A stretch of 64,000 nt of DNA from Brevundimonas sp. LM2 (GTDB lineage: Bacteria; Pseudomonadota; Alphaproteobacteria; Caulobacterales; Caulobacteraceae), in the NCBI RefSeq assembly GCF_002002865.1, contig NZ_CP019508.1, positions 1,642,501 through 1,706,500 of the forward strand, written 5' to 3'. Under the pieces are notes generated by a model, which worked only from the letters and a program-made list of their open reading frames with translations, did not search any database and had not been told where the DNA came from. The first letter of the stretch is position 1. Each line of letters starts with the position of its first letter. Shown here piece by piece: positions 1 through 64,000 of this stretch. The translations under genes and the position numbers were made by a program.

Positions 1-57
1 TTCGCCCGGATCCGGCCTTAGGGTTTTCCGGCGGGGGCGGCGGGGGTAGAGCAGGGC

Positions 58-495
58 ATGACCCAGACCCCCCTCCGCCGCCTGATCGACCTGCCCGGCG
101 TCGCCGACCTCGAGGCCAAGGCCCTGATGAAGCCCGGCCACGCCGACCCCGCACGCCGCGACGAGTTTCCCGAGGTGGACGCGGTTCTGACGGCGGTGTT
201 CGGCCTGACCGCCGAGGCGGCCGAGGACGCGGCGCGGCCGGAGGATTGGGACAGCATAGAGCGCCTGTCGCCGCTGGACCAGGTCGAGGCCTTCGCCGCC
301 GAGGGCTGGGAAGTCACCGATGCGAAGAAGAAGCCGCTGCGGATGCTGGCGGTGATGGCCGAGCCGCTGGCGTTGGCCATGCGGGGGGTGGCGGGGGGGC
401 TGCCGGAGGCTCCGTTCGTGCCGGAGCCGAAGGAGGACACCGATCCTTGGGGCGCGGGGCTGGCGGCGGAGGCGGTGCGGTTTCGGAAGCGGTGA
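58..495 (+). CDS. Hypothetical protein, 145 aa
   Basis: I do not recognise this protein. It is acidic, soluble-looking, with no signal peptide or membrane segment, and has a Pro/Glu-rich stretch near the C terminus (PEAPFVPEPKED). The frame has the codon bias of its neighbours, including G/C at third positions, and is more protein-like than the overlapping antisense frame. It converges on the cobS gene with only 4 bases between the stops. A cobT partner often follows cobS in alphaproteobacteria; here this opposite-strand gene occupies that place, so cobT, if linked at all, is outside the window. Function unknown. Confidence 0.6.
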   Translation: MTQTPLRRLIDLPGVADLEAKALMKPGHADPARRDEFPEVDAVLTAVFGLTAEAAEDAARPEDWDSIERLSPLDQVEAFAAEGWEVTDAKKKPLRMLAVMAEPLALAMRGVAGGLPEAPFVPEPKEDTDPWGAGLAAEAVRFRKR

Positions 496-499
496 GCCG

Positions 500-1507
500 C
501 TAACCCACCTTCACCCGCGTCGCCGCCTCGGGGAGGTCCTCGCCGAAGGCCCGCTGGTAGAACTCGGCGATCGTCGGGCGTTCCAGCTCGTCGCACTTGT
601 TCAGGAAGGTCAGGCGGAACGACAGCCCGAGGTCGCCGCCGAAGATGGTGGCGTTCTGGGCCCAGGTGATCACCGTGCGGGGCGACATGACGGTGGAGAT
701 GTCGCCGTTCATGAAGGCGTTGCGGGTCATGTCGGCGACGCGGACCATGGCGGCGATGGCGCGGCGGCCGTCGGCCGTGGCCCATTCGGGGGCCTTGGCG
801 GCGACGATCTCGGCCTCCACGTCGTGGTCGAGGTAGTTCAGCGTGGTGACGATGTTCCAGCGGTCCATCTGGCCCTGATTGATCTGCTGGGTGCCGTGGT
901 ACAGGCCCGAGGTGTCGCCCAGGCCGATCGTGTTAGTCGTGGCGAACAGACGGAAATACTTGTTGGGGCGGATGACGCGGTTCTGGTCCAGCAGGGTCAG
1001 GCGGCCCTGCGCCTCCAGCACGCGCTGGATCACGAACATCACGTCGGGGCGGCCGGCGTCATATTCGTCGAACACCAGGGCGATCGGGCGCTGAATGGCC
1101 CAGGGCAGCATGCCCTCGCGGAACTCTGTGATCTGCTTGCCGTCCTTCAGGACGATGGCGTCCTTGCCGACCAGGTCGATCCGGCTGACGTGGCTGTCCA
1201 GGTTCACGCGGACGAGGGGCCAGTTCAGCTTGGCCGCGACCTGTTCGATATGGGTCGACTTTCCGGTGCCGTGATAGCCCTGGACCATGACGCGACGGTC
1301 GTGGGCGAAGCCGGCGCAGATGGCCAGGGTGGTCTGGGGATCGAACCGGTAGGCCGGGTCCGCTTCGGGCACATGGCTGTCGACCGTGTCGAAAATCGGC
1401 ACGGTAATGTCGGCGTCGATGCCGAAGGCTTCACGCACGGTGACCTTGCGGTGGGGTTCGAACGTCAGCAGGGGGTCGGGGGTCGCGTCGAGGAGGGAGA
1501 GGGCCAT
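500..1507 (-). CDS. cobS: Cobaltochelatase subunit CobS (AAA+ ATPase)
   Basis: CobS is the AAA+ motor of the aerobic cobaltochelatase CobNST, which inserts cobalt into hydrogenobyrinate diamide in vitamin B12 synthesis. The 335-aa length is typical. Walker A is GYHGTGKST at residues 77-85, Walker B is ALVFDEYD, and the sensor-like stretch LFATTNTIG follows. The N terminus contains the CobS-typical [10 protein letters not shown] segment. No CobN or CobT is present in the window. CobS-like proteins can also be paired with a CobT-like von Willebrand protein in roles other than cobalamin synthesis, so the exact substrate is inferred from family similarity alone. Confidence 0.9.
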
Positions 1508-1926
1508 GGCCTACCCTTAGAAAACGCGGAAGGCCGGGTCCAGCGCCGCCGCCCACGAATCGCGGAGGCGGCGATTTGGCCGCGCGTGCCTCAGCTCGGA
1601 TCAGCCGCCGGGCGCGAAATCGGCCTATGCCGCAGAGCCCGCAGCCCCCGGCTCAGCATGGCAAGATCCCGCCGTAAACCGCGTCCGCTCAAAGTTTGAA
1701 GGTCAAACGAATATTCGAAATCCGGAATAATAGAATGACGCCGAGTAGTATTTTCAGTTGAAGATTCGACGCGGTCCATATTGGTTAGCGCTCCCTGCGC
1801 CATGAACCAATATAGCGAAGCTGGACAATATTTGTTCCAGCTCTTTCAAAATAAGAAAACGTCGATCGCTGTCGCAATCGACGTTTCCTTATATTCGAAG
1901 CTTTTCGAGTCTATACTATCTGAGTT
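1508..1926. other. Intergenic region, AT-richer than surroundings
   Basis: This 419-base gap between cobS and ohr has no convincing gene. Its right half (about 1690-1925) is visibly richer in A and T than its flanks. It holds the ohr terminator described separately. Short open frames here have no coding character. Confidence 0.5.
1846..1886 (-). terminator. Rho-independent terminator of ohr
   Basis: A perfect 10-bp inverted repeat (AAACGTCGAT at 1857-1866 and ATCGACGTTT at 1877-1886) encloses a 10-base loop. On the minus strand the hairpin is followed by a T-rich run (TTCTTATTTTG), which is the intrinsic-terminator layout. It lies about 40 bases after the ohr stop. Confidence 0.8.
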
Positions 1927-2355
1927 CTACTCAGCGCTGAGGGCGACATCGACATTGCCGCGCGTGGCATTGGAATAGGGGCAGACCTGGTGGGCCTTCT
2001 CGATCAGGGCGTCGATCGTGGCCTGGTCCAGTCCGTGGTCGGTGACCTTCAGGTCCACGGAGATGTTGAACCCCTCGCCGTGGTCGTTCTTGCCGAAGCC
2101 GATCCCGGAATGGACCTGGGTATCCGGGCCGACCGGCGTGCCGGCGTCCTTGGAGACCAGTCGCAGGGCGCCGAGATAGCAGGCGGCATAGCCCGCCGCG
2201 AACAGTTGTTCGGGATTGCTGCCCGGGCCGTCGTCTCCGCCCATGGCCTTGGGCACCGACAGGGAGACGTCGATCTTGCCGTCGTCGGTGCGCGACCGGC
2301 CACCGGCGCGACCGCCGCCGGAAGCGGTGGCGTGGGCTTTGTAGAGGACGTCCAT
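1927..2355 (-). CDS. ohr: Organic hydroperoxide resistance protein (Ohr/OsmC family)
   Basis: Ohr is a cytoplasmic thiol peroxidase that reduces organic and lipid hydroperoxides, using lipoylated proteins as reductant in well-studied members. The 142-aa protein carries both redox cysteines in family context: Cys59 in AAGYAACY and Cys125 in HQVCPYSNAT. The N-terminal VLYKAHATASGGGR segment is also diagnostic of Ohr rather than OsmC. No ohrR repressor gene is adjacent. It is monocistronic, with a clear terminator downstream. Confidence 0.93.
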   Translation of the reverse strand: MDVLYKAHATASGGGRAGGRSRTDDGKIDVSLSVPKAMGGDDGPGSNPEQLFAAGYAACYLGALRLVSKDAGTPVGPDTQVHSGIGFGKNDHGEGFNISVDLKVTDHGLDQATIDALIEKAHQVCPYSNATRGNVDVALSAE

Positions 2356-2412
2356 GGGAAGGCTCCGTTCCGAAAGAGGGAGCGCTTCAGATAGGCACGG
2401 TCACGCTGACCG

Positions 2413-3081
2413 CTAGGCGATGCCGGCCTTCTTGAGAATCTTGTAGGCCTTGATCACGCGCACCAGCTTGGCCTCGGCCCCGCGGTCGCCCTGATTGTGG
2501 TCGGGGTGACAGCGTTTCAGCAGGTCGTGATAGGCGGCCTTGATCTTCTCCTTGGACGAGCCGGGCTCGAGGTCGAGGTCGGCGAAGGCCCCGCGCTCGA
2601 TCTTGCCGACGCGGCGGTCCTCGGTCGGGGTCTGCTGGGCCTGGTCGCCCTTGCGGCCGAACAGGCCGAAACTGTCGCGCCAGCTGCCGGCCCCGGCCGT
2701 GTTGGCCGTGCCCATCTTGGCGGCGAAGGCGGCGGCCTCGCGCGAGTTCTTGCCGGCCTTCATCTCCCAGGTCGGGCGGCCGCCGGTCATAGCCTCGTTT
2801 TCCTTGGCCGCGCGGATCTGGGCCTCGTTCATGCCGGCGTAGAAATTCCAGCTCTTGTTGTACTCGCCCGCGTGCGGCTGACAGAAATCATAGAAGTCGT
2901 TCAACCGCTCGCGCGACTTGGGCGCGCGCGCGGTCGCGGGCTTGGTGCAGTCGGGCCAGTTGCACGGCTTCTCGCCAGGCTTCAGGTGCAGGACGTCGGC
3001 CTCCGCCTCGGCCTCTCCGGCCTTGGGGGGTTTGATCCGCATATCTTTGAAGCGGGGCTTGTACTCGAATGACGCTGGCAT
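2413..3081 (-). CDS. DnaJ-domain protein (J-domain at C terminus)
   Basis: A 222-aa protein with a C-terminal J domain, about residues 165-222 (FADLDLEPGSSKEKIKAAYH, then the hallmark HPD in KRCHPDHNQGDR). The N-terminal part has a CNWPDC...FCQPH pattern of Cys/His that could bind a metal, followed by KSWNFYAGM. The layout matches the J-domain gene that sits with bolA and cobS in many alphaproteobacteria. It should stimulate DnaK-type ATPase activity on an unknown client. It is divergent from bolA with 45 bases between the two start codons, so the promoters overlap. Confidence 0.85.
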   Translation of the reverse strand: MPASFEYKPRFKDMRIKPPKAGEAEAEADVLHLKPGEKPCNWPDCTKPATARAPKSRERLNDFYDFCQPHAGEYNKSWNFYAGMNEAQIRAAKENEAMTGGRPTWEMKAGKNSREAAAFAAKMGTANTAGAGSWRDSFGLFGRKGDQAQQTPTEDRRVGKIERGAFADLDLEPGSSKEKIKAAYHDLLKRCHPDHNQGDRGAEAKLVRVIKAYKILKKAGIA

Positions 3082-3126
3082 TGGTCACAGTGTAGGGTGG
3101 AATTGGTCACCATCAAGGAAGCGAAT

Positions 3127-3456
3127 ATGCCCGAAGGCCCGATCGCGACGATTATCCGCAGAAAACTGACGGATTCGCTCGATCCGACACATTTGGAGAT
3201 CGAGGACGACAGCGCGCGGCACGCCGGACATCATCACGAGGGGGGGATGGACGCGCGGCCTGGCGGCGAAAGCCACTTCAATCTGCTGTTGGTCTCGAGC
3301 GCCTTCCTCGGCCAGGGCCGGGTGCAGCGGCAGAGGACGGTGAACAGTCTGTTGGCCGAACAGCTGGCCGGCCCGGTCCATGCCCTTTCGATCCGGGCCA
3401 TGACGCCGGCAGAAGCCGAGGTTTCTGTAGGAAAACCAGTGTTCACGTCGTCTTAG
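3127..3456 (+). CDS. bolA: BolA family protein
   Basis: A 109-aa BolA/YrbA-fold protein. BolA proteins pair with monothiol glutaredoxins to handle Fe-S clusters and can act in stress-related regulation. The start at 3127 (MPEGPIATIIRRKL) is preceded by a good ribosome-binding site (AAGGAAG, 3115-3121). Family features are the LEIEDDSARHAGHHHEGG motif with the conserved His residues, ESHFNLLLVS, and the GPVHALSI segment with its conserved His. Divergent from the J-domain gene, an arrangement common in this class. Confidence 0.9.
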   Translation: MPEGPIATIIRRKLTDSLDPTHLEIEDDSARHAGHHHEGGMDARPGGESHFNLLLVSSAFLGQGRVQRQRTVNSLLAEQLAGPVHALSIRAMTPAEAEVSVGKPVFTSS

Positions 3457-3506
3457 AAGGTTCGCCGTAACGTCGTGGCGGGACTGTTCAGACGCTTGGG
3501 AAATGC

Positions 3507-5324
3507 ATGGTTGGCTCTGAGGATATCAGCAAAAGCCTCGAGAGCGGCCGAAGCGATGCGGGCGAGGCGGCGCAGGCGCTGACCGCGATCCTGCAGACGC
3601 AATATCTTCGCTATCTGATCATCGCCAGCTGGGCCCTGGGGCTCTGGGGCACCGTCGGGTCGTTCGCGGCGATCGTCTGGTTCTGCGGCACGGTGGCGGC
3701 GGGCGCTCTGCGCGGGGCGTTCGAGCGTCGCATGGCCGGACGGGTCGACGCCGGATGGGGCCTGCTGTTTCCCGCGGTCGCCACCGTGACCACCGCGGCC
3801 TGGGCCTCGGCGCCGCTGATGGCCTGGTTCGCGGATGTCGCCTTTGGTCAACCCCTGGCCGTCGGCCTGCTGATCAGCGGCTATGTGCTGGTCTTCTCGC
3901 AGCTTCGAAGCTCGCCGAAACAGGCGATCGTGATTTCCTCCCCCTATTCGGTGGTCGCCCTGATCATCGCGGCCAGCCTCTGGGGCGGACCCGAGTTCAT
4001 TTCCTTTCTCAGCCTGTTGCCGCTGACGTCCGCCGGCCTTTTCGTGCTCGTGACCATGACGATGCTGCGCGAGGAGCGGATCAAGGCGTTTCAGGAGCAT
4101 CAGGCCCATCTGATCGAGGAACTGCAGACAGCCAGAGACAAGGCCGATGCCGCCAGCCAGGCCAAGTCCAATTTCCTGGGCATCATCTCGCACGAGCTCC
4201 GCACGCCCATGAACGGCGTGCTGGGGGCGGCCCAGCTTCTGAGCGCGACGCGGCTGGAGACGACCCAGCGCGAATATCTGTCGATCATCCGCAACTCCGG
4301 CGACAACCTGCTGCACCTGCTGAACGACATCCTGGACATGACCAAGATCGAGGCCGGCAAGATGACCTTCGAGGTCATCGACATCTGCATGGACGACCTG
4401 CATCGCCGCGTCACCGGACCGTTCATCGCCCAGGCCGAGGCCAAGGGACTGCAGTTCGACTGCGCGTTCGAGGGCGAGATGCCGGCCGTGGTGCGGGGCG
4501 ATCCGCTGCGGATTTGCCAGGTCATTCAGAACCTGCTGTCCAATGCCGTCAAATTCACCGAGACGGGGGTGATCCGCTATGCCGTGCGGGCCCGCCGCAT
4601 CAACGACCGTCGCGCGGCCTTCGAATTCTCCGTGACCGACAGCGGCTCGGGGATCGCGCCCCAGGATCTGGAGCGGCTGTTCCAGCCCTTCACCCAGGTC
4701 GACGCCTCCTCGACGCGCCGCTTCGGCGGGACCGGTCTGGGCCTGACCATCGCCCGGCGGATGGCCAACATCATGAAAGGCGACATCGCGGTCCAGTCGA
4801 CGGTCGGCCAGGGGTCTTCCTTCACCCTGACGGTCGAGGCCGAGGTGGTCGAATGGCAGGCGGTGGCGCAGGCCGAGGCCGTCGACGCAGAAGTGGGGCA
4901 GGGCGAGAGCCTATCGGTGCTGGTCGTGGAGGATCATCCGGTCAACCGCATGATCCTGGAGGCCTGGCTGGGCTCGGCCGGCCACGTCGCGGCCTCCGCG
5001 GAAGACGGTCGAATCGCGGTCGATATGGCGGGACATCAAGCCTTCGACCTGATCATCATGGACGTGAACATGCCGGTGATGGACGGGCTGACCGCTACGC
5101 GTCTGATCCGGTCGAGCGGGGCCAATACGGAAACGCCGATCGCCGTGCTGTCGGCCTCGGCGCGTCACGAGGACCATGAAGCGGGGCTGGAGGCGGGGGC
5201 GGACGCCTATCTGAACAAGCCCATCGATTTCGCCGCCCTGGCGCAGTTGATGCAGAGGGTTCGTGGCGGGCGGGCCGGCCTGCAGGCGGCCGCGGAAAGT
5301 GTTCAGACGGCGGCGGCGGCCTGA
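3507..5324 (+). CDS. Membrane-bound hybrid sensor histidine kinase with receiver domain
   Basis: A 605-aa hybrid kinase. The N-terminal about 190 residues hold several hydrophobic membrane segments (for example YLIIASWALGLWGTVGSFAA and the SPYSVVALIIAASLWGG region). A coiled-coil linker leads to the HisKA domain with H-box NFLGIISHELRTPMNG (His229). The HATPase domain has N-box NLLSNAVKFTE, G1 DSGSGIAP, F-box LFQPFTQ and G2 GGTGLGLTIARR. The C-terminal receiver (about 470-590) has acidic pocket ED, phospho-acceptor Asp519 in IIMDVNMPVMDG, and NKP lysine. No HPt protein or response regulator is adjacent, so the phosphorelay partner is elsewhere. The signal sensed is unknown. Confidence 0.92.
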   Translation: MVGSEDISKSLESGRSDAGEAAQALTAILQTQYLRYLIIASWALGLWGTVGSFAAIVWFCGTVAAGALRGAFERRMAGRVDAGWGLLFPAVATVTTAAWASAPLMAWFADVAFGQPLAVGLLISGYVLVFSQLRSSPKQAIVISSPYSVVALIIAASLWGGPEFISFLSLLPLTSAGLFVLVTMTMLREERIKAFQEHQAHLIEELQTARDKADAASQAKSNFLGIISHELRTPMNGVLGAAQLLSATRLETTQREYLSIIRNSGDNLLHLLNDILDMTKIEAGKMTFEVIDICMDDLHRRVTGPFIAQAEAKGLQFDCAFEGEMPAVVRGDPLRICQVIQNLLSNAVKFTETGVIRYAVRARRINDRRAAFEFSVTDSGSGIAPQDLERLFQPFTQVDASSTRRFGGTGLGLTIARRMANIMKGDIAVQSTVGQGSSFTLTVEAEVVEWQAVAQAEAVDAEVGQGESLSVLVVEDHPVNRMILEAWLGSAGHVAASAEDGRIAVDMAGHQAFDLIIMDVNMPVMDGLTATRLIRSSGANTETPIAVLSASARHEDHEAGLEAGADAYLNKPIDFAALAQLMQRVRGGRAGLQAAAESVQTAAAA

Positions 5325-5418
5325 ACCGGGGCTGACGGCCGGCGTTCAGAAGCCGCTCAGCGGCGGACTCCTAGTGTGAGGGCAAGTCGGATCGTCCGAC
5401 GCATCAGGAGACACCGCC

Positions 5419-5910
5419 GTGAAGAAGTTCACCACCGCCGCTCTCGCCGCCCTCATCGCCGCAGGCTCCATGGGTGTCGCATCGGCCGCCGACGCCCAGT
5501 CGCGCTACGAGCGCAACGACCGCCAGGAACAGCGTGACGATCGGCGCGACGACCGCCAGGACAACCGCCAAGATCGCCACGAGTACCGTCAGGACAATCG
5601 CGAGGATCGTCGGGAATACCGTCAGGACAACCGTCAGCAGGCGCGGGCTTATGACCGTTGGCAACAGGCTCAGCGTCGCTACAGCGCGCCCCGCTATGCC
5701 CCGCCGCGCGGTTACCAGGTTCGCAGCTGGTCCTACGGCCAGCGCCTGCCCAGCTACTACTCGCGGGGCTATGTCGTGAACGACTACAACCGCTACGGCC
5801 TTCGCGCCCCGCCGCGCGGCTACCAGTATGTCCGCAGCGGCAACGACGTGGTCCTGGCCGCCGTCGCCGGGGGCCTGATCACCGCCGTGATCGCCGGCCT
5901 GTTCGACTAA
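5419..5910 (+). CDS. RcnB-like periplasmic protein, Arg/Asp-rich
   Basis: A 163-aa exported protein with a clean signal peptide (MKKFTTAALAALIAAGS...ASAADA). Residues 30-75 are a low-complexity run of DRQ, DDR and EYRQDN units. The C terminus has the RcnB-like core (two APPRGYQ repeats, then YVRSGNDVVLAAVAGGLI). RcnB of E. coli limits nickel/cobalt loss in the periplasm, but this broad family is mostly uncharacterised, so a metal role is only a guess. The gene is followed by a strong terminator. Confidence 0.8.
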   Translation: MKKFTTAALAALIAAGSMGVASAADAQSRYERNDRQEQRDDRRDDRQDNRQDRHEYRQDNREDRREYRQDNRQQARAYDRWQQAQRRYSAPRYAPPRGYQVRSWSYGQRLPSYYSRGYVVNDYNRYGLRAPPRGYQYVRSGNDVVLAAVAGGLITAVIAGLFD

Positions 5911-5935
5911 GGCTCGCGCGTTCGACAAGACTTCG

Positions 5936-5963
5936 CCCCGGGGGGAGACCTCCGGGGTGTTTT
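5936..5963 (+). terminator. Rho-independent terminator after the RcnB-like gene
   Basis: A 9-bp G/C stem (CCCCGGGGG at 5936-5944 and CCTCCGGGG at 5949-5957) with a GAGA tetraloop is followed by TGTTTT. It lies 26 bases after the stop codon. Confidence 0.8.
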
Positions 5964-5998
5964 CGCGTTTGGAGTGACCCGTGCCTAGATGAGGGTCG

Positions 5999-7690
5999 AT
6001 GCGCGCCTTTGCCGAACTGCTGGATCGCCTGTCGCTGACGGGCTCGAGGAATGCCAAGCTGGTGCTTCTGCGCGACTATCTGCGCGCCACGCCCGACCCG
6101 GACCGCGGTTGGGCCCTGGCGGCCCTGACGGGCGAGCTCAGCTTCAATGCGGCCAAGCCGGCCATGATCCGCCGCGCGGTCGAGGCGCGGGTCGATCCGG
6201 TGCTGTTCCGCTGGTCGTACGACTATGTCGGCGATCTGGCCGAGACGGTCGCCCTGATCTGGCCGGCGGACCCCGACCATCGCCCCAACCGCGAGCCGGA
6301 GCTGGGGGAGATCGTCGACGCCTTGATGGGCGCCAAACGCGGGGAGGTTCAGGGTCTGCTCGAAGGCTGGCTGGACGCCCTGGCGCCAAAAGGCCGGTGG
6401 GCCCTGTTGAAGCTGGTGACCGGGGCGCTGCGCGTCGGCCTGTCGGCCCGGCTGGCGAAGACGGCGACGGCCATGGTGCGCCCTGAGTCCATATCGCAGC
6501 CGCCCGATCCGGAGGGGGACGAGACTGTGATCGGGCTGGACCCGGTGGACGTGTCCGAGATCGAGGAGGTCTGGCACGGGCTGGAAGCCCCCTATGGGGA
6601 TCTGTTCGCCTGGCTGGAAGGGCGGGCCGAACGGCCCAGCCCCGACGCCCCCGGCCGTTTCCGGCCCGTCATGCTGGCCGTCGCCATCGATGAAGCGGTG
6701 GACTTCGCAAAGCTGAGGCCGGCCGACTATGCCGCCGAATGGAAATGGGACGGCATCCGGGTCCAGGCGGTCCGCGAGGCGGGAGTGACACGCCTGTATT
6801 CCCGCACGGGTGACGAAATCTCGGCCACCTTTCCCGACGTGATGGAGGCCCTGGCGTTCGAGGGGGCGATCGATGGCGAACTGCTGGTCTGGCGCGACGG
6901 CGCGGTGGCCCCGTTCGGCGATCTGCAGCAGCGGCTGAACCGCAAGGCCGTCGACGCCAAGACCATGGCCGCCTATCCGGCCGCCATCGTGGCCTATGAC
7001 GCCCTGGCGCTGGACGGCGAGGACCTGCGCGGTCTGCCGCTGCGCGAACGGCGCGCGCGGCTTGAGGCCATGGTGGCGGCCCATGCGGGCGAGCGGCTGC
7101 ATCTGTCGCCGCTGGTCGCCTACGACAGCTGGGAGGCCCTGGGCGTGCTGCGCGCCGACCCTCCGGTTGGCGCGGCGGCCGAAGGGCTGATGTTGAAGCG
7201 CTGGGACAGCGTCTATGTCGCCGGCCGCCCCAAGGGGCCCTGGTTCAAGTGGAAACGCGATCCGCATTCCATCGACTGCGTGCTGATGTACGCCCAGCGC
7301 GGCCATGGGAAACGCTCCAGCTTCTATTCCGACTTCACCTTCGGCGTCTGGACCGCGGACGGCGCGCTGACGCCGGTCGGCAAGGCCTATTTCGGCTTCA
7401 CCGATGAGGAGTTGAAACAGCTCGACAAGTTCGTGCGCGACCACACCATCGACCGGTTCGGTCCTGTGCGCTCGGTCAAGGCCGGGCGGGATTTCGGTCT
7501 GGTGCTGGAGATCGCCTTCGAAGGCCTGAACCGGTCGCCCCGGCACAAGTCCGGCGTGGCCATGCGCTTCCCCCGCATCGGCCGCATCCGCTGGGACAAG
7601 CCCGCGCGCGAGGCGGCGACCATCGCCGAGGTCATGGACCTGCTCGACGCCATCGAAGGCGGCGGCGGTCGGATCGGCAAGAGCGGCTAG
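5999..7690 (+). CDS. ATP-dependent DNA ligase (cisplatin-damage-response type)
   Basis: A 563-aa single-polypeptide ATP-dependent ligase. Residues 1-200 form the N-terminal DNA-binding domain. Adenylation motif I is EWKWDGIR with nucleophile Lys249, motif III region IDGELLVW, motif IV EGLMLKRWDS and motif V WFKWKRD, followed by the OB-fold domain (about 420-540). This ligase type usually sits in an operon with a metallo-beta-lactamase-fold exonuclease and a large DEXH helicase. Neither partner is here: upstream is the RcnB-like gene and its terminator, downstream an opposite-strand gene. It is expected to seal nicks in repair. No SOS box was recognised upstream. Confidence 0.92.
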   Translation: MRAFAELLDRLSLTGSRNAKLVLLRDYLRATPDPDRGWALAALTGELSFNAAKPAMIRRAVEARVDPVLFRWSYDYVGDLAETVALIWPADPDHRPNREPELGEIVDALMGAKRGEVQGLLEGWLDALAPKGRWALLKLVTGALRVGLSARLAKTATAMVRPESISQPPDPEGDETVIGLDPVDVSEIEEVWHGLEAPYGDLFAWLEGRAERPSPDAPGRFRPVMLAVAIDEAVDFAKLRPADYAAEWKWDGIRVQAVREAGVTRLYSRTGDEISATFPDVMEALAFEGAIDGELLVWRDGAVAPFGDLQQRLNRKAVDAKTMAAYPAAIVAYDALALDGEDLRGLPLRERRARLEAMVAAHAGERLHLSPLVAYDSWEALGVLRADPPVGAAAEGLMLKRWDSVYVAGRPKGPWFKWKRDPHSIDCVLMYAQRGHGKRSSFYSDFTFGVWTADGALTPVGKAYFGFTDEELKQLDKFVRDHTIDRFGPVRSVKAGRDFGLVLEIAFEGLNRSPRHKSGVAMRFPRIGRIRWDKPAREAATIAEVMDLLDAIEGGGGRIGKSG

Positions 7691-8391
7691 GCGGCCTTGC
7701 GTCGTGTCCGCCAGGCGCGATCCAGCTGGTCCGAGATCCCGCAGAGCTGCAGGAAGGTGATCACTGAAACGGACTGCGGCGCACCTAGGCTGCGTATAAG
7801 AGCGTGACCGGCCGGAGCCGGTGCCGTCGCCTCGATCATGAGCGGTACCAGGGTCCAGCGGGTCGGGAAGGGCTGGACATCAACGGCTGGTTCCGCCCGC
7901 AGATGCGGGCAATGCGCGAGCGAGAGGTCCGAGCACCGGCGATGCAGGGGGGCGATCGCGCCGGCGTCGATCAGGACCTGGGCGTCGTCGATCCCGGGCG
8001 ACAGGTCCAGGCCCCGGCCCGACGCCCGCAGCCGCCCGGCCGGAACGCGTCGGGCGACCTGGGTTACCCGGTCGTCTTCGGCGGTCGCTTCACCGCACAT
8101 CGGACACAGCATCCGCGCCACGCTCAAGCGCTGGCGTAGCAAATGATTCTTCGAATACTCCGGCCGGCCATAGCCCGCCTGTTCGCCCTGGCTCAGGGCT
8201 AGTCGTCCGCCTACGGACGGACAGCGTCGTACGCCGAGGATCGCTTCCGCGGTCCAGCTGGTGACCCAGGGAACATCGACGCCGACGATCAGGGAAGATT
8301 TCTTCAGCGCACCACTCCAGAAGCGATCCTTGGTCTGAACCCGTATCGTCCCGCCGTCGAGCACCAGTTTTTCCCGCCCGGCGGGTTCCAA
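7687..8391 (-). CDS. Hypothetical protein with Cys/His cluster
   Basis: The stop overlaps the ligase stop by 4 bases on the opposite strand. The frame runs 234 aa; an internal ATG at residue 94 (MLCPMCGEATAEDDRVTQVA) could be the true start, because the protein from that point is coherent and contains the only metal-ligand-like residues: CPMC, an LHRRC motif and AHCPHL. That shape suggests a small zinc-binding domain. I recognise no function. The N-terminal 90 residues look less conserved in style (KDRFWSGALKK, PSVGGRLALSQGEQ) and might be non-coding extension. Confidence 0.5.
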   Translation of the reverse strand: MEPAGREKLVLDGGTIRVQTKDRFWSGALKKSSLIVGVDVPWVTSWTAEAILGVRRCPSVGGRLALSQGEQAGYGRPEYSKNHLLRQRLSVARMLCPMCGEATAEDDRVTQVARRVPAGRLRASGRGLDLSPGIDDAQVLIDAGAIAPLHRRCSDLSLAHCPHLRAEPAVDVQPFPTRWTLVPLMIEATAPAPAGHALIRSLGAPQSVSVITFLQLCGISDQLDRAWRTRRKAA

Positions 8392-8419
8392 TCCGGACGT
8401 TAGGCGTTAGACCGCACCG

Positions 8420-9400
8420 ATGCTTTCGACGACCGATCCCCTGACGTCCCTCATCGCCGCCACAGAACAGGTCAGCGCCGTGGACGTGGCCATGGTGGCC
8501 AAGCTGACCCAGATCGCGGGCGACTTCGCCGTCAATCTTGCGGTGGCCCTTATCATTCTCGCCGCGACGATCTTCGCCGCGCGGTGGGCGTCCTCGGCGA
8601 CGCGCAAGGGCCTGGGGCGGGTGCGAGGCTTCCGCCACGACCCGACCGTGCTCAGCTTTGCCGTCCAGGTGGTGCGGGTCATCGTCTTCCTGATCGGTTT
8701 TATCGCCGTGCTGCAGCGGCTGGGCGTGCAGACCACCTCGATCATCGCCGTGCTGGGCGCGGCGTCCCTGGCCGTGGGCCTGGCCCTGCAGGGGACCCTG
8801 TCCAATGTTGCGGCGGGGGTGATGCTGCTGGTGCTGCGGCCCTATCGCGTCGGCGATCTGGTCAATATCGGTGGCAATATCGGCAAGGTGCAGCGGCTGG
8901 ACCTGTTCTTCACCCAGATCGCCGACGCCAACAACGTGAAGATCATGGCCCCGAACGGGAAGGTCTTCGGCGATATGATCCTGAACCTCTCGGGCCAGAA
9001 AACCCGGCGAATGGAGCTCAAGATCGGGGTCGGCTATCGCGAGAACCTGAACGCGGCGAAACAGGCCCTCACCGGCGCCGCCGCGGCGCATGAGAAGGTC
9101 CTGCCGGATCCTGCGCCATGGTGTGGCGTCACCAACCTGCTGGACAGTTCCGTCGAGATGACCCTGGCCGCCTGGTGCAAGTCCGAGGACTACTGGCAGA
9201 CTCGCGCCGACGTCTTTCAGGCGGCCAAGGAGGCGCTGGACGACGCCGGGATCGAGATCCCGTTCCCGCACCAGGTCGCCGTCCCCTATGGCGACGAGGA
9301 CCTGCCCGAGACGCTCGTCCTGAGCGGTCTGCGGGCTTCCACCAATCCCCGCAGCGCCGGCTTCGATCCCGGCCGCGACAGCGACCAGAACGAGGCCTGA
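8420..9400 (+). CDS. mscS: Small-conductance mechanosensitive channel (MscS family)
   Basis: A 326-aa MscS-type channel that opens under membrane tension and releases solutes during osmotic downshock. Two N-terminal hydrophobic segments (about 35-55 and 77-95) precede the pore helix TM3 (IIAVLGAASLAVGLALQGTL, with the Ala/Gly packing pattern). The beta domain (RPYRVGDLVNIGG) and the alpha/beta domain (NGKVFGDMILNLS, ending with GIEIPFPHQVAV) follow. The C-terminal about 30 residues are an unstructured tail. The next gene starts 6 bases after its stop, so the two are probably co-transcribed. Confidence 0.93.
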   Translation: MLSTTDPLTSLIAATEQVSAVDVAMVAKLTQIAGDFAVNLAVALIILAATIFAARWASSATRKGLGRVRGFRHDPTVLSFAVQVVRVIVFLIGFIAVLQRLGVQTTSIIAVLGAASLAVGLALQGTLSNVAAGVMLLVLRPYRVGDLVNIGGNIGKVQRLDLFFTQIADANNVKIMAPNGKVFGDMILNLSGQKTRRMELKIGVGYRENLNAAKQALTGAAAAHEKVLPDPAPWCGVTNLLDSSVEMTLAAWCKSEDYWQTRADVFQAAKEALDDAGIEIPFPHQVAVPYGDEDLPETLVLSGLRASTNPRSAGFDPGRDSDQNEA

Positions 9401-9406
9401 CCGGCG

Positions 9407-10423
9407 ATGCGTTACGACTTCGGCTCCGACAACACCGCGGGCATGGCCCCGGCCGCCCTGCGGGCCCTGATCGAGGCCAACGCCGGCTATGCGCGCGCCT
9501 ATGGGGCGGACGACACTACGGCTCGGGCGGCGGACCAGATCCGGCAGCGTCTGGATGCCGATGCGGAGATCCGGTTCGTGTTCTCGGGCACGGCGGCCAA
9601 CGCCATCGCCCTGTCGATGCTGGCCTGGCCTCACGAGGCCGTGCTGGCGCACCATTCGGCCCACGTCTGCACCGACGAGACGGGGGCCCCGGGGTTCTTC
9701 GGCCAGGGCGTGGGCCTGATCGGCCTGCCGGGCCTGTCGGGCAAGATCGACGTCCGGGCGCTGGAAGCCGCGCTGGAGGAACCCGAGGTCGGCCATCGCC
9801 AGCCCGCCGCCGCGCTGAGCCTGACCCAGTCGACCGAATACGGCACGGTCTATACCGAGGAGGAGCTGCGCCACCTGATCGAGCCGGTGAAGGCCAGGGG
9901 CTACGGCGTGCACCTGGACGGGGCCCGCTTGGCCAATGCCGCGGCGGCCGGGTTCGACCTGACCCAGATCCCCCGGCTGGGCGTCGACGTGCTAGTATTC
10001 GGCGGGGCCAAGGCCGGTGGTCTGTGCACCGAGGCCATCGTGATGTTCGACCGGACGCTGGCCCGTCGGGTCGACAACCGGCTGAAGCAGACGGGGCAGA
10101 CCGCGTCCAAGGGACGGTTCCTGGCGGCTCCGCTGCTGGGGATGCTCGAGAGCGACGCCTGGGAGGACGGAGCGGCCCACGCCAATCTGATGGCCCAGAG
10201 GCTGGCGGCCGGCATCGCCACCCGCTCGCCCTTCACCCTGGCCCATCCGGTCGAGGCCAATGCGGTCTTCGTGCGCATGCCGGTCGAGGCGCACGCCGCC
10301 CTGAATGCGGCGGGCTGGGCCTGTTACCGGTTCGACGACGGCTCGGTGCGGTTCGTCTGCTCCTGGGCCACGACGGACGAGGCCGTGGACGAGGTGCTCG
10401 AGGCGATCGCCGATCTGGGCTAG
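9407..10423 (+). CDS. ltaE: Low-specificity L-threonine aldolase
   Basis: A PLP enzyme of fold type I that cleaves L-threonine/allo-threonine to glycine and acetaldehyde. The 338-aa length and start (MRYDFGSDNTAG) fit the beta-eliminating lyase/aldolase family. The PLP lysine is Lys202 in VFGGAKAGGLC, HLDGARLANA supplies the cofactor Asp, and FSGTAANAIAL is the phosphate-binding segment. The lysine context GGAKAGG departs slightly from the more usual GGTKNG. Probably in an operon with the upstream mscS gene. Confidence 0.9.
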   Translation: MRYDFGSDNTAGMAPAALRALIEANAGYARAYGADDTTARAADQIRQRLDADAEIRFVFSGTAANAIALSMLAWPHEAVLAHHSAHVCTDETGAPGFFGQGVGLIGLPGLSGKIDVRALEAALEEPEVGHRQPAAALSLTQSTEYGTVYTEEELRHLIEPVKARGYGVHLDGARLANAAAAGFDLTQIPRLGVDVLVFGGAKAGGLCTEAIVMFDRTLARRVDNRLKQTGQTASKGRFLAAPLLGMLESDAWEDGAAHANLMAQRLAAGIATRSPFTLAHPVEANAVFVRMPVEAHAALNAAGWACYRFDDGSVRFVCSWATTDEAVDEVLEAIADLG

Positions 10424-10507
10424 GCGAGCTCGACCCGCACATCGTCGGCCGCGAAGGGGTCGCGAGCCTGCCAAGAACCTTTATCACCCCGTCGCGCTCG
10501 CCCTTGG
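10424..10507 (-). pseudogene. Remnant of the 3' end of a biotin-carboxylase (biotinyl domain) gene
   Basis: Read on the minus strand, this stretch encodes KGERDGVIKVLG and, after a frameshift, RDPFAADDVRVELA followed by a stop. This matches the last residues of the intact carboxylase ending at 11306 (KAERDGVVKAVG..GDPVAADDVLVEFG). The DNA is roughly three-quarters identical by eye to 11306-11393. Nothing of the upstream part of such a gene remains beyond 10507. The fragment and the intact gene end flank the toxin-antitoxin pair in the same orientation. Confidence 0.75.
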
Positions 10508-10529
10508 GGTGGGCAGGGGTCTGGATAGG

Positions 10530-10916
10530 TCAGACGCGGCGGATGTCGCCGGGGTAGCCGTCCAGCAGGCGGTCGCTGGTCAGCAGAACGAGACCTTCGT
10601 TGCGCGCCTGGGCGACGAGCATGCGGTCGAACGGGTCGCCGTGGAGGCGGGGGAGGTCGAGCACCGTCAGCGCATGGCGGGCGGTGACCTGTACCTCCCG
10701 AAACCCGGCGGCGAGCAGGCCGGGACGGAGGACGCGGGGATCGGCGTGGAAGTCGGGACGGCCGAGGCCGAATTTGATGGCGGTCTCCCAGATGCTGGCC
10801 ACGCTGAAGTGCAGATCGTTGTCGGGATCCTCGATCAGGTCGGCCGCCCTGCGGCTAAGGCGTGGAGACAGGTCAGAGGCCCAGATAAGCAGCTGGGTGT
10901 CGAGCAGCAGTCTCAC
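10530..10916 (-). CDS. vapC: VapC-type PIN-domain ribonuclease toxin
   Basis: A 128-aa PIN-domain nuclease. The four acidic residues of the metal-binding site are present: Asp6 (LLLDTQLLIW), Glu44 (SIWETAIK), Asp97 (DPFDRML) and Asp115 (LTSDRLL). VapC toxins cleave tRNA or rRNA and stop translation until neutralised. Its ATG overlaps the antitoxin stop by 4 bases, so it is translationally coupled. The DTQLLIW start groups it with the Phd-associated PIN toxins. Confidence 0.92.
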   Translation of the reverse strand: MRLLLDTQLLIWASDLSPRLSRRAADLIEDPDNDLHFSVASIWETAIKFGLGRPDFHADPRVLRPGLLAAGFREVQVTARHALTVLDLPRLHGDPFDRMLVAQARNEGLVLLTSDRLLDGYPGDIRRV

Positions 10917-11269
10917 GGGTCGCCGTTGAACAGGCGCTCGATGTCCTCGCGACCCATTTCGTTGAAGTCATCGGGGATGCCCATTTGGCCTTTCAGAAAG
11001 CCGAGGCGGTGGGTGGCGCGAGGCTTCGGCTGATCCTCGATCTCCCGGTGCCCGGTGGCCCTGGCGTCGAAATCGGCGGCGATGTCATACTCGCCTTCCG
11101 AGAAACCGATGGCGCGCCTTGCGGGCATCGCCGTGGTCTCCGGCTCCGGTGGAACCAGTCTGGCAACCGGCTTTCCGGCGCGGGCGATGATGATCGTCTC
11201 ACCCTTCTCCACGCGCTCAACGAGCCCGGAGAAATGGGTCTTGGCGGCGTGGATGTTGATGGTATCCAT
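10913..11269 (-). CDS. Phd/YefM-type antitoxin with duplicated C-terminal motif
   Basis: The N-terminal half (MDTINIHAAKTHFSGLVERV...IIIARAGKPVARLVP) is a standard Phd/YefM DNA-binding fold. The 118-aa protein is longer than the usual 80-90 aa. The extra length appears to be a second copy of the toxin-binding segment: RAIGFSEGEYDIAADFD at about 67-83 resembles RLGFLKGQMGIPDDFN near the C terminus. It is first in the pair and overlaps vapC by 4 bases. A perfect palindrome just upstream is a likely autoregulatory operator. Confidence 0.88.
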   Translation of the reverse strand: MDTINIHAAKTHFSGLVERVEKGETIIIARAGKPVARLVPPEPETTAMPARRAIGFSEGEYDIAADFDARATGHREIEDQPKPRATHRLGFLKGQMGIPDDFNEMGREDIERLFNGDP

Positions 11270-11283
11270 ACCGCGAAAATAGC

Positions 11284-11303
11284 GGACTAACCCCGGTTAG
11301 TCC
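11284..11303. promoter_or_regulatory. Palindromic operator upstream of the antitoxin gene
   Basis: GGACTAACC (11284-11292), two bases, then GGTTAGTCC (11295-11303): a perfect 9-bp inverted repeat 15 bases upstream of the antitoxin start and touching the stop of the upstream carboxylase gene. There is no T-run, so it is more likely a binding site for the Phd-type antitoxin or its toxin complex than a terminator. Confidence 0.65.
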
Positions 11304-11305
11304 AC

Positions 11306-13288
<1,983 letters not shown>

Positions 13289-13450
13289 GATGCGGTTCGT
13301 AGGCGGGGCCGGGGGGCGTGTAAACGGGCGGCGCATGGCGCGCGTCGGGGGCGAAGCGACACACGATCATCGTTCCGGCTTGGCAAGGCCGGGCCTAATC
13401 GGCTTTAACCTCTCTCGATCCTTCGCATTCCCCGGCCCTGGAGTTCGCCC

Positions 13451-14938
13451 ATGACCCGTTTCCTGACCGCCGCCTCGGCGGCTGCCCTCGTTCTCGTCGC
13501 GGGGGCGGCGTCCGCACAGGACTTCCGCCAGCTGGCCCAGACCGATCTCCAGGCGGCGCACGCTGCCCTGCGCGACAACCACCCCGCCGCCGTGGTTCCC
13601 GGTCCGGCCGGTGACACGTTCCGCGCCTGGATCGACGCCGGTCTGGCCGAGTCCACCGGCCGCCTGGGTCAGGTCAACTCGGGCGACAGCCATGCCTATC
13701 TCATGCGCTACTACGCCGCCGGCTTCCGCGACTCGAACATCGCCATCACCCCGTCGTTCGAGGGCATGGGCCCGTATTTCGGCACCAGCTGGCCCGGCAT
13801 CGCCACCGGCTGGCGCAACGGCCGCTATGAGGTCACCTATGTGAAATCCGGCGTCCGCAACGCGCCGCGGGTCGGCGATATCGTCGTCAGCTGCAACCTG
13901 ACCCCGATCGAAGAATACGCGCGCGGCAAGCTCGACAAATGGGAGGGCAACCTCGAAACCGAGGCCGGCCGCGTCACGTCGGCCCCCTATCTGCTGTGGA
14001 ACCGCAACAACCCGTTCGCCGCCGGCGTGCCCTCGACCTGCGAATTCCAGCGCGGCGAGCGCGGCCGTCCGCGGGAAACGGAACTCCGCCCGGTGCCGCT
14101 GGTCGCCGGCGACCTCGAGACCGCCTACCGCGCCACCAACTACATGCCGTCCGCGACCCCGCTGAGCGTCGAGACGGTCAACGGCCGTCCCTGGGTCAAT
14201 GTCCACTCCTTCGCCGACAGCGCCGGCTGGGACGCCTTCAACGCCCAGGTCGAAGGCCAAGCGGCGGCCCTGCGCGGGCCCCAGGGCTTCGTGCTGGATC
14301 TGCGCGCCGCCGCCGGGTCCTCGGACTACACCTCGACCGCGCGCGGCTATGGCCTGGCCAACCGTATCTGGACGCCGGAGTTCACCGTCAGCCGCCAGCC
14401 GGCGGCGGGCGAGATCACCTATCGCGCCACGCAGGGAAACCGCGACTGGTATGCGGCGACCCTGGGCCGGATGCAGGCCGACCCGCGCTTCGTGCAGGAA
14501 TCCGCCCCGGTGATCGAACAGACCATCGCGATCGTCGCCGCCTTCGACGCCGCCATCGCCGCCGGCCAACCGACCTTCACCCTGCCGGGTCGCGAGGCCC
14601 AGGCCGATACCGGGGCCGCCAACCCGGTTCAGGGCCCGGTGGTGGTGCTGGTGGACGCCGGCTGCTCGGGGGGCTGTCTGGACACGCTGGACCTGCTGAC
14701 CCGCCTGCCCAACGTGCGCATCGCCGGCTCGACCACGGCGACCGACTCGATCTTCATCGAGCCCACCACGCAACGTCTGCCGTCCAACTATTCGGACCTG
14801 AGCTATGGCCACAAGGCCTGGACCAGCCGTCAGCGCGGCAACAACCAGCCCTTCACCCCGGCCCAGGGCCTGGTCTACGCCGGCAACCCCGCCGACGAGA
14901 CCGCCGTGCGGACCTGGGTGGGCACGCTGTTCCAGTAA
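13451..14938 (+). CDS. Secreted S41-like peptidase-family protein
   Basis: A 495-aa exported protein with a signal peptide (MTRFLTAASAAALVLVAGAASA). The second half resembles the C-terminal-processing peptidase (S41) catalytic core: VNVHSFADSAGWDAF, GFVLDLRAAAGSSDY, then GPVVVLVDAGCSGGCLDTLD, where Ser in GCSGGC stands where the S41 nucleophile would be, flanked by two cysteines. The usual PDZ domain is not obvious. Whether it is an active protease is uncertain because the lysine of the Ser-Lys dyad is not evident. Monocistronic. Confidence 0.7.
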   Translation: MTRFLTAASAAALVLVAGAASAQDFRQLAQTDLQAAHAALRDNHPAAVVPGPAGDTFRAWIDAGLAESTGRLGQVNSGDSHAYLMRYYAAGFRDSNIAITPSFEGMGPYFGTSWPGIATGWRNGRYEVTYVKSGVRNAPRVGDIVVSCNLTPIEEYARGKLDKWEGNLETEAGRVTSAPYLLWNRNNPFAAGVPSTCEFQRGERGRPRETELRPVPLVAGDLETAYRATNYMPSATPLSVETVNGRPWVNVHSFADSAGWDAFNAQVEGQAAALRGPQGFVLDLRAAAGSSDYTSTARGYGLANRIWTPEFTVSRQPAAGEITYRATQGNRDWYAATLGRMQADPRFVQESAPVIEQTIAIVAAFDAAIAAGQPTFTLPGREAQADTGAANPVQGPVVVLVDAGCSGGCLDTLDLLTRLPNVRIAGSTTATDSIFIEPTTQRLPSNYSDLSYGHKAWTSRQRGNNQPFTPAQGLVYAGNPADETAVRTWVGTLFQ

Positions 14939-14942
14939 GCTT

Positions 14943-14985
14943 AGGGCGCTAACGCCGCGACGCGGTCGCTCGCTGCTTGAGCGCT
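14943..14985 (-). repeat. Copy of a dispersed intergenic hairpin repeat
   Basis: On the minus strand this reads CGCTCAAGCAGCG, then ACCGCGTC inside a G/C hairpin, then TAGCGC. The same order of blocks occurs at 59653-59693 and, more diverged, at 61652-61688. It lies just after the stop of the S41-like gene. Confidence 0.5.
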
Positions 14986-15056
14986 GCGGCCGAGATCGAC
15001 TGAAAGTTGGGCCGGGCGGGGTGGAACCCTCGTCCGGCCCTTCCTATTCTATCGTC

Positions 15057-15542
15057 ATGACAGACATCGACACGACCCTCCGCTCCGCCTCGGGTTTCGA
15101 CCTCACGCCGCCCAGCGAAGGCCAGCGCGTGGCCCTGGAGGCCGACCTCAATGCCGAGGAAAAGCGGGTCCTGCTCAGCCACGGCACCGAGGCGCCGTTC
15201 TGTGGGGTTCTGCTGGGCGAAAAGCGTCCCGGCGTGTTCTGCTGCCGCGAATGCGGCCTGCCCCTGTTCCGCGCCGCCACCAAGTTCGAGAGCGGCACCG
15301 GCTGGCCCAGTTTCACCGAGCCGGTGGATGAGGCCCACGTCACCGCCATCGTCGACCGGTCCTATGGCATGACCCGGACCGAGACGACCTGCGCCCGCTG
15401 CGGCAGCCATCAGGGCCACGTCTTCCCCGACGGTCCGCCCCCGACGGGCCTGCGCTACTGCATCAACTCCGTTGCCCTTCAGTTCGTGCCAGAGGGCCAG
15501 CGCCTGCCGGATCCCCTGGGTCGCGGCGACGGCATCGCCTGA
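15057..15542 (+). CDS. msrB: Peptide methionine-(R)-sulfoxide reductase
   Basis: MsrB reduces the R form of methionine sulfoxide in damaged proteins. The start at 15057 (MTDIDTTLRSAS) gives 161 aa; the frame is open further upstream but without family similarity. The zinc-binding pairs are present (CCREC, CARCG), as are GTGWPSF, the GHVFPDGPPPTGLRYCINS block with the catalytic Cys, and the conserved RYCINSVAL. No msrA is adjacent. Confidence 0.95.
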   Translation: MTDIDTTLRSASGFDLTPPSEGQRVALEADLNAEEKRVLLSHGTEAPFCGVLLGEKRPGVFCCRECGLPLFRAATKFESGTGWPSFTEPVDEAHVTAIVDRSYGMTRTETTCARCGSHQGHVFPDGPPPTGLRYCINSVALQFVPEGQRLPDPLGRGDGIA

Positions 15543-15599
15543 TCATCACCCTTCCGCCGCATTCCGGGTTAGGATGAAGATCGAAGTGGAGTTCCCGCG

Positions 15600-16184
15600 A
15601 TGCTGATCCTTCTCGTCCTGGCAGGCCTATCCCTCGCCTCCGACCCGGACGGCGTGGTCTCGACCGCGCCGCGAGGGGCCGATGCGGTGGTCGTCGGCGC
15701 GGTGGCCCCGGTCGCGGATTCCGTTCCGGACGCCACCGTGATCGCCCCCACGCCCCAGTCCCTGACCACGGCCCAGCAGATCGACCGCTGGATCTCGACC
15801 CGCACGGCGTCCGACGCGCCGTTCGCCCAGGACAGCGGGCCCGTCGACGACCGGCAGATGCACGGTTTCGTCAGCGGCGCCATCGGCACGGGCGACTTCA
15901 GCGCGGTCGCCACGGGCGTGTCGCTGCCGATCGGCGACAGCGGCCGGCTGGACCTGACCTATTCGCAGAGCCAGAACGGCTACGGCTACGGCTATCCGGG
16001 ATGGGGATATGGCGACTTCGGCTATGCCGGGTCCGATTTCGGATACGCGCCTCGGTCTTTGGGCCGCGGCCGAGGTGGGTATGGGCGCGACCGTCCGAGA
16101 GGCGACAGCGACGTCCGACAGTCTTTCGGCCTGTCCTATCAGTCCTCGTCCAACGACGACCGCCCAAGCGACGATCGCCGCTGA
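15600..16184 (+). CDS. Hypothetical exported protein, Gly/Tyr-rich
   Basis: A 194-aa protein with a short hydrophobic N terminus (MLILLVLAGLSLAS) that could be a signal peptide. The middle (QMHGFVSGAIGTGDFSAVAT...LPIGDSGRLDLTYSQSQ) has alternating residues like outer-membrane or surface proteins. A Gly/Tyr-rich run (GYGYGYPGWGYGDFGYAG) and a polar C terminus follow. A ribosome-binding site (GTGGAG) precedes the start and a strong terminator follows. I do not recognise a function. Confidence 0.7.
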   Translation: MLILLVLAGLSLASDPDGVVSTAPRGADAVVVGAVAPVADSVPDATVIAPTPQSLTTAQQIDRWISTRTASDAPFAQDSGPVDDRQMHGFVSGAIGTGDFSAVATGVSLPIGDSGRLDLTYSQSQNGYGYGYPGWGYGDFGYAGSDFGYAPRSLGRGRGGYGRDRPRGDSDVRQSFGLSYQSSSNDDRPSDDRR

Positions 16185-16205
16185 TTCGTTCTGTTCGCCG
16201 AACGC

Positions 16206-16237
16206 AAAAGGCCCGGTCGCGAGACCGGGCCTTTGTC
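16206..16237. terminator. Bidirectional rho-independent terminator
   Basis: AAAGGCCCGGTC (16207-16218), a GCGA loop, then GACCGGGCCTTT (16223-16234): a perfect 12-bp stem flanked by A-run and T-run, so it can terminate the gene ending at 16184 and transcription of the former tRNA gene from the right. Confidence 0.85.
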
Positions 16238-16244
16238 GTTCAGA

Positions 16245-16290
16245 TGGTGCCGCCGGGGGGAATCGAACCCACGACCTCAGCCTTACCAAA
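16245..16290 (-). pseudogene. 3' half of tRNA-Thr(GGT): attachment-site remnant
   Basis: On the minus strand the sequence runs from the anticodon loop (TTGGTAA, anticodon GGT), through the 3' anticodon stem GGCTG, variable loop, T-loop TTCGATT and acceptor strand CGGCGGC, to a terminal ACCA. The 5' half is missing: the bases to the right cannot pair with GGCTG and do not form a D-arm. The T-stem has one mismatch (GTGGG against CCCCC), as expected for a piece no longer under selection. A tyrosine recombinase begins 176 bases away, so this is most likely the attachment site left at one end of an integrated element. Confidence 0.8.
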
Positions 16291-16465
16291 CTACCTTAGG
16301 TTGTATCCGTACATTCGCTGGACTGCGAAATATCACTACGTATCATTGACTTACGCCGAAGCCTTCGCGACGTTGCAACCCGTGAGTTTCGTCCCCGCGC
16401 TTACTATGTGCTTACTAGAGCGTGAGGGGGCGGGATCGAGCGACGGAGCGAGCGAGGCGTCCAAG

Positions 16466-17974
16466 ATGGCGAACGGGCGGGTCAGATTGACGAAGCGGAC
16501 GGTCGACGCCGCGCGGCCGAAAGCGAAGGACCAGTTCCTCTGGGACAGCGAGGTCGTTGGCCTGGGCCTTAAGATCAGCGCCGGGGGCCTGAAAAGTTAT
16601 GTGCTGCAGTACCGCTTCGAGGGACGGGCTCGACGCTACTCTATCGGGACGCACGGCTCGCCCTGGACCGTAGATATGGCGCGCGATCGCGCCCGGGCGC
16701 TCCAGGGGCGGCTGGTCGACAGCGTCGATCCACAGACCGAGAAGGCGGGCCGGCGCGAGGACGTGACCGTCGCCGATCTGTGCGACCTCTATCTGACCGA
16801 GGGCATGGCGACGCGGAAAGAGAGCTCCATCGCCTCGGCGCGCTCCGACATCACCAACCACATCAAACCCCTGATCGGCACGCTCAAGGCCCGGTCCGTG
16901 ACATCTCAAGACGTCGATCGGCTGCTGCTGGACATTGCCGCGGGCAAGACGGCGAGGCTTGCCAAAACGGCCAAGAAGCGGGGCGTGTCGCGCGTGCGGG
17001 GCGGGAAGGGGGCCGCGAACGCTTCGGTGACCATTCTCAGCGCCGCTTTCAACTTCGCTATCCGCCGTCAGATCCGCGTCGACAATCCGGCGCTGCGCGT
17101 GCGACGCTTTCCAGAGAAGAAGCTTGAGCGGTTCCTGTCGCCAGCCGAGCTGGCCCGGCTGGGGGAAGCCCTAGCGGCCGCCGAGGCGATCGGCGTCGAG
17201 AGCCCCTATGCCCTTGCCGCCGTCCGGTTGCTCATCCTCACCGGCTGTCGCCGGACCGAGATCCTGTCGCTGCAGCGCGCATGGATCGATCACCATCACC
17301 GGTGTCTGCGTCTGCCGGACAGCAAGACCGGAGCCAAGATCGTCCACCTGGGCGACGCCGCCCTTCAGGTGATCGACGCCGTGCCCGAGGTGGCCGGCAA
17401 CCCCCATCTGCTGCCGGGTCGCAACGGCGTCGGTCACCTCGCCGACATCCAGTCCAGCTGGGAGCGGATCCGTAGCGCGGCCGGTCTGTCCGATGTGCGG
17501 CTGCATGACTTGCGCCATTCCTTCGCCAGCATGGGAGCCCTGACCGGCGACAGTCTGCTGGTCATCGGGGCCCTTCTCGGGCACCGCAGCGCCAAGACGA
17601 CCCAGCGTTACGCGCACCTGTCCGACCATCCTCTGAAGGATGCTGCCGAGCGCATCTCGGCGGAAATGGCGCGGCTTATGGGTCAGGCACTTGTGCCTCG
17701 AGCCCAGACGCGTCTCGAGGCCACCACCGCGCCAGCGCCTCCAGGGGCACAGGGGTTGTTGGGCACGGCCGCCCAGCTGCGCTGGTTGGACGTCAAGGCG
17801 GCGGCGGGGCATCTGGGTCTGGCTGTCTCCACGCTCCACACCTACCGTTGGGCGGGGACCGGACCGGCTTGCCGCAAGATCGGACAGAAGATCGTCTACG
17901 CCTTGCCAGACCTCGACGCCTGGGCCCAGGCCCGGCGGGCCGTCACGACCTCCACGTTGCGGTTCGCCGCCTGA
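16466..17974 (+). CDS. Tyrosine recombinase/integrase with C-terminal excisionase-like domain
   Basis: The start at 16466 (MANGRVRLTKRTVDAARP) gives 502 aa. Order of domains: an N-terminal arm-binding domain of the DUF4102 type (about 1-90), a SAM-like core-binding domain (about 95-200), the catalytic domain with Arg262 (TGCRRTEIL), a Lys in DSKTGAKIVH, His347/Arg350 (LHDLRHSF), His373 and nucleophile Tyr382 (TTQRYAHL). Residues about 435-490 add a MerR/excisionase-like helix-turn-helix (WLDVKAAAGHLGLAVSTLHT...KIVYALPDLDAWAQAR), which in other elements is a separate protein. It should integrate and excise the island at tRNA-Thr. Confidence 0.9.
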   Translation: MANGRVRLTKRTVDAARPKAKDQFLWDSEVVGLGLKISAGGLKSYVLQYRFEGRARRYSIGTHGSPWTVDMARDRARALQGRLVDSVDPQTEKAGRREDVTVADLCDLYLTEGMATRKESSIASARSDITNHIKPLIGTLKARSVTSQDVDRLLLDIAAGKTARLAKTAKKRGVSRVRGGKGAANASVTILSAAFNFAIRRQIRVDNPALRVRRFPEKKLERFLSPAELARLGEALAAAEAIGVESPYALAAVRLLILTGCRRTEILSLQRAWIDHHHRCLRLPDSKTGAKIVHLGDAALQVIDAVPEVAGNPHLLPGRNGVGHLADIQSSWERIRSAAGLSDVRLHDLRHSFASMGALTGDSLLVIGALLGHRSAKTTQRYAHLSDHPLKDAAERISAEMARLMGQALVPRAQTRLEATTAPAPPGAQGLLGTAAQLRWLDVKAAAGHLGLAVSTLHTYRWAGTGPACRKIGQKIVYALPDLDAWAQARRAVTTSTLRFAA

Positions 17975-18101
17975 GCGGGGTCTCGCCGGCTTAGGCGATG
18001 GAGCCATAACCCGCCTCGACGCAGGCGTGCCTGCCCGAAAATGACCGCGACCCCGGCATAGGCTCGGTCGGTGCTCCGATCACCCTGATGGCTCGTTCGT
18101 T

Positions 18102-18320
18102 ATGCCGACCCCGCCGCCCGCCGTGCTGCGCGTCTATCTTGTCAAGGGCGACGGCCCCGGTGCGCGCTGGATCGAGATCGGCGTGGCTCGCCCGCACAAG
18201 GACGGCGAGGGTTACGCGCTAGACCTGGACGCTCTGCCATTGGAGGGTCGGATCGTCCTGCGCCGCAAGGCGCGACGGCAAACTCGAAGCCGGGACGATC
18301 CCGCAGGCGACGACCGCTAG
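18102..18320 (+). CDS. Small conserved mobile-element protein, 72 aa
   Basis: The protein (MPTPPPAVLRVYLVKGDG...ARWIEIGVARPHKDGEGYALD, ending LPLEGRIVLRRK) resembles short proteins repeatedly found near integrases and conjugation genes in proteobacterial islands. Their function is unknown. The VYLVKGDG/WIEIGVA/GRIVL pattern suggests a small beta-rich fold. The Arg/Asp-rich C-terminal tail looks disordered. Confidence 0.6.
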   Translation: MPTPPPAVLRVYLVKGDGPGARWIEIGVARPHKDGEGYALDLDALPLEGRIVLRRKARRQTRSRDDPAGDDR

Positions 18321-18440
18321 AGCCCCTGCGCCGTCTGCCTCGGTGCCAGCCGTTCGTTTTTCCAGCGGACGCGGCAACCGTGGCGCGTTATGCTCTTATG
18401 ACGGGTGTCGGTGAGTCGATGGCGCGTCGTGGAGGTCACC

Positions 18441-19775
18441 ATGCAGGCCATCCTTTTCGTCCCCGGCATCATGGGGTCGCGGCTCAGCCTCAGAGGCCAG
18501 GAGGTCTGGCCGCCGACACCCGTCGAGGCGGTGCGGGGCTATCGCCGGATCGTGGCCTTGGCGGATCCGGCCGTCCGGCCCACAGCGGTGATCGACCGGG
18601 TCGCGTGCCTGCCAGTTTATGGGCCAATCCTCGATGATCTGCGCGACATCGCCTCGGGAACCGCGGGTGTGCCCAAGGCGTCATTCATCGCCTTTCCTTA
18701 CGACTGGCGGCGCGATCTGCGCGAAGCCGCCGAAAGCCTGGCCACCCTCGTCGAGGAGGTGATGGAAGAGGGCTCGGACGAGATCGTCCTCGTGGCCCAT
18801 TCCATGGGGGGGCTGGTCGCCCGCTGGTTCTTGGAAAGCGGCGGCTTTGAGGACCGGCCCGGCTGGCGCGCGGTGACCCGACTGATCGCCCTTGCCGTGC
18901 CCCATGCCGGTGCCCCCGTTGCCGTCTCCCGGGCCCTGGGTTTGGAATCGACCGCCGGCCTCTCGGGCCCAGACACGGCGCGCCTTGCGGCGGACGCGCG
19001 CTATCCATCGCTCTATCAACTGTTTCCGGACCGTGATGTGGTCGCCGCCCTCGCCTGGCAGGGCAGCGTGTCCCAGATCACGGACCTCTACGACCCCGCG
19101 ACGGCGCGCGCCCTCGGCTTGTCGCTGGACAATCTGCAAGCGGCGCAGGATTTCCGCGCCGGGCTCGGCCCGTCCCGTCGTCCGGGTCATGTGCAATACG
19201 ACGGGGTCGTCGCCACCGGACATCGGACGTGCACCCGGGTTGAGCTTCGCGGGGGCCGCCCCGATCTGGCCGTCCGCGACGTCGACGCCGGCGACGGAGC
19301 CGTGCCGATTTGGAGCGCGGCCTTGCTTACAGCGCCGCATGCCTTCACGCCGGGCGAGCACAACAAGGTGCTGCGCGAGCGCGACTTCCGCGATCATCTG
19401 TATCGATTGTTCGGCGCAACCCCGCGCGTCGCCCCGTTCAGCGCCAGCGATGGTCGTGCTGCCCTGTCGATATCGCTGGACCGACTGGTCTATGCGGCGG
19501 GAGAGCCGATGGATCTGGTGCTGATCGCGCCTATGCCCGCCGCCCGTCTCGAGGTTCGGATCACTCTGGATCTCATCGACGAGGAGGGCCGGGCGGTGCA
19601 GACCCAGCCCGATCTCGGCGCGGTGGCTTGGTCGGGTGCGGCCGTCGGCCAGCTGCGGCTGACGGTCAACGCCCCGGACGCCCCGGGCCGCTACCGTCTG
19701 GGCATCGACGGCCCAACCCACACCACGCTGACGGACAACGACGTCGCCCCGTTCCTCGTGTCCGAAGGAGTTTGA
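18441..19775 (+). CDS. Lipase-like alpha/beta hydrolase (LCAT family) with C-terminal beta domain
   Basis: A 444-aa protein starting MQAILFVPGIMGSRLSL, a hallmark of lecithin:cholesterol acyltransferase-like hydrolases. The nucleophile elbow is VAHSMGG with Ser121; FPYDWRRDLREAA is another LCAT-like motif. The region DAGDGAVPIWSA...FTPGEHNKVLRE should contribute the Asp and His. Residues about 345-444 look like a beta-sandwich (ALSISLDRLVYAAGEPMDLV...RYRLGIDGP). There is no signal peptide, so it acts inside the cell unless exported otherwise. It is the first gene of a tight operon with a trypsin-like protease and a 75-aa protein. A role in membrane attack on self during conflict is conceivable but unproven. 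Confidence 0.8.
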   Translation: MQAILFVPGIMGSRLSLRGQEVWPPTPVEAVRGYRRIVALADPAVRPTAVIDRVACLPVYGPILDDLRDIASGTAGVPKASFIAFPYDWRRDLREAAESLATLVEEVMEEGSDEIVLVAHSMGGLVARWFLESGGFEDRPGWRAVTRLIALAVPHAGAPVAVSRALGLESTAGLSGPDTARLAADARYPSLYQLFPDRDVVAALAWQGSVSQITDLYDPATARALGLSLDNLQAAQDFRAGLGPSRRPGHVQYDGVVATGHRTCTRVELRGGRPDLAVRDVDAGDGAVPIWSAALLTAPHAFTPGEHNKVLRERDFRDHLYRLFGATPRVAPFSASDGRAALSISLDRLVYAAGEPMDLVLIAPMPAARLEVRITLDLIDEEGRAVQTQPDLGAVAWSGAAVGQLRLTVNAPDAPGRYRLGIDGPTHTTLTDNDVAPFLVSEGV

Positions 19776-19777
19776 TC

Positions 19778-20911
19778 ATGGCTCGACCGCCGCGCGCGCG
19801 ATTGGAACAGGAGGCCCAGGCCCTCCGAGCATGGGCCGAGGCGCGCCAGCTGTTCCATGCCATCGGCGGGTCCAGCGGACGGCTCACGCCGGCCGGTCGG
19901 GGCGGCGGGGCGGAGATGTTCTCGGCCGCCGCAGCCGAGGCCTTGACCCGCAAGCCGATCACCGCCGTGGGGTTCAACCCCAATCGGGGCGACAAGGGCA
20001 CAGTCATCGTCTACACGGCCCGCCCGCTCAACGCCGGCGAGCGGTCCGAACTGATCGAAAGCTATGACCGACAGGCCGAGATCGAGTTCAAGACGGCCCG
20101 CCCGCTCGTCGTCGATCCCGGGGCGGCCAGTCTCGCGGCACCGATCAACCTGGCACGACAATGGAGCCGCTATACCTGTGGGTCTTCGGTCAGCCTCGGC
20201 AATGTTCGCGACGCGGGGACACTCGGCTGTCTGGTCCGCGACCGCGAGGGGGCGATCTATGGCCTATCCGCCAACCATGTGACCGGCGGCTGTTCCAATG
20301 CCCGGCAGGGCCACCCGATCGTGGCCCCGGGGATCAAGGACGTAGGGGCGGGACAGCCCGATCCGCGCACCATCGGCTATCACGATCGCGCAGGTCCGTT
20401 CGTGGCGGGTGACCCCGCCACCGTGCCGCCCCACCTCAACACGGACGCCGCGATCTTCAAACTGATCAAACCGGACGAAATCTCCTCCTGGCAGGGCGAT
20501 TTCTACGACACACCGGCCGAGGTCGGCGATCCGATCGAAGACGCCGAGATCGAAAAGGTCGGTCGCAGCACGCGCCGCACCAAGGGCGTGATCGAGAGCG
20601 AGCTCGCGGGCTCCCATCCCGTCAGCTACAAGACCACGGTGTGGATCTCGGCCGAAGAGCCGATCGAGTTCCGAGCGACGGTCTATTTCAAGCCGGTTTT
20701 CGTCCTGCGCGGCGTGCGGCGCGCCTTTGCCGCTCCCGGCGATTCCGGGGCCCTGGTCACCCAGCTGGGCGAAGGCAACCGTCGGACGGCTGTGGGCATT
20801 CTGTTCGCAGGCCGGGAATCGGATGTGAGCTATATGCTGCCGTTAAGACCTTTACTGGATCATCTGGAATTAACGCTGGTTTCAGGCCATATTCCGCCTG
20901 CAGGTGCATGA
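19778..20911 (+). CDS. Trypsin-like (chymotrypsin-fold) serine protease, cytoplasmic
   Basis: A 377-aa protein whose start at 19778 follows the hydrolase stop by 2 bases, with ribosome-binding site GAAGGAG. The catalytic triad is readable: His167 (GLSANHVTGG), Asp223 (LNTDAAIFKL) and Ser323 (APGDSGALVTQ). The N-terminal about 140 residues contain a small domain (ITAVGFNPNRGDKGTVIVYT) before the protease fold, and TCGSSVSLGN begins the barrel. No signal peptide is present. Cytoplasmic trypsin-like proteases of this kind are often linked with conflict or signalling gene sets. Confidence 0.85.
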   Translation: MARPPRARLEQEAQALRAWAEARQLFHAIGGSSGRLTPAGRGGGAEMFSAAAAEALTRKPITAVGFNPNRGDKGTVIVYTARPLNAGERSELIESYDRQAEIEFKTARPLVVDPGAASLAAPINLARQWSRYTCGSSVSLGNVRDAGTLGCLVRDREGAIYGLSANHVTGGCSNARQGHPIVAPGIKDVGAGQPDPRTIGYHDRAGPFVAGDPATVPPHLNTDAAIFKLIKPDEISSWQGDFYDTPAEVGDPIEDAEIEKVGRSTRRTKGVIESELAGSHPVSYKTTVWISAEEPIEFRATVYFKPVFVLRGVRRAFAAPGDSGALVTQLGEGNRRTAVGILFAGRESDVSYMLPLRPLLDHLELTLVSGHIPPAGA

Positions 20912-21138
20912 TGACCGTTCAATCCGCCCAGAAGATTGCCACGACCGAAGACCGCAAGGCCCTCCTGGCGCAACTTGGCGTTCCAGACGGGCAGGCCACG
21001 GTCGAACGCCGCAAGGCAGACGACGGCGATCATCTCGTCGTCCGCTTGTCGCCAGAAGCCCGCCCCGCTGCCCGTCCGCAAAGATTTCGGGGCCACGACG
21101 TCCGCTATGAGCCACTTCGGCCGGCCGTCGCCTGGTAA
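20911..21138 (+). CDS. Small protein coupled to the protease gene, 75 aa
   Basis: ATGATG at 20908-20913 overlaps the protease stop (TGA at 20909-20911), so translation is probably coupled; either ATG gives nearly the same protein (MTVQSAQKIATTEDRKALLAQLG). It is charged, soluble-looking and unrecognised. Position suggests a regulator or partner of the protease. Its C terminus (RFRGHDVRYEPLRPAVAW) is basic. Confidence 0.6.
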   Translation: MTVQSAQKIATTEDRKALLAQLGVPDGQATVERRKADDGDHLVVRLSPEARPAARPQRFRGHDVRYEPLRPAVAW

Positions 21139-21390
21139 GCCTTCAAAGGGCCGGGCGTAGCCGTTGGCCGTACAGCGATCTAAAGCTTCGGACGTGACCG
21201 CCGCAAGGCATGGGGGCTGATGCCCTTTGCACAGGCATGACTGACTCTGGCTCATTGCGGCGGTTCGGAGTGACCGCTTTGTGCTTGTCCAGCGAAGTCG
21301 ATCAGCAACAGGCATCTTGGTCGCGAGGTCCACCTCCAGTGGCTGGCATGTTGCTCGCGCCGCGCGCTAAGGTAGCGGCGGGAGGGCCAA

Positions 21391-23679
21391 ATGCTTCAAA
21401 GAATAATCGGCATCCGTAACGTCGGTCGTTTTCGGAGTTCGGCCGCCCAGCCGAATCCTCAACTGTCTCGCCACGCGTTCATCTTCGGGCCGAATGGTTT
21501 CGGCAAGACGACCTTGTGCGCGGTGCTCAGATCTTTGGAGCGGAACGAAGCGGCGCTGGTGGTAGGCCGCAAGACGCTCGGCGTAGACGCGGCGCAGCAG
21601 GTTAACTTGCTATGGTCCGGCGCACAGCGGACGTTCCAGAATGACGCTTGGCCGGGACCTGAGCCGAAGCTCTCCATCTTCGATGGGACCTTCGTCGCGG
21701 AGAATGTCCACAGCGGGGACCTAGTCGACGTCGCCAATCGGCGGAATTTGTATCGCGTCGTCGTCGGCCGGAATGGCGTGGGTCTAGCGCGGGAGGAGGC
21801 GCGGCTGGCAGAAGCGGGGAGAGCGCTCACGCAGGCCGCGACCGCCGCCGAACGCAGGCTGGAGCCGATGGCTGCCGGCCTCGCCGCCCAAGCCTTCGAC
21901 CAACTGCCAGCGGATGACGAGCTGGCCGCCAAACTTGCCGACGCGCGTGCCGCGCTGGTCGCGCAGCAGCAGTCGGCGCAGATTCGAGAGCGCGCTGGCC
22001 TGCAGGCGGTAACGCTCCCGACGTTGCCAGCGCACTTGAGGGAGATGGTGGGCCGCACAATCGACGGTGCCGACCCGGCGGTCGAGCAACGCGTCGGCGC
22101 GCATCTGGCCCGTCACAGGTTCGGCGACGACGGGGAGCGCTGGCTCGAGCATGGGCTTCGTCATTTGACGGACGAGGACGACTGCCCGTTCTGTGCCCGG
22201 GACGGTGTCGGTGGGCTGCCTCTGGTTCAATCCTATGGGGCGTTGTTCGGAGAAGCTTATCGCGGCTTGCGAGATGAAATCGAGACGCTCGGACAACATA
22301 TCGATTTGCAGTTCGGAGCCGAGGTCTTTGCCGAGCTTAGGGCGTCGGCGATCGCGAATGGCGCGGCTCGTCAGTTTTGGGGCCAGCATTGCGACTTGGG
22401 CGAGGATTTGCCCGCGTTGGCCCAGCTGCGGGACGCTTATTTGAGCGTCCATCACAAACTGCGGAGCGTTGTGGAGCGCAAAGCGGCCCGGCCGCTCGAG
22501 GTCATTGATCGGGAGGGGGATATCGCCGAGATCGCAGAGGAGATCAATGCGATCCGAGGCCAGCTAGCGGCCTACAACCGGGCCGTCGATCGGGCCAACA
22601 TCACTATTGAGACGACCCGTGCACGAACTGCGGCTGCGGATGAGGCCGTCTTGCGCCGGGCGATTAGCGATTTGGAACGGGTGGCTCGCCGGCATGGTCA
22701 GGAGGGAATCGAGGCGAGCCGGGCGTGGCGCGAGGCCGTAGAAGCGCGGACGGCGAATAATGCCGCGAAAGCGGCCGTGCGAGCCCAGCTGGAGGAGCAT
22801 TGTCGCCAGGTCGTCAAACCTTATGAGCAACGCATCAACCACTTCTTGCATCTCTTCAACGCCGGCTTCGAGATCGTCGACGTCGACCACGCCTATCCTG
22901 GCGGCCTTGCGACCTGCACCTACCGACTGCGGATCGATAACGTCGAGGTGGCTTTAGGCGACGGCCGGACGGGCGATGATCGTCAGAGCTTCAAGAACAC
23001 GCTGAGTGCGGGCGACCGGACGACGCTGGCGATGGCTTTCTTCCTCGCGGAGCTGGAACGCGAGGCAGATATCGCCGAGCGCGTGGTGGTCTTCGACGAC
23101 CCCTTTAACAGTCAGGATTCCTATCGGCGGCGCAACACGATTCATGAGATCATGGCCGTGGCCCGCCGTGGTGCCCAAGTCATCGTGCTCTCACACGACG
23201 CAGCCTTCTTGAAGAGCCTGTGGGACAAATCGCCGCCCGCAGAACGGTCAGCCGCGCAGCTGGACTACCATTCGGCGACGGGCACGCGGCTGACAGAGTT
23301 CGATCTCGACAACGCCTGTAGGGGCAGGGCGCAGAGCGAGCTCGACGATCTTCTGGCCTACCGCAACCTCGGGCAGGGTGAGCCGCGCGATATCATCAAG
23401 AAACTGCGGGTGGTCCTAGAAACGAAGATGCGCGATCTCTACCCGGCGAGCTTCGCTCCGGCGGACAATCTCGGCGGGATCCTAGGAAAGATCAGAGGAG
23501 GGAGTGCGGACCATCCCGCCGCCGCCCGTTACGACGAACTCGATCGGATCAACGACTACACGCAGGACTATCACCACGGCGAGGATCCACGCGGGATGCA
23601 GGAGCCGCCGCTCGATCAGCAGGAACTGCTCGGCTTCGTCGACCAGACCTTGCGTATCGCGAATGCGGTCGTGGGCTAG
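21391..23679 (+). CDS. AAA_13-family ATPase with zinc-hook-like CxxC (RloC/PrrC-like)
   Basis: A 762-aa SMC/RecF-type ATPase. Walker A is FGPNGFGKTT (33-41), the ABC signature is in LSAGDRTTLAM (from 538), and Walker B is VVVFDDPFNSQD (Asp569/Asp570), followed by LSHDAAFL. Between them lie coiled coils with a CPFC pair (Cys265/Cys268) like the zinc hook of RloC. The C terminus after about 620 (LDNACRGRAQSELDDLLAYRN...DYHHGEDPRG) occupies the place of the anticodon-nuclease domain in RloC/PrrC, but I cannot confirm its catalytic triad. A phage-defence role is likely from family and island context. Confidence 0.8.
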   Translation: MLQRIIGIRNVGRFRSSAAQPNPQLSRHAFIFGPNGFGKTTLCAVLRSLERNEAALVVGRKTLGVDAAQQVNLLWSGAQRTFQNDAWPGPEPKLSIFDGTFVAENVHSGDLVDVANRRNLYRVVVGRNGVGLAREEARLAEAGRALTQAATAAERRLEPMAAGLAAQAFDQLPADDELAAKLADARAALVAQQQSAQIRERAGLQAVTLPTLPAHLREMVGRTIDGADPAVEQRVGAHLARHRFGDDGERWLEHGLRHLTDEDDCPFCARDGVGGLPLVQSYGALFGEAYRGLRDEIETLGQHIDLQFGAEVFAELRASAIANGAARQFWGQHCDLGEDLPALAQLRDAYLSVHHKLRSVVERKAARPLEVIDREGDIAEIAEEINAIRGQLAAYNRAVDRANITIETTRARTAAADEAVLRRAISDLERVARRHGQEGIEASRAWREAVEARTANNAAKAAVRAQLEEHCRQVVKPYEQRINHFLHLFNAGFEIVDVDHAYPGGLATCTYRLRIDNVEVALGDGRTGDDRQSFKNTLSAGDRTTLAMAFFLAELEREADIAERVVVFDDPFNSQDSYRRRNTIHEIMAVARRGAQVIVLSHDAAFLKSLWDKSPPAERSAAQLDYHSATGTRLTEFDLDNACRGRAQSELDDLLAYRNLGQGEPRDIIKKLRVVLETKMRDLYPASFAPADNLGGILGKIRGGSADHPAAARYDELDRINDYTQDYHHGEDPRGMQEPPLDQQELLGFVDQTLRIANAVVG

Positions 23680-23867
23680 ATCGTCGGCTCCGTCGGACCC
23701 GGACCTTGGCCGACGCCGTCTGACCGCATTATCGAGCAAGCAGGCCACAGCGGCCGGCACCGTCAGATTGCGCAGAAGGGCTACTTGCGGAGTGCTAATG
23801 ACCGCTCGTCGCGTTTGGCGGCCGAAGCGGTTGCCGTGTCCCAGCCTGCAGGTCCACGGCACGCGAG

Positions 23868-24737
23868 CTAGAACCGCGGGCTCCAGCGCGCCAAGATGTC
23901 GTCTTCCTCTTCGTCCTCGTCGTTGGTCGGGCCGTCGGCCAAGAGCAGCATGGTCACCGCGTGCCCGTTGGCCTGCCGGAGGACCTGTTCAAGGACACGG
24001 GGTGACGGACGCCCCCACTCATGCTGAAGCCAGATCGTCCCATCCATCTCGATCCAGTCGGACGGGGCCGCAGTGCCGGCGTACGGCCTGACCTTTGTGG
24101 CGCAGTCTGAGGGAAGGCGACTTTTCCGCTCCACGGCCAGACGCGGGAAGCTCACATGCGAACGGGCGTACCGGACCACGCCGTCGTAAGAGAAGATGAC
24201 GGCGCACGGCATCGAGGCCAGCTCGACGAACCGGTTCGCGGCCGCTTCCAGGCTGACGTCATAGGATCTCGCCAGCTTGCGGAGATGACCGACCTCCGGG
24301 AGGCCAAGTCGGTCCGCGTCGCGCTCAAACCAGGGCTTCGGCATGAGAATGCCCGCCGCGAAACGATTTGCTTCGGCCTCCCGCCGTTGCGCCGGTGTCG
24401 AGAACCCGCGCTCGCTGAGATGGGCTTGGGTGCACTGCTGGTTCCCGACGTGGGTGGGGATCAGGAAATGACCCAACTCATGACCGATGGTGAAGCGCCG
24501 ACGGCCGCCGGGCACGCCCGGCCTGCAGAGAATGATGCCCTGGCTTTTGTCAGGATCGGTCAGCAAGGCCCCCTCGAAGGAGGTCGTGTCCAGATCCCTG
24601 ATCTCGAGAATATTCACGGCCGCCGCGAGTGCCTCGATCGGAACAGGTGGCGTCCACTCAGGGTGATGCCTCAGGATCGTCTGGATCAGCCGCTCGGGAG
24701 AGCCGCAGTCCGCCAAATCCATGAGGAGCTCGCTCAC
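23868..24737 (-). CDS. ImmA/IrrE-type metallopeptidase
   Basis: A 289-aa zinc peptidase. The catalytic motif is FTIGHELGHFLIPTH, with a downstream EANRFAAGILMP that supplies the third ligand (Glu). I chose the GTG start at 24737, which overlaps the stop of the upstream regulator gene (GTGA); an ATG at 24722 is an alternative. ImmA-type proteases cut an XRE-family repressor to induce a mobile element or stress genes; the partner here is the adjacent regulator. The C-terminal half (about 150-289) is an additional domain with an acidic tail (NDEDEEEDD). Confidence 0.88.
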   Translation of the reverse strand: MSELLMDLADCGSPERLIQTILRHHPEWTPPVPIEALAAAVNILEIRDLDTTSFEGALLTDPDKSQGIILCRPGVPGGRRRFTIGHELGHFLIPTHVGNQQCTQAHLSERGFSTPAQRREAEANRFAAGILMPKPWFERDADRLGLPEVGHLRKLARSYDVSLEAAANRFVELASMPCAVIFSYDGVVRYARSHVSFPRLAVERKSRLPSDCATKVRPYAGTAAPSDWIEMDGTIWLQHEWGRPSPRVLEQVLRQANGHAVTMLLLADGPTNDEDEEEDDILARWSPRF

Positions 24738-25045
24738 GGCTTCTTCAACGCCTCGGCCATGGCGCGAACGGCCGCCCAAGCCTTGTCATCCAGCTTGCCG
24801 TCAAACTCCCGGTAGAACTGGAGGGCCGGCGCCTCTTCCGAAGGCTCGCTCTCGTCCGACAGGAACGCCACCGTCACCTTGTAATGGTCCGCGAGCCCCC
24901 GGAGCAGGTCCAAGCTCGGATTGGTGCTGTCGCCGCGTTCGAGTTGCCAGATGTGAGCCTTGGATACGCCGACGCCGTCGGCGACCTGCTGAAGCGATTG
25001 CCCGCTTTTGACCCGCAGGTCCTTGAGCTTGGTGGCCAAAGACAT
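24734..25045 (-). CDS. XRE-family helix-turn-helix regulator
   Basis: A 103-aa protein with an N-terminal Cro/CI helix-turn-helix (LKDLRVKSGQSLQQVADGVGVSKAHIWQLERG) and a short C-terminal helical tail that may be the site recognised by the coupled metallopeptidase. It overlaps the protease gene by 4 bases. It is divergent from the gene at 25169; the shared 123-base region holds a sigma-70-like promoter and two copies of ATCATACG. Confidence 0.9.
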   Translation of the reverse strand: MSLATKLKDLRVKSGQSLQQVADGVGVSKAHIWQLERGDSTNPSLDLLRGLADHYKVTVAFLSDESEPSEEAPALQFYREFDGKLDDKAWAAVRAMAEALKKP

Positions 25046-25074
25046 TCGGTCCCTCGGAAACGCTGTACAGATGA

Positions 25075-25132
25075 ATCATACGCGCCGGAAGACGGGGTTG
25101 ACAAGCGCCACGGTCGTAAACTATATCATACG
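25075..25132. promoter_or_regulatory. Divergent promoter with direct repeats
   Basis: TTGACA at 25098-25103 and TATATC at 25122-25127 (18-base spacing) form a good sigma-70-like promoter for the rightward gene. ATCATACG occurs twice in direct orientation at 25075-25082 and 25125-25132; the second copy overlaps the -10 element. These are plausible operator half-sites for the XRE regulator. Confidence 0.55.
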
Positions 25133-25168
25133 TCACGTTCATCGAGAGCGGGAAGGGAGGTGAAGGAA

Positions 25169-25390
25169 ATGGGCAAGAACCAACACGTCGTCCCCCACGC
25201 CAATGGCTGGGCCGTCCGTGGCGCGGGCAATGCGCGCGCAACCACGGTGCATCCGACGCAGGCGGAAGCGATCTCTCAGGCCCGAGGAATCGCTCAAAAT
25301 CAGCAGAGCGAACTGCTGATCCACCGTCGCAACGGTCAGATCCGCGAGCGCGACAGCTTCGGCAACGATCCCTACCCGCCGAAAGGCTGA
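25169..25390 (+). CDS. DUF2188-family small protein
   Basis: A 73-aa protein (MGKNQHVVPHANGWAVRGAG...TVHPTQAEAISQARGIAQNQ, then ELLIHRRNGQIRERDSFGNDPYPPKG). This is the DUF2188 pattern: a short beta hairpin followed by a helix, ending in the GRIREKDSYGNDPFPP-like tail. Function unknown; frequent in islands and phage-related regions. Ribosome-binding site GAAGGAAA precedes the ATG. Confidence 0.85.
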   Translation: MGKNQHVVPHANGWAVRGAGNARATTVHPTQAEAISQARGIAQNQQSELLIHRRNGQIRERDSFGNDPYPPKG

Positions 25391-25396
25391 ACCTCG

Positions 25397-25426
25397 AAAG
25401 GCCGCGTCATCCGTGACGCGGCCTTT
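25397..25426 (+). terminator. Rho-independent terminator after the DUF2188 gene
   Basis: AAAGGCCGCGTCA (25397-25409), loop TCCG, then TGACGCGGCCTTT (25414-25426): a perfect 13-bp stem with T-run, 6 bases after the stop. Confidence 0.85.
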
Positions 25427-25446
25427 CGGTCATCAGGAGGATATCC

Positions 25447-25707
25447 ATGCGCTTTGAAGGCGCCATCGTTCGCGAACAAGGGATCGTCTTCGCCATCGTC
25501 GTGGTGAAGCGGCACATCCTCGACAACAACGCAGGATACAACCGGGTGGCACGCAGCTTCCAACCGGCCTTCCCCGGCATGCCCGTGGTGCTGATGGCTC
25601 AGAACCATCGGGGCGCAGCCACCTATTTCGGCCGGCCCGACATCGCGCGTTTTCTGGCCCGTGTCCCCCTCAGCGCCATTCCCTGGCGCGAGTACACCTT
25701 GAACTGA
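25447..25707 (+). CDS. Hypothetical protein, 86 aa
   Basis: A small beta-rich-looking protein (MRFEGAIVREQGIVFAIVVVKRHILD...PGMPVVLMAQNHRGAATYFGRPDIARFLA). A good ribosome-binding site (CAGGAGG, 25434-25440) precedes the ATG. I recognise the general style of small island proteins but no named family. It lies between the DUF2188 gene and a 56-aa Trp-rich gene. Confidence 0.65.
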   Translation: MRFEGAIVREQGIVFAIVVVKRHILDNNAGYNRVARSFQPAFPGMPVVLMAQNHRGAATYFGRPDIARFLARVPLSAIPWREYTLN

Positions 25708-25714
25708 GGTCTCC

Positions 25715-25885
25715 ATGATCAAGCCCCGTCGAATCCGCCCGCCCTGTCCGCCCAAGCCCGTCGATCGTCTGCAGAACATGCGGACGATCCGCCCCTTGGG
25801 GAAAACCAAATGGGTCCGCGCCCACTGGCGCTGGGACTACGATGGTCACGCCTGGGAGTGGGTGCTCGGGCACTGGTCGAAGTAG
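25715..25885 (+). CDS. Short Trp-rich protein, 56 aa
   Basis: Starts 8 bases after the previous gene with GAGG just upstream (MIKPRRIRPPCPPKPVDRLQ). The second half is dense in tryptophan and arginine (KTKWVRAHWRWDYDGHAWEW, then VLGHWSK). Its six tryptophans in 56 residues are unusual. Third-position G/C bias supports coding. No function can be assigned. Confidence 0.55.
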   Translation: MIKPRRIRPPCPPKPVDRLQNMRTIRPLGKTKWVRAHWRWDYDGHAWEWVLGHWSK

Positions 25886-25946
25886 GGCGTGAGCCCGTCC
25901 GCATGCCGCCGAAGCGGGATGCGCGACCGTCAATGGAGACGCGGAA

Positions 25947-26423
25947 ATGGACGGCCATAACTTCGAGAGGCTGAAGGCCCACATCCTGCCGCTGTCGCTC
26001 TCCCACGATTTCGACGTCGCTAGGCGAGAGTGGGGGCTCGTCGCGGTGGAGATCAGCGACGAGTGGGACCAGTGTCCGTGCGGCCAGGACATCAAGGAGC
26101 ATTGTTACATCCGCAATCGGATGACCGGCCGCGAGACCTATGTCGGCAACGTCTGTATCAACCGCTTCATCCAGATCGACACTGGCAATCTGTTCGACGG
26201 CCTGAAGCGGATCGCAAAGGATCCGACGGCCAATGCGAACAACGATCTGATCGAGCATGCGATGCGCATGGGATATCTCTACGGCGAGAAAGAATACACC
26301 TTCCTCAAACAGACCGTGCGCAAGCGTATTCTGTCGGAGAAGCAGCTCGCCTGGAAAGTGAAGATCAACCGACGCATCGTCGCCCAGACCGTCGTCGTAA
26401 AACGCACAGCCCGGTCAAGTTAG
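25947..26423 (+). CDS. Hypothetical zinc-ribbon-like island protein
   Basis: A 158-aa protein with a probable metal site: CPCGQDIKEHCYIRNR, then YVGNVCINRF, spacing Cys residues like a treble-clef or ribbon. The rest is helical (NLFDGLKRIAKDPTANANND; YTFLKQTVRKRILSEKQLAW) and basic at the C terminus. Similar proteins occur in integrative elements, but I know of no assigned function. A nucleic-acid-binding role is a guess from charge and Cys pattern. Confidence 0.7.
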   Translation: MDGHNFERLKAHILPLSLSHDFDVARREWGLVAVEISDEWDQCPCGQDIKEHCYIRNRMTGRETYVGNVCINRFIQIDTGNLFDGLKRIAKDPTANANNDLIEHAMRMGYLYGEKEYTFLKQTVRKRILSEKQLAWKVKINRRIVAQTVVVKRTARSS

Positions 26424-26516
26424 CGTCTGGGACACGCCACCGCTTCCGCTTCTGGCGCGTTCAGGAATACGGTGGCTGTTGTAGGTGGCGCATAATCCGC
26501 GTGGCGCAGTTTGCCG

Positions 26517-27725
26517 CTACTCAGCCGCGATCATCGCCGGTGCGCCGTCATCCCAAGCAAGAACGGGCTCTATCAAACTGCGGGCCAGGTGGGTGACGAC
26601 TGGGGCGACGACGCCGTCACCGGCGACGTGGTAGGCGTCATTGTAGCGGGCCGGCAGGACGTAATCGTCGTCCAACCCCATCAGCCGGGCGGCTTCGCGG
26701 CCGGACAGGAGTCGTGAACGGACCCGGTCGCCTTCGACCACCAGGATGATCTGGCGGGAGCTGCCGCCGGCAGGGGTGCGCAGGCAGCCGGCCACCTCGT
26801 CGAAGCGCACCTCGGCGCGCTGGACCTTGCGGCCTTGGGCGTCCGGACGGGTCCGGCGATAGACGCCCCCGACCACGCGCCGGCCCAGGGTCTGGGCGGT
26901 CTTCACCTTGGCGCGGTTGAGCGGGCTCATCATGGCCAGAAGTTTCCGCGTCTCGGCCGGCGTGTGCCAGGCGACGTCCGCCGGTTCTTCCTCGATCTGG
27001 TCGGAGAAGAGCGGCGGGGCCTCGGCCGGGACGGGCAAGGCCCACCAGACATGTTGGTCGCGCACCGCTTCGGGCAGGCCGTCGACGGCGGCTTGCAGCC
27101 GGGCCGGCGTCCAGGCCGCCTCGGGCGTATGGCTGATGGCGCCGTCTGGCAGGGCGACCGTCTCGTCGACCGCGACGATGAACAGGCGCGGACGCGATTG
27201 GGCGACGAACCGGCGGGCGTCGATGACCATGGCACCGAACCGGTAACCGGCTTCGGTGATAGCCTCGCAGATGGCGGCGAAGTCCCGGCCTTGGTTGGAG
27301 GTCAGGGCGCCGTAGACGTTCTCCAAGATCAGGGTGCGCGGCGCGCGACCCTCAGCCTTGAGCGCCGTGATCAGGAACCAGAAGGGCCAGAACGAGCCCG
27401 AGCGGGTGTGTTCGTTGTCGTTGCGTGCACCCAGGCCCTTGTTGAGTCCGGCCAAGGACAGGTCCTGACAGGGGAAGGAGCCCCAGACGAGATCGGCGCG
27501 GCCGGGCAGCTGGGTCGGTTTGACCTTGGCGACGTCGCCGCAGACCAGGTGGTCGTCACCCCAGTTGGCGGCGTAGACCGCCGCCTTCATCGGGTCGAAA
27601 TCGTTGGCGAAGTCGCAGCGCCAACCCTTCAGGCCGGCTCGCGCCATGCCGCCGCCGGCGAAGAACTCAAAGAAGACGCGCTGCGCGCCTTGCGATCCGG
27701 GCGCGGGGAACGGGCTGACGGTCAT
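26517..27725 (-). CDS. DNA (cytosine-5) methyltransferase
   Basis: A 402-aa C5-methylase. Motif I is FFEFFAGGGMARAG (18-31), motif IV with the catalytic Cys86 is WGSFPCQDLS, motif VI is LILENVYG, motif VIII is QSRPRLFIV, and motifs IX/X lie near the C terminus (SGREAARLMGLDDDY; HVAGDGVVAPVV). The target-recognition region is about 210-320. Divergent from a two-gene unit that includes a DUF4928-type candidate endonuclease, so it should be the protective methylase of a type II restriction-modification system. The shared upstream region contains a LexA-type box. Confidence 0.93.
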   Translation of the reverse strand: MTVSPFPAPGSQGAQRVFFEFFAGGGMARAGLKGWRCDFANDFDPMKAAVYAANWGDDHLVCGDVAKVKPTQLPGRADLVWGSFPCQDLSLAGLNKGLGARNDNEHTRSGSFWPFWFLITALKAEGRAPRTLILENVYGALTSNQGRDFAAICEAITEAGYRFGAMVIDARRFVAQSRPRLFIVAVDETVALPDGAISHTPEAAWTPARLQAAVDGLPEAVRDQHVWWALPVPAEAPPLFSDQIEEEPADVAWHTPAETRKLLAMMSPLNRAKVKTAQTLGRRVVGGVYRRTRPDAQGRKVQRAEVRFDEVAGCLRTPAGGSSRQIILVVEGDRVRSRLLSGREAARLMGLDDDYVLPARYNDAYHVAGDGVVAPVVTHLARSLIEPVLAWDDGAPAMIAAE

Positions 27726-27761
27726 GGCTCACCCTCCGAATCGGCGCACATCTTCATTCTA

Positions 27762-27776
27762 GTTCCACTTATGTTC
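27762..27776. promoter_or_regulatory. LexA-type SOS box (GTTC-N7-GTTC)
   Basis: GTTC at 27762-27765, seven bases (CACTTAT), GTTC at 27773-27776. Alphaproteobacterial LexA is known to bind this direct repeat. The box lies 37-51 bases upstream of the methylase start and 65-79 bases upstream of the divergent gene start. A TTGACG element for the leftward promoter sits at 27783-27788 and a TAGAAT at 27756-27761, so the box falls inside the leftward promoter region, though the spacing of those two elements is longer than usual. Confidence 0.6.
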
Positions 27777-27840
27777 CGTTAACGTCAATGCTGAAAAAGG
27801 CGAATCGGTGGACAAGGTTGCACGCTAGGCGAGCGCTGGA

Positions 27841-28419
27841 ATGAAGACCTTCGACCTTGAGACGCCCGCCGCGCCCGATCCGGGGCGGCTCCGATGGCCC
27901 CGGCGCTGGGAAGTGTCGGGCGATGAGGCCGCGCCTGCCGGCAATCAACATTATCAGGATCTCACTGCGGCCAGCTGGGCGGATGTCTCCCGCGTGCTGG
28001 AGGTGGAGGCCGCCCTGATGCGTCGGGTCGAGGACGCCTTCGACCCAATCGGCGAGGAAAGCCAGATCGAGGCCGAACTGGACGGCCAGCGCGATGACGA
28101 CGACGAAACCCCGTTGCGGGGGCTCGACCTGGGCGTCGCCTCAGCCGTTCTGGTCTTGGCCGCCGTCGGCGCAGTTCCTGTCGCCAGCTGCAACGGCGGC
28201 GCGTTTGGCCGGGTCCATCTGGGCTCCAATCCCTATGTGGCCTGCTACATCCGCCCGCGACGGTTTCTCATCGTGTCGGGTTGGGCGGTCCGGGCCGGGC
28301 TCTTGCAAGTCGTGACCGATGATGGCGTTCTCGTGCTTCATGCCCGTCGGGTGAAAGACTTCCTTCGCTTTGCGGAACTGGCCCTGACCGATCAGACCCT
28401 ATCGGTGGATCGCGCATGA
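27841..28419 (+). CDS. Restriction-modification-associated protein, 192 aa, unknown
   Basis: Its stop overlaps the start of the DUF4928-type gene by 4 bases (ATGA), so the two are one translation unit. The protein has an acidic middle (EAELDGQRDDDDE) and a compact C-terminal part (LDLGVASAVLVLAAVGAVPV, ASCNGGAFGRVH, YIRPRRFLIVSG). I recognise no family. Position makes it a partner of the nuclease or a specificity component. Confidence 0.7.
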   Translation: MKTFDLETPAAPDPGRLRWPRRWEVSGDEAAPAGNQHYQDLTAASWADVSRVLEVEAALMRRVEDAFDPIGEESQIEAELDGQRDDDDETPLRGLDLGVASAVLVLAAVGAVPVASCNGGAFGRVHLGSNPYVACYIRPRRFLIVSGWAVRAGLLQVVTDDGVLVLHARRVKDFLRFAELALTDQTLSVDRA

Positions 28420-29378
28420 CCGGTGATGAGTTGACTCCTCCGGCCCTCAGCGCCGAAGCCTTGGCGGATTTGGAAGCTCTAGTCGACGGCGGCCGTTTCG
28501 CCACGACGGGGCCGTTGGCGATCGCCTTGGTCGTGGTGGATCGTGCCCGGGGGCGCGACATGCCGCTGGACGCGTTCGACTTCCGGGCCGCCAACAGCGC
28601 CCAGGTCGCCGGAGCTGGCGGGGTAGCGGCTAACCGGATCCTCAGACGACATGGCGTCACCAACAGCCTGGGCAGCGAGGGTGGACGAACCAGTCGCGGC
28701 AGCATCGACCGGATGGAAGAGCTGGTCGCCCTGCTCAACCGTCGTCATGCAGCAGGGGATCTGGATCTCGACGCGGTTGAGGCCTTCTGGGTGCAGAAGG
28801 CGCGGGACTATTTCAACACCACTCCGATTGCGTTCCGGGCCGATCCGGCGCTGAGCTTGCGGATGGCCTTGCGCGAGCTCCTCGCCCAGGCCGAGCTGCG
28901 CCAGAAGTCCATGGGCGGGGTCATGATCGTGGGCGCGGTCATGCAGCATATCGTGGGGGCGGTCCTCGAGCTGTCGTTGGGGCAAGGCGGCGTGACCCAT
29001 CACGGCTCCAACCAGAATGACGCCAAGGGCAGGGGCGGCGATTTCGAGCTGGAGGACGCGGTGCTGCACGTCACCAATGCGCCCACCGCTCAGCTGATCG
29101 GCAAATGCCGCGCGAACCTGGACGCCGGGGGACGGCCCGTCATCATCACCAATCCCAAGCCTCTGATCGCTGCCGAGGTACTTGCTGACGCAGAAGGGCT
29201 TGGCGGTCGGATTGAGTTCGTGGACTTCGAGCAGTTCGTCTGCGTGCAACTTTACAGCCTCGGTGGCTTCAAAGCTTTGGACGTTCGAAGCCAGCTAACG
29301 CGGCTGATCGAGATCTACAACGCGATCATCGATCAGGTTGAGCCCAGTCCCAGCCTTCGTGTCGCGCTAGGCGGGTGA
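28416..29378 (+). CDS. DUF4928-type candidate restriction endonuclease
   Basis: A 320-aa protein resembling DUF4928 proteins that sit beside cytosine methylases. The central stretch QNDAKGRGGDFELEDAVLHV followed by TNAPTAQLIGKCRANLDAG, PVIITNPK and FEQFVCVQLY is the recognisable core; the acidic residues in GGDFELED could be part of a PD-(D/E)XK-like site. The N-terminal half is helical, about residues 1-190. Opposite the 5mC methylase, it is the best candidate for the cutting enzyme. Confidence 0.75.
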   Translation: MTGDELTPPALSAEALADLEALVDGGRFATTGPLAIALVVVDRARGRDMPLDAFDFRAANSAQVAGAGGVAANRILRRHGVTNSLGSEGGRTSRGSIDRMEELVALLNRRHAAGDLDLDAVEAFWVQKARDYFNTTPIAFRADPALSLRMALRELLAQAELRQKSMGGVMIVGAVMQHIVGAVLELSLGQGGVTHHGSNQNDAKGRGGDFELEDAVLHVTNAPTAQLIGKCRANLDAGGRPVIITNPKPLIAAEVLADAEGLGGRIEFVDFEQFVCVQLYSLGGFKALDVRSQLTRLIEIYNAIIDQVEPSPSLRVALGG

Positions 29379-29540
29379 TAACCCCACACGCCTCACCCTT
29401 TGTGGTGATGCTTCAACCCAATCGGCGTCGGGCAATTCGGCTACAGCCAAATAGCGATCAGAATGTCCGCTTGCGGCGTTGCAGCCAATGTCCGCAGTTG
29501 GCGCCGAGCGGCCATGGAGTGGTTTTGATCCTCCGCAACA

Positions 29541-30017
29541 TCAGCCTTTCCAAGGGCCACCGGGCGGACCCCAACCCCACACCGGCATCGGCATGGCGGG
29601 AGCAGGGTCTGCCACACCTGGAGCGGAGTTGATCACGGCAAGGCGCGTTCCCCATTCCAGGTAGCCCACAAAGGCCGCACGGAATTCAGGGTCATCGGGC
29701 AGACCCGCTTCGTCCGCGGTTTCCAGCATCAGATCGAACCAGCGTCGGCGCTGGGTTTCGGTTAAGGCGCGTTCCAGGTGCTGACCGATCATGCCGGCGT
29801 GCGAGCCGCCCGCGTCCGAGTAAGCGGCGGGACCGCCGAAGACCTCGTCGATAAAATCTGCGACGTGAGCGGCATGGCCCGGATCCATATTGGCAAAGAC
29901 AGGGCCAAGAATAGGGTCCGCAGGAACCTTCGTGTAGAAGCCGCGCGTCAGTTCGGCCAAACGGTCTCGGCCTCCCAGCCATTGGCTCAAGGTGGGTATA
30001 GCTGTCCTATCGCTCAT
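29541..30017 (-). CDS. Truncated-hemoglobin-like globin (group II type)
   Basis: The start MSDRTAIPTLSQWLGG at 30017 has AGGAGCG upstream; the frame extends further but without similarity. The 158-aa protein has the trHb pattern: LAELTRGFYTKVPADPILGPVFANM, a proximal-helix region HAAHVADFIDEVFGG, GGSHAGMIGQHL with the candidate heme-ligand His, and RRWFDLMLETADEAGLPD. The Pro/Gly/Trp-rich tail (MPMPVWGWGPPGGPWKG) is unusual. Such globins handle O2 or NO. It lies in the lower-GC right part of the island. Confidence 0.85.
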   Translation of the reverse strand: MSDRTAIPTLSQWLGGRDRLAELTRGFYTKVPADPILGPVFANMDPGHAAHVADFIDEVFGGPAAYSDAGGSHAGMIGQHLERALTETQRRRWFDLMLETADEAGLPDDPEFRAAFVGYLEWGTRLAVINSAPGVADPAPAMPMPVWGWGPPGGPWKG

Positions 30018-30269
30018 TGTTGGCTCACGCTCCTCCGCAGTACGGGATTGTCTGGCTAGCATCATCGGGCTGAAGCTGGGACAGGCTGAACTCGGCGGCG
30101 GCCTGCGTATCCAGGCCGTTCAGGCCGTCGGTCCGCCCTGCACAGGTCACCCGAGAGAGTCCTTGCCCTCAGGTATACGCATTCCGGCGAAAATGACTTT
30201 CAGGATGAAGTTCAAAGTCCGTTGCTGGCGCTTGGCGGAACCCACCAATGATTGCGTAGTTCTCGGCTG

Positions 30270-30647
30270 ATGCTCCACCATGTCTCTCTTGGAACGTCTG
30301 ATCTGGAACAGGCCGAAGCCTTTTATGACGCAGTCATGCGTGAGGTTGGGCTTAACAAGACCCTTCGGGTCGATGAAGCAATAGGATATGGCGCGGGAAT
30401 TACCGTGTTCAGTCTTAACATGCCTGCCGATGGCGGCGCGGCGTCTCCGGGCAATGGGGTTCATATCGCGTTCGAAGTGGAGACGCGGACCGCGGTTGAT
30501 GCCTTTTTCCGCACCGCGCTTAAGCACGGAGGGGCCGCCGATGGCGAACCTGGGCCGCGGCCAGAGTATGACCCGCACTACTACGCTGCATTCGTACGCG
30601 ATCCCGACGGAAACAAGATTGAGGCTTTGACTTTCGCGGCTCACTAA
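30270..30647 (+). CDS. VOC-family (glyoxalase/dioxygenase-fold) protein
   Basis: A 125-aa single-unit VOC protein, start MLHHVSLGTSDLEQAEAFYD. The metal-ligand positions are His near the start, a central GVHIAFEV, and YYAAFVRDPDGNKIEAL with the terminal Glu. Single-domain VOC proteins act as dimers in detoxification or antibiotic resistance; substrate unknown. An in-frame ATG 18 bases upstream is less likely. Confidence 0.85.
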   Translation: MLHHVSLGTSDLEQAEAFYDAVMREVGLNKTLRVDEAIGYGAGITVFSLNMPADGGAASPGNGVHIAFEVETRTAVDAFFRTALKHGGAADGEPGPRPEYDPHYYAAFVRDPDGNKIEALTFAAH

Positions 30648-30931
30648 GCGGGTCGCGACGGACGACGAGAGCTCTGCTCGCATCGACCCGACCGCAAGTG
30701 GTGTGCTCAGCCGATAAATGTCGCCTCTCGGCGAGGTCAACAAAGTCCCCTCTTGGCGCGGTCCCGTTCAGCGGATAGTGCCGCAGATAAGCCTAAAGCG
30801 GGACGGAAGCGCCGTTCCCCAAGATGGGGGTACGGCTGCTTAACGGCATCTTGGTCAGCAGGTTGTTCACACGGAGAATGGCTTCGTCGCGGCCGTCGTG
30901 CGAGATCGGGATCGCTTGTTGGGAGAGAACG

Positions 30932-31521
30932 ATGTTCAGAAAGGTGACGCTCACGGCACTCGCCGGACTGGCGGCTGTCGCCTGCAGGGCTGAACCCCTT
31001 GCGCCACCGATCTCAGTCTACACACAGGCGCCAGACATACCCTCAGACGAAGCTCTCTTGGAACGGGTGACGGCATTGGTGCAAGCGGACCCGGAATGTG
31101 TCTTAGCTGACAATTTTCTGCCGCGGGAGGTCGTAGCTGTAGACCTTGGTGGTCGAACGGGCGTCATCGTCGAATGTGCAAACGGCATGGTCGACGTTTT
31201 CAGCCGCCTCTATGTCGCTGCGGGCGACGAAACGCCTGTGAAGGTGCCGCTGCTCGTGTTCGGGTTTAGCGACAGCGAAAAATGGAGTCGCGAGGATGCG
31301 CTTCCGACCTGATTTTCGATGCGGAGACGCAGGTAATATCTGCATCTGGCACGCATTGGTCGACAGGCTGTGGCTGGACAGCGAAATGGATGTGGGAACG
31401 CGAGCGCCTGGCGCTGGTCGAGATGGCTAAGGTTGGCTGCACTGCGGAAGGTGTCGGAGATGCGATCATCTGGCCGACGACGCCACCGACGCCTGAACCG
31501 ACGCCTGATACGATTCCTTAG
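30932..31521 (+). pseudogene. Frameshifted lipoprotein-like gene (DUF1176-like C terminus)
   Basis: The first frame starts at 30932 (MFRKVTLTALAGLAAVACRA, ribosome-binding site GGGAGAG) and stops at 31312 after KWSREDALPT. A second frame continues directly (DLIFDAETQVISASGTHWST, then GCGWTAKWMWERERLALVEM) to 31521 and looks like the C-terminal part of a DUF1176-like periplasmic protein, which the first frame lacks. One missing base at about 31300-31313 would join them into one protein of about 195 aa. An A5 run at 31277-31281 is another possible slip site. This could be a decayed gene or a sequencing error. Confidence 0.6.
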
Positions 31522-31763
31522 GACCGAGAGATGACGTCTGTTCGGTTAGAACCGTCGCGAACCTCCACTTTGGGTCGGGATCGTTCATATCCTCCCGGGC
31601 GAAAATCAGACTCCAGATCCGCCGCTTCGAATCAGAACCTCCACGGGCCGCTTAAGGGTCGAGTCCGGTCGTCAGCCGGACAGCCCTTGGCGGACATCTG
31701 ATGGACGCTCCGCGAGCGAACGTTGTGCCGGTCGTTTCGGAGGATTAACTGTCGAAGCTATGG

Positions 31764-32141
31764 CTAAGCCTGCGATAAGCTCAACACATTCCCGTCAGGG
31801 TCTGTGAACCAAGCGACCTTCGCCTTGCCATCCGGCGAGGTCCACACCCCCAGCTCATCTTGACCCATGCCTTCGTAGATCGTCAGCCCGATGCCGCGCT
31901 CGCTCAACTCCTGTGCGGTAGCGAGAATGTCTGACACCTCCCAACCGAGAACCGGGTGAGGGCTAGCGATGTGGTCGGGCATGACGGTCATGCGGATCAG
32001 CCCCCCTCCCGTTTCCATGAAGTCTCCAAAATCATCAGAGCCACGGAGCGCCAAGCCAAGCTGTTCGCAAAACAGCAGCGCTCTATCGCGGTCGGTGACG
32101 TAGAGAAACGACACCGGCACGCTCGAATTTATCAAGGTCAT
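31764..32141 (-). CDS. VOC-family (glyoxalase-like) protein
   Basis: A 125-aa protein: FLYVTDRDRALLFCEQLGLA at the start, LIRMTVMPDH and VLGWEVSDI in the middle, and VAWFTDPDGNVLSLSQA at the end, the classic DPDGN motif of the fold. The protein is only distantly related to the VOC protein at 30270. Possible roles are resistance or metabolite detoxification. Transcribed leftward on its own. Confidence 0.85.
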   Translation of the reverse strand: MTLINSSVPVSFLYVTDRDRALLFCEQLGLALRGSDDFGDFMETGGGLIRMTVMPDHIASPHPVLGWEVSDILATAQELSERGIGLTIYEGMGQDELGVWTSPDGKAKVAWFTDPDGNVLSLSQA

Positions 32142-32259
32142 GACGGTTCTCCGAGGAACGCAGACTACGGCCCGGGCACATTGAAGGCAACGGGCTTACT
32201 GACCAGCCCAGGCGCGGGATGTTTAGGAGTATTCACGCGCATCGCGTTAGATAGGCGAC

Positions 32260-32481
32260 CTACTTCACTTCGTTCCAGCGTCCATCTTGCGCCGGGATCA
32301 GGGCAAGTCCCCCAGCGCGAGCGGCCTCGCGAAGCTCTTCCACCGAGGTTGAGGTATGGCCGGTGCCATACAGGCGAGACCATTCCGACCCAGGGCTGGG
32401 TCGTGTCTCAAGCTGCCAGAGCGCTCTTCCTAGATGGGTGGTCGATGGCGTGCCTCTGACAATACGAGCTTCCATGGTCAC
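32260..32481 (-). CDS. Small hypothetical protein
   Basis: A 73-aa frame (MEARIVRGTPSTTHLGRALW, QLETRPSPGSEWSRLYG, EELREAARAGGLALIPAQDG) with reasonable protein character and a plausible start at 32475. I recognise no family. It might be a fragment of a longer gene, since it lies in a region with other broken genes. Confidence 0.4.
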   Translation of the reverse strand: MTMEARIVRGTPSTTHLGRALWQLETRPSPGSEWSRLYGTGHTSTSVEELREAARAGGLALIPAQDGRWNEVK

Positions 32482-32595
32482 GCCATAGGTCTGCGTCTCC
32501 GTATTTGTCTATCGTGTACAGACGATTATTCGACATCCGCAAGGGGGCCTGATGGGTGTAGCTTCGGCTTGGGGTCTCGATCGTAGGAGGTGGCC

Positions 32596-32838
32596 ATGGG
32601 CCAGCCCGAACTCTTCAGCACGCCCCGTAAACCCTGGAACGCGGGTCGGCTGACCGGCGCGAAAGCACCGCTGAAGCCAAAGCATATCTGGGCCATCCGA
32701 CAGCACTTCAAATCGGTCGGAGCCGTGCGTGACCTAGCGATGTTCAACGTGGCCTTGGATGCCAAGCTCAGGGGCTGTGATCTCGTCAAACTGAGGACGG
32801 TCGGCAACGGATCGGCCGAGGTCTCGTCGATCTCATGA
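32596..32838 (+). pseudogene. N-terminal fragment of a second tyrosine recombinase
   Basis: The first about 66 codons (MGQPELFSTPRKPWNAGRLT, APLKPKHIWAIRQHFKS, LAMFNVALDAKLRGCDLVKL) match the start of plasmid/transposon-type integrases in style (WNAGR, KPKHIWAIR, LRGCDLV). After LVKLR the similarity stops and the frame runs into an unrelated tail ending at 32838. The catalytic domain is absent, so the gene is a remnant cut off at about 32793. It may mark an old deletion or insertion boundary. Confidence 0.75.
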
Positions 32839-32932
32839 GCGTCGATAAGATCCCGGATAGATGCCTGTCGCCCTCGGCCCAACCCTGATCCCGGGAGTGG
32901 CCCCTTTAGCGTTGGCGACAGCCCCTCGCCAC

Positions 32933-33910
32933 CTACCGATAAGCGTTCGCGTCTCGCAACAGATCATAGGCGTGGCCCGAAAGCCGCCGCGCCCGGTTGA
33001 TCGTCGGCTCTCCATAGGTGTGGATGCCGATCACATGGCGAGCCTCGCCCAGCCGCACGAAAACCGGCGACCCGCTCATCCCCTGCCCGGTATCGAAGGT
33101 GTAATAGACAAAGTCTTCGGTCCAGTGGGACGTTCGCCCGCCATTGTAATACTGGGTGGGGGAGGGCGTCCCCTCGGCATAGCCGCAGACCTGGGCCGGC
33201 ATGTTCTGAGGCGGGTCGTCGTAGCCGGCGATGCCGAACCAGCCCAGCTGGTGGCCGAGCGCGCCGTCGGCCAGCAGGATTACGCCGTAGTCGTAGTCCA
33301 GTTTGAAGCCTCGTCGCCATTGGTCGGGAAACACTACCTCCTGGATCTGGGGGGCGTTGTACCGGATCACGCCATCGAAGGCCGGCCAGGCCTTGATGTC
33401 GACGGCCCGGCCAGCCCGCGGGTGGAGCAGGTTATGCCCGGCCGTGGCCAGGGCGCGGGGCCCGACGAACCAGGCCGTGCCCAAGGCGCGTGCGCCCGTG
33501 TCGTAGCGGATGTCCAGCCGACAGATCGAGCGCCAGGGGATGGCGGTGGTGTCCGGGATCGGGACCCGGTCGTCCGGGCCGATCGTGTTCTCCGGCCGGG
33601 GGTCAGAGCACAGGTCCGGCCGCGGCTCCGGGCTCCAGGCGGAGCGGGGGTCCGGCGTCCTGGCGTCGCCCGCGAAGGCCGGCAGGCCGACGTTGCGCGC
33701 GCGAAAGGCGTTGAACCCGGGCACGGATTCCCAGGAGCCGCCGCCATTGGTCTCGACCATGAAGGGGGTGGTGCACCGGTCCGGCTCGCGGGGGCCGGTC
33801 TCGAGCGCAACAGGGTCGAGGATAAAGCCGCCGAGGGACCGATCGTCCGGACCGAACGGGGTGCGCACCTCACGGTCGTCGAGCCTTTCGGGGATTTTGT
33901 TTTTCGGCAT
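32933..33910 (-). CDS. V8-like trypsin-fold serine protease
   Basis: A 325-aa protein. The triad is His159 (LATAGHNLLH), Asp207 (LDYDYGVILL) and Ser279 (TGQGMSGSPVF), with GTAWFVGPRAL before the His as in V8/glutamyl endopeptidases. Residues 1-115 form a Pro/Asp-rich N-terminal part with no signal peptide, possibly a pro-region or linker. It starts 9 bases after the stop of the upstream lipoprotein gene on the same strand, so the two may be co-expressed. Not closely related to the island protease at 19778. Confidence 0.85.
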   Translation of the reverse strand: MPKNKIPERLDDREVRTPFGPDDRSLGGFILDPVALETGPREPDRCTTPFMVETNGGGSWESVPGFNAFRARNVGLPAFAGDARTPDPRSAWSPEPRPDLCSDPRPENTIGPDDRVPIPDTTAIPWRSICRLDIRYDTGARALGTAWFVGPRALATAGHNLLHPRAGRAVDIKAWPAFDGVIRYNAPQIQEVVFPDQWRRGFKLDYDYGVILLADGALGHQLGWFGIAGYDDPPQNMPAQVCGYAEGTPSPTQYYNGGRTSHWTEDFVYYTFDTGQGMSGSPVFVRLGEARHVIGIHTYGEPTINRARRLSGHAYDLLRDANAYR

Positions 33911-33918
33911 GGCGACGC

Positions 33919-35409
33919 TCAGCCTGCGGGGGGTTGTGCAGCACCCGTCGCGCCGGGTGTGCCGCGCGAAGGCGGAGGGGCGGCGCCTTGTGAAGTCGCG
34001 CCCGCGCCCGCCGTCCCGGCCGCCGTGCCGGGGTTCGCCGCCGTTGCGGCGTTCGGCGTGGGCGCGGCTCCTGCCGCGGCAGGCGCAGCGGCCGGTGCGG
34101 GGCTCGAGGGCGGAGGAATGGCGCTGCCCGAGCCGAAGGCGGCTTCCACCGGCCCGAACAGAGTGACCTGGAATGGCCCCTCACGCAGCGCGGCTTCCGG
34201 CGTCGGCCTGGTCGCTGGCGTTGACCCGGGCACCGGCAGAGCGTCGCGCTTGGCCAAGGCCTCGAGCTGGGCGGTCTGGGCAGTGATCCGCGCGGTCTCA
34301 GCTTCGATCAAACCCCTGTCGGACGTCAAGCCGTCGAGCGCCCCCTTGGCGATGCCAGTGAGCAGGTTCCCGGCCGAGGTCGCCAGGCCTTCCAACTCAT
34401 TGCCGCGCACCGAGCGGTAGCCGGTCAGCATACCGTTCGACAGGGTCAGCGTGTGGTCGGTGTCGGCGAACACACCACCCTGGACCGGGACCGCCACGCT
34501 CGGGGCGCCGTTGGGGACGGTCATCGCATAGGTTCCCAGCAGAATTCCGGTCTCGCGGCCGCAGGACGCCGGCGCGGGCCGCTCCGGGGCGCTCTCGCAG
34601 CGGTACACCCGCAATCGACCGGGGCGGGGCGCGCGGACGCAGACGCCCGCACCCGCGCCGCAAGCGGATGAAGCACTCATGACGTCGGAGCCGACCCACG
34701 ACCATTCGAAGCCGACCCGCGTCCGCGTCACCTCATCCAGGTGACGGCGTCTGGCCGCGCGGGCGGCCGCGCGTTCGGTGGCGGCGGCGCGCTCAGCGGC
34801 GGTGGGGGCGGGAGCCCCGCGCGGGGCCACAACCTCCCCCGGCACAGGCTCGGCCCGTTCGCGCCCTGCCCAGTCCCTCAAAGCCGCAGACAGTTGCGCC
34901 GCGGCCGCGTCGCGCTCGGTGGCGTTGGTGGGGTCGAAAGCTTCGGAGCTCAAAATGCGGAACGACACGCCGCTCTCTAGTCGTCCGATGACCTGGCCAG
35001 CGGCCGTGGCGGTCTCGGGCGCGCGGCTGTCAAAGGCGGCTGTCCCCGAGGTCAGCAGGCCTTGGTCATTGACCTTGATCTCGATCGTGTCGGCCGAGAA
35101 CAGACCCGGCCGTCTCGCGAGGGTCAGCGCGCCGGCCGCTGTGTCAGCGACATAGCCGGGCAGGACGGTCAGGCTGGCGTTGTTGTCGCTTTCGTTCACC
35201 GCCAGCGCGACCTCAAGGGTGACCATGGGCAGATAGTAGGGCTGGCCAGCGGAGTTCGCGCCGTTCGCCGCCGGGTCGGCGGTCAGTGAAGCGCAGGCGC
35301 TTGTCGCCACAAGAGCGGACATTACCAAGGCGGCGCGACCCATCCGCACCAGCCTCAACGCCCGCCCGACCCCATCCACACGGACGCGGTTCCACAACTG
35401 TGAAGACAT
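33919..35409 (-). CDS. Large lipoprotein, unknown function
   Basis: The start at 35409 (MSSQLWNRVRVDG) has ribosome-binding site GGGAGGG; the frame extends upstream without coding character. The N terminus carries a hydrophobic stretch ending in a lipobox-like ALVATSAC. The 496-aa protein has a beta-rich front (YYLPMVTLEVALAVNESD, LTVLPGYVADTAAGALTLA), an Ala-rich helix with ERAAATERAAARAARRRH, a Cys-containing middle (SSACGAGAGVCVRAP), a helical segment and a disordered Pro/Ala C terminus. I recognise no domain. It precedes the V8-like protease. Confidence 0.7.
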   Translation of the reverse strand: MSSQLWNRVRVDGVGRALRLVRMGRAALVMSALVATSACASLTADPAANGANSAGQPYYLPMVTLEVALAVNESDNNASLTVLPGYVADTAAGALTLARRPGLFSADTIEIKVNDQGLLTSGTAAFDSRAPETATAAGQVIGRLESGVSFRILSSEAFDPTNATERDAAAAQLSAALRDWAGRERAEPVPGEVVAPRGAPAPTAAERAAATERAAARAARRRHLDEVTRTRVGFEWSWVGSDVMSASSACGAGAGVCVRAPRPGRLRVYRCESAPERPAPASCGRETGILLGTYAMTVPNGAPSVAVPVQGGVFADTDHTLTLSNGMLTGYRSVRGNELEGLATSAGNLLTGIAKGALDGLTSDRGLIEAETARITAQTAQLEALAKRDALPVPGSTPATRPTPEAALREGPFQVTLFGPVEAAFGSGSAIPPPSSPAPAAAPAAAGAAPTPNAATAANPGTAAGTAGAGATSQGAAPPPSRGTPGATGAAQPPAG

Positions 35410-35536
35410 ATGCAACCCTCCCTTGCGACTACATAGAGGGTCGTCGAACACGCAATTGTCAATGCGGCGAAGGTCAATGAGGTGTCTTGAGCGACTGAAT
35501 TCATGTGCGCGGCACCCCCCGCACAATCGACCGAAC

Positions 35537-35920
35537 CTAGGCGGCCGGCGCTGCCGCCTGTTCGCTCACCGACGTCACCGCGCACCGCACCACCCGGCGG
35601 CTGGCGCTTGCGCGGAACAAGACCCGTGCGATACCCGGCTGGTCGCCCACACAGAGCTGGCCGGACGGCCGCGACTCCACAGCGATCACCTGGGCCCAGG
35701 CGACGTCGTCGCAGGACGGCCCACTCAGCGCCAGGTCATAGTCCCGCGCCCCGGCCGAGACCCGCACCGCGGACCCCTCAAGCTCCGAGAAGCCGCTGAC
35801 CAGGCTGACGTTGAAGCACCGGCGCGCGTCGCCCGCTGAGGCCCCTGTGTCGACCGAGCCGGTCGGCGCACACCCCCCGACGGCGGCGAGCAGAACAATC
35901 AAACCCAGGCGGCGTGTCAT
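35537..35920 (-). CDS. DUF6491-like lipoprotein
   Basis: A 127-aa protein with a lipoprotein signal (MTRRLGLIVLLAAVGGC). The mature part (RRCFNVSLVSGFSELEGSAV, RDYDLALSGPSCDDVAWAQV, GQLCVGDQPGI) fits the DUF6491 pattern with its two conserved Cys pairs. Function unknown; such proteins are common in Caulobacterales and Sphingomonadales. Leftward, upstream of the large lipoprotein gene. Confidence 0.75.
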   Translation of the reverse strand: MTRRLGLIVLLAAVGGCAPTGSVDTGASAGDARRCFNVSLVSGFSELEGSAVRVSAGARDYDLALSGPSCDDVAWAQVIAVESRPSGQLCVGDQPGIARVLFRASASRRVVRCAVTSVSEQAAAPAA

Positions 35921-35976
35921 CGACAGTCTCCCTAGCGCTTACGGTCTAAACGTCCGGGCCGCCTTCGCCCCGCATC

Positions 35977-36081
35977 CTATTCTACCCAGCCCCAGACCGT
36001 CAGGCCGATGGATAGGCCGGTCACGACCACCTGGGCGGCGATCAGGCCGATCTCGATCCGGTCCGGTTTGCGCCGCCTCAT
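35977..36081 (-). CDS. Tiny membrane protein, 34 aa
   Basis: The ATG overlaps the stop of the SH3/excalibur gene by 4 bases (ATGA). The protein is MRRRKPDRIEIGLIAAQVVV followed by TGLSIGLTVWGWVE: a basic N terminus and one membrane helix. Coupled translation and the clean topology support it being real despite its size. No function known. Confidence 0.5.
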   Translation of the reverse strand: MRRRKPDRIEIGLIAAQVVVTGLSIGLTVWGWVE

Positions 36082-36626
36082 TCGCAGCCCACCCCGTCGC
36101 CGTCCCGATCCAGCCGGGAGGCATAGCCGGGATCGCCGGCATAGACCGGTGCCGCGCCGGCCGCGCGCGCCGCCGAACAGTTGGCGTAGTAAGCGCCTTG
36201 CGACGACCGGGCCGCGCGCCGTCCGCCGCTTGCGTTGTCGCCGCCCGAGTACAGGGCCTGGGGGCGCGGCACCGGCGGGGGAGGGGCCGGCGGGCGGGGC
36301 GACTGACCCAGGAACTCCCGCTTCACCCAGCAGTCCGGTTCGCTCAGCCGGGCCCAGCCGTTGGCTTCCTCGACGACGCCGACCAGGGCGGCGTCTCGGA
36401 GCCGGGCAACTGCGGCGCTTCCGGTCGACGCCTCCGTCCGGCAATTCAGACGGTCGGTGCGGACATAGAGATATTGCACAGGTCGGGTCGCCTCGGACGC
36501 GACGCTGGCTTCGCCCTTGTTGCCGGGGTCCCCCCCGGGCCCGCCGCCGCAGCGGCTGACCAGGGCGACGCCCAGGACCGCCGCCACCGCCCATCCGGCC
36601 CAGGCCGGTGTCTTGGGTCCCGCCAT
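36078..36626 (-). CDS. Membrane/lipoprotein with SH3-like and excalibur domains
   Basis: A 182-aa protein. The N terminus is a hydrophobic anchor ending at a Cys (AVAAVLGVALVSRC). An SH3-like domain follows (QYLYVRTDRLNCRTEASTGS, VGVVEEANGWARLS, CWVKREFL). A Pro-rich spacer leads to a C-terminal excalibur calcium-binding motif (YYANCSAARAAGAAPVYAGD, then SRLDRDGDGVGCE). It should sit in the periplasm and bind calcium or cell-wall material. A 34-aa membrane protein gene overlaps its stop. Confidence 0.85.
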   Translation of the reverse strand: MAGPKTPAWAGWAVAAVLGVALVSRCGGGPGGDPGNKGEASVASEATRPVQYLYVRTDRLNCRTEASTGSAAVARLRDAALVGVVEEANGWARLSEPDCWVKREFLGQSPRPPAPPPPVPRPQALYSGGDNASGGRRAARSSQGAYYANCSAARAAGAAPVYAGDPGYASRLDRDGDGVGCE

Positions 36627-36756
36627 TAATCTCCCCCTCCGACGTCATTCAATCCGCAAGTCATGCGGGTGTCCACCGCTTCCTGCGTGTGGACTCTGCG
36701 GGCGAATCGCCGGCATTTCGATTCGCTGGAATTGTCCAGCCTGGAGACAAAACGAC

Positions 36757-36906
36757 ATGACCAAGGTCAGCCCCTGGCACTCGATCAAGCAAACGGTGCA
36801 TCACGACAACACCAACTGCAACACGGGCAACAATATCGAAAAAGAGAACCGGCAGTCCGGCACGGGCGGCAAGCCGCGCTGCGCCGAATGCGCCCGCCTG
36901 TCCTGA
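36757..36906 (+). CDS. Conserved small protein, 49 aa, Cys/Asn-rich
   Basis: MTKVSPWHSIKQTVHHDNTN continues CNTGNNIEKENRQSGTGGKP and ends RCAECARLS. I recognise this as a type of very short conserved protein with VHH-N-TxCNTGNNIE and a C-terminal CxxC, likely binding a metal. GGAGA precedes the ATG. Function unknown. Confidence 0.75.
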   Translation: MTKVSPWHSIKQTVHHDNTNCNTGNNIEKENRQSGTGGKPRCAECARLS

Positions 36907-37035
36907 CCACCATTGTCCTGACTGCCTGAGATTTGCCCGGTCTCAGGCGCGAAGGCTTCGGAGCTGGGTTCGGATGACTGACGCGCGTGGCGAGGGGTGA
37001 GACAAAAACAATCGCGAGAAAAACGCTTCCCATCC

Positions 37036-37051
37036 TGTGACAAATGTCGCA
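37036..37051. promoter_or_regulatory. Candidate BlaI-type operator
   Basis: TGTGACA (37036-37042), two bases, TGTCGCA (37045-37051): an inverted repeat with one mismatch, 31 bases upstream of the BlaI-like start. A further TGTCGCA occurs at 37061-37067. BlaI/MecI repressors bind dyads of the TACA/TGTA class, so this is a plausible autoregulatory site. Confidence 0.45.
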
Positions 37052-37081
37052 TGTTACGCCTGTCGCAGATCAGGAAGCGCC

Positions 37082-37465
37082 ATGATCGAATCCCTGCCCC
37101 GTCGCGAGCGCGAGGTTTTTGAAACCCTCTGCCGGCTCGACCAAGCGACCGCCGTTCAGGTGCGCCAAGCGCTCCAAGATGCGCCGAGCGACTCTTCGGT
37201 CCGCACCCTGTTGGGACGCCTGGTGGCCAAGGGGCTGGTGGCCCATCGGGCGGAAGGCCAGACCTACGTCTATGCCCCGGTTCCCCAGCCCGCCAGCGTG
37301 GCGCGTTCGGCGCTCCGTCGCCTGGTCGAGACCTTCTTCGACGGCTCGGCCGCCAATACGGCCACGGCACTGATGGATCTGGGCCCGCTCGAGCCCGAGG
37401 AGGTCGCTGCCCTCCATCGCGCCATCGACGCGGCGCAGGTCCGCCGCACCGGAGACCGGTCATGA
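37082..37465 (+). CDS. BlaI/MecI/CopY-family repressor
   Basis: A 127-aa winged-helix protein (MIESLPRREREVFETLCRLD, ATAVQVRQALQDAPSDSSVR, TLLGRLVAKGLVAHRAEGQT) with the C-terminal dimerisation part VARSALRRLVETFFDGSAAN. The start at 37082 fits the family better than the upstream frame extension. It overlaps the M56 gene by 4 bases, and the membrane peptidase should inactivate it on sensing a signal. The controlled genes may be just this pair or may include downstream genes. Confidence 0.92.
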   Translation: MIESLPRREREVFETLCRLDQATAVQVRQALQDAPSDSSVRTLLGRLVAKGLVAHRAEGQTYVYAPVPQPASVARSALRRLVETFFDGSAANTATALMDLGPLEPEEVAALHRAIDAAQVRRTGDRS

Positions 37466-39108
37466 GCCCGGAATTCGCCCTTGATCTGGCCTGGAAATCC
37501 GCTGTCCTCGCCGGCCTCATTCTCATCGCCACGCTGCTGCTGCGCGGCCGGAGGGCCGCGGATCAGGCCCAGCTGCTGCGGCTCGGCGCGGCACTTCTGC
37601 TGGCCTGGCCAGGGCTCGCCCTCCTGCTCCCGCCGCTCAGTCTCCCTTTCGGCCTTCAGGGGCTGGTGGACCTGGTGACCTGGGGGGGCGACCCTTCGCC
37701 CGGGCCGGCGGCCCCCCTCCAAAATCCCGGGATCGTCGTGCACGCGACCGCCGTCGCTGCCCGCGACAGTGGCTGGCCGCCAATCCTCCCTGGGTCTGGA
37801 GATCCCCAGATGCTCTGGCAGGGTCTTGGGATCGTCTATAGCCTGGGCGTCGCCATCCTGATCGTTCGCCTCGCCGTCGGCGTCGCCGTCCTGTCCGTCT
37901 GGACCCGGAGAGGCGAGGCGGTTACCGATCCGGTCTGGACCGAGGCCCTGACCCGCCAGTTGAACGGCCGTGGCCGACCTCGCCTCGTCGCCGCGCAACG
38001 TGCGCGGGGACCGCTCAGCTGGGGTCCGGGACGGGGCGTTATCCTCCTCTCTCCCGCCGACATCACTCGGCCTGACGCCGCCGCCTGCGCCGACGCGGTG
38101 CTCGCCCATGAACTGGCGCATCTGTCGCGACGCGATTGGGGCTGGCTGGTGGTCTCGCGACTCGCCACGGCGGTCTACTGGTTCAATCCCCTGGTCTGGA
38201 GCCTCGCCCAGCGCCTCGCCGACCGGTCCGAGGAGGCGGCCGACGCCCTCGCCACTCACCGCATCGATGTTCCGACCTATGCCCGGGTGCTGGCGACCTT
38301 TGCCGACCGTCCCGGGGCTCGGGTTCCCGCCGCAGCGCTTGGGCCGCCGGCTCGCGCCCTGTCGCGCCGGATCTCTCGCCTGCTGGCGGGGTCCCCGCGC
38401 CGACCGGGCGATCGATCCTTGCTCACGATGGTCTCGCTCGGGTGTGTGGGTCTCGCCGTCTGTCTGTCCACCCTGGTCCTCGGCGATCCGTCCGCGAATG
38501 CTCTGACGCCCGCCAGCTTCGTCCGAACCCCCATCACGTCGGGTGGCGGCGTCGATACTGTCATCACGGTCCAGACGCCCGGTAGGTCACCCACCCTGCG
38601 GCCCGTCACGCTTCCGGCGACGGCAGAGGCGGCGGCGCAGCCTGAGCCCGTGGTGAACGCCGCCGCCGAGCCGAGGATGGATCCGCCGGCCGACGACGCG
38701 GATCGTCTGGAGGAGGAGCTGGACCGCCGGGAGCGGGCGCAGGAACGGCTCGATGACGAAGCGGATCGCCGCGCCGATGACGCTGATCGTCGGCTGCACC
38801 GGATCGCGGAAACCGCGGGGGCGATCGCCGACATCGAAGGGACCGCCCAGGAGTTCGACGCCACCGCCGACGAAATCGAGCGCGAGATCGCGGTCGAGCC
38901 GTCGATCTCGGCCGGCCGCCGGTCGCGGATGGCCAGCCGGGTCCCGGGTCTCCGCGCCCGGGCCGCAGACCTGCGCGACCAGGCAGCCGCGCTCCGCCGC
39001 GACCTAGTTCAACTTGAGAGCCCGCCCACCGCGACGCCGGTCGTCCGTTCGATCCCGACCCGCGCCGTCATCCCTGCCCCGTCCGGCATCCTCGTGGCCC
39101 CCGGCTAG
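37462..39108 (+). CDS. BlaR1-like M56 membrane metallopeptidase with coiled-coil C terminus
   Basis: A 548-aa protein. Membrane helices lie near residues 10-30, 35-55, 115-140 and about 320. The zinc motif is VLAHELAHLSRRDW with a downstream ERSEEAAD-like segment (DRSEEAADALATHR). Unlike BlaR1 there is no C-terminal penicillin-binding sensor domain. Residues about 400-530 are instead an Asp/Arg/Glu-rich coiled coil (DDADRLEEELDRRERAQERL; ADDADRRLHRIAETAGAIAD). It should cleave the coupled BlaI-type repressor. The signal is probably not a beta-lactam. Confidence 0.88.
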   Translation: MSPEFALDLAWKSAVLAGLILIATLLLRGRRAADQAQLLRLGAALLLAWPGLALLLPPLSLPFGLQGLVDLVTWGGDPSPGPAAPLQNPGIVVHATAVAARDSGWPPILPGSGDPQMLWQGLGIVYSLGVAILIVRLAVGVAVLSVWTRRGEAVTDPVWTEALTRQLNGRGRPRLVAAQRARGPLSWGPGRGVILLSPADITRPDAAACADAVLAHELAHLSRRDWGWLVVSRLATAVYWFNPLVWSLAQRLADRSEEAADALATHRIDVPTYARVLATFADRPGARVPAAALGPPARALSRRISRLLAGSPRRPGDRSLLTMVSLGCVGLAVCLSTLVLGDPSANALTPASFVRTPITSGGGVDTVITVQTPGRSPTLRPVTLPATAEAAAQPEPVVNAAAEPRMDPPADDADRLEEELDRRERAQERLDDEADRRADDADRRLHRIAETAGAIADIEGTAQEFDATADEIEREIAVEPSISAGRRSRMASRVPGLRARAADLRDQAAALRRDLVQLESPPTATPVVRSIPTRAVIPAPSGILVAPG

Positions 39109-39221
39109 TCCACATAGCGCGCGAGGCCCGACCCCACGGGCCCGAGACCCCAACCTCGCTCTCTCGAAGATTTAACCCCGGCCGGTGCCTCCGCCGCGCC
39201 CTTCTGAGGCCTCATGTCTGC

Positions 39222-39464
39222 ATGACCGCCGCACGTTCCACCATCAAGGACGTCGCCCTGAGGGCCGGCGTATCGGTCGCGACGGTCTCGCGGTTTTTGA
39301 CCGGCGCCAACCGGGTCAAGCCCGCGACCCGGCTGCGGGTCGAGCACGCCATCGCCGAGCTCGCCTATGTCCCCGATCCGGCCGGTCGGGCCCTCAGCCT
39401 CCATCGCGCCCGGGCCGCCGACAAGACGGGCCCCGCCCCCTCCAACCCGAAAGATGAGCCATGA
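39222..39464 (+). CDS. Free-standing LacI-type helix-turn-helix protein, 80 aa
   Basis: The whole protein is a LacI-family DNA-binding headpiece (STIKDVALRAGVSVATVSRF, TGANRVKPATRLRVEHAIAE, LAYVPDPAGRALS) plus a short basic tail. The usual 270-residue sugar-binding domain is absent, and the stop overlaps the next start by 4 bases (ATGA), so it looks like a deliberate short gene and not a random truncation. It may act as a constitutive binder or a competitor of full-length regulators. Confidence 0.8.
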   Translation: MTAARSTIKDVALRAGVSVATVSRFLTGANRVKPATRLRVEHAIAELAYVPDPAGRALSLHRARAADKTGPAPSNPKDEP

Positions 39465-39802
39465 CCCTTCTCATCGCCCTGGCCGCCATGGCCCTCAGCC
39501 CCGCTCCGCCGGCCGCGCCCAAGCCCGACCCTGACCTCGGCGTGATTCGCGTGAGCGTGCAGGATCTCCGCCTCGACCGCCCCGCCGACCAAGACGTTCT
39601 GGTCGATCGCATCGACCGGTCCGTGGCCGCCTGGTGCGCCGTCCATGGTCCGGCGGTGACCCCGCACCACCACCGCTTCCAAAGGCAGTTCTGCCTGGAC
39701 GGCATGCGTGCCGAGCTCGTCCGGGCGCTCGATCGCGATCAGCGCCGCGCCTATGACGCGGGCTATCGGCGCCTCCGCTCAGCCAGGCCGAACGGCAGAT
39801 AG
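39461..39802 (+). CDS. UrrA-like small exported protein
   Basis: A 113-aa protein with a hydrophobic N terminus (MTLLIALAAMALSPAPPAAP). The body (DLRLDRPADQDVLVDRIDRS, VAAWCAVHGPAVTPHH, QFCLDGMRAELVRAL) has the two Cys and the helical pattern of small UrrA-like periplasmic proteins. Coupled to the LacI-type gene by a 4-base overlap. Function unknown. Confidence 0.65.
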   Translation: MTLLIALAAMALSPAPPAAPKPDPDLGVIRVSVQDLRLDRPADQDVLVDRIDRSVAAWCAVHGPAVTPHHHRFQRQFCLDGMRAELVRALDRDQRRAYDAGYRRLRSARPNGR

Positions 39803-40080
39803 CGCAACAAGCACCCGCTCAAGTCGCGCGGAAAGCATCAGCCTGTTGCCTTGGCCTTGCGTCCCGGATTCTGCGGGGCGGCCTTGGGTCGTCTCAATCC
39901 CACCAGCCGGGCGGTCGCCTTGTTTGGACGATTCCGATGATCCAGCTACGGTTGTCGTGAGACGCTCTAAAGGATCACGATGCCAGCTAGGAACGCATCA
40001 CGCGCGATCGAAAGACTAGGCCTGCGGGTCGCGCCGTTCGGTCCTGCGTCCGTCATGGCCCACGCGCCCGGAACCCCTCC

Positions 40081-40530
40081 ATGCCCCTCGGTCTGAGCCG
40101 GCAGGAGGTTCAGTGCGTCCAGCTTGCCGGCCAGGGCCTGCGCACCAAGGCCATCGCGCGCCAGCTGGGTCTGTCCGAACGCACCGTCTCCAACCACCTC
40201 GGCCGCGCCTATCGCAAGCTGGGGGTTCGCAACCGCGAGGCGGCGGCGGCGCGATTGACCCATTATTACTCAGAGCAAGAAACGGGTCTGTCGCCACCCC
40301 CGGAAGCCCCTGCAGATCGAGCGGTGTCCCGGCCGTCGCCGGTTCGGGATCGCGACAGCGGACTGGCGGCACTGTTTGGCCGGCTGCCCGCACCGCCGGC
40401 CGGTCCCCTCCGATTGGGGATCAGCCTCGGGATCGCGATCGTGATGGCGATGCTGTTCGCGGGGGTGGTGGTGGTGATGGGAGTGATCTCGGAACGCGCC
40501 TCGACCCTCGCGCCCGGCAACGGCCTCTAG
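40081..40530 (+). CDS. Membrane-anchored LuxR-type helix-turn-helix protein
   Basis: Residues 1-65 are a GerE/LuxR helix-turn-helix (LSRQEVQCVQLAGQGLRTKA, ARQLGLSERTVSNHLGRAYR, KLGVRNREAAAARL). A polar linker leads to a single membrane helix at about 113-136 (GISLGIAIVMAMLFAGVVVV). There is no receiver or ligand domain, so DNA binding is tethered to the membrane. The start has only a weak ribosome-binding site. Such proteins could read membrane state or be released by proteolysis. Confidence 0.8.
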   Translation: MPLGLSRQEVQCVQLAGQGLRTKAIARQLGLSERTVSNHLGRAYRKLGVRNREAAAARLTHYYSEQETGLSPPPEAPADRAVSRPSPVRDRDSGLAALFGRLPAPPAGPLRLGISLGIAIVMAMLFAGVVVVMGVISERASTLAPGNGL

Positions 40531-40573
40531 CGGACGCGCTGGACCTGACCCCTCGCTGAAGGCTTTTCCGACC

Positions 40574-40918
40574 ATGACCCATTACGCCACCGGCCTGCGC
40601 ATCGCCCGCGCCCTTCACGGCGCCGAACACGCCGTCGACGACGCCCTGCTCAAGACCGCGGCCCTGATCACGGAGATGGTCCAGGGCCGCAAGACCGCCC
40701 AGCTCGCCGCCGAGGTCGGCCAACCTGAGTTCGACCACGCCATGGAGATGATGACAGGCCTGGCCCAGGCGCGCCGCGCCGTCGTCGCCAACCACAAGGG
40801 CTTGTCGGCGGTCGCCGAGGCCCAGGGCATCGCTTGGCGTCGGGAAGGCACCCGAATGGACGGCCCCTTGGAACAGAAGGAGCGGCCGCCCTTGGGCCTG
40901 GTCGTCGCGGCCGCCTGA
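40574..40918 (+). CDS. Hypothetical helical protein, 114 aa
   Basis: A soluble, mostly helical protein (YATGLRIARALHGAEHAVDD, LLKTAALITEMVQGRKTAQL, EFDHAMEMMTGLAQARRAVV). The regular pattern of Ala/Leu resembles phasin-like bundles, but no family is certain. A GAAGG motif precedes the ATG. The following membrane-protein gene begins almost at its stop. Confidence 0.65.
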   Translation: MTHYATGLRIARALHGAEHAVDDALLKTAALITEMVQGRKTAQLAAEVGQPEFDHAMEMMTGLAQARRAVVANHKGLSAVAEAQGIAWRREGTRMDGPLEQKERPPLGLVVAAA

Positions 40919-40920
40919 CC

Positions 40921-41346
40921 TTGGGCTTCGTCAACACCCTCCAGATCGGCCTGACCGGGATCAGCTGTTTGATCCTGATCCTGCTGGTCTGGCAGGGTCG
41001 TGGGGCCGAACGCCTTGCCGCCCTAGCCCTGACGATGCTGATGTTCGGCTCTCCTCTCGTGGACACCGAATTCCGCCCCGGCATGGTGCTGCTGTCGACC
41101 ACCGCTCTCGTCTGGCTCGCCTGGCTCAGCCTCGCTCACGACCGTTGGTGGCTGATCCTCGCGGTCGCGCTCCAAGGGCTCGTCGTCGCCACCCATCTCT
41201 TGCCCTTCCTCGAACCCGAGACGCGGGTCTGGGGCGCGGTCACGGTGCGGTTGGCCCTCTGGGTCGCCTTGATGCTCATCGCCGTTCTCGGCGTCGCCGA
41301 AGCCCGCTGGGCCCCTTACGCGCGCCGTCTGCGCCCTCTGTCCTAG
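40921..41346 (+). CDS. Multi-pass membrane protein, unknown
   Basis: The frame is open from 40834, but a TTG at 40921 just after the upstream stop gives the sensible start (LGFVNTLQIGLTGISCLILI). The about 141-aa protein has four hydrophobic segments (ISCLILILLVW; RLAALALTMLMFG; MVLLSTTALVWLAWLSLA; LWVALMLIAVLGVA). Probably co-translated with the preceding gene. No family recognised. Confidence 0.6.
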   Translation: MGFVNTLQIGLTGISCLILILLVWQGRGAERLAALALTMLMFGSPLVDTEFRPGMVLLSTTALVWLAWLSLAHDRWWLILAVALQGLVVATHLLPFLEPETRVWGAVTVRLALWVALMLIAVLGVAEARWAPYARRLRPLS

Positions 41347-41383
41347 ACCGGCGCGCGATCACCCCCATTTGATTGGAGGCCCC

Positions 41384-41704
41384 ATGGCCCGATCCCACGT
41401 CCTTGCCCATCGCTCTGTCGCCGGGAGCGACCTCTGGACCCCCGAGACTGCCGCCGCCTTCTGGACCGATTGGGTCGATCGCTGCGACGAGACGGTCTGG
41501 GACCGGTTCATGGCCGCGGAGCAGTATCTTCTGGAACATCCGCCCGCCGACCTAAACCAGGCCGAGGTGCTGCTCACGGTCCTCATCGCCAATGCGGACG
41601 CCGGGGCTGACGCGGCACCGCTCCGCCGTCTGCAGGCGTTCCTCGCGGCCTTGGCAAACGACAAAACGAGCGCGAACCGCGATGTCCTTATCCTCAATGC
41701 TTGA
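41384..41704 (+). CDS. Hypothetical protein, 106 aa
   Basis: Starts MARSHVLAHRSVAGSDLWTP, 37 bases after the membrane-protein stop and with GGAGG upstream. It is soluble and helical with several tryptophans (AAAFWTDWVDRCDETVWDRF). No family recognised. It is the last gene before a terminator and a gap. Confidence 0.6.
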   Translation: MARSHVLAHRSVAGSDLWTPETAAAFWTDWVDRCDETVWDRFMAAEQYLLEHPPADLNQAEVLLTVLIANADAGADAAPLRRLQAFLAALANDKTSANRDVLILNA

Positions 41705-42024
41705 CCCGAGCCACGGCCGTCGGCGCGTGGCGCGGCACGCCCCTGCGGCCGGACCGGGCTCCGCTCGTTCGTTCCCCGGAGCCGTCCGCGCATCGGAACC
41801 CTCGCGGCGCTTCCTCCGGGTGTGAGCCCCCGGTGTCCAAGGAGCCGCCTCGCTGTCCTGCCAGCGGGGCGGCTTTCTTCATAAGGACGGGAGAGGGTCG
41901 TTGGGTGCGCGTCGAACCCAGCGCTCGCGCCCGCTGGTCGCGCCGCGGGCGCGAGCGTCACGCCAGAGTGCGGGCCGCCCGTGCGCCAGTCGTTCAATCC
42001 AACGAACCGCTGGAGCGCCCTGCC
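41705..42024. other. Intergenic gap with terminator
   Basis: A 320-base gap. The frame upstream of 42025 is open but its sequence (RGASSGCEPPVSKEPPRCPA) is not protein-like. The region holds the terminator at 41844-41880 and an imperfect G/C-rich inverted repeat around 41915-41960, with nothing else recognised. Confidence 0.5.
41844..41880 (+). terminator. Rho-independent terminator
   Basis: GCCGCCTCGCTG (41844-41855), loop TCCTGC, then CAGCGGGGCGGC (41862-41873), followed by TTTCTTC. A 12-bp stem with one G-T pair ends the 40.5-41.7 kb gene run. Confidence 0.8.
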
Positions 42025-42426
42025 ATGCTCGTCCTTGTTCTCCTGGTCGCTCTGCAGGCGGCCCCGCCGGCTACGACATCGAGCGCCCCGCCGCCCACAC
42101 CTGCGCCCCAGAGCGGGGTCGCGGTGACACCGCCGTCCCCGACTGCGCCCCCCAGCACGGCCGCGGCGGTTCCGCCGTCTCAATGCCGCAAGCCGCCGCT
42201 GCCGGATCGGATGGGGCTGACGGCCGAAGACGTCGCAGACACTGGGGAGCGGGCCCAGGCCTATGTCGAATGCCGCAGCCGCGAGCTGGAAACCCTCGGG
42301 CCCCGCGCCGAAGCCCTGATGACCGAGGCGCGTGCTCTGGCGGAAGGCCACAACGCCGGCGTCACCGAGATCAACGCCTTTATCGCCGACTACCGGGCCT
42401 GGGCCTTGGAGCACGGCGGCCAGTAG
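42025..42426 (+). CDS. Small exported Pro-rich protein
   Basis: A 133-aa protein with a short hydrophobic N terminus (MLVLVLLVALQAAPP), a Pro/Ala/Thr-rich spacer, and a helical C-terminal half with two Cys (SQCRKPPLPDRMGLTAEDVA, AYVECRSRELETLGPRAEAL). No named family recognised. It ends 25 bases before sigma factor gene A and may be transcribed with it. Confidence 0.6.
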   Translation: MLVLVLLVALQAAPPATTSSAPPPTPAPQSGVAVTPPSPTAPPSTAAAVPPSQCRKPPLPDRMGLTAEDVADTGERAQAYVECRSRELETLGPRAEALMTEARALAEGHNAGVTEINAFIADYRAWALEHGGQ

Positions 42427-42451
42427 CGGCCAGGCCGGGGGAGGGCAGGCC

Positions 42452-42985
42452 ATGGACAGTGCGGCGACCAAGACCAGCGAGGGCGGTCCCGACACCCCTG
42501 CCGCCGCCTATTTGAGGCTCTATGACCGGTTGAGGGCCTGGGCGGCGCGCCGCATCGCCGACCCGGACGCCGCTGAGGACATCGTCCAGGCCGCCTATCT
42601 GAGGCTTGCCGGCCGACCGGGCGGGGCGGATGAGCGGATGATCCAGTCCGAAGCCTTCGTCTATCGCATCGTGGGCAATCTCGCTCGTGACCACAGGCGA
42701 GACGCAGCGCGGCGCGGCTGGGACGGGGACGCCGCCTTGGCGGGTTTTCCCGACGCCACCCCTTCCGCCGAACGGCGGGTAATCGATCAGGCTCGGCTGC
42801 GGCGGGCTCTGGATCTGGCCGCGACCCTCCCACCCCGCTGCAGGGAGGTCTTCGTGCTGCGCAAGATTGAGGGTCTGGACCAAGCGACCATCGCCGAGCG
42901 TCTGGGCATCAGCCGAAACATGGTGGAAAAACACCTGCGTCGGGCCTTGGCCGAAATCTCCGCGGGTCTCGACGCCGTCGACTGA
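42452..42985 (+). CDS. ECF sigma factor, FecI-like (module A)
   Basis: A 177-aa sigma factor. Sigma region 2 is RLRAWAARRIADPDAAEDIVQAAYLRLAG; region 4 is LPPRCREVFVLRKIEGLDQATIAERLGISRNMVEKHLRRAL, the typical FecI wording. GGGAGGG precedes the ATG. It should be held inactive by the next gene, FecR-A, and direct transcription of receptor A once the receptor signals. Confidence 0.92.
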   Translation: MDSAATKTSEGGPDTPAAAYLRLYDRLRAWAARRIADPDAAEDIVQAAYLRLAGRPGGADERMIQSEAFVYRIVGNLARDHRRDAARRGWDGDAALAGFPDATPSAERRVIDQARLRRALDLAATLPPRCREVFVLRKIEGLDQATIAERLGISRNMVEKHLRRALAEISAGLDAVD

Positions 42986-43031
42986 AAACAATCTGTCACA
43001 AAAACCTCCTCTTTCGGCGGGTTGTGGCGTC

Positions 43032-44066
43032 ATGAACTCAGAGGCGCCGCTGCTGGACCGCCCCGAACTTGTTAGACCTGTCCTGATGCCGTCGCGTCCC
43101 CACCCGCTGTCCGCCACCGCTCGCCGCGCCCGCCAAGCGCGCCGCTGGCGTGTGCGCCTGGACCGGGGCGACCTGCGCCCAGCCGAACGTCAGCGCCTGC
43201 AGGCCTGGTTAGCGGACGACGCCAACGCCCGCGCCTACCAGGCTGTCGACGCTTTATGGTTGGATCTCGATGCAGCCCCGGCTCTCGGTCCCCAAGCGGC
43301 GGCCCTGCGCCGCTGGTCGCCTCGCGCCGCGGCCCTGTCGGCGCGTGGCCGCCCCCGCGCGCTCGCCGCTGGCCTCGTCGCCGCCACGGTCGCGGCCGTG
43401 GCCTTCGGCCCAGGCCTGGGCCGGGCGCTTCAGACAGACGCCCGGGCTGGCGTCGGCGAACAGCGCACGGTCACCCTGGACGACGGCAGCCGGCTAGTGC
43501 TCGACACCGGGGCTGCCGTCGACGTCGTCTACGCCGGCGACCGCCGCGCGGTCCGTCTGCTGTCGGGACGTGCCCTGTTCACCGTCGCCCCCGATCCGTC
43601 CCGGCCCTTCGTGGTCAGCGCCAGCGGCGGGACCGTGACCGCTCTGGGCACCGTCTTCGTCGTCCAGACCCGGCCCTTAGCCGACGGCGGCGGCGCGCGG
43701 GTCACAGGCGTCGATCACCGCATCCGCGCCGTCGCAGGCGGATCGACCCGCGACCTCGGCCCCGGCCAGACAGTGGCCTGGACCTGGGGCAGGGCGGTCT
43801 CTGCGGTCGCGGCCGCGACCGATCCCAATGCCGCCGGCTGGACCGACGGGTCTTTGGAGTTCGAGGGGGAACCCTTGGCCGCCATCGCCGCAGAACTCGA
43901 CCCCTATGCTCGCGAGCGGTTGATGGTCCTCGGCTCGGCGCGCGAGCTGAAAGTCAGCGGGGTCTTCCGAACCCGGGATCCGCTGGGCGGTTTGATGGCG
44001 CTGGACAGAAAGCGCGGCCTGCGGGTCCACCGCCTTCCGGGCCTGGTGGTCGTCCGCGCCGACTGA
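43032..44066 (+). CDS. FecR-family anti-sigma/signal transducer (module A)
   Basis: A 344-aa inner-membrane protein; I take MNSEAPLLD at 43032 as the start, although MPSRPHPLS at 43086 is possible. Cytoplasmic sigma-binding part: RRARQARRWRVRLDRGDLRP, LQAWLADDANARAYQAVDAL. Membrane helix about 115-135. The periplasmic FecR domain runs from TVTLDDGSRLVLDTGAAVDV, and the C-terminal STN-like part is SLEFEGEPLAAIAAELDPYA. It relays the receptor signal to sigma factor A. Confidence 0.9.
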   Translation: MNSEAPLLDRPELVRPVLMPSRPHPLSATARRARQARRWRVRLDRGDLRPAERQRLQAWLADDANARAYQAVDALWLDLDAAPALGPQAAALRRWSPRAAALSARGRPRALAAGLVAATVAAVAFGPGLGRALQTDARAGVGEQRTVTLDDGSRLVLDTGAAVDVVYAGDRRAVRLLSGRALFTVAPDPSRPFVVSASGGTVTALGTVFVVQTRPLADGGGARVTGVDHRIRAVAGGSTRDLGPGQTVAWTWGRAVSAVAAATDPNAAGWTDGSLEFEGEPLAAIAAELDPYARERLMVLGSARELKVSGVFRTRDPLGGLMALDRKRGLRVHRLPGLVVVRAD

Positions 44067-44212
44067 TCAGCCCCGGCTCTTGATCCCCCTGTGTCTCCGG
44101 GGCCACGACCGCGCCGGACGGCTCTCCCCACCTCCTGCTTTTGCCGGGCGCGGCGTCATAGGGTGCAGACGGCGGGCCAGGGGGCGCGCCGGCAGCCTTG
44201 GGGGATGCCGTC

Positions 44213-47014
44213 ATGATCACCACAGCTTCGCCGCGCGCTTGGCGTGTCGCCGCTCTGGCCTGCGCCAGCAGCTTGGCCCTGCTCGCCGCGGGGGCCGCCG
44301 CGCCCGCGATGGCGCAGGCCACGACCGCGCAGGCTCGTGCCTATGCCATCCCTGCCGGACCCTTGGCCCCGGCGTTGAACCGGTTCGCGAATGAGAGCGG
44401 CCTGGCGCTGGTGTATCCGGCCGAGCTGGCGAACGGGAAGACGTCACCGGGTGTGTCGGGCTCGGTTTCGCCGGAGACGGCTCTGGGCCGGCTGCTAGCG
44501 GGGACGGGGCTGACCTTTCGGTTCAGCGATGCACGGACGGTGGTGATCGAGGCGGTCGTCACCGGGGGCGTGGACGACGAGAGGGTGTTGGGACCGGTGC
44601 GGGTAGAGGGGGCGACGGGCGCGGGCTTATCCGGCGCAACCGTGGTCAACGGAACGAACGGTAGCCGGGATACGACGGCGACCGAGGGGACGCAGAGCTA
44701 TACGTCCAACGCACTCACTGTGGGATCCAAAATTCCGACAACCATCAGAGACTTGCCTCAATCCGTAAGCGTGCTCACCGCGCAGCTGCTGGAAGATCAA
44801 AGGATCGTTGACTTCACCGGGGCGTTGGACCGAGCGCCCGGAGTTACGCTTGTTCGGGGAGATACAAGTCTGGAGAACACTTTCTACTCCAGAGGATTTG
44901 CGATTACCTCTATTCAGATCGACGGTGGCGCGCCCCTTATCACAGGAATAGGCGCGAACGCCAACTCGACGGGCTTTTTCCCTCAGATTGACCTCTCGCA
45001 GTACGACCATGTGGAGCTGTTGCGCGGCGCCGCTGGCGCATTGAACGGCTATGGAAATCCCTCAGGCACAGTCAATCTCGTCCGCAAGAAGCCGCTTCAA
45101 AATTATCAGGCTGTGCTGGAGGCCCAGGTTGGCTCGTGGAGCAACTATCGCACGGTTTTGGACGTCACGGGTCCGCTTGCATTCAATGGAGATCTGCGTG
45201 GGCGTTTGGTGACGACCTATCAGGATAACGAATACTTTTATGACATTGCATCAGACAACAAAACATTGATTTACGGAATTCTAGAATATGATTTAACGTC
45301 AAGAACTCTATTAACGTGGGGCGCTAGCTTTACGCGTCAAGATAGCGTCCCTTGGTATCGGGGCCTTCCACGCTTTCAAAACGGAGACGATCTCGCTTTG
45401 CCACGAGAAACTTGTCTTTGCTTTGCCTGGAACCGGTGGGATTTTGATACGACCGAACTGTTTGCATCCCTAGAGCACCAACTGACAGAGAATTGGTCTA
45501 TAAAAGGATCAGTTACTAATAACAGGCAGTCAAGCCGGCAGAAAGTAGGATATAATTCTCAGCCAGTGAACCCTATAAATCTTACCGGTCCTGTGCTCGC
45601 CGGTCAGATGCGGGATTATGATTCCGATCAACTCGCAGCGGAGATTATCGTTAGTGGTAAGTTTACTGTGCTTGGTCAGGTGCAAGAAATCACCGTGGGG
45701 GCAAATCGATCCATTGCTGATGGAAGTGGACGGGTCGATTATGGCACCTTGGTAGGTAACACCGCATCTGGTCCATACATTCCTTATCCTGGCGGACCTA
45801 GCGGTGTCCCTGGCATCAATGTTTTTGACTTTGATCCCTACGATCCGTTATACACTGAGCCGCGTGGCGCTTTACCTACGACGCGCTACAGGGATTTTGG
45901 TCAAGAGCAAACGGGTGTATATCTAAATCTGCGGCTAACGGCTCTAGATCGGTTCCATCTCGTCACGGCCCTTCGATACAGCAGCTTTGAGTTGAACGGC
46001 AAGTTTGACACACTATGCACTAGCCTAGCACAGACTGGCTGCACTGGCCGCCAAGTTGGAGAGCCCGCGGGGCCACCCGCAGTCAATCCGACAGTTCAAG
46101 AGTATGATAGTGAGGATGTCTCCTGGCCACCGTCAGTCTCGCTACTCTACGACATTAATGATCAACTCACGGCGTACGTCGGTTATACGGATGTCTACAT
46201 CAGCCAAGGAAATCAACTCGATCGCAATCTGGACGCCGTCGATCCCATTACAGGCTCGAACCTCGAGGTTGGCTTAAAGTGGTTGAGAGAAGATGGAAGG
46301 TTGAATGCGACCATCGCTGCCTACAAGATCGAACAAAATGGCTTTGCCGTATTTGACGTCTCAGCGCAGTTGGTTGAGAACGGTGTCACTTATTACGTCG
46401 ATAACGACGGAAACAGGTACCAGAATGGTCTACTGCCTGGCGGGCAGTTGCGTTGCTGTTTCATTGGCGATCCAGGCAGGACATTTTTCAGTCAAGGGGT
46501 AGATTTTGAACTGGGAGGTCAGATTTTTCCTGACCTCGAATTATCGCTTTCATACACGTACAATGAAAACGAGCAACGTGGCAGTTCGTTCGGTACAAAT
46601 CCACAGACGGGCGCTGGAACGCCATTTGTAAGCCGTCAGCCAGAGCATACCCTGAAAGCGTGGGCGGCTTGGTCTCCAAGAGGACAGTTGGATCGGTTCA
46701 CTTTTGGCGGAGGCGTTGTCGCACAATCTAGTGCCTACAACTCTGGTACGGCGTGTGTGAGATTTTCCGTGAACTTTCTTGGCGTGCTCAGCTGTGACTT
46801 TGCGGCTGGCGGGTTTGTTCCGTATCGATACACACAGAGCGGTCGAGCCATTTGGAGCGGCCGAGTTGAGTATGACCTCGACGACAGATGGTCGTTTGCC
46901 GTGAACGTGAATAACCTAACCGACGAGACATATTACCAGACTACAGGAGCTGGGACTGGAAACTGGTATGGCGAGCCGCGCTCATTTACACTTTCGCTTC
47001 GCGCAAAATGGTGA
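44213..47014 (+). CDS. TonB-dependent receptor with STN signalling domain (module A), mosaic gene
   Basis: A 933-aa outer-membrane receptor of the FhuE/FoxA style. A signal peptide ends at APAMA. The STN domain (about 45-110: ARAYAIPAGPLAPALNRFAN, then TGLTFRFSDARTVVIEAV) and the linker ERVLGPVRVEG follow. The plug is about 145-290 (TIRDLPQSVSVLTAQLLEDQ; YSRGFAITSIQIDGGAP), and the 22-strand barrel runs to FTLSLRAKW at the C terminus. The DNA is GC-rich up to about 44715 and then clearly AT-richer to the stop. The likely ligand is a ferric siderophore, by family only. Confidence 0.92.
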   Translation: MITTASPRAWRVAALACASSLALLAAGAAAPAMAQATTAQARAYAIPAGPLAPALNRFANESGLALVYPAELANGKTSPGVSGSVSPETALGRLLAGTGLTFRFSDARTVVIEAVVTGGVDDERVLGPVRVEGATGAGLSGATVVNGTNGSRDTTATEGTQSYTSNALTVGSKIPTTIRDLPQSVSVLTAQLLEDQRIVDFTGALDRAPGVTLVRGDTSLENTFYSRGFAITSIQIDGGAPLITGIGANANSTGFFPQIDLSQYDHVELLRGAAGALNGYGNPSGTVNLVRKKPLQNYQAVLEAQVGSWSNYRTVLDVTGPLAFNGDLRGRLVTTYQDNEYFYDIASDNKTLIYGILEYDLTSRTLLTWGASFTRQDSVPWYRGLPRFQNGDDLALPRETCLCFAWNRWDFDTTELFASLEHQLTENWSIKGSVTNNRQSSRQKVGYNSQPVNPINLTGPVLAGQMRDYDSDQLAAEIIVSGKFTVLGQVQEITVGANRSIADGSGRVDYGTLVGNTASGPYIPYPGGPSGVPGINVFDFDPYDPLYTEPRGALPTTRYRDFGQEQTGVYLNLRLTALDRFHLVTALRYSSFELNGKFDTLCTSLAQTGCTGRQVGEPAGPPAVNPTVQEYDSEDVSWPPSVSLLYDINDQLTAYVGYTDVYISQGNQLDRNLDAVDPITGSNLEVGLKWLREDGRLNATIAAYKIEQNGFAVFDVSAQLVENGVTYYVDNDGNRYQNGLLPGGQLRCCFIGDPGRTFFSQGVDFELGGQIFPDLELSLSYTYNENEQRGSSFGTNPQTGAGTPFVSRQPEHTLKAWAAWSPRGQLDRFTFGGGVVAQSSAYNSGTACVRFSVNFLGVLSCDFAAGGFVPYRYTQSGRAIWSGRVEYDLDDRWSFAVNVNNLTDETYYQTTGAGTGNWYGEPRSFTLSLRAKW

Positions 47015-47281
47015 TGCCCACGCTTGTCTCGCCGAGGGATCACGCCATCTCGTGCCAAGGCTGGCTGGCATCTGAGGGGTCCTTAACGAAAGATCTTTAA
47101 CCCGGGCAAGCCAGTGACAATCAGCGTTTTCGCCTTATAGGCCGCGTCATCGCCATGCGCCGCACTCTCGCTTTCGAAACTGGGGGTGAGGAAGTGTTGG
47201 GCAGCGTGAGGCGCGCATCGTCGGGGGAGCCCTCCTTCGACGCCGCGCTGGCTATGATCAGGCCGATCCCTGCTCCCAAGC

Positions 47282-48250
47282 CTACAGCCGAACCAGCCGT
47301 CTTAACCGCACGAACGCCCCGCCGCGAACGCGAAGCACATCGCGTTTTTGGCCTTCGGCCGCGCCAACGCTGGTCTGGTGGTCGTCATGGCGCAGGGCGA
47401 GCTGCGTCAGCGCCTGGCGCAGGTCTCGCGCTTGATCGGTGCTGACATCGTCGAGATAAACATAGGCTCCCCGCCCGCCGCGCCCGCCTTTTACGGGTCC
47501 CCAGGGCGCGGCGCGCACCGCCTCAAGGGCCCATTTATCCTCCGCCGAGCCCCCAACCCGCTGGGGATCTGACAGGATCGGGCTTTGCGCGCCTTCCGGA
47601 TAGAGCGGGGTCCCGGCTGCATCCGCATACGGCCGCACAATCGGGTCGGACAGATCGGCGATCATCCGGTCCATGACATCGACCAGCAGGCGCTCGCCGT
47701 CGGGCAGGACGACCTCATTCCAGGCGTGGGCCGAGCGCCGCCCAGGTCGGCCGGGCTCGGGATCGGGAACGCGATGCAGGCCGCGCACGAGGGCGCAGGG
47801 CAGACCGACCGCGTCCGCCAGCACTTTGAACAGCAGCGACCGGTGCCGGCACACGCCCGTGCGGGCGGTAATCAACTGGCCCAGGTCGATCTCCGCCCCG
47901 GCCAGGCCTTGCTGCCCAGCGATCTCGATGAGCAGGGCGTGGTTCTTGTTGATGCTGTTCTCGGCCAGGGCGGCGTCGACGAGCGTGGCCAGCGTATCGA
48001 CCTGATCCAGATCCGGCGCCCCGGGCCCGACCGCCCGCCTCGCCTCGGTGATCACCCGCGCCAGGGCGACGTCCTCTTCGGGGGCGCGCGCGACCAGAAT
48101 CTCGCGGTTCGGCCGGCTCAGGGCTTGTCCGTCTGCGTCCAAAGCGAGCTTCCGTCCGCCGTCTCGAAAGCCCCAGGCGAGGGGCTCGGTCTCGGGAATG
48201 CGGTGGGTCTGGGCGTACAGAAGGGTTTGTCGCAGGGCGTCGGGCGTCAT
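47282..48250 (-). CDS. Transglutaminase-like (cysteine protease fold) protein
   Basis: The start MTPDALRQTLLYAQTHRIPE at 48250 is supported by a homologous start in the remnant at 53504-53584. The 322-aa protein has a transglutaminase-type triad: Cys134 (TGVCRHRSLLF), His175 (SAHAWNEVVL) and Asp191 (RLLVDVMD), with LLIEIAGQQGLAGAEIDLGQ in front. The CRHRSLLFKVLADAVGLP wording resembles the EDR1/CTR1-type transglutaminase-like domain. It is convergent with receptor A. No substrate known; proteolysis or crosslinking of a module partner is possible. Confidence 0.8.
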   Translation of the reverse strand: MTPDALRQTLLYAQTHRIPETEPLAWGFRDGGRKLALDADGQALSRPNREILVARAPEEDVALARVITEARRAVGPGAPDLDQVDTLATLVDAALAENSINKNHALLIEIAGQQGLAGAEIDLGQLITARTGVCRHRSLLFKVLADAVGLPCALVRGLHRVPDPEPGRPGRRSAHAWNEVVLPDGERLLVDVMDRMIADLSDPIVRPYADAAGTPLYPEGAQSPILSDPQRVGGSAEDKWALEAVRAAPWGPVKGGRGGRGAYVYLDDVSTDQARDLRQALTQLALRHDDHQTSVGAAEGQKRDVLRVRGGAFVRLRRLVRL

Positions 48251-48410
48251 CTCACCATCGGTCGAAAAGTCCGCGTGTTTGGTCTGAACGATTGGCCGAC
48301 GACCAAACCGCACCACAAAGCCGCGCGGTGCTCCGATAGGGACTTTCGCCCCTTCGAACGTCGAAACTCCACGGCAGTCGTGCTAGACCGCCAGGGCAGG
48401 GGGCTGGCGC

Positions 48411-49001
48411 ATGGCGGCGCGACCGGAGATCGTCGAGCTGGACGCCGTCCGCCGCGCGCGGGCGGATCCGAATCCAGCCCCTATCCCAACCACGCCCTCC
48501 GCCCTCACCACCGTATACCTCCGCCGGCGCGATGCCCTGGCCGCCTTCATCCGCCGCCGCACCGGCTGTGACCAGGCGGCCCAGGACCTGACCCAGGAGG
48601 TCTGGGTCCGGGTCGCCGCCCTCGGCGACCAGGCCGCCCCTGTGAATCCGGAAGCCTTTCTCCAGCGCATCGCCGGCAATCTGGCGCTGGACTGGCTCCG
48701 TCGCCGCCGCTTCCGCTCGGCCTTCGTCGCCTCGGACGTAGATCCGGCCCTGGCCGCCGATCCGGCTCCTGAGGCGGATCGGGCGCTCCACGCCCGCCGC
48801 GCGGTCGACTATCTTGCCGAGGTGATCGACGAGCTTCCCCCCAAGCGGCGACAGGCCTTTCTGCTCTATCGCGGCCACGGAATGACGATGAAGCAGGTGG
48901 CGGCGCAGCTGGGCATTTCCGAAAAGACCGTCGAGCACCAGGTGGCCAAGGCCCTCGTCCATTGCCGTCACCGCCTGGCCGAGGCGGGGCTTTGGCCGTG
49001 A
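48411..49001 (+). CDS. ECF sigma factor, FecI-like (module B)
   Basis: A 196-aa sigma factor. Region 2 (YLRRRDALAAFIRRRTGCDQ, AQDLTQEVWVRVAAL) and region 4 (ELPPKRRQAFLLYRGHGMTM, KQVAAQLGISEKTVEHQVAK) match FecI-type factors. The first 30 residues are a Pro/Arg-rich extension. Its stop overlaps a GTG start of FecR-B (GTGA). Distinct in sequence from sigma factor A. Confidence 0.92.
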   Translation: MAARPEIVELDAVRRARADPNPAPIPTTPSALTTVYLRRRDALAAFIRRRTGCDQAAQDLTQEVWVRVAALGDQAAPVNPEAFLQRIAGNLALDWLRRRRFRSAFVASDVDPALAADPAPEADRALHARRAVDYLAEVIDELPPKRRQAFLLYRGHGMTMKQVAAQLGISEKTVEHQVAKALVHCRHRLAEAGLWP

Positions 49002-50107
49002 GCGGATCCGACGACGGAGACATCGGTCTCGGCGATGGGGATTTTTGGCCCGCCGAGCGTCATAGAGATGTCACGAAAGCGTCAGCCCGAGCCATGCCCG
49101 ACCCCGCCCCCGTTCTCCAATCCACACCGGACGCCGGGCACGATCCCACGCCGGACCACTATGAGGCGGCCGTCGCTTGGCTCGTGCGCCTGCGCGAGCC
49201 CGACACCCCGGCGCTGACCGCCGCCTTCCAGGCCTGGTTGGCCGCGGACCCCGCCCATGCCTTCGCATTCGCGGAGATGGAGGCCCTGTTCGACGCCGTC
49301 GCCACTCCGACCCGCGCCGCCGCCGAGCGCGACCGGCGGGCCCAGGGCCGTTCCGCCTTCCGCCCCCACTACCCCCGATCCTGGGCGCGGCCCCTCCTGC
49401 GCCGTCCGCTGGCCGTGGCCGCCGGCCTCGCCGCCGCCGTTCTCCTGGTCACGGGCCAGAGCGATCGTCTGGCGACAATCGGCGCCGAGGGCGTCACCGC
49501 TCCCGGCGAAATCGAGACCCTGACCCTGGCTGACGGCTCGCGCGTCACCCTCAATACCCGCAGCATCATCCAGGCCGAGGTCGACCGCGCGGGCCGCGCC
49601 GTCCGGCTGGAGCGGGGCGAGGCCTTTTTCGACATCGCGTCGGATCCGGCGCGGCCCTTCTATGTCCACGCAGGCGACGCCCGGATCCGCGTGGTCGGCA
49701 CCCGCTTCAACGTTCGCCGCGACCGCGACCGGGTCGTGGTTACCGTCGACCACGGCGTCGTCGCCGTGGCGCCGACGTCGAATCTGGACAACCCCGCGAC
49801 CGTCGTCGTCGGCCGTCAGGCCGTCGTCCAGGATCAGGCCGTCACGGCGGAGCCGGCCCCGCTGGACGGGCAGGCGACCGCCTGGCGCCGCGGCCAGCTG
49901 GTCTTCAACCAGACCCCGCTCCGCGAAGTGGTGGCCGAGCTCAACCGCTACCGCGCCGGCCGCATCCTGGTCCTGAACGCTGATCTTGCCGACCAGACCG
50001 TGTCCGGGGCCTTCAACACCGCCAACGTGGATGGAGCCGTGCGCGGCATCGAACGCACATTGGGCACCCGCGCTGCCCGCCTGCCGGGCGTCACGGTGAT
50101 TTATTGA
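48998..50107 (+). CDS. FecR-family anti-sigma/signal transducer (module B)
   Basis: I chose the GTG at 48998 because it overlaps the sigma stop by 4 bases; an ATG at 49094 (MPDPAPVLQSTPDAGHDPTP) is the alternative. The sigma-binding part is AVAWLVRLREPDTPALTAAF, FQAWLAADPAHAFAFAEMEA. The membrane helix is PLAVAAGLAAAVLLVTG. The FecR domain is LTLADGSRVTLNTRSIIQAE, and the C-terminal STN-like part is LVFNQTPLREVVAELNRYRA. It should control sigma factor B. Confidence 0.92.
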   Translation: MSGSDDGDIGLGDGDFWPAERHRDVTKASARAMPDPAPVLQSTPDAGHDPTPDHYEAAVAWLVRLREPDTPALTAAFQAWLAADPAHAFAFAEMEALFDAVATPTRAAAERDRRAQGRSAFRPHYPRSWARPLLRRPLAVAAGLAAAVLLVTGQSDRLATIGAEGVTAPGEIETLTLADGSRVTLNTRSIIQAEVDRAGRAVRLERGEAFFDIASDPARPFYVHAGDARIRVVGTRFNVRRDRDRVVVTVDHGVVAVAPTSNLDNPATVVVGRQAVVQDQAVTAEPAPLDGQATAWRRGQLVFNQTPLREVVAELNRYRAGRILVLNADLADQTVSGAFNTANVDGAVRGIERTLGTRAARLPGVTVIY

Positions 50108-50194
50108 TCCGCCGATAGGGAGGTTAACGCTCGAGCGCGTCGAGGCTGAGGGGGCGGCGATGACGCGGCCCGATATCACACGACGGGGGTCGCC

Positions 50195-53101
50195 ATGATT
50201 TCGTTCCGCTCCAGCACCGGGCGTGCAGCCCTTTTGGCCTTCACCGCCCTGACCGGCCTGGCCGCCCTGCCGAGTCAGGCGGCGGCCCAGAGCCCGGCCA
50301 CCGCTCCCGCGCCCGACCGGGTCTATGACTTCGACATCCCCGCCCAATCGCTGGCGCGTTCGGTCAGCGCCGTCTCCGCCCTTACCGGACTCCAAGTCCT
50401 CTACACCGACATGGGTCCGCAAGGGGTCCAGGCACCGGCCGTCAGGGGACGGCTGACTGCGGACCAAGCCCTGGCTCGCCTGACGGCCGGTACTGGGTTT
50501 CGCTATCGCTACACAGGCCAGGGGGTCGTGACGCTTGAGCCGATCGTTACGGGCAGTGTCGACGGGGAGCGGGTGCTAGGGCCGGTGCGAGTGGAGGGCG
50601 CGCAGAGCGACGGATCGTTCGGTCGGGCCGGTCAGGCGGCCGGGGTCAACGGCGTCAACGGGTCGCGCGATATCACGGCGACCGAGGGCACCGGCAGCTT
50701 CACTTCCGGGGCGCTGACGATCGGGTCGAAAGCACCACGTAGCATTCAGGACACGCCGCAATCGGTGAGTGTGATCACGAGCGAACGTCTGGAGCAGCAG
50801 AATATCAACGATTTCACACAAGCGCTCCAACAGGCACCCGGCGTAACAGTTGTTCAAGGGCAGAATAGTATCGAAGAATTATTCTATTCACGTGGATTCG
50901 AGATAACATCTATTCAGGTTGACGGTGGTGCGCCATTATCCACAAGTTTTGCTGGATCCTCTAGAACGGCATACTTCCCCGAGATAGATTTAGCGCAGTA
51001 CGATCATATTGAAATTCTCCGGGGCGCGGCGGGCCTCTTTAATGGATATGGTGATCCCTCTGGCACAGTGAACCTTGTCCGTAAAAAACCGCTCGATCAC
51101 GCCCAAGTTTTGGTCGATGGCAGTGTAGGAAGCTGGGAAGACTATAGAACAGTTCTCGATGTCACTGGTCCTCTAGGCATGGACGGAAAACTAGCTGGTC
51201 GGTTGGTACTGACTTACCAGGATAACGGCTACTTTTACGACACAGCTGAAAACACTCGTAGTCTGATATACGGAATCGTCAGTTACGATTTGAATCCTTC
51301 CACTGTGTTAACAGTGGGTCTGAGTCATACACGTCAAGACAGCGTACCATGGTCGTCGGGCCTTCCTCGTTATCAAGACGGCTCCGATCTCATGCTTCCC
51401 CGAAACAGATCGCTGCTGGCACCGTGGAGCCGTTGGAACTTCGAGACGTCAGAGACATTTGCAACCGTGGAGCAACGAATCGGCGAGAGCTGGACGGTGA
51501 AGGTGAATTTCACCAATCAGGTTCAGGAAAGCATCCAAAAACTCGGATTTGGCTCCGGTACAGTTAACCCGCTCACGAACACCGGTTCAGTACTCACCGT
51601 TGCGGCTAACGATTTCTCAAGCAGTCAGTTTTCTGGGGAATTGTCGATCACAGGTGCGTTCAATATACTTGGACAGAGACAGGAGATGGCATTCGGGATA
51701 AATGGAGTCCTATCTGATGGCGGCGGTACGAGACAATATTCTCCATCTGAGATCGTAAGGGGTACGCCTGCTTTGCCATACCGACCATTTCCAGGTGGTC
51801 CGGCGTATTGTTCTGGTACGGTTATAGCGTGCCCCAATGGGTCCTCACCACAGATTGATGTATTTAATTTCAATCCGCAGAATCCTATCTACTCTGAGCC
51901 TAGCGATTCGCTACCCAGTTTTCTGTGGCGTGAACGGGGACAGGAACAACTTGGTGCCTACCTCAATCTTGATTTGACGGCGCTTCAAAGAATTCATCTA
52001 GCAGTTGGCTTTCGCTATAGTTATTATAAGCAAAACTCTATTCGAGATCGCCTTTGCGTGAATATACCTACGTCTGGGGTACCGACGGCAGAGAACTGCG
52101 TTGGTCGCGAGATTGGAGATGCTTACGCTCCTGAGTTCGCCAATTACGACGATACGGATTTTACCTGGCCGCCAGCGTTTTCACTGAGCTATGATCTCAG
52201 TGACGACGTCAGGTTGTATGCAGATTATACCGACATCTATGTCAGCCAAGCGAACAACGTTGATGGCGATCGAAAGCCTGTCCATCCAATAACTGGCTCC
52301 AATTTGGAGGCGGGTGCGAAATGGTCGTTACGTGACGGGAAACTTAACGCCTCTGTGGCTGTCTATCGTATTGATCAACAGAATTTTGCAATCCGTCCGG
52401 ACAATGTCATCGTACGAAATGCGGACGGGTCAACGTTCTTTGACCCGGAGAATGAGTTTGCGTTCTACGTGTTAGACAACGCGGGCAATCGTATTGCGAA
52501 TGGAGAGATAGACCCCGAGACCCGATGCTGTTACGTAACTGATTTTGATGTATCAAGGATAAGTAAAGGTATCGATGTTGAGATAACCGGTGAAGTAATA
52601 GACGGTCTCAATATTGCAGCAAGCTATACGTACAATGATAACGAGTATAAGGGGGACGATCTTGCATTGGCCTTCTTCCCAGCCCAGGGTACGTCGTTGA
52701 TCACACGGCAGCCAAATCAACTCTTCAAATTATGGGCCTCGTACAATTTTGCAAGTGCGGCGCTTACGAATGACAGTTGGCTCAACCGAATTAATATCGG
52801 TGGTGGAGTTAGTTGGTTGTCCGAAGCGTTCGTTGCGGGCACGGCCTGCACGCAGTTAGGCACACCGAACGCACTTGGTTCGTCATCGTGTCTCGTGGTA
52901 ACGCCTTATAGTTACACTCAGCCGTCTTATGCCGTTTGGTCTTTGCAGTCGGAGTACACTATCGATGACAACTGGCGACTTCAGCTCAACATCGACAATT
53001 TAACAGATACACGGTATTATAGCACTATGGGCACGTCGGCAGGGGGCAACTGGTACGGCGAACCCGCAAACTTCTCACTCTCGCTTCGTGGCAAGTTTTG
53101 A
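50195..53101 (+). CDS. TonB-dependent receptor with STN signalling domain (module B), mosaic gene
   Basis: A 968-aa receptor. Signal peptide to about residue 31 (PSQAAAQ); STN domain about 40-110 (VYDFDIPAQSLARSVSAVSA, TGFRYRYTGQGVVTLEPI); linker ERVLGPVRVEGA; plug (SIQDTPQSVSVITSERLEQQ; YSRGFEITSIQVDGGAPLS); barrel to FSLSLRGKF. The plug and barrel resemble receptor A closely, while the loops differ, so ligands may differ. The DNA is GC-rich up to about 50770, then AT-richer to the end. Confidence 0.93.
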   Translation: MISFRSSTGRAALLAFTALTGLAALPSQAAAQSPATAPAPDRVYDFDIPAQSLARSVSAVSALTGLQVLYTDMGPQGVQAPAVRGRLTADQALARLTAGTGFRYRYTGQGVVTLEPIVTGSVDGERVLGPVRVEGAQSDGSFGRAGQAAGVNGVNGSRDITATEGTGSFTSGALTIGSKAPRSIQDTPQSVSVITSERLEQQNINDFTQALQQAPGVTVVQGQNSIEELFYSRGFEITSIQVDGGAPLSTSFAGSSRTAYFPEIDLAQYDHIEILRGAAGLFNGYGDPSGTVNLVRKKPLDHAQVLVDGSVGSWEDYRTVLDVTGPLGMDGKLAGRLVLTYQDNGYFYDTAENTRSLIYGIVSYDLNPSTVLTVGLSHTRQDSVPWSSGLPRYQDGSDLMLPRNRSLLAPWSRWNFETSETFATVEQRIGESWTVKVNFTNQVQESIQKLGFGSGTVNPLTNTGSVLTVAANDFSSSQFSGELSITGAFNILGQRQEMAFGINGVLSDGGGTRQYSPSEIVRGTPALPYRPFPGGPAYCSGTVIACPNGSSPQIDVFNFNPQNPIYSEPSDSLPSFLWRERGQEQLGAYLNLDLTALQRIHLAVGFRYSYYKQNSIRDRLCVNIPTSGVPTAENCVGREIGDAYAPEFANYDDTDFTWPPAFSLSYDLSDDVRLYADYTDIYVSQANNVDGDRKPVHPITGSNLEAGAKWSLRDGKLNASVAVYRIDQQNFAIRPDNVIVRNADGSTFFDPENEFAFYVLDNAGNRIANGEIDPETRCCYVTDFDVSRISKGIDVEITGEVIDGLNIAASYTYNDNEYKGDDLALAFFPAQGTSLITRQPNQLFKLWASYNFASAALTNDSWLNRINIGGGVSWLSEAFVAGTACTQLGTPNALGSSSCLVVTPYSYTQPSYAVWSLQSEYTIDDNWRLQLNIDNLTDTRYYSTMGTSAGGNWYGEPANFSLSLRGKF

Positions 53102-53965
53102 CGCTTCGGTCGGGGTTGCTCATTTGTTCGGGCGGTAGCCATGCGCGTTCGGCCGCCACTGGCGCTTTGATGAAGTCGCGGCTGTGGACAATCGCCGCCG
53201 CTAGGGTCGCCCGGGTTACCCTCGACCCGCTCCGGGGCATCCAGACTGAGCGGCTCCGCGCGCCATAAGTATGCGCGTCGGTGATTGTTACGTTCGGACA
53301 CGACGGAGATCTCGATGATGGGGGCGAGCGCATCCGTTGGTCTGATCATGTGGCTGCAATAGACGACGCAGTCCAGTTTGTCGGCGGGCGCGCGCGAGGT
53401 CTCTTTCTGAAAGTTAGGATGAAATAGGCCAGCAACCCCGCCTTACGAGCAGTTGATCACGATCCGGCTGCTGCCCTTTGAAGCGCTGCGGGACGGTTAG
53501 ACCCCCTCTAGCTAGGGGCTCGGTCTCGGGGACCCGGTGGATCTGGACGTGCAGTAGCGTCCGGCGCAAAGCGTCGAGCGTCATCCCACAGTGGGGTCGA
53601 AAGGTAAGCATGTGCGGGTTGTCAGAGCGGGGGGCGCTGGCTGAGTGCTATAGGCGCTTGCGGGCGTTCACGATCTACTTTCGCGCCGTCCTGCGGCGGC
53701 GGCGGCGAGTTCTTCGCTCGGGATTTGTGAGTGGCCCTCAGCGAGCTTGGGTCGTGGTGTGCCCATCACTTGGCGGCGCGTCTGCTTGGCAGTGGCGTTT
53801 CGTACCACAGCGCCGCCCTTAGACTTGTTGGCAGCAGGCCCATCCCGTGGAGACACACACGGTGCCAGGGCTGGAAACGACTACGGCCCTTGACGCCTTC
53901 AGTCGTTTCTCCCCTGACACGCCGGCCCATCGCCGCGCTCTCCCCACTTGTCTCAGGGATCGCCC
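53102..53965. other. Gene-poor region between receptor B and the ABC-PP2C gene
   Basis: An 864-base stretch. It contains the transglutaminase-gene remnant (53504-53640) and otherwise short open frames without coding character. I see no RNA gene. Confidence 0.5.
53504..53640 (-). pseudogene. Remnant of a transglutaminase-like gene (module B copy)
   Basis: From 53584 leftward it encodes MTLDALRRTLLHVQIHRVPE then TEPLARG, matching the start of the intact gene at 48250 (MTPDALRQTLLYAQTHRIPE then TEPLAWG). The matching also includes bases upstream of the start (GGTCGAAA and following). After that the similarity is lost and no catalytic Cys, His or Asp region remains. It is convergent with receptor B, as the intact gene is with receptor A. 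Confidence 0.8.
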
Positions 53966-56623
53966 ATGGCCGACGCCAAAACCATCCGCATTGACCCCAA
54001 GGACTATCGGCTCGACGGCCGGCTGGCCAAACGGATCTGGCGGCTGAGCAAACCCTATTGGACCGATCCCAGGCATTGGAAGTCCTGGGTGCTGATGGTC
54101 TTCACCATCGCTGTCGGCCCGGCCTGGGCCTATGTCGGCTACTGGACGGCGCAAAAAAACGCCGATCAAGTCAACGCACTGGTGGCCACCGACCAGTCTG
54201 TCTTCTTGAGCCTGTTCTGGCTCCTGTTCTGGCTGGGCGTCGGTCAGTGGGTCTATCAGCAACTGCTGAGCCTGCTGACCCAACTCATGACCATGCAGTG
54301 GTTCCGCTGGATGACCGAATGGATGGTCAACCGTTATCTGGAGCACAAGACCTACTACGACATCACCCTGAATGAGGACATCGACAACCCCGACGAGCGG
54401 ATTGAATCGAACGTCAAACCGTTCATCGATTCCATGCTCTCGGTCCCCGGGCGCATCCTCGGCAGCGTGCTGGGCGTCGCCACGAATGCGGTGCTGCTGA
54501 CCCAGGTCAGCTCGGCCATGACCGGCTTCGTTGTGATCTATTCGATGATCACCATGGGCATCCAAGTGCTCATCTACATTCCCCTCATCCGGATGAATTT
54601 CGAACAGGTCGCCGCCAACGCCGACCTCCGCTACGGCCTCTTGCGCGTGCGTGACCACGCCGAGACCATCGCCTTCTTCCGGGGGGAACGGACCGAGAGC
54701 CGACAGGTCGTCAGCCGCCTTTGGCGACTGGTCAACATCCAGATGAAGATCTTCTATTACACGCTCTGGACCGGCGGCCTTAGCCAGGCCCTTTCCTATG
54801 TCTGGGCGCTGGCTCCCCTGTTCCTGGTCTATCCCCTCTATTTCTCTGGCCAGATCGCCTATGGCACCATCACCTTGGCCACGGCCGCCGCCTCCAACTT
54901 GATGGGGGCGCTGACACAGCTCAATCAATATTTGCCCTTCATTGCCAATCTCGCACCCGTCACGGTGCGCCTGGCCCAGCTGGTCGAGCGTTGGGACATG
55001 TTGGCCGAGCGCAACAAGGGCAACACGCCCGGGCTCATCACCTTGCGTGAAGGCCGTGAAGGGCTGCGACTCGAAGGCGTCACCTTCACCACCCCAGGCG
55101 GCCAGTCGCCGCTGGTCAAGGATCTGACCTTCGACATGGGGGCGGGCCGCTCCCTGATCGTCATTGGCCAGACCGGGGTCGGCAAGAGCTCGCTCCTGCG
55201 AGTCATGGCCGGCCTGTGGCGCCAGGGGTCAGGAACCATCATCCTGCCACCCGAGGCCGACACCATGTTCGTGCCGCAGCGCCCCTATATGATGCTCGGC
55301 GACCTGCGCGCCCAGCTCCTCTATCCCCACGGTGATCCCAAACTCAGCGACGCCGAGCTTCAGGCCGTGCTGGAACAGGTGCGTCTGCCGGACCTGATCC
55401 AGAAATGCGGCGGACTGGACGCCGAGCGCGACTGGATCAAGGTCCTGTCCCTGGGCGAGCAGCAGCGGATATCCTTCGCCCGGGTGCTGATTTCAAAACC
55501 AAGCTTCGTGGTCCTCGACGAGGCCACAAGCGCGTTGGACATCCCCACCGAGGCGGCGGTCTATCAGGCGCTCGGGGACAGCGGCTGCGCCTATGTCAGT
55601 GTCGGCCACCGCGAGACCATCCTGCGCTTCCACGAACGCGCCTTGCGGCTCATGCCCCAGGGGGCTTGGGAGCTGGTCGATCCCCAATCGCTGCCCCTGA
55701 CCGAGATCGCCCCCCTGGCGTCGGCGCGCCCGGCACGGCCGGACGCGGTCGAGGCGCCTGTTGCGCTGACCGCAGGCCGTGCCCCCGCCACCGACCTCGC
55801 CCTCGCAGAAAGACAACCTCTCGTGACCGATCTCGACACCACCGCGCCCCTTACTGTCTCCCGCTTCGCCGCCGACCTGGCCGGCCGTCGCCTCGACGTC
55901 GCCGCCGCCCAAATCCAGGGCGAGCGCGACGATCAGGAGGATTCGGTGCTGATCCAGCCCCTGCCGGGCGATGCCCTGCTTATCGCCGTGTCCGACGGCA
56001 TGGGCGGACATCCCGATGGGGAGGTGGCCTCCGCCCTCGGCCTCGCCACCCTGCGCCAGGCCGTCCTGGCCCTCTCGGATCAGGTCTCGACCGCCGCGGG
56101 CTGGTCGGCCGCGCTTCACGCCGCCGTGATTCAGGCCACCACCGCCGTCCGCCTGCTGGGCGACGCCTCGGGCCTGGGCATGAAGGCGGCGAAAGAAGAC
56201 CCAGGACCCAAGACCCCCGGGGCGACCCTTGCGGCCGTCATCCTCGTGCCGAGCCAAGACGTCTGGGTCTATGCCGCCGCTGGCGACAGCTGGATCTATA
56301 AGCTCAACGGCCAGCGCGGCGGCAAACGCATCAACACGCTCCACACCGGGGCCCGCAAACACACCATCACCAGCTTCCTGGGCCTGAAGACACCCCAGGT
56401 GGAAGGCACCGACCTGGTCCTGCCGCTCAAGGGCGTCACGGGCCTGGTCCTGGCCACGGACGGGGTGGATGTTCTGACCCTGCGCGACGTCGAAGCCGCC
56501 GTCCGCGCAGCGTCTGACGCCCCGGACGCGGCTGCCGACATCCTCGCCCGCGTCACCGCCAAGGCCCATCCCAAACAGGACAACGCCTCCGTCATCGTCG
56601 TGCGACTGTCCGCCTCCGCATAG
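53966..56623 (+). CDS. SbmA/YddA-type ABC transporter fused to a PP2C-family protein phosphatase
   Basis: An 885-aa fusion. Residues about 25-330 form the membrane domain (KSWVLMVFTIAVGPAWAYVG; FWLLFWLGVGQWVYQQLLSL; YFSGQIAYGTITLATAAASN), like the ABC_membrane_2 proteins that move peptides. The ATPase has Walker A GQTGVGKSS (401-409), signature LSLGEQQ (494-500) and Walker B VVLDEATSALD (Asp518, Glu519). After a linker (about 575-640), a PP2C domain follows with ERDDQED (653-659), SDGMGGH (676-682), PGATLAAVI, AAGDSWIY, TDGVD (Asp832) and KQDNAS (Asp872), all the metal-binding positions. The start at 53966 gives the best N terminus. Expected: a transporter that removes phosphate from an unknown Ser/Thr phosphoprotein on the cytoplasmic side. 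Confidence 0.92.
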   Translation: MADAKTIRIDPKDYRLDGRLAKRIWRLSKPYWTDPRHWKSWVLMVFTIAVGPAWAYVGYWTAQKNADQVNALVATDQSVFLSLFWLLFWLGVGQWVYQQLLSLLTQLMTMQWFRWMTEWMVNRYLEHKTYYDITLNEDIDNPDERIESNVKPFIDSMLSVPGRILGSVLGVATNAVLLTQVSSAMTGFVVIYSMITMGIQVLIYIPLIRMNFEQVAANADLRYGLLRVRDHAETIAFFRGERTESRQVVSRLWRLVNIQMKIFYYTLWTGGLSQALSYVWALAPLFLVYPLYFSGQIAYGTITLATAAASNLMGALTQLNQYLPFIANLAPVTVRLAQLVERWDMLAERNKGNTPGLITLREGREGLRLEGVTFTTPGGQSPLVKDLTFDMGAGRSLIVIGQTGVGKSSLLRVMAGLWRQGSGTIILPPEADTMFVPQRPYMMLGDLRAQLLYPHGDPKLSDAELQAVLEQVRLPDLIQKCGGLDAERDWIKVLSLGEQQRISFARVLISKPSFVVLDEATSALDIPTEAAVYQALGDSGCAYVSVGHRETILRFHERALRLMPQGAWELVDPQSLPLTEIAPLASARPARPDAVEAPVALTAGRAPATDLALAERQPLVTDLDTTAPLTVSRFAADLAGRRLDVAAAQIQGERDDQEDSVLIQPLPGDALLIAVSDGMGGHPDGEVASALGLATLRQAVLALSDQVSTAAGWSAALHAAVIQATTAVRLLGDASGLGMKAAKEDPGPKTPGATLAAVILVPSQDVWVYAAAGDSWIYKLNGQRGGKRINTLHTGARKHTITSFLGLKTPQVEGTDLVLPLKGVTGLVLATDGVDVLTLRDVEAAVRAASDAPDAAADILARVTAKAHPKQDNASVIVVRLSASA

Positions 56624-56751
56624 GGGAGGCGGGGCAGGCGTTCATCCTTCTCAATCCGCCCCCAGCAGAGAACCCGAATGGGCGAGGGGGAACGGGGGAG
56701 GCGGTTAAGAGGGGAGCGAGACCGGCCGAAGCATGGTGGAGGGGGGCAGGC

Positions 56752-57357
56752 CTAATAGTTCCGACGGAACTGCTCCGGCCTGATGCGGAAGGCGGGCCGA
56801 TCCTCACGCGCGGCCTGGTCGGCCGCCCGCCATTGGGCAATCCCGGCGTCGGTGTCTCCAGCAGAGACCACCGCCATGGCCACCACCGCCATTGCGCTCG
56901 AGGCGGTCCGCTTCAGCCCGTTGAAATACACCTTGTCTGGCCCCTCAGCCGCGCCCTCCAGCGCCTTGGCTTGGGTCCGGCAGGTGGTCAGCGCGGCCTG
57001 CGTCGCCGCCGCCTGCGTTGCCACGTCGGGGGCCAGAGCATCGCGAAGCGCCTGCTTGCAGGCCGTAACCGTCGCCTGCCCCTCAGCCGGAGCCGGAAGG
57101 CCGTCCAGGGTGCCAAGTCCGGTCTCGACGGCGGATTTCGTGCGTCCGCCGTAATACCCGAGGTAGGAAGCCTTCTGGGACCCCTCGCTCTGCATCCAGT
57201 TCCCGAACCCGGTGTCTCCGGTCAAGGCCACGAACGGATCGCCCGAGCGCTGCTTTTCTTGCTCTTTGTAAGCCGTCTCGAAATTGGGATTGGGAGCCGC
57301 ATCGCACCCCGCCAATCCGGCCAGGGCAAGGGTCAGGGTGAACAGCGGCGTGCGCAT
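56752..57357 (-). CDS. Hypothetical lipoprotein
   Basis: A 201-aa protein with signal peptide and lipobox (TLTLALAGLAGC). The mature part (FETAYKEQEKQRSGDPFVAL, TGDTGFGNWMQSEGSQKASY) and a helical middle with two Cys (TVTACKQALRDALAP; AALTTCRTQAKAL) are unrecognised. Convergent with the ABC-PP2C gene and divergent from the NUDIX gene. Confidence 0.7.
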   Translation of the reverse strand: MRTPLFTLTLALAGLAGCDAAPNPNFETAYKEQEKQRSGDPFVALTGDTGFGNWMQSEGSQKASYLGYYGGRTKSAVETGLGTLDGLPAPAEGQATVTACKQALRDALAPDVATQAAATQAALTTCRTQAKALEGAAEGPDKVYFNGLKRTASSAMAVVAMAVVSAGDTDAGIAQWRAADQAAREDRPAFRIRPEQFRRNY

Positions 57358-57492
57358 CGGCGTCTCCGTTCGGCTGGCTTACGTCAGGGACGTAAACGAT
57401 CAAACGCATGCGCCCCCGCAACCCCGCCGCTGCGGCGCCCCCGCCGCAGGATCGTTCTCCCGGTGAAGCAACAGGGCAGGGGGCCGGTGGAT

Positions 57493-57945
57493 ATGGCCGC
57501 GGTGGTGGCGACGGTGATCACGGCGGGCGACCAGGTCCTGCTCATCCGCGAATCCATTCCCGGTCACCCCTGGTATGTGCCGGCCGGCCGCGTGGAGTAT
57601 GGAGAAAGCCTGGCCGACGCCGCGCGGCGCGAATGCTGGGAAGAGGCCGGGGTGGCCGTCACCCTGACCGGCGTCCTGGGCCTCACCCACCAGTGGCGCG
57701 GCCGGGGCCCCTGGGTCCGGGTCGTCTTCGCCGGCACCGCCGACCCCAGGGCCCCGCTCAAGAGCGTCCCCGACCGCCAGTCTCATTCCGCCGCATGGGT
57801 CGATCGCTCCGCCGTCCGCCTGCTCCGCGTGCGCAGCCCCGACCTGTTCGCCATGCTCGCCCTGGCCGACAGCCCGCCCGCGCCCCTCTCGATCCTGGGC
57901 CCCGACTCCGGCCTGGCCCAGCCCCGCCTGCGCCGCCGGGCCTGA
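57493..57945 (+). CDS. NUDIX hydrolase
   Basis: A 150-aa protein with the NUDIX box GRVEYGESLADAARRECWEE then AGV (catalytic Glu residues intact). I start at MAAVVATVITAGDQVLLIRE; a GTG 30 bases upstream is possible. The fold cleaves nucleoside diphosphates linked to another group; the substrate is unknown. The HQWRGRGPWVRVVFAGTADP segment is typical of the broad ADP-ribose/7,8-dihydro-8-oxoguanine group. Confidence 0.88.
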   Translation: MAAVVATVITAGDQVLLIRESIPGHPWYVPAGRVEYGESLADAARRECWEEAGVAVTLTGVLGLTHQWRGRGPWVRVVFAGTADPRAPLKSVPDRQSHSAAWVDRSAVRLLRVRSPDLFAMLALADSPPAPLSILGPDSGLAQPRLRRRA

Positions 57946-58015
57946 CGGGCGATCGGCTTGGGCGCGGGCTGGAGCGGGGCGTCGGGACGGGGCACAGTGG
58001 CCAATCGGAGGCCCT

Positions 58016-58774
58016 ATGTTCGACTATCTCGAGAAACACTGCGCCGAGGCCTATAAGCGCGAGGTCGACCAGGACGAGAATGTCTTTCGCTCCTTGCCCT
58101 TCTTCGCCGCGACCCTGGGCGTCCAGATCGCGATCCTCATCCCGCTGGTTGCGCGTCTACCGGCCTTCCGGCTCGATCCCTATGTCCTGGTCCTTCACGG
58201 CCTTCTCGGCCTGACCGGCGTCGGCGTCGTCATGACCGTCGTCTTCCTCTTCATCGCCACCGCCCAGCGCACCTTCCGCTATCCGCCGTCCGAGACCGCC
58301 CTGATCGTCTGGGCCCGCGCCGAGCGCGACACCTATCTGCAGGCCGGGTTCGACCGCGCCGATGTCGAAGCCGTCGTGGCCGACGACCTGCGCGCCCGGC
58401 TGGCCGAAGAGTTCGCCCAGGCCGCCGAACACAATCGCGCTCAAAATCTCATCCGACTCAAGGTCCGCGCCCGCGCCCTGGCCGCTCTGATCGCCGCCTT
58501 GTGTCTTGCCTTGGCTTTGGCGGCGACTATGTTCGTTCACGACCTGATCGTCGGGTCTGGACCAGGAGCCACCCGTGTCACCGCGTCCCACACCGCCGGG
58601 GTCGGAGCCGCCGGTCAAGAGCGGCCGGGCCAAGTCGGCGCGGTCCAAGCCGACCGCTCCGCGCCGGGCGTCCGCCCCGCCGCCGGCCGCGATCCCGGAT
58701 CCCCAGGACCGAATCCGCGCCAGCCGGTCCGCGATCCCCTTCCCGCCGTTTCGGATGGTGGACCAGGGGATTAA
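58016..58774 (+). CDS. Membrane protein with overlapping 3' end
   Basis: A 252-aa frame. Two membrane segments at about 30-48 and 57-83 (FFAATLGVQIAILIPLVA; GLLGLTGVGVVMTVVFLFIA), a cytoplasmic helical part (VWARAERDTYLQAGFDRADV, LRARLAEEFAQAAEHNRAQN) and a third segment (ALAALIAALCLALALAATMF). After about residue 186 the sequence becomes a Gly/Pro/Arg-rich tail that overlaps the next gene by 200 bases in another frame. The tail may be real, or an indel may have merged two genes here. No function known. Confidence 0.7.
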   Translation: MFDYLEKHCAEAYKREVDQDENVFRSLPFFAATLGVQIAILIPLVARLPAFRLDPYVLVLHGLLGLTGVGVVMTVVFLFIATAQRTFRYPPSETALIVWARAERDTYLQAGFDRADVEAVVADDLRARLAEEFAQAAEHNRAQNLIRLKVRARALAALIAALCLALALAATMFVHDLIVGSGPGATRVTASHTAGVGAAGQERPGQVGAVQADRSAPGVRPAAGRDPGSPGPNPRQPVRDPLPAVSDGGPGD

Positions 58775-58823
58775 GTTTCCCTTCGTGCCCACGCTTGGCA
58801 AGGTCGACGCCAATGACGGATGA
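58575..58823 (+). CDS. Small basic protein, GTG start
   Basis: An 82-aa frame starting at GTG 58575 with AGGAG six bases upstream (58564-58568). It is Ser/Pro/Lys-rich at first (SGRAKSARSKPTAPRRASAP) and ends in a more ordered segment (FPPFRMVDQGIKFPFVPTLG). Its stop overlaps the next start (ATG 58813). The last about 50 bases have coding character that the overlapping membrane-protein frame lacks. Function unknown. Confidence 0.55.
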   Translation: MSPRPTPPGSEPPVKSGRAKSARSKPTAPRRASAPPPAAIPDPQDRIRASRSAIPFPPFRMVDQGIKFPFVPTLGKVDANDG

Positions 58824-58968
58824 GCCCAAGCCCGCCGCCGAGCCTCAGGTCCCGCCGGCCTCAGATGCCGCCCCCACAGTCCCCGCCAACCCCTTTCCTC
58901 AGCCCCAGTATCTCAAGAAGTCGGAGGACGGGGGCGAGCTCATCTCCCGCCGCCGCCAGGACGGATGA
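58813..58968 (+). CDS. Small Pro-rich protein, 51 aa
   Basis: MTDEPKPAAEPQVPPASDAA then PTVPANPFPQPQYLKKSEDG and GELISRRRQDG. It overlaps the previous gene by 11 bases, so it is probably translated by coupling. The charged C terminus (LKKSEDGGELISRRRQ) is the only ordered-looking part. No family recognised. Confidence 0.5.
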   Translation: MTDEPKPAAEPQVPPASDAAPTVPANPFPQPQYLKKSEDGGELISRRRQDG

Positions 58969-58969
58969 C

Positions 58970-59149
58970 ATGACCGCGACCCGCCCGACCGCATCGCCCG
59001 CTCGCGCCGCCGAGCCGAAAGACGCTCTGACCGCACTCGAACGGCATCTCGACGCGCGCGCCGGCACCTTGGACTTGCGGACCCTGGTGGACCTCCGCGC
59101 CCGGCTGCTGACCCCCAATCCCTTTCCGCCGGGCAAGCACGCCAAATAG
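58970..59149 (+). CDS. Small protein, 59 aa
   Basis: Begins at ATG 58970, immediately beside the previous stop (GATGACATGACC): MTATRPTASPARAAEPKDAL then TALERHLDARAGTLDLRTLV and DLRARLLTPNPFPPGKHAK. It is helical, with ALERHLDARAGTLDLRTLVD as its most coherent part. The last of a chain of overlapping small genes. Convergent with the XRE gene. Confidence 0.5.
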   Translation: MTATRPTASPARAAEPKDALTALERHLDARAGTLDLRTLVDLRARLLTPNPFPPGKHAK

Positions 59150-59170
59150 ACGATTACGGGCCGCCCGCGC

Positions 59171-59566
59171 TCAATCCGGTTTTCTCCGCCCGTCCGCCAG
59201 CCCCTCGACCAGCCCCACCACCGCCGCCCGGTGCGTCGCCGAACGGATCCGCCGCCAGGCGGTGACGAGCCGCGCGCCCTCCGCCACCCCGGCCGCCCCC
59301 GCGCCGGTCGGCGGGGCATCCTCGGCCAGGCCCTCGACCAGATCGACGATCGACACCTCCAGCGCCTGGCCGATCATCCAGAGCCGGCTGACCGACATCC
59401 GGTTCATGCCGTTCTCGTATTTCTGGACCTGCTGAAACGTCAGCCCCAGGCGTCGGCCGAGTTCTGACTGGCTCAAGCCGAGCGCCTTGCGCCGCTCCCG
59501 CACCCGCGCCCCCACCTCGATGTCGATGGGATGGGCCCCGGGCCGCTCTGACGTCACGTCGCTCAT
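59171..59566 (-). CDS. XRE-family helix-turn-helix regulator
   Basis: A 131-aa protein (start MSDVTSERPGAHPIDIEVGA at 59566). Helix-turn-helix at about 20-75 (VRERRKALGLSQSELGRRLG, TFQQVQKYENGMNRMSVSRL, WMIGQALEVSIVDLVEG). The TFQQVQKYENG wording is shared by many alphaproteobacterial XRE regulators. The C-terminal part (LVTAWRRIRSATHRAAVVGL) is a short helical dimerisation or sensing tail. Its target is unknown; it may regulate the overlapping small genes it converges with. Confidence 0.88.
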   Translation of the reverse strand: MSDVTSERPGAHPIDIEVGARVRERRKALGLSQSELGRRLGLTFQQVQKYENGMNRMSVSRLWMIGQALEVSIVDLVEGLAEDAPPTGAGAAGVAEGARLVTAWRRIRSATHRAAVVGLVEGLADGRRKPD

Positions 59567-59640
59567 GCCCACAGTGTGGCCAGCGTCCCGCCCCCACGCA
59601 ACCCGCGCTCAACTAGGCCGACGCCGCGCGTCGGCCAATA

Positions 59641-59696
59641 GCGCCAGAACAGCCCGCTCAAGCAGCGCCGGACCGCGTCCGGCGCGATAGCGCAAC
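59641..59696 (+). repeat. Copy of a dispersed intergenic hairpin repeat, upstream of sigma factor C
   Basis: GCGCCAGAACAGC, then CGCTCAAGCAGCG, then the hairpin CGCCGGAC-CGC-GTCCGGCG, then ATAGCGC. Same block order as at 14943-14985 (minus strand) and at 61639-61688. Confidence 0.5.
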
Positions 59697-59780
59697 AAAC
59701 AAGACTGTCTGCCCACCCTTGCGGCCCTGCATCGCCTCACCCGTTAATGCTTCCAGAGGGGCAAAGCGGGGCGTCACGAC

Positions 59781-60281
59781 ATGAGCGAGCCGGCGACCCG
59801 GGCGCAGTGGGACGAGCTCTATGGCTGGCTCGTGCGCCAGACCGGGGATCCGTCGCTGGCGAGCGACCTTGCTCAGGACGCCTATGCCCGGCTCGCCGCC
59901 GTGTCTGATGACATCGTCGTGCTCGACCGCCGCGCCTGGCTGTTCGGCGTCGCCCGCAATCTGCTGGTCGACCACTGGCGCGTCCGGGGCCGGACTCCCG
60001 CCACCGTCCCGGCCGACACGGCCCTTGTCGATCACGCCGACCCCCAGCCGGACCCTCTGGCCCGGCTGCTCTCGGCCGAAGAGCTGACGGTGTTGAACCG
60101 CGCCATTGCCGCCCTGCCGCCGCGCATGGGCGAGGTCTTTCGCCTGCACAAGGTCGAACACTTGAGCTACGAAGCCATTGCGCTTCGCCTCGGCATGGCG
60201 AAGAACACGGTCATGGTTCACATGGTCCAGGCGCTCGGGCGCTGTCGCGCGGCCTTGATCGCCCACCGGGAGAGCCGCTGA
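59781..60281 (+). CDS. ECF sigma factor, FecI-like (module C)
   Basis: A 166-aa sigma factor: region 2 (LYGWLVRQTGDPSLASDLAQ, DAYARLAAVSDDIV, RAWLFGVARNLLVDHWRVRG) and region 4 (LPPRMGEVFRLHKVEHLSYE, AIALRLGMAKNTVMVHMVQA). The FRLHKVE wording departs from the usual FVLRKLE. Followed within 5 bases by FecR-C. Distinct from sigma factors A and B, so each module has its own regulator. Confidence 0.92.
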   Translation: MSEPATRAQWDELYGWLVRQTGDPSLASDLAQDAYARLAAVSDDIVVLDRRAWLFGVARNLLVDHWRVRGRTPATVPADTALVDHADPQPDPLARLLSAEELTVLNRAIAALPPRMGEVFRLHKVEHLSYEAIALRLGMAKNTVMVHMVQALGRCRAALIAHRESR

Positions 60282-60285
60282 GACC

Positions 60286-61377
60286 GTGACATCTTCCGCG
60301 TCCCGCCTAATGGTCGCGCCTCCGTCCATCGTCTTCCCTCCCATGACCGTTCCCCTCGACCCCGATCTGCGTCTCAACGACCCAGCCGATCCCGTTGCGG
60401 TTGAAGCCACGACGTGGTTCGTCCGTCTCCGCGATCAGGGCGCAGGGCCCTCGGATCGCGCCGCCTTCGACGCCTGGCTGCAGGCGGACAGCGCCCACGG
60501 TACCGCCTATGCGGACGTCGAAGCGCTCTGGGCCGGGCTCGACGGGGCCACGTTTCCCGTCGCGGTGTCGGAACCGGGTGCCGGGGGTGGGCTTGAGAGC
60601 CTGCGCCGCCGGACGCTCCTGTCCCGCCGCGCCATGGCGGCCGCTGCCGCCCTTGTTCTCACGGTCGGCGTGTCGCTGCCGAGCCTTGCCACCCATCTGG
60701 CCACCGACGCCCAGACCGGCGTCGGCCAGAGCCGCAGCCTCACCCTCGCCGACGGGTCGCTGGCGGTGCTCGACGCCGATAGCGCCATCGCCGTGGACAT
60801 CGCCGCCGACCGGCGCGACGTGCGTCTGCTGCGGGGGAGGGTCTGGGTCCAGGCCGCCCATGAGGCGCGGCCGTTCCGCGTCCACGTCGGCCCCGCCGCC
60901 GTCCGCGACATCGGCACGGCCTTCGAAGTGTCGCGCTACGGCGACGCCGGGACGGTGGCGGTCACCGAAGGGTCGGTCGAGCTCACCCTCGCCGACGGCC
61001 CGGCCCTGCCGCTCGTCGCCGGCCAGGCCGCCCGTTTCGATCGCGGGGGCGCGGTCTTTGCGGGCTCCGCCGCCGGGACCCGGCCCGCCTGGGTGCCGGA
61101 CCCGACCGACGGTCAGGGCGCGAGCCCCGCCCGCCTCCGCTTCGTCGACGCCCCCCTGTCGGAGGTGCTCGCCGATCTGCAGCGCCACGGTGCCGGCCGC
61201 ATTCTGGTGACCGACGCCGCACTCAAACGTCGTCGCATCACCGGCACCGTGGATCCCGCCCAGCCCCGCGTGGCGCTCAATGCCGTCCTCGCCCGCGTCG
61301 ACGCCCGCGTCGATCGCGTCGGGCCCTTCGTCGTGGTGCGGCCGAAGTCGCGGCGCGGGTCCGACGAAGACAGATAG
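60286..61377 (+). CDS. FecR-family anti-sigma/signal transducer (module C)
   Basis: The GTG at 60286 has GGGAGAG upstream; ATG codons at 60310 and 60343 (MTVPLDPDLRLNDPADPVAV) are alternatives. N-terminal sigma-binding part: ATTWFVRLRDQGAGPSDRAA, FDAWLQADSAHGTAYADVEA. Membrane helix: RAMAAAAALVLTVGVSLPSL. The periplasmic FecR domain is LTLADGSLAVLDADSAIAVD, and the C-terminal STN-like part is RLRFVDAPLSEVLADLQRHG. It should link receptor C to sigma factor C. Confidence 0.92.
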   Translation: MTSSASRLMVAPPSIVFPPMTVPLDPDLRLNDPADPVAVEATTWFVRLRDQGAGPSDRAAFDAWLQADSAHGTAYADVEALWAGLDGATFPVAVSEPGAGGGLESLRRRTLLSRRAMAAAAALVLTVGVSLPSLATHLATDAQTGVGQSRSLTLADGSLAVLDADSAIAVDIAADRRDVRLLRGRVWVQAAHEARPFRVHVGPAAVRDIGTAFEVSRYGDAGTVAVTEGSVELTLADGPALPLVAGQAARFDRGGAVFAGSAAGTRPAWVPDPTDGQGASPARLRFVDAPLSEVLADLQRHGAGRILVTDAALKRRRITGTVDPAQPRVALNAVLARVDARVDRVGPFVVVRPKSRRGSDEDR

Positions 61378-61792
61378 CCCAAGCAACAAGACTGTTAACG
61401 GAAGCCAGACCGCGCTCCAGCCGTTTGCCGCCACGCGGCGGACGTAAGCGCCAGAAACTCGCCGACGACGGCCAACCATCGGCGGACCTTCTGGCCACTT
61501 TGAAAGGAGGAGGAGGGGAAGGCCTTCCCCTGAGCCGGAGCCCGGCACGTGAAGGCGTCCCGGTCTCCGTCTACCCCTTCCCGCGGGGGCTGCCCCGCGA
61601 CCCCTCTCCAGCGGGCGCGCGCCGTGAGTGCGCCGATGGCGCCAGAGACAGCGCGCTCAAGCAGTGCGCGTGTTCCAAGCGGTAGCGCGACACCACGTGT
61701 CGCCAAAGTTTCACGCTTTGTCCTCTAATGCTGACGCCGCGACGGACCGTCTTCCCTAACATCGCGCACACGGCGCTATCGGGGGATAGATC
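61378..61792. other. Intergenic region upstream of receptor C
   Basis: A 415-base region without a convincing gene. It holds AACAAGACTGT at 61385-61395 (also at 59698-59708 before sigma factor C), a perfect 18-base palindrome (AGGGGAAGG/CCTTCCCCT) at 61514-61531, and a copy of the intergenic repeat at 61639-61688. The promoter of receptor C should lie here. Confidence 0.5.
61639..61688 (+). repeat. Diverged copy of the dispersed intergenic repeat, upstream of receptor C
   Basis: GCGCCAGAGACAGC, then GCGCTCAAGCAGTG, then GGTAGCGC. The outer blocks match the copy at 59641-59696; the central hairpin is lost. Confidence 0.45.
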
Positions 61793-64000
61793 ATGACCAC
61801 TTTCAAAAAGCGGCTCTGCCTGGCCGGCGTCGCTCTCGCGGCCCTCTCCATAGGCTTGGAGGCCCAGGCTCGCAGCGTGACCGTGATTCAGGATCAGGCG
61901 CGGCGCGACTTCAATGTCCCGGCCGGGCCGTTGTCCCAGACGGCCCTGACCCTGTCCGACCAGGCCGGCGTGCAACTGGTGTTCGACGCCGGAGCATCGT
62001 CGGGGGTGCGCGGTGGGGCCGTTCGCGGATCGCTCACCGTGGACCAAGCCATGGACCAGCTCTTGGCGGGGACGGGCCTGTCGTGGCGCTATCTGCGGGA
62101 AGGGGTCGTGACGATCGAGGCGGCGGTACAGGCGGGATCGGTGAACGGCGAGCGGGTGTTGGGGCCGGTCCGCGTTGAGGGGCTGACGGGAACGTCTAGG
62201 CAAGGACGCACCTCCGGACCGGTGGCCTTCGCGGAGACTGATTCAGGCATCACAGAAGACCGCGACACCTACGCCGCGCCCAGGGCCTCGATCGGGGTAA
62301 AGTCCGAGCGCGATCGCACGGACATCCCGCAGACGGTCAGCGTCATTACCCGGGCCGAGCTGGATGATCGCCGCGTCGACAGCTTGGACGAAGCGCTGCA
62401 ACAAGCGCCTGGGCTGACTACGCGAGACCTGGGGCGAAACACCTTGGCCTTCACATCGCGCGCTTTTGTCGTCGATGCGGTGTCCATCGATGGCGGCGCG
62501 GCCCTACCGCGAACGCAGGGTGGGTCGGTGTTCTCTCCCGATTTGTCGGCGTTCGACAGAGTCGAGCTTATCCGGGGTCCCGATGGGCTTTTCCGCGGCT
62601 TCGGGTCTCCGGGCGGTACGATAAACCTGGTGCGGAAGCTGGCCACGAGAGACCCTCGATCAACAGCCGTTTTTTCGGCTGAGCGTTACGGGGGCTATCG
62701 TGCTGAAATCGATATCTCGCGACCCCTGAGAACGGAAAGCTTCCTGGGCTTGCGAACCGTCGCCTTTGTAGATCGCGAGGGCTTCTTCAACTCGCCGGGG
62801 AGCTACGACACATCCGGCGTCTTCGCGACTGCGACGTACGAACCGCTTCCGTCGGTTAGGTTTACGGGCGGCGCTAGCTTCTCGGCGTCAACAACCGAAC
62901 AACCGCCCTTGCTCGTCTCCCGTTTTGAAGACGGTACCGAGCTCCCCTTTCCTCGCGATGAAAACTTCGCCTCGGACTGGTCAAGCGCCGAGCAAGATAG
63001 TTTGGAATTTTTCGCCAATGCGAGCTTCCGCCACAGCCGTGCCTTCAATGTTGAAGCGCGGCTCAGTCGTCGGGAAGTTGATAAAGGTCTTTCAAAAAAC
63101 TCCTTGTTATTCGGTCCCGTTAACCCAATTACCGGCGAATATCAGTTCTATGGATCAACCTTCTCTCCTCCAGAACAACAAACGCAGAATCTTATCGATC
63201 TATTTGTAAGCGGATTGTTGGGTTCTACATGGCAGATTGAGTATACAGTCGGAGGGAACTATTCGAGGTCGTACTACGATCGATCTCCGATTTATTATGA
63301 CTCCGACGCAATATATTTCCCCGGCGGTCCGCTGCCAGCAGATCTCAACTTCCGCAGATTTGACCCCAATGATATCCCCGAGCCGCAGGAGCAGGGCCCC
63401 TTATTCATCGATGTTCCGCTCGATGAGGTTCGACAGACCGGTCTATACGGCTATGCTCGGGTGGCGTCCCCTTTCGGTCTTAAGGTTTCTCTCGGCGGCC
63501 GTGTAAGCGATTATCGGACCGTAAGGCGAGATCGTCAGTTCGGTCGTGACGGCACGCTTCTAAGCGATCGCCTCTCAAACGTCCGAAGAACAGACTCAGT
63601 TTTCACGCCCTACGCAGCGTTGCAATGGGATCTCAGCGAGACCTTGTCGTCCTATCTTTCCTACACCGATATCTTCACCGACCAATCCACCTTGTTCGAT
63701 CGGTCGGGAAACCCCTTGCCACCTGTCGAGGGCGACAATTTCGAGACGGGACTGAAAGGAAACTTGACGCCAAGCCTTACTTGGAGCGCGGCTCTATACA
63801 GGATCAACTTGGAGAATCAGGCTAGCTTCTTGCCTCCGCCTCGGAACTGTCGGCCGACTGGAACAAGTTCCTGTGCAGAAGCCGAGCGGTCCAGCCTTAG
63901 CCAGGGTATCGATATCGAGTTGTCGGGAGCCTTGACCGAAGCTTGGGAAATCTCGCTGTCTTACGTTTACAATGAGAACCGGCGCGACGGTGGTTTTACC
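61793..64000 (+). CDS. TonB-dependent receptor with STN signalling domain (module C), cut by window edge
   Basis: Open from ATG 61793 to the edge (736 codons so far). Signal peptide MTTFKKRLCLAGVALAALSI ending near LEAQA; STN domain about 38-110 (RRDFNVPAGPLSQTALTLSD, SLTVDQAMDQLLAGTGLSWR); linker ERVLGPVRVEG; plug (IPQTVSVITRAELDDRRVDS; LDEALQQAPGLTTRDLGRNT; VSIDGGAAL); then barrel strands. It is more distant from receptors A and B than they are from each other. The DNA becomes AT-richer towards the barrel, more gradually than in A and B. The C terminus lies outside the window. Confidence 0.9.
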   Translation, partial: MTTFKKRLCLAGVALAALSIGLEAQARSVTVIQDQARRDFNVPAGPLSQTALTLSDQAGVQLVFDAGASSGVRGGAVRGSLTVDQAMDQLLAGTGLSWRYLREGVVTIEAAVQAGSVNGERVLGPVRVEGLTGTSRQGRTSGPVAFAETDSGITEDRDTYAAPRASIGVKSERDRTDIPQTVSVITRAELDDRRVDSLDEALQQAPGLTTRDLGRNTLAFTSRAFVVDAVSIDGGAALPRTQGGSVFSPDLSAFDRVELIRGPDGLFRGFGSPGGTINLVRKLATRDPRSTAVFSAERYGGYRAEIDISRPLRTESFLGLRTVAFVDREGFFNSPGSYDTSGVFATATYEPLPSVRFTGGASFSASTTEQPPLLVSRFEDGTELPFPRDENFASDWSSAEQDSLEFFANASFRHSRAFNVEARLSRREVDKGLSKNSLLFGPVNPITGEYQFYGSTFSPPEQQTQNLIDLFVSGLLGSTWQIEYTVGGNYSRSYYDRSPIYYDSDAIYFPGGPLPADLNFRRFDPNDIPEPQEQGPLFIDVPLDEVRQTGLYGYARVASPFGLKVSLGGRVSDYRTVRRDRQFGRDGTLLSDRLSNVRRTDSVFTPYAALQWDLSETLSSYLSYTDIFTDQSTLFDRSGNPLPPVEGDNFETGLKGNLTPSLTWSAALYRINLENQASFLPPPRNCRPTGTSSCAEAERSSLSQGIDIELSGALTEAWEISLSYVYNENRRDGGFT

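Follow-up and report, generated by a model that had tools for sequence, protein, structure and literature searches.

Why would a bacterial ABC transporter carry a protein phosphatase in the same polypeptide? The question is raised by an 885-residue open frame without internal stop in a 64,000-nucleotide stretch of DNA from Brevundimonas sp. LM2 (the whole stretch is called the window here), which combines an ABCD/SbmA-like ABC transporter with a PP2C phosphatase. The original prediction, made from the letters of the sequence, was of one frame joining these two parts, and the Pfam domains, the codon bias and the length of the frame uphold it: in a search with the full protein, ABC_membrane_2, ABC_tran and PP2C_2 all scored above their curated cut-offs, the last at residues 655-842 (E 1e-10; 41.6 bits, cut-off 24). 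Read against what we take to be the accepted definitions of the motifs, the ABC part is complete, with Walker A at exactly the predicted residues 401-409, a Q-loop (437-442), the predicted signature (LSLGEQQR, 494-501) and Walker B (514-522), and an H-loop (544-550). All expected PP2C motifs are likewise in place (ERDDQEDS 653-660, VSDGMGGH 675-682, AAGDSW 771-776, LATDGVD 829-835 and KQDNAS 870-875), including the five metal-binding motifs that had been called intact. Among solved structures searched with phmmer, ABCD-family transporters were closest (9wfg, E 8e-87; 6tqe, E 4e-72), and the best stretches on ABC structures stop at residue 605 of the fusion or before, short of the PP2C. By sequence, the ABCD transporters (9wfg, ABCD1, ABCD4) and 6tqe, presumably mycobacterial Rv1819c, share the TMD-NBD family of the fusion, and from this family it follows that the ATPase and the PP2C domain would both face the cytosol. 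A role in anti-phage defence was dismissed, the PADLOC matches of the fusion being confined to the ATPase region.

Because a fused frame can also arise if an assembly indel or a lost stop codon merges two genes, and because the fusion is absent from every relative examined, we scored coding potential in 40-codon steps in six frames after training on the other genes of the window. The frame of the fusion outscores both other plus-strand frames at every step; one antisense frame lies slightly above it at two steps, residues 360 and 380, inside the ABC part. The score is lowest in the linker, at about residue 600 (-0.3), yet even there it is the highest of all six. With the codon bias of the linker thus favouring the frame of the fusion among all six, nothing points to a merged frameshift, and this, together with the unbroken frame, leads us to reject a frame-merging error. 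The source genome (G000) is, moreover, a single contig of 3.56 Mb and 99.94% complete. An in-frame GTG at residue 620 has no obvious ribosome site. Relatives of the transporter bear on a lost stop codon. The nearest, 58% identical over residues 1-589, comes from a genome of the same class and another family (G777) and ends at 600 residues, and among 102 related ABC frames, taken as the best loci of each search, one reaches more than 120 residues beyond the ATPase match, namely the fusion itself; the remaining matches were judged from their alignments, none of which passes query residue 647, that of G000 apart. The original prediction had considered that homologues might encode the two domains as separate genes; no adjacent PP2C gene was found, a PP2C profile (E up to 0.05) having no match in 101 stretches with ABC relatives or their neighbourhoods. 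The relatives examined therefore lend a missed stop no support, and we regard a merger of two genes as highly improbable.

The surroundings of the fusion were mapped by gene calling and family searches over 40-64 kb of the window and about 51 kb beyond it. They form what is apparently an acquired TonB-dependent import island, which runs from position 42452 to the end of the window at 64000 and on to G000:C1:1746896 (Table 1 lists the features in the window). It holds five large TonB receptors, each of them with an STN domain, and six ECF/FecR pairs. Also encoded are ExbB-ExbD-TonB, an EDR1-type papain-like peptidase, a lipoprotein-like protein and a set of conjugation proteins. Two of the sigma factors and three of the FecR regulators were identified by Pfam and the others by similarity; the TonB was identified by eye from its resemblance to the TonB of G777. 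The receptor gene preceding the fusion ends 864 bases upstream of it, so that a TonB receptor and the ABC transporter are encoded together, and the one receptor scanned of the five (44213..47014) scores 228.6 bits with the NCBIfam model TIGR01783, cut-off 223.5. The EDR1-type peptidase has the Cys, His and Asp of what we assume to be the expected triad. Against five STN receptors and six ECF/FecR pairs stands a single ABC importer of this kind among the called genes; many receptors may feed one inner-membrane transporter. No convincing promoter motif common to the receptors and the fusion was found in their upstream regions. Two genes after the fusion and on the same strand lies a gene for a 252-residue protein with hydrophobic stretches (58016-58774), for which Pfam, NCBIfam and PADLOC gave no match. 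The two halves of the island are separated by a conjugation block (L083:12357 to L084:15697; G000:C1 about 1712356-1735596) encoding a T4SS coupling protein, TrbE/VirB4-, TrbL-, VirB8- and TrbI-type proteins, an ArdC-like protein and a DUF3363 protein; this block might be an integrative element that either bears the island or has divided it.

Table 1 The fused gene and the island genes around it, in window coordinates.
Feature	Position	Strand	Basis or remark
ECF sigma factor	42452..42985	+	family search
FecR regulator	43152..44066	+	family search
TonB-dependent receptor with STN domain	44213..47014	+	above TIGR01783 siderophore-receptor cut-off
EDR1/CTR1/ARMC3 papain-like peptidase/transglutaminase	47282..48316	-	without signal peptide by eye
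ECF sigma factor	48411..49001	+	Pfam
FecR regulator	48992..50107	+	Pfam
TonB-dependent receptor with STN domain	50195..53101	+	47-49% identical to three other island receptors
Fused ABC transporter-PP2C phosphatase	53966..56623	+	885 aa; ORF translation, Pfam, codon bias, motifs
Transmembrane domain, Pfam ABC_membrane_2 (aa 37-292)	54074..54841	+	E 4e-39; 135 bits, cut-off 24.4
Nucleotide-binding domain, Pfam ABC_tran (aa 384-522)	55115..55531	+	E 6e-17; 63.1 bits, cut-off 25
NBD motifs	Walker A 55166-55192; signature 55445-55468; Walker B 55505-55531	+	
Linker (about aa 571-650), Ala/Pro-rich	55676..55915	+	in frame by codon bias
PP2C domain, first to last metal/catalytic motif (aa 653-875)	55922..56590	+	Pfam, profile, motifs
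201-aa lipoprotein-like protein	56752..57357	-	signal ending LAGC; without Pfam match; convergent with fusion
ECF sigma factor	59781..60281	+	similarity to other island and G777 sigma factors
FecR regulator	60343..61377	+	Pfam
TonB-dependent receptor with STN domain	61793..64000	+	crosses window end (L083:4294-6891)

The genome of the source strain contains three PP2C_2 matches: the fusion, a gene beside ExbB and a PP2C-kinase fusion. The ExbB-side gene (G000:C1:1737060-1737869; L084:17161-17970) encodes 269 residues with intact motifs about 38 kb downstream of the fusion; it ends 58 bases upstream of ExbB and heads a run of genes in the order PP2C-ExbB-ExbD-TonB-ECF-FecR. Among the PP2Cs compared, the two of the island match each other best, at about 40-43% identity; the others are 23-36% identical to the pair over partly shorter stretches, and the kinase-linked PP2C is far less similar to the pair than its members are to each other. 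A profile built from the pair matches phosphatases in the PDB (2y09, E 8e-12; 2j82, E 2e-11); the fused PP2C as a single query matched less well, and several of its hits were unrelated designed proteins. Both PP2Cs appear to have come with the island. The open-licence literature, so far as its text is available, yielded no related paper tying a PP2C to ExbB/ExbD/TonB, and we know of no PP2C described in a TonB-energising operon. That no Ser/Thr kinase is seen in the window, as originally stated, agrees with the family searches, which showed none among the island genes tested; the sole match to Pkinase, the one kinase family searched, is a Hanks kinase about 430 kb away that is fused to its own PP2C. 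Because this kinase-PP2C is present in 38 of 99 genus genomes, the source genome included, it seems to be the host's own rather than the island's; and because 37 of the 98 other genomes have it, while the fusion as query found a close PP2C in no other of 131, the kinase seems not to have arrived with the system and appears to predate the island. The original prediction had overlooked the TonB island, the ExbB-side PP2C and this kinase.

To place the transporter, we computed a quick tree of 95 ABC proteins with SH-aLRT supports and without bootstrap. The fusion groups with the ABC protein of G777 (SH-aLRT 99), then with proteins of Pantoea plasmids (95) and then with Klebsiella and Methylobacterium proteins, in a branch of eight (100) drawn from six loci: the fusion, G777, two Pantoea plasmids, one Klebsiella plasmid and Methylobacterium. 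The Pantoea, Klebsiella and Methylobacterium loci (plasmids by annotation) carry a TonB receptor, FecR and ExbB/ExbD, and M16 peptidases are found in the two Pantoea plasmids and the Klebsiella plasmid (annotated), with two more in Methylobacterium (Pfam). The predicted label of an SbmA/YddA-type transporter holds roughly, at the level of the fold family, but E. coli YddA is only 27% identical to the fusion and sits on a long branch of its own apart from the eight; the close relatives come from TonB-import loci. The fused transporter is probably part of a large-nutrient uptake system. The likeness to G777 extends beyond the transporter: its region has a TonB gene, and homologues occur there for the lipoprotein-like protein (E 6e-14 at 31% identity, encoded immediately upstream of the unfused ABC gene), the EDR1 domain (43%), ExbB, ExbD, ECF/FecR and the receptors, which start about 10 kb downstream of its ABC gene. 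A PP2C profile found no match in the stretch with that ABC gene (L082); the sole PP2C_2 match of G777 lies on another contig and shows no BLAST similarity (E 1e-3) to the two PP2Cs of the island, and Pkinase has no match in G777. Because the related loci, as read, are without a PP2C, the phosphatase is not required for transport in general.

Which known system does this arrangement resemble? For Fus, the ferredoxin import system FusA-FusB-FusC-FusD, the available text of PMC5095587 describes a TonB receptor encoded together with an ABC transporter whose TMD and NBD are fused, with a TonB-like protein and with an M16 protease, and the layout of Fus and of the K-12 operon yddA-yddB-pqqL resembles the loci of the fusion's relatives (PMC5095587, same portion). 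As far as its TonB and ABC parts show, the island works like such a protease-associated import system. The accessory enzymes differ: Fus and YddA-YddB-PqqL have an M16 protease, whereas the island has an EDR1-type peptidase and a PP2C on the ABC transporter. Searches by tblastn (E 1e-3) with seven M16 queries (two from Pantoea, two from Klebsiella, PqqL and two from Methylobacterium) found no M16 gene in the window, in L083-L085, in L115 or in the stretches of G777; the five queries from outside Methylobacterium served as a control and recovered the Methylobacterium M16 genes. YddB as query had no BLAST match among the island receptors at E 1e-5. Because these searches found no M16 gene, YddB is unmatched and YddA is distant, we do not class the island as a protease-associated import system. 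Two further systems combine some of the same elements. Mycobacterial Rv1747 with PknF is, in the accessible accounts, an ABC transporter with FHA phospho-signalling domains and a cognate Ser/Thr kinase; it differs from the fusion in its FHA domains and in the kinase that its operon also encodes, and the accessible portion mentions no phosphatase domain. PP2C-kinase fusions are described in the part of PMC1262709 available; as in the fusion, the PP2C lies within a larger protein, but its partner is a kinase and not a transporter.

How widespread is the fusion? With the full-length query, no second fusion was found in 199 family, 385 class and 398 phylum genomes, nor in 149 genomes of the G777 family, 131 of the genus and 161 of the G777 genus (the sets overlap). 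In none of 256 matching plasmid records did any one locus span 80% of the query, a collection of genome contigs gave eight loci with weak matches in the ATPase region, and viral contigs gave no confirmed relative for either of two queries. Within the 131 genus genomes, four besides the source match the fusion at E 1e-20; because these matches are restricted to the ABC part and the best is 34% identical, the fusion and its PP2C look acquired. The PP2C domain alone found one of the 199 family genomes, the source itself, and two weak plasmid records; the profile of both island PP2Cs found, in 270 class genomes, the source and two weak matches (G205, G403). The ExbB-side PP2C, the EDR1 protein and the lipoprotein-like protein had no plasmid match. 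A conserved fusion family is not supported, the fusion being seen in one genome only among the sets searched. In the open-licence literature, outside which most subscription papers lie, no description of this architecture was found, in line with the original prediction, which knew of no such described system. The protein is an ABC transporter associated with TonB import that has a phosphatase built in, and it has come to light so far in one genome.

What, then, would the phosphatase do? We tentatively prefer a local switch in which the phosphatase acts on the importer, with phosphorylated cargo as a close rival. In such a switch, ExbB-ExbD-TonB would energise the receptors, which would bring a substrate over the outer membrane; the ABC dimer would carry that substrate, or something derived from it, through to the cytosol. 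In what is the least certain step, the PP2C would strip Ser/Thr phosphate from the transporter or from nearby machine or regulatory proteins and so switch import locally; the ExbB-side paralogue would act likewise on the energising complex ExbB-ExbD-TonB, and the host's fusion of a Hanks kinase with a PP2C would supply the opposing kinase. In bacteria, PP2Cs are known mainly from pairings with protein kinases, regulation being their usual role, which speaks for a switch and against an enzyme directed at cargo. Regulation also accounts for the link of both PP2Cs to inner-membrane parts of the import machinery. The fused frame with intact motifs, the match of the pair profile to the bacterial PP2C structure 2y09, the place of the ABC part in a branch whose other loci carry TonB receptors and the existence of one Pkinase match in the genome are all consistent with a switch. 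Several observations fit it less well. The island genes tested showed no kinase, and the switch would have to draw on one from the host that is patchily distributed in the genus, carries a PP2C domain of its own and seems not to have come with the system; the related loci lack a PP2C; and the import direction, which we infer only from the TonB context, has to be set against E. coli YddA, which is called an efflux pump in one paper (PMC9728188, available part) and, with its substrate unsettled, an uptake candidate in another (PMC10971958, available part).

An island kinase would be unnecessary if the phosphate belonged to the cargo. The fused PP2C would then dephosphorylate a phosphorylated, peptide-like cargo as it leaves on the cytosolic side, the EDR1-type peptidase would cut it, and the accessory enzymes of such clusters would serve to trim the cargo and would differ according to it. 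We consider this possible. Accessory enzymes do vary by locus (M16; EDR1-rhamnosidase with TldD/PmbA-type peptidases; EDR1 with PP2C), both PP2Cs appear island-borne, and EDR1 is described as close to family C71, which cleaves an isopeptide bond (PMC10318531, as far as its accessible text goes). Such a role requires a phosphorylated cargo, however, and the scanned receptor scores as a siderophore type, a phosphorylated siderophore not being an obvious cargo; the second PP2C, furthermore, adjoins ExbB and not the ABC gene. Somewhat doubtful to us is the fuller picture of an import-and-dephosphorylate machine, in which a TonB system, a phosphatase built in at the ABC exit and an isopeptidase-like enzyme finishing in the cytosol would work together. 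We think it unlikely that the join is recent and of little consequence beyond fixing dosage and membrane location, with the PP2C acting as a soluble phosphatase would: occurrence in one genome, the unfused 58% relative, the long low-complexity linker and the GTG as a possible internal start would suit this, but both halves have intact motifs, the frame is continuous and the sister PP2C is import-linked as well. The fusion implies either control of such import by Ser/Thr phosphorylation or a phosphorylated cargo, and to our knowledge either would be new. By family, a phosphatase-bearing relative is also a direct handle on the Fus/YddA-like inner-membrane step, which for Fus is described as hypothesised in the available portion of PMC6793856.

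Two features of the G777 locus concern its own accessory genes. One frame (L082:3586-7260) encodes two EDR1-type domains and an alpha-L-rhamnosidase, without signal peptide by eye, which suggests that an imported molecule bearing rhamnose is processed in the cytosol; a TldD/PmbA peptidase is encoded nearby, and a second one is 27% similar. Directly after the TonB receptors lie six tandem paralogues of about 500 residues (L118:9559-18983), with a C-terminal AAA ATPase domain in all three of the six that were tested.
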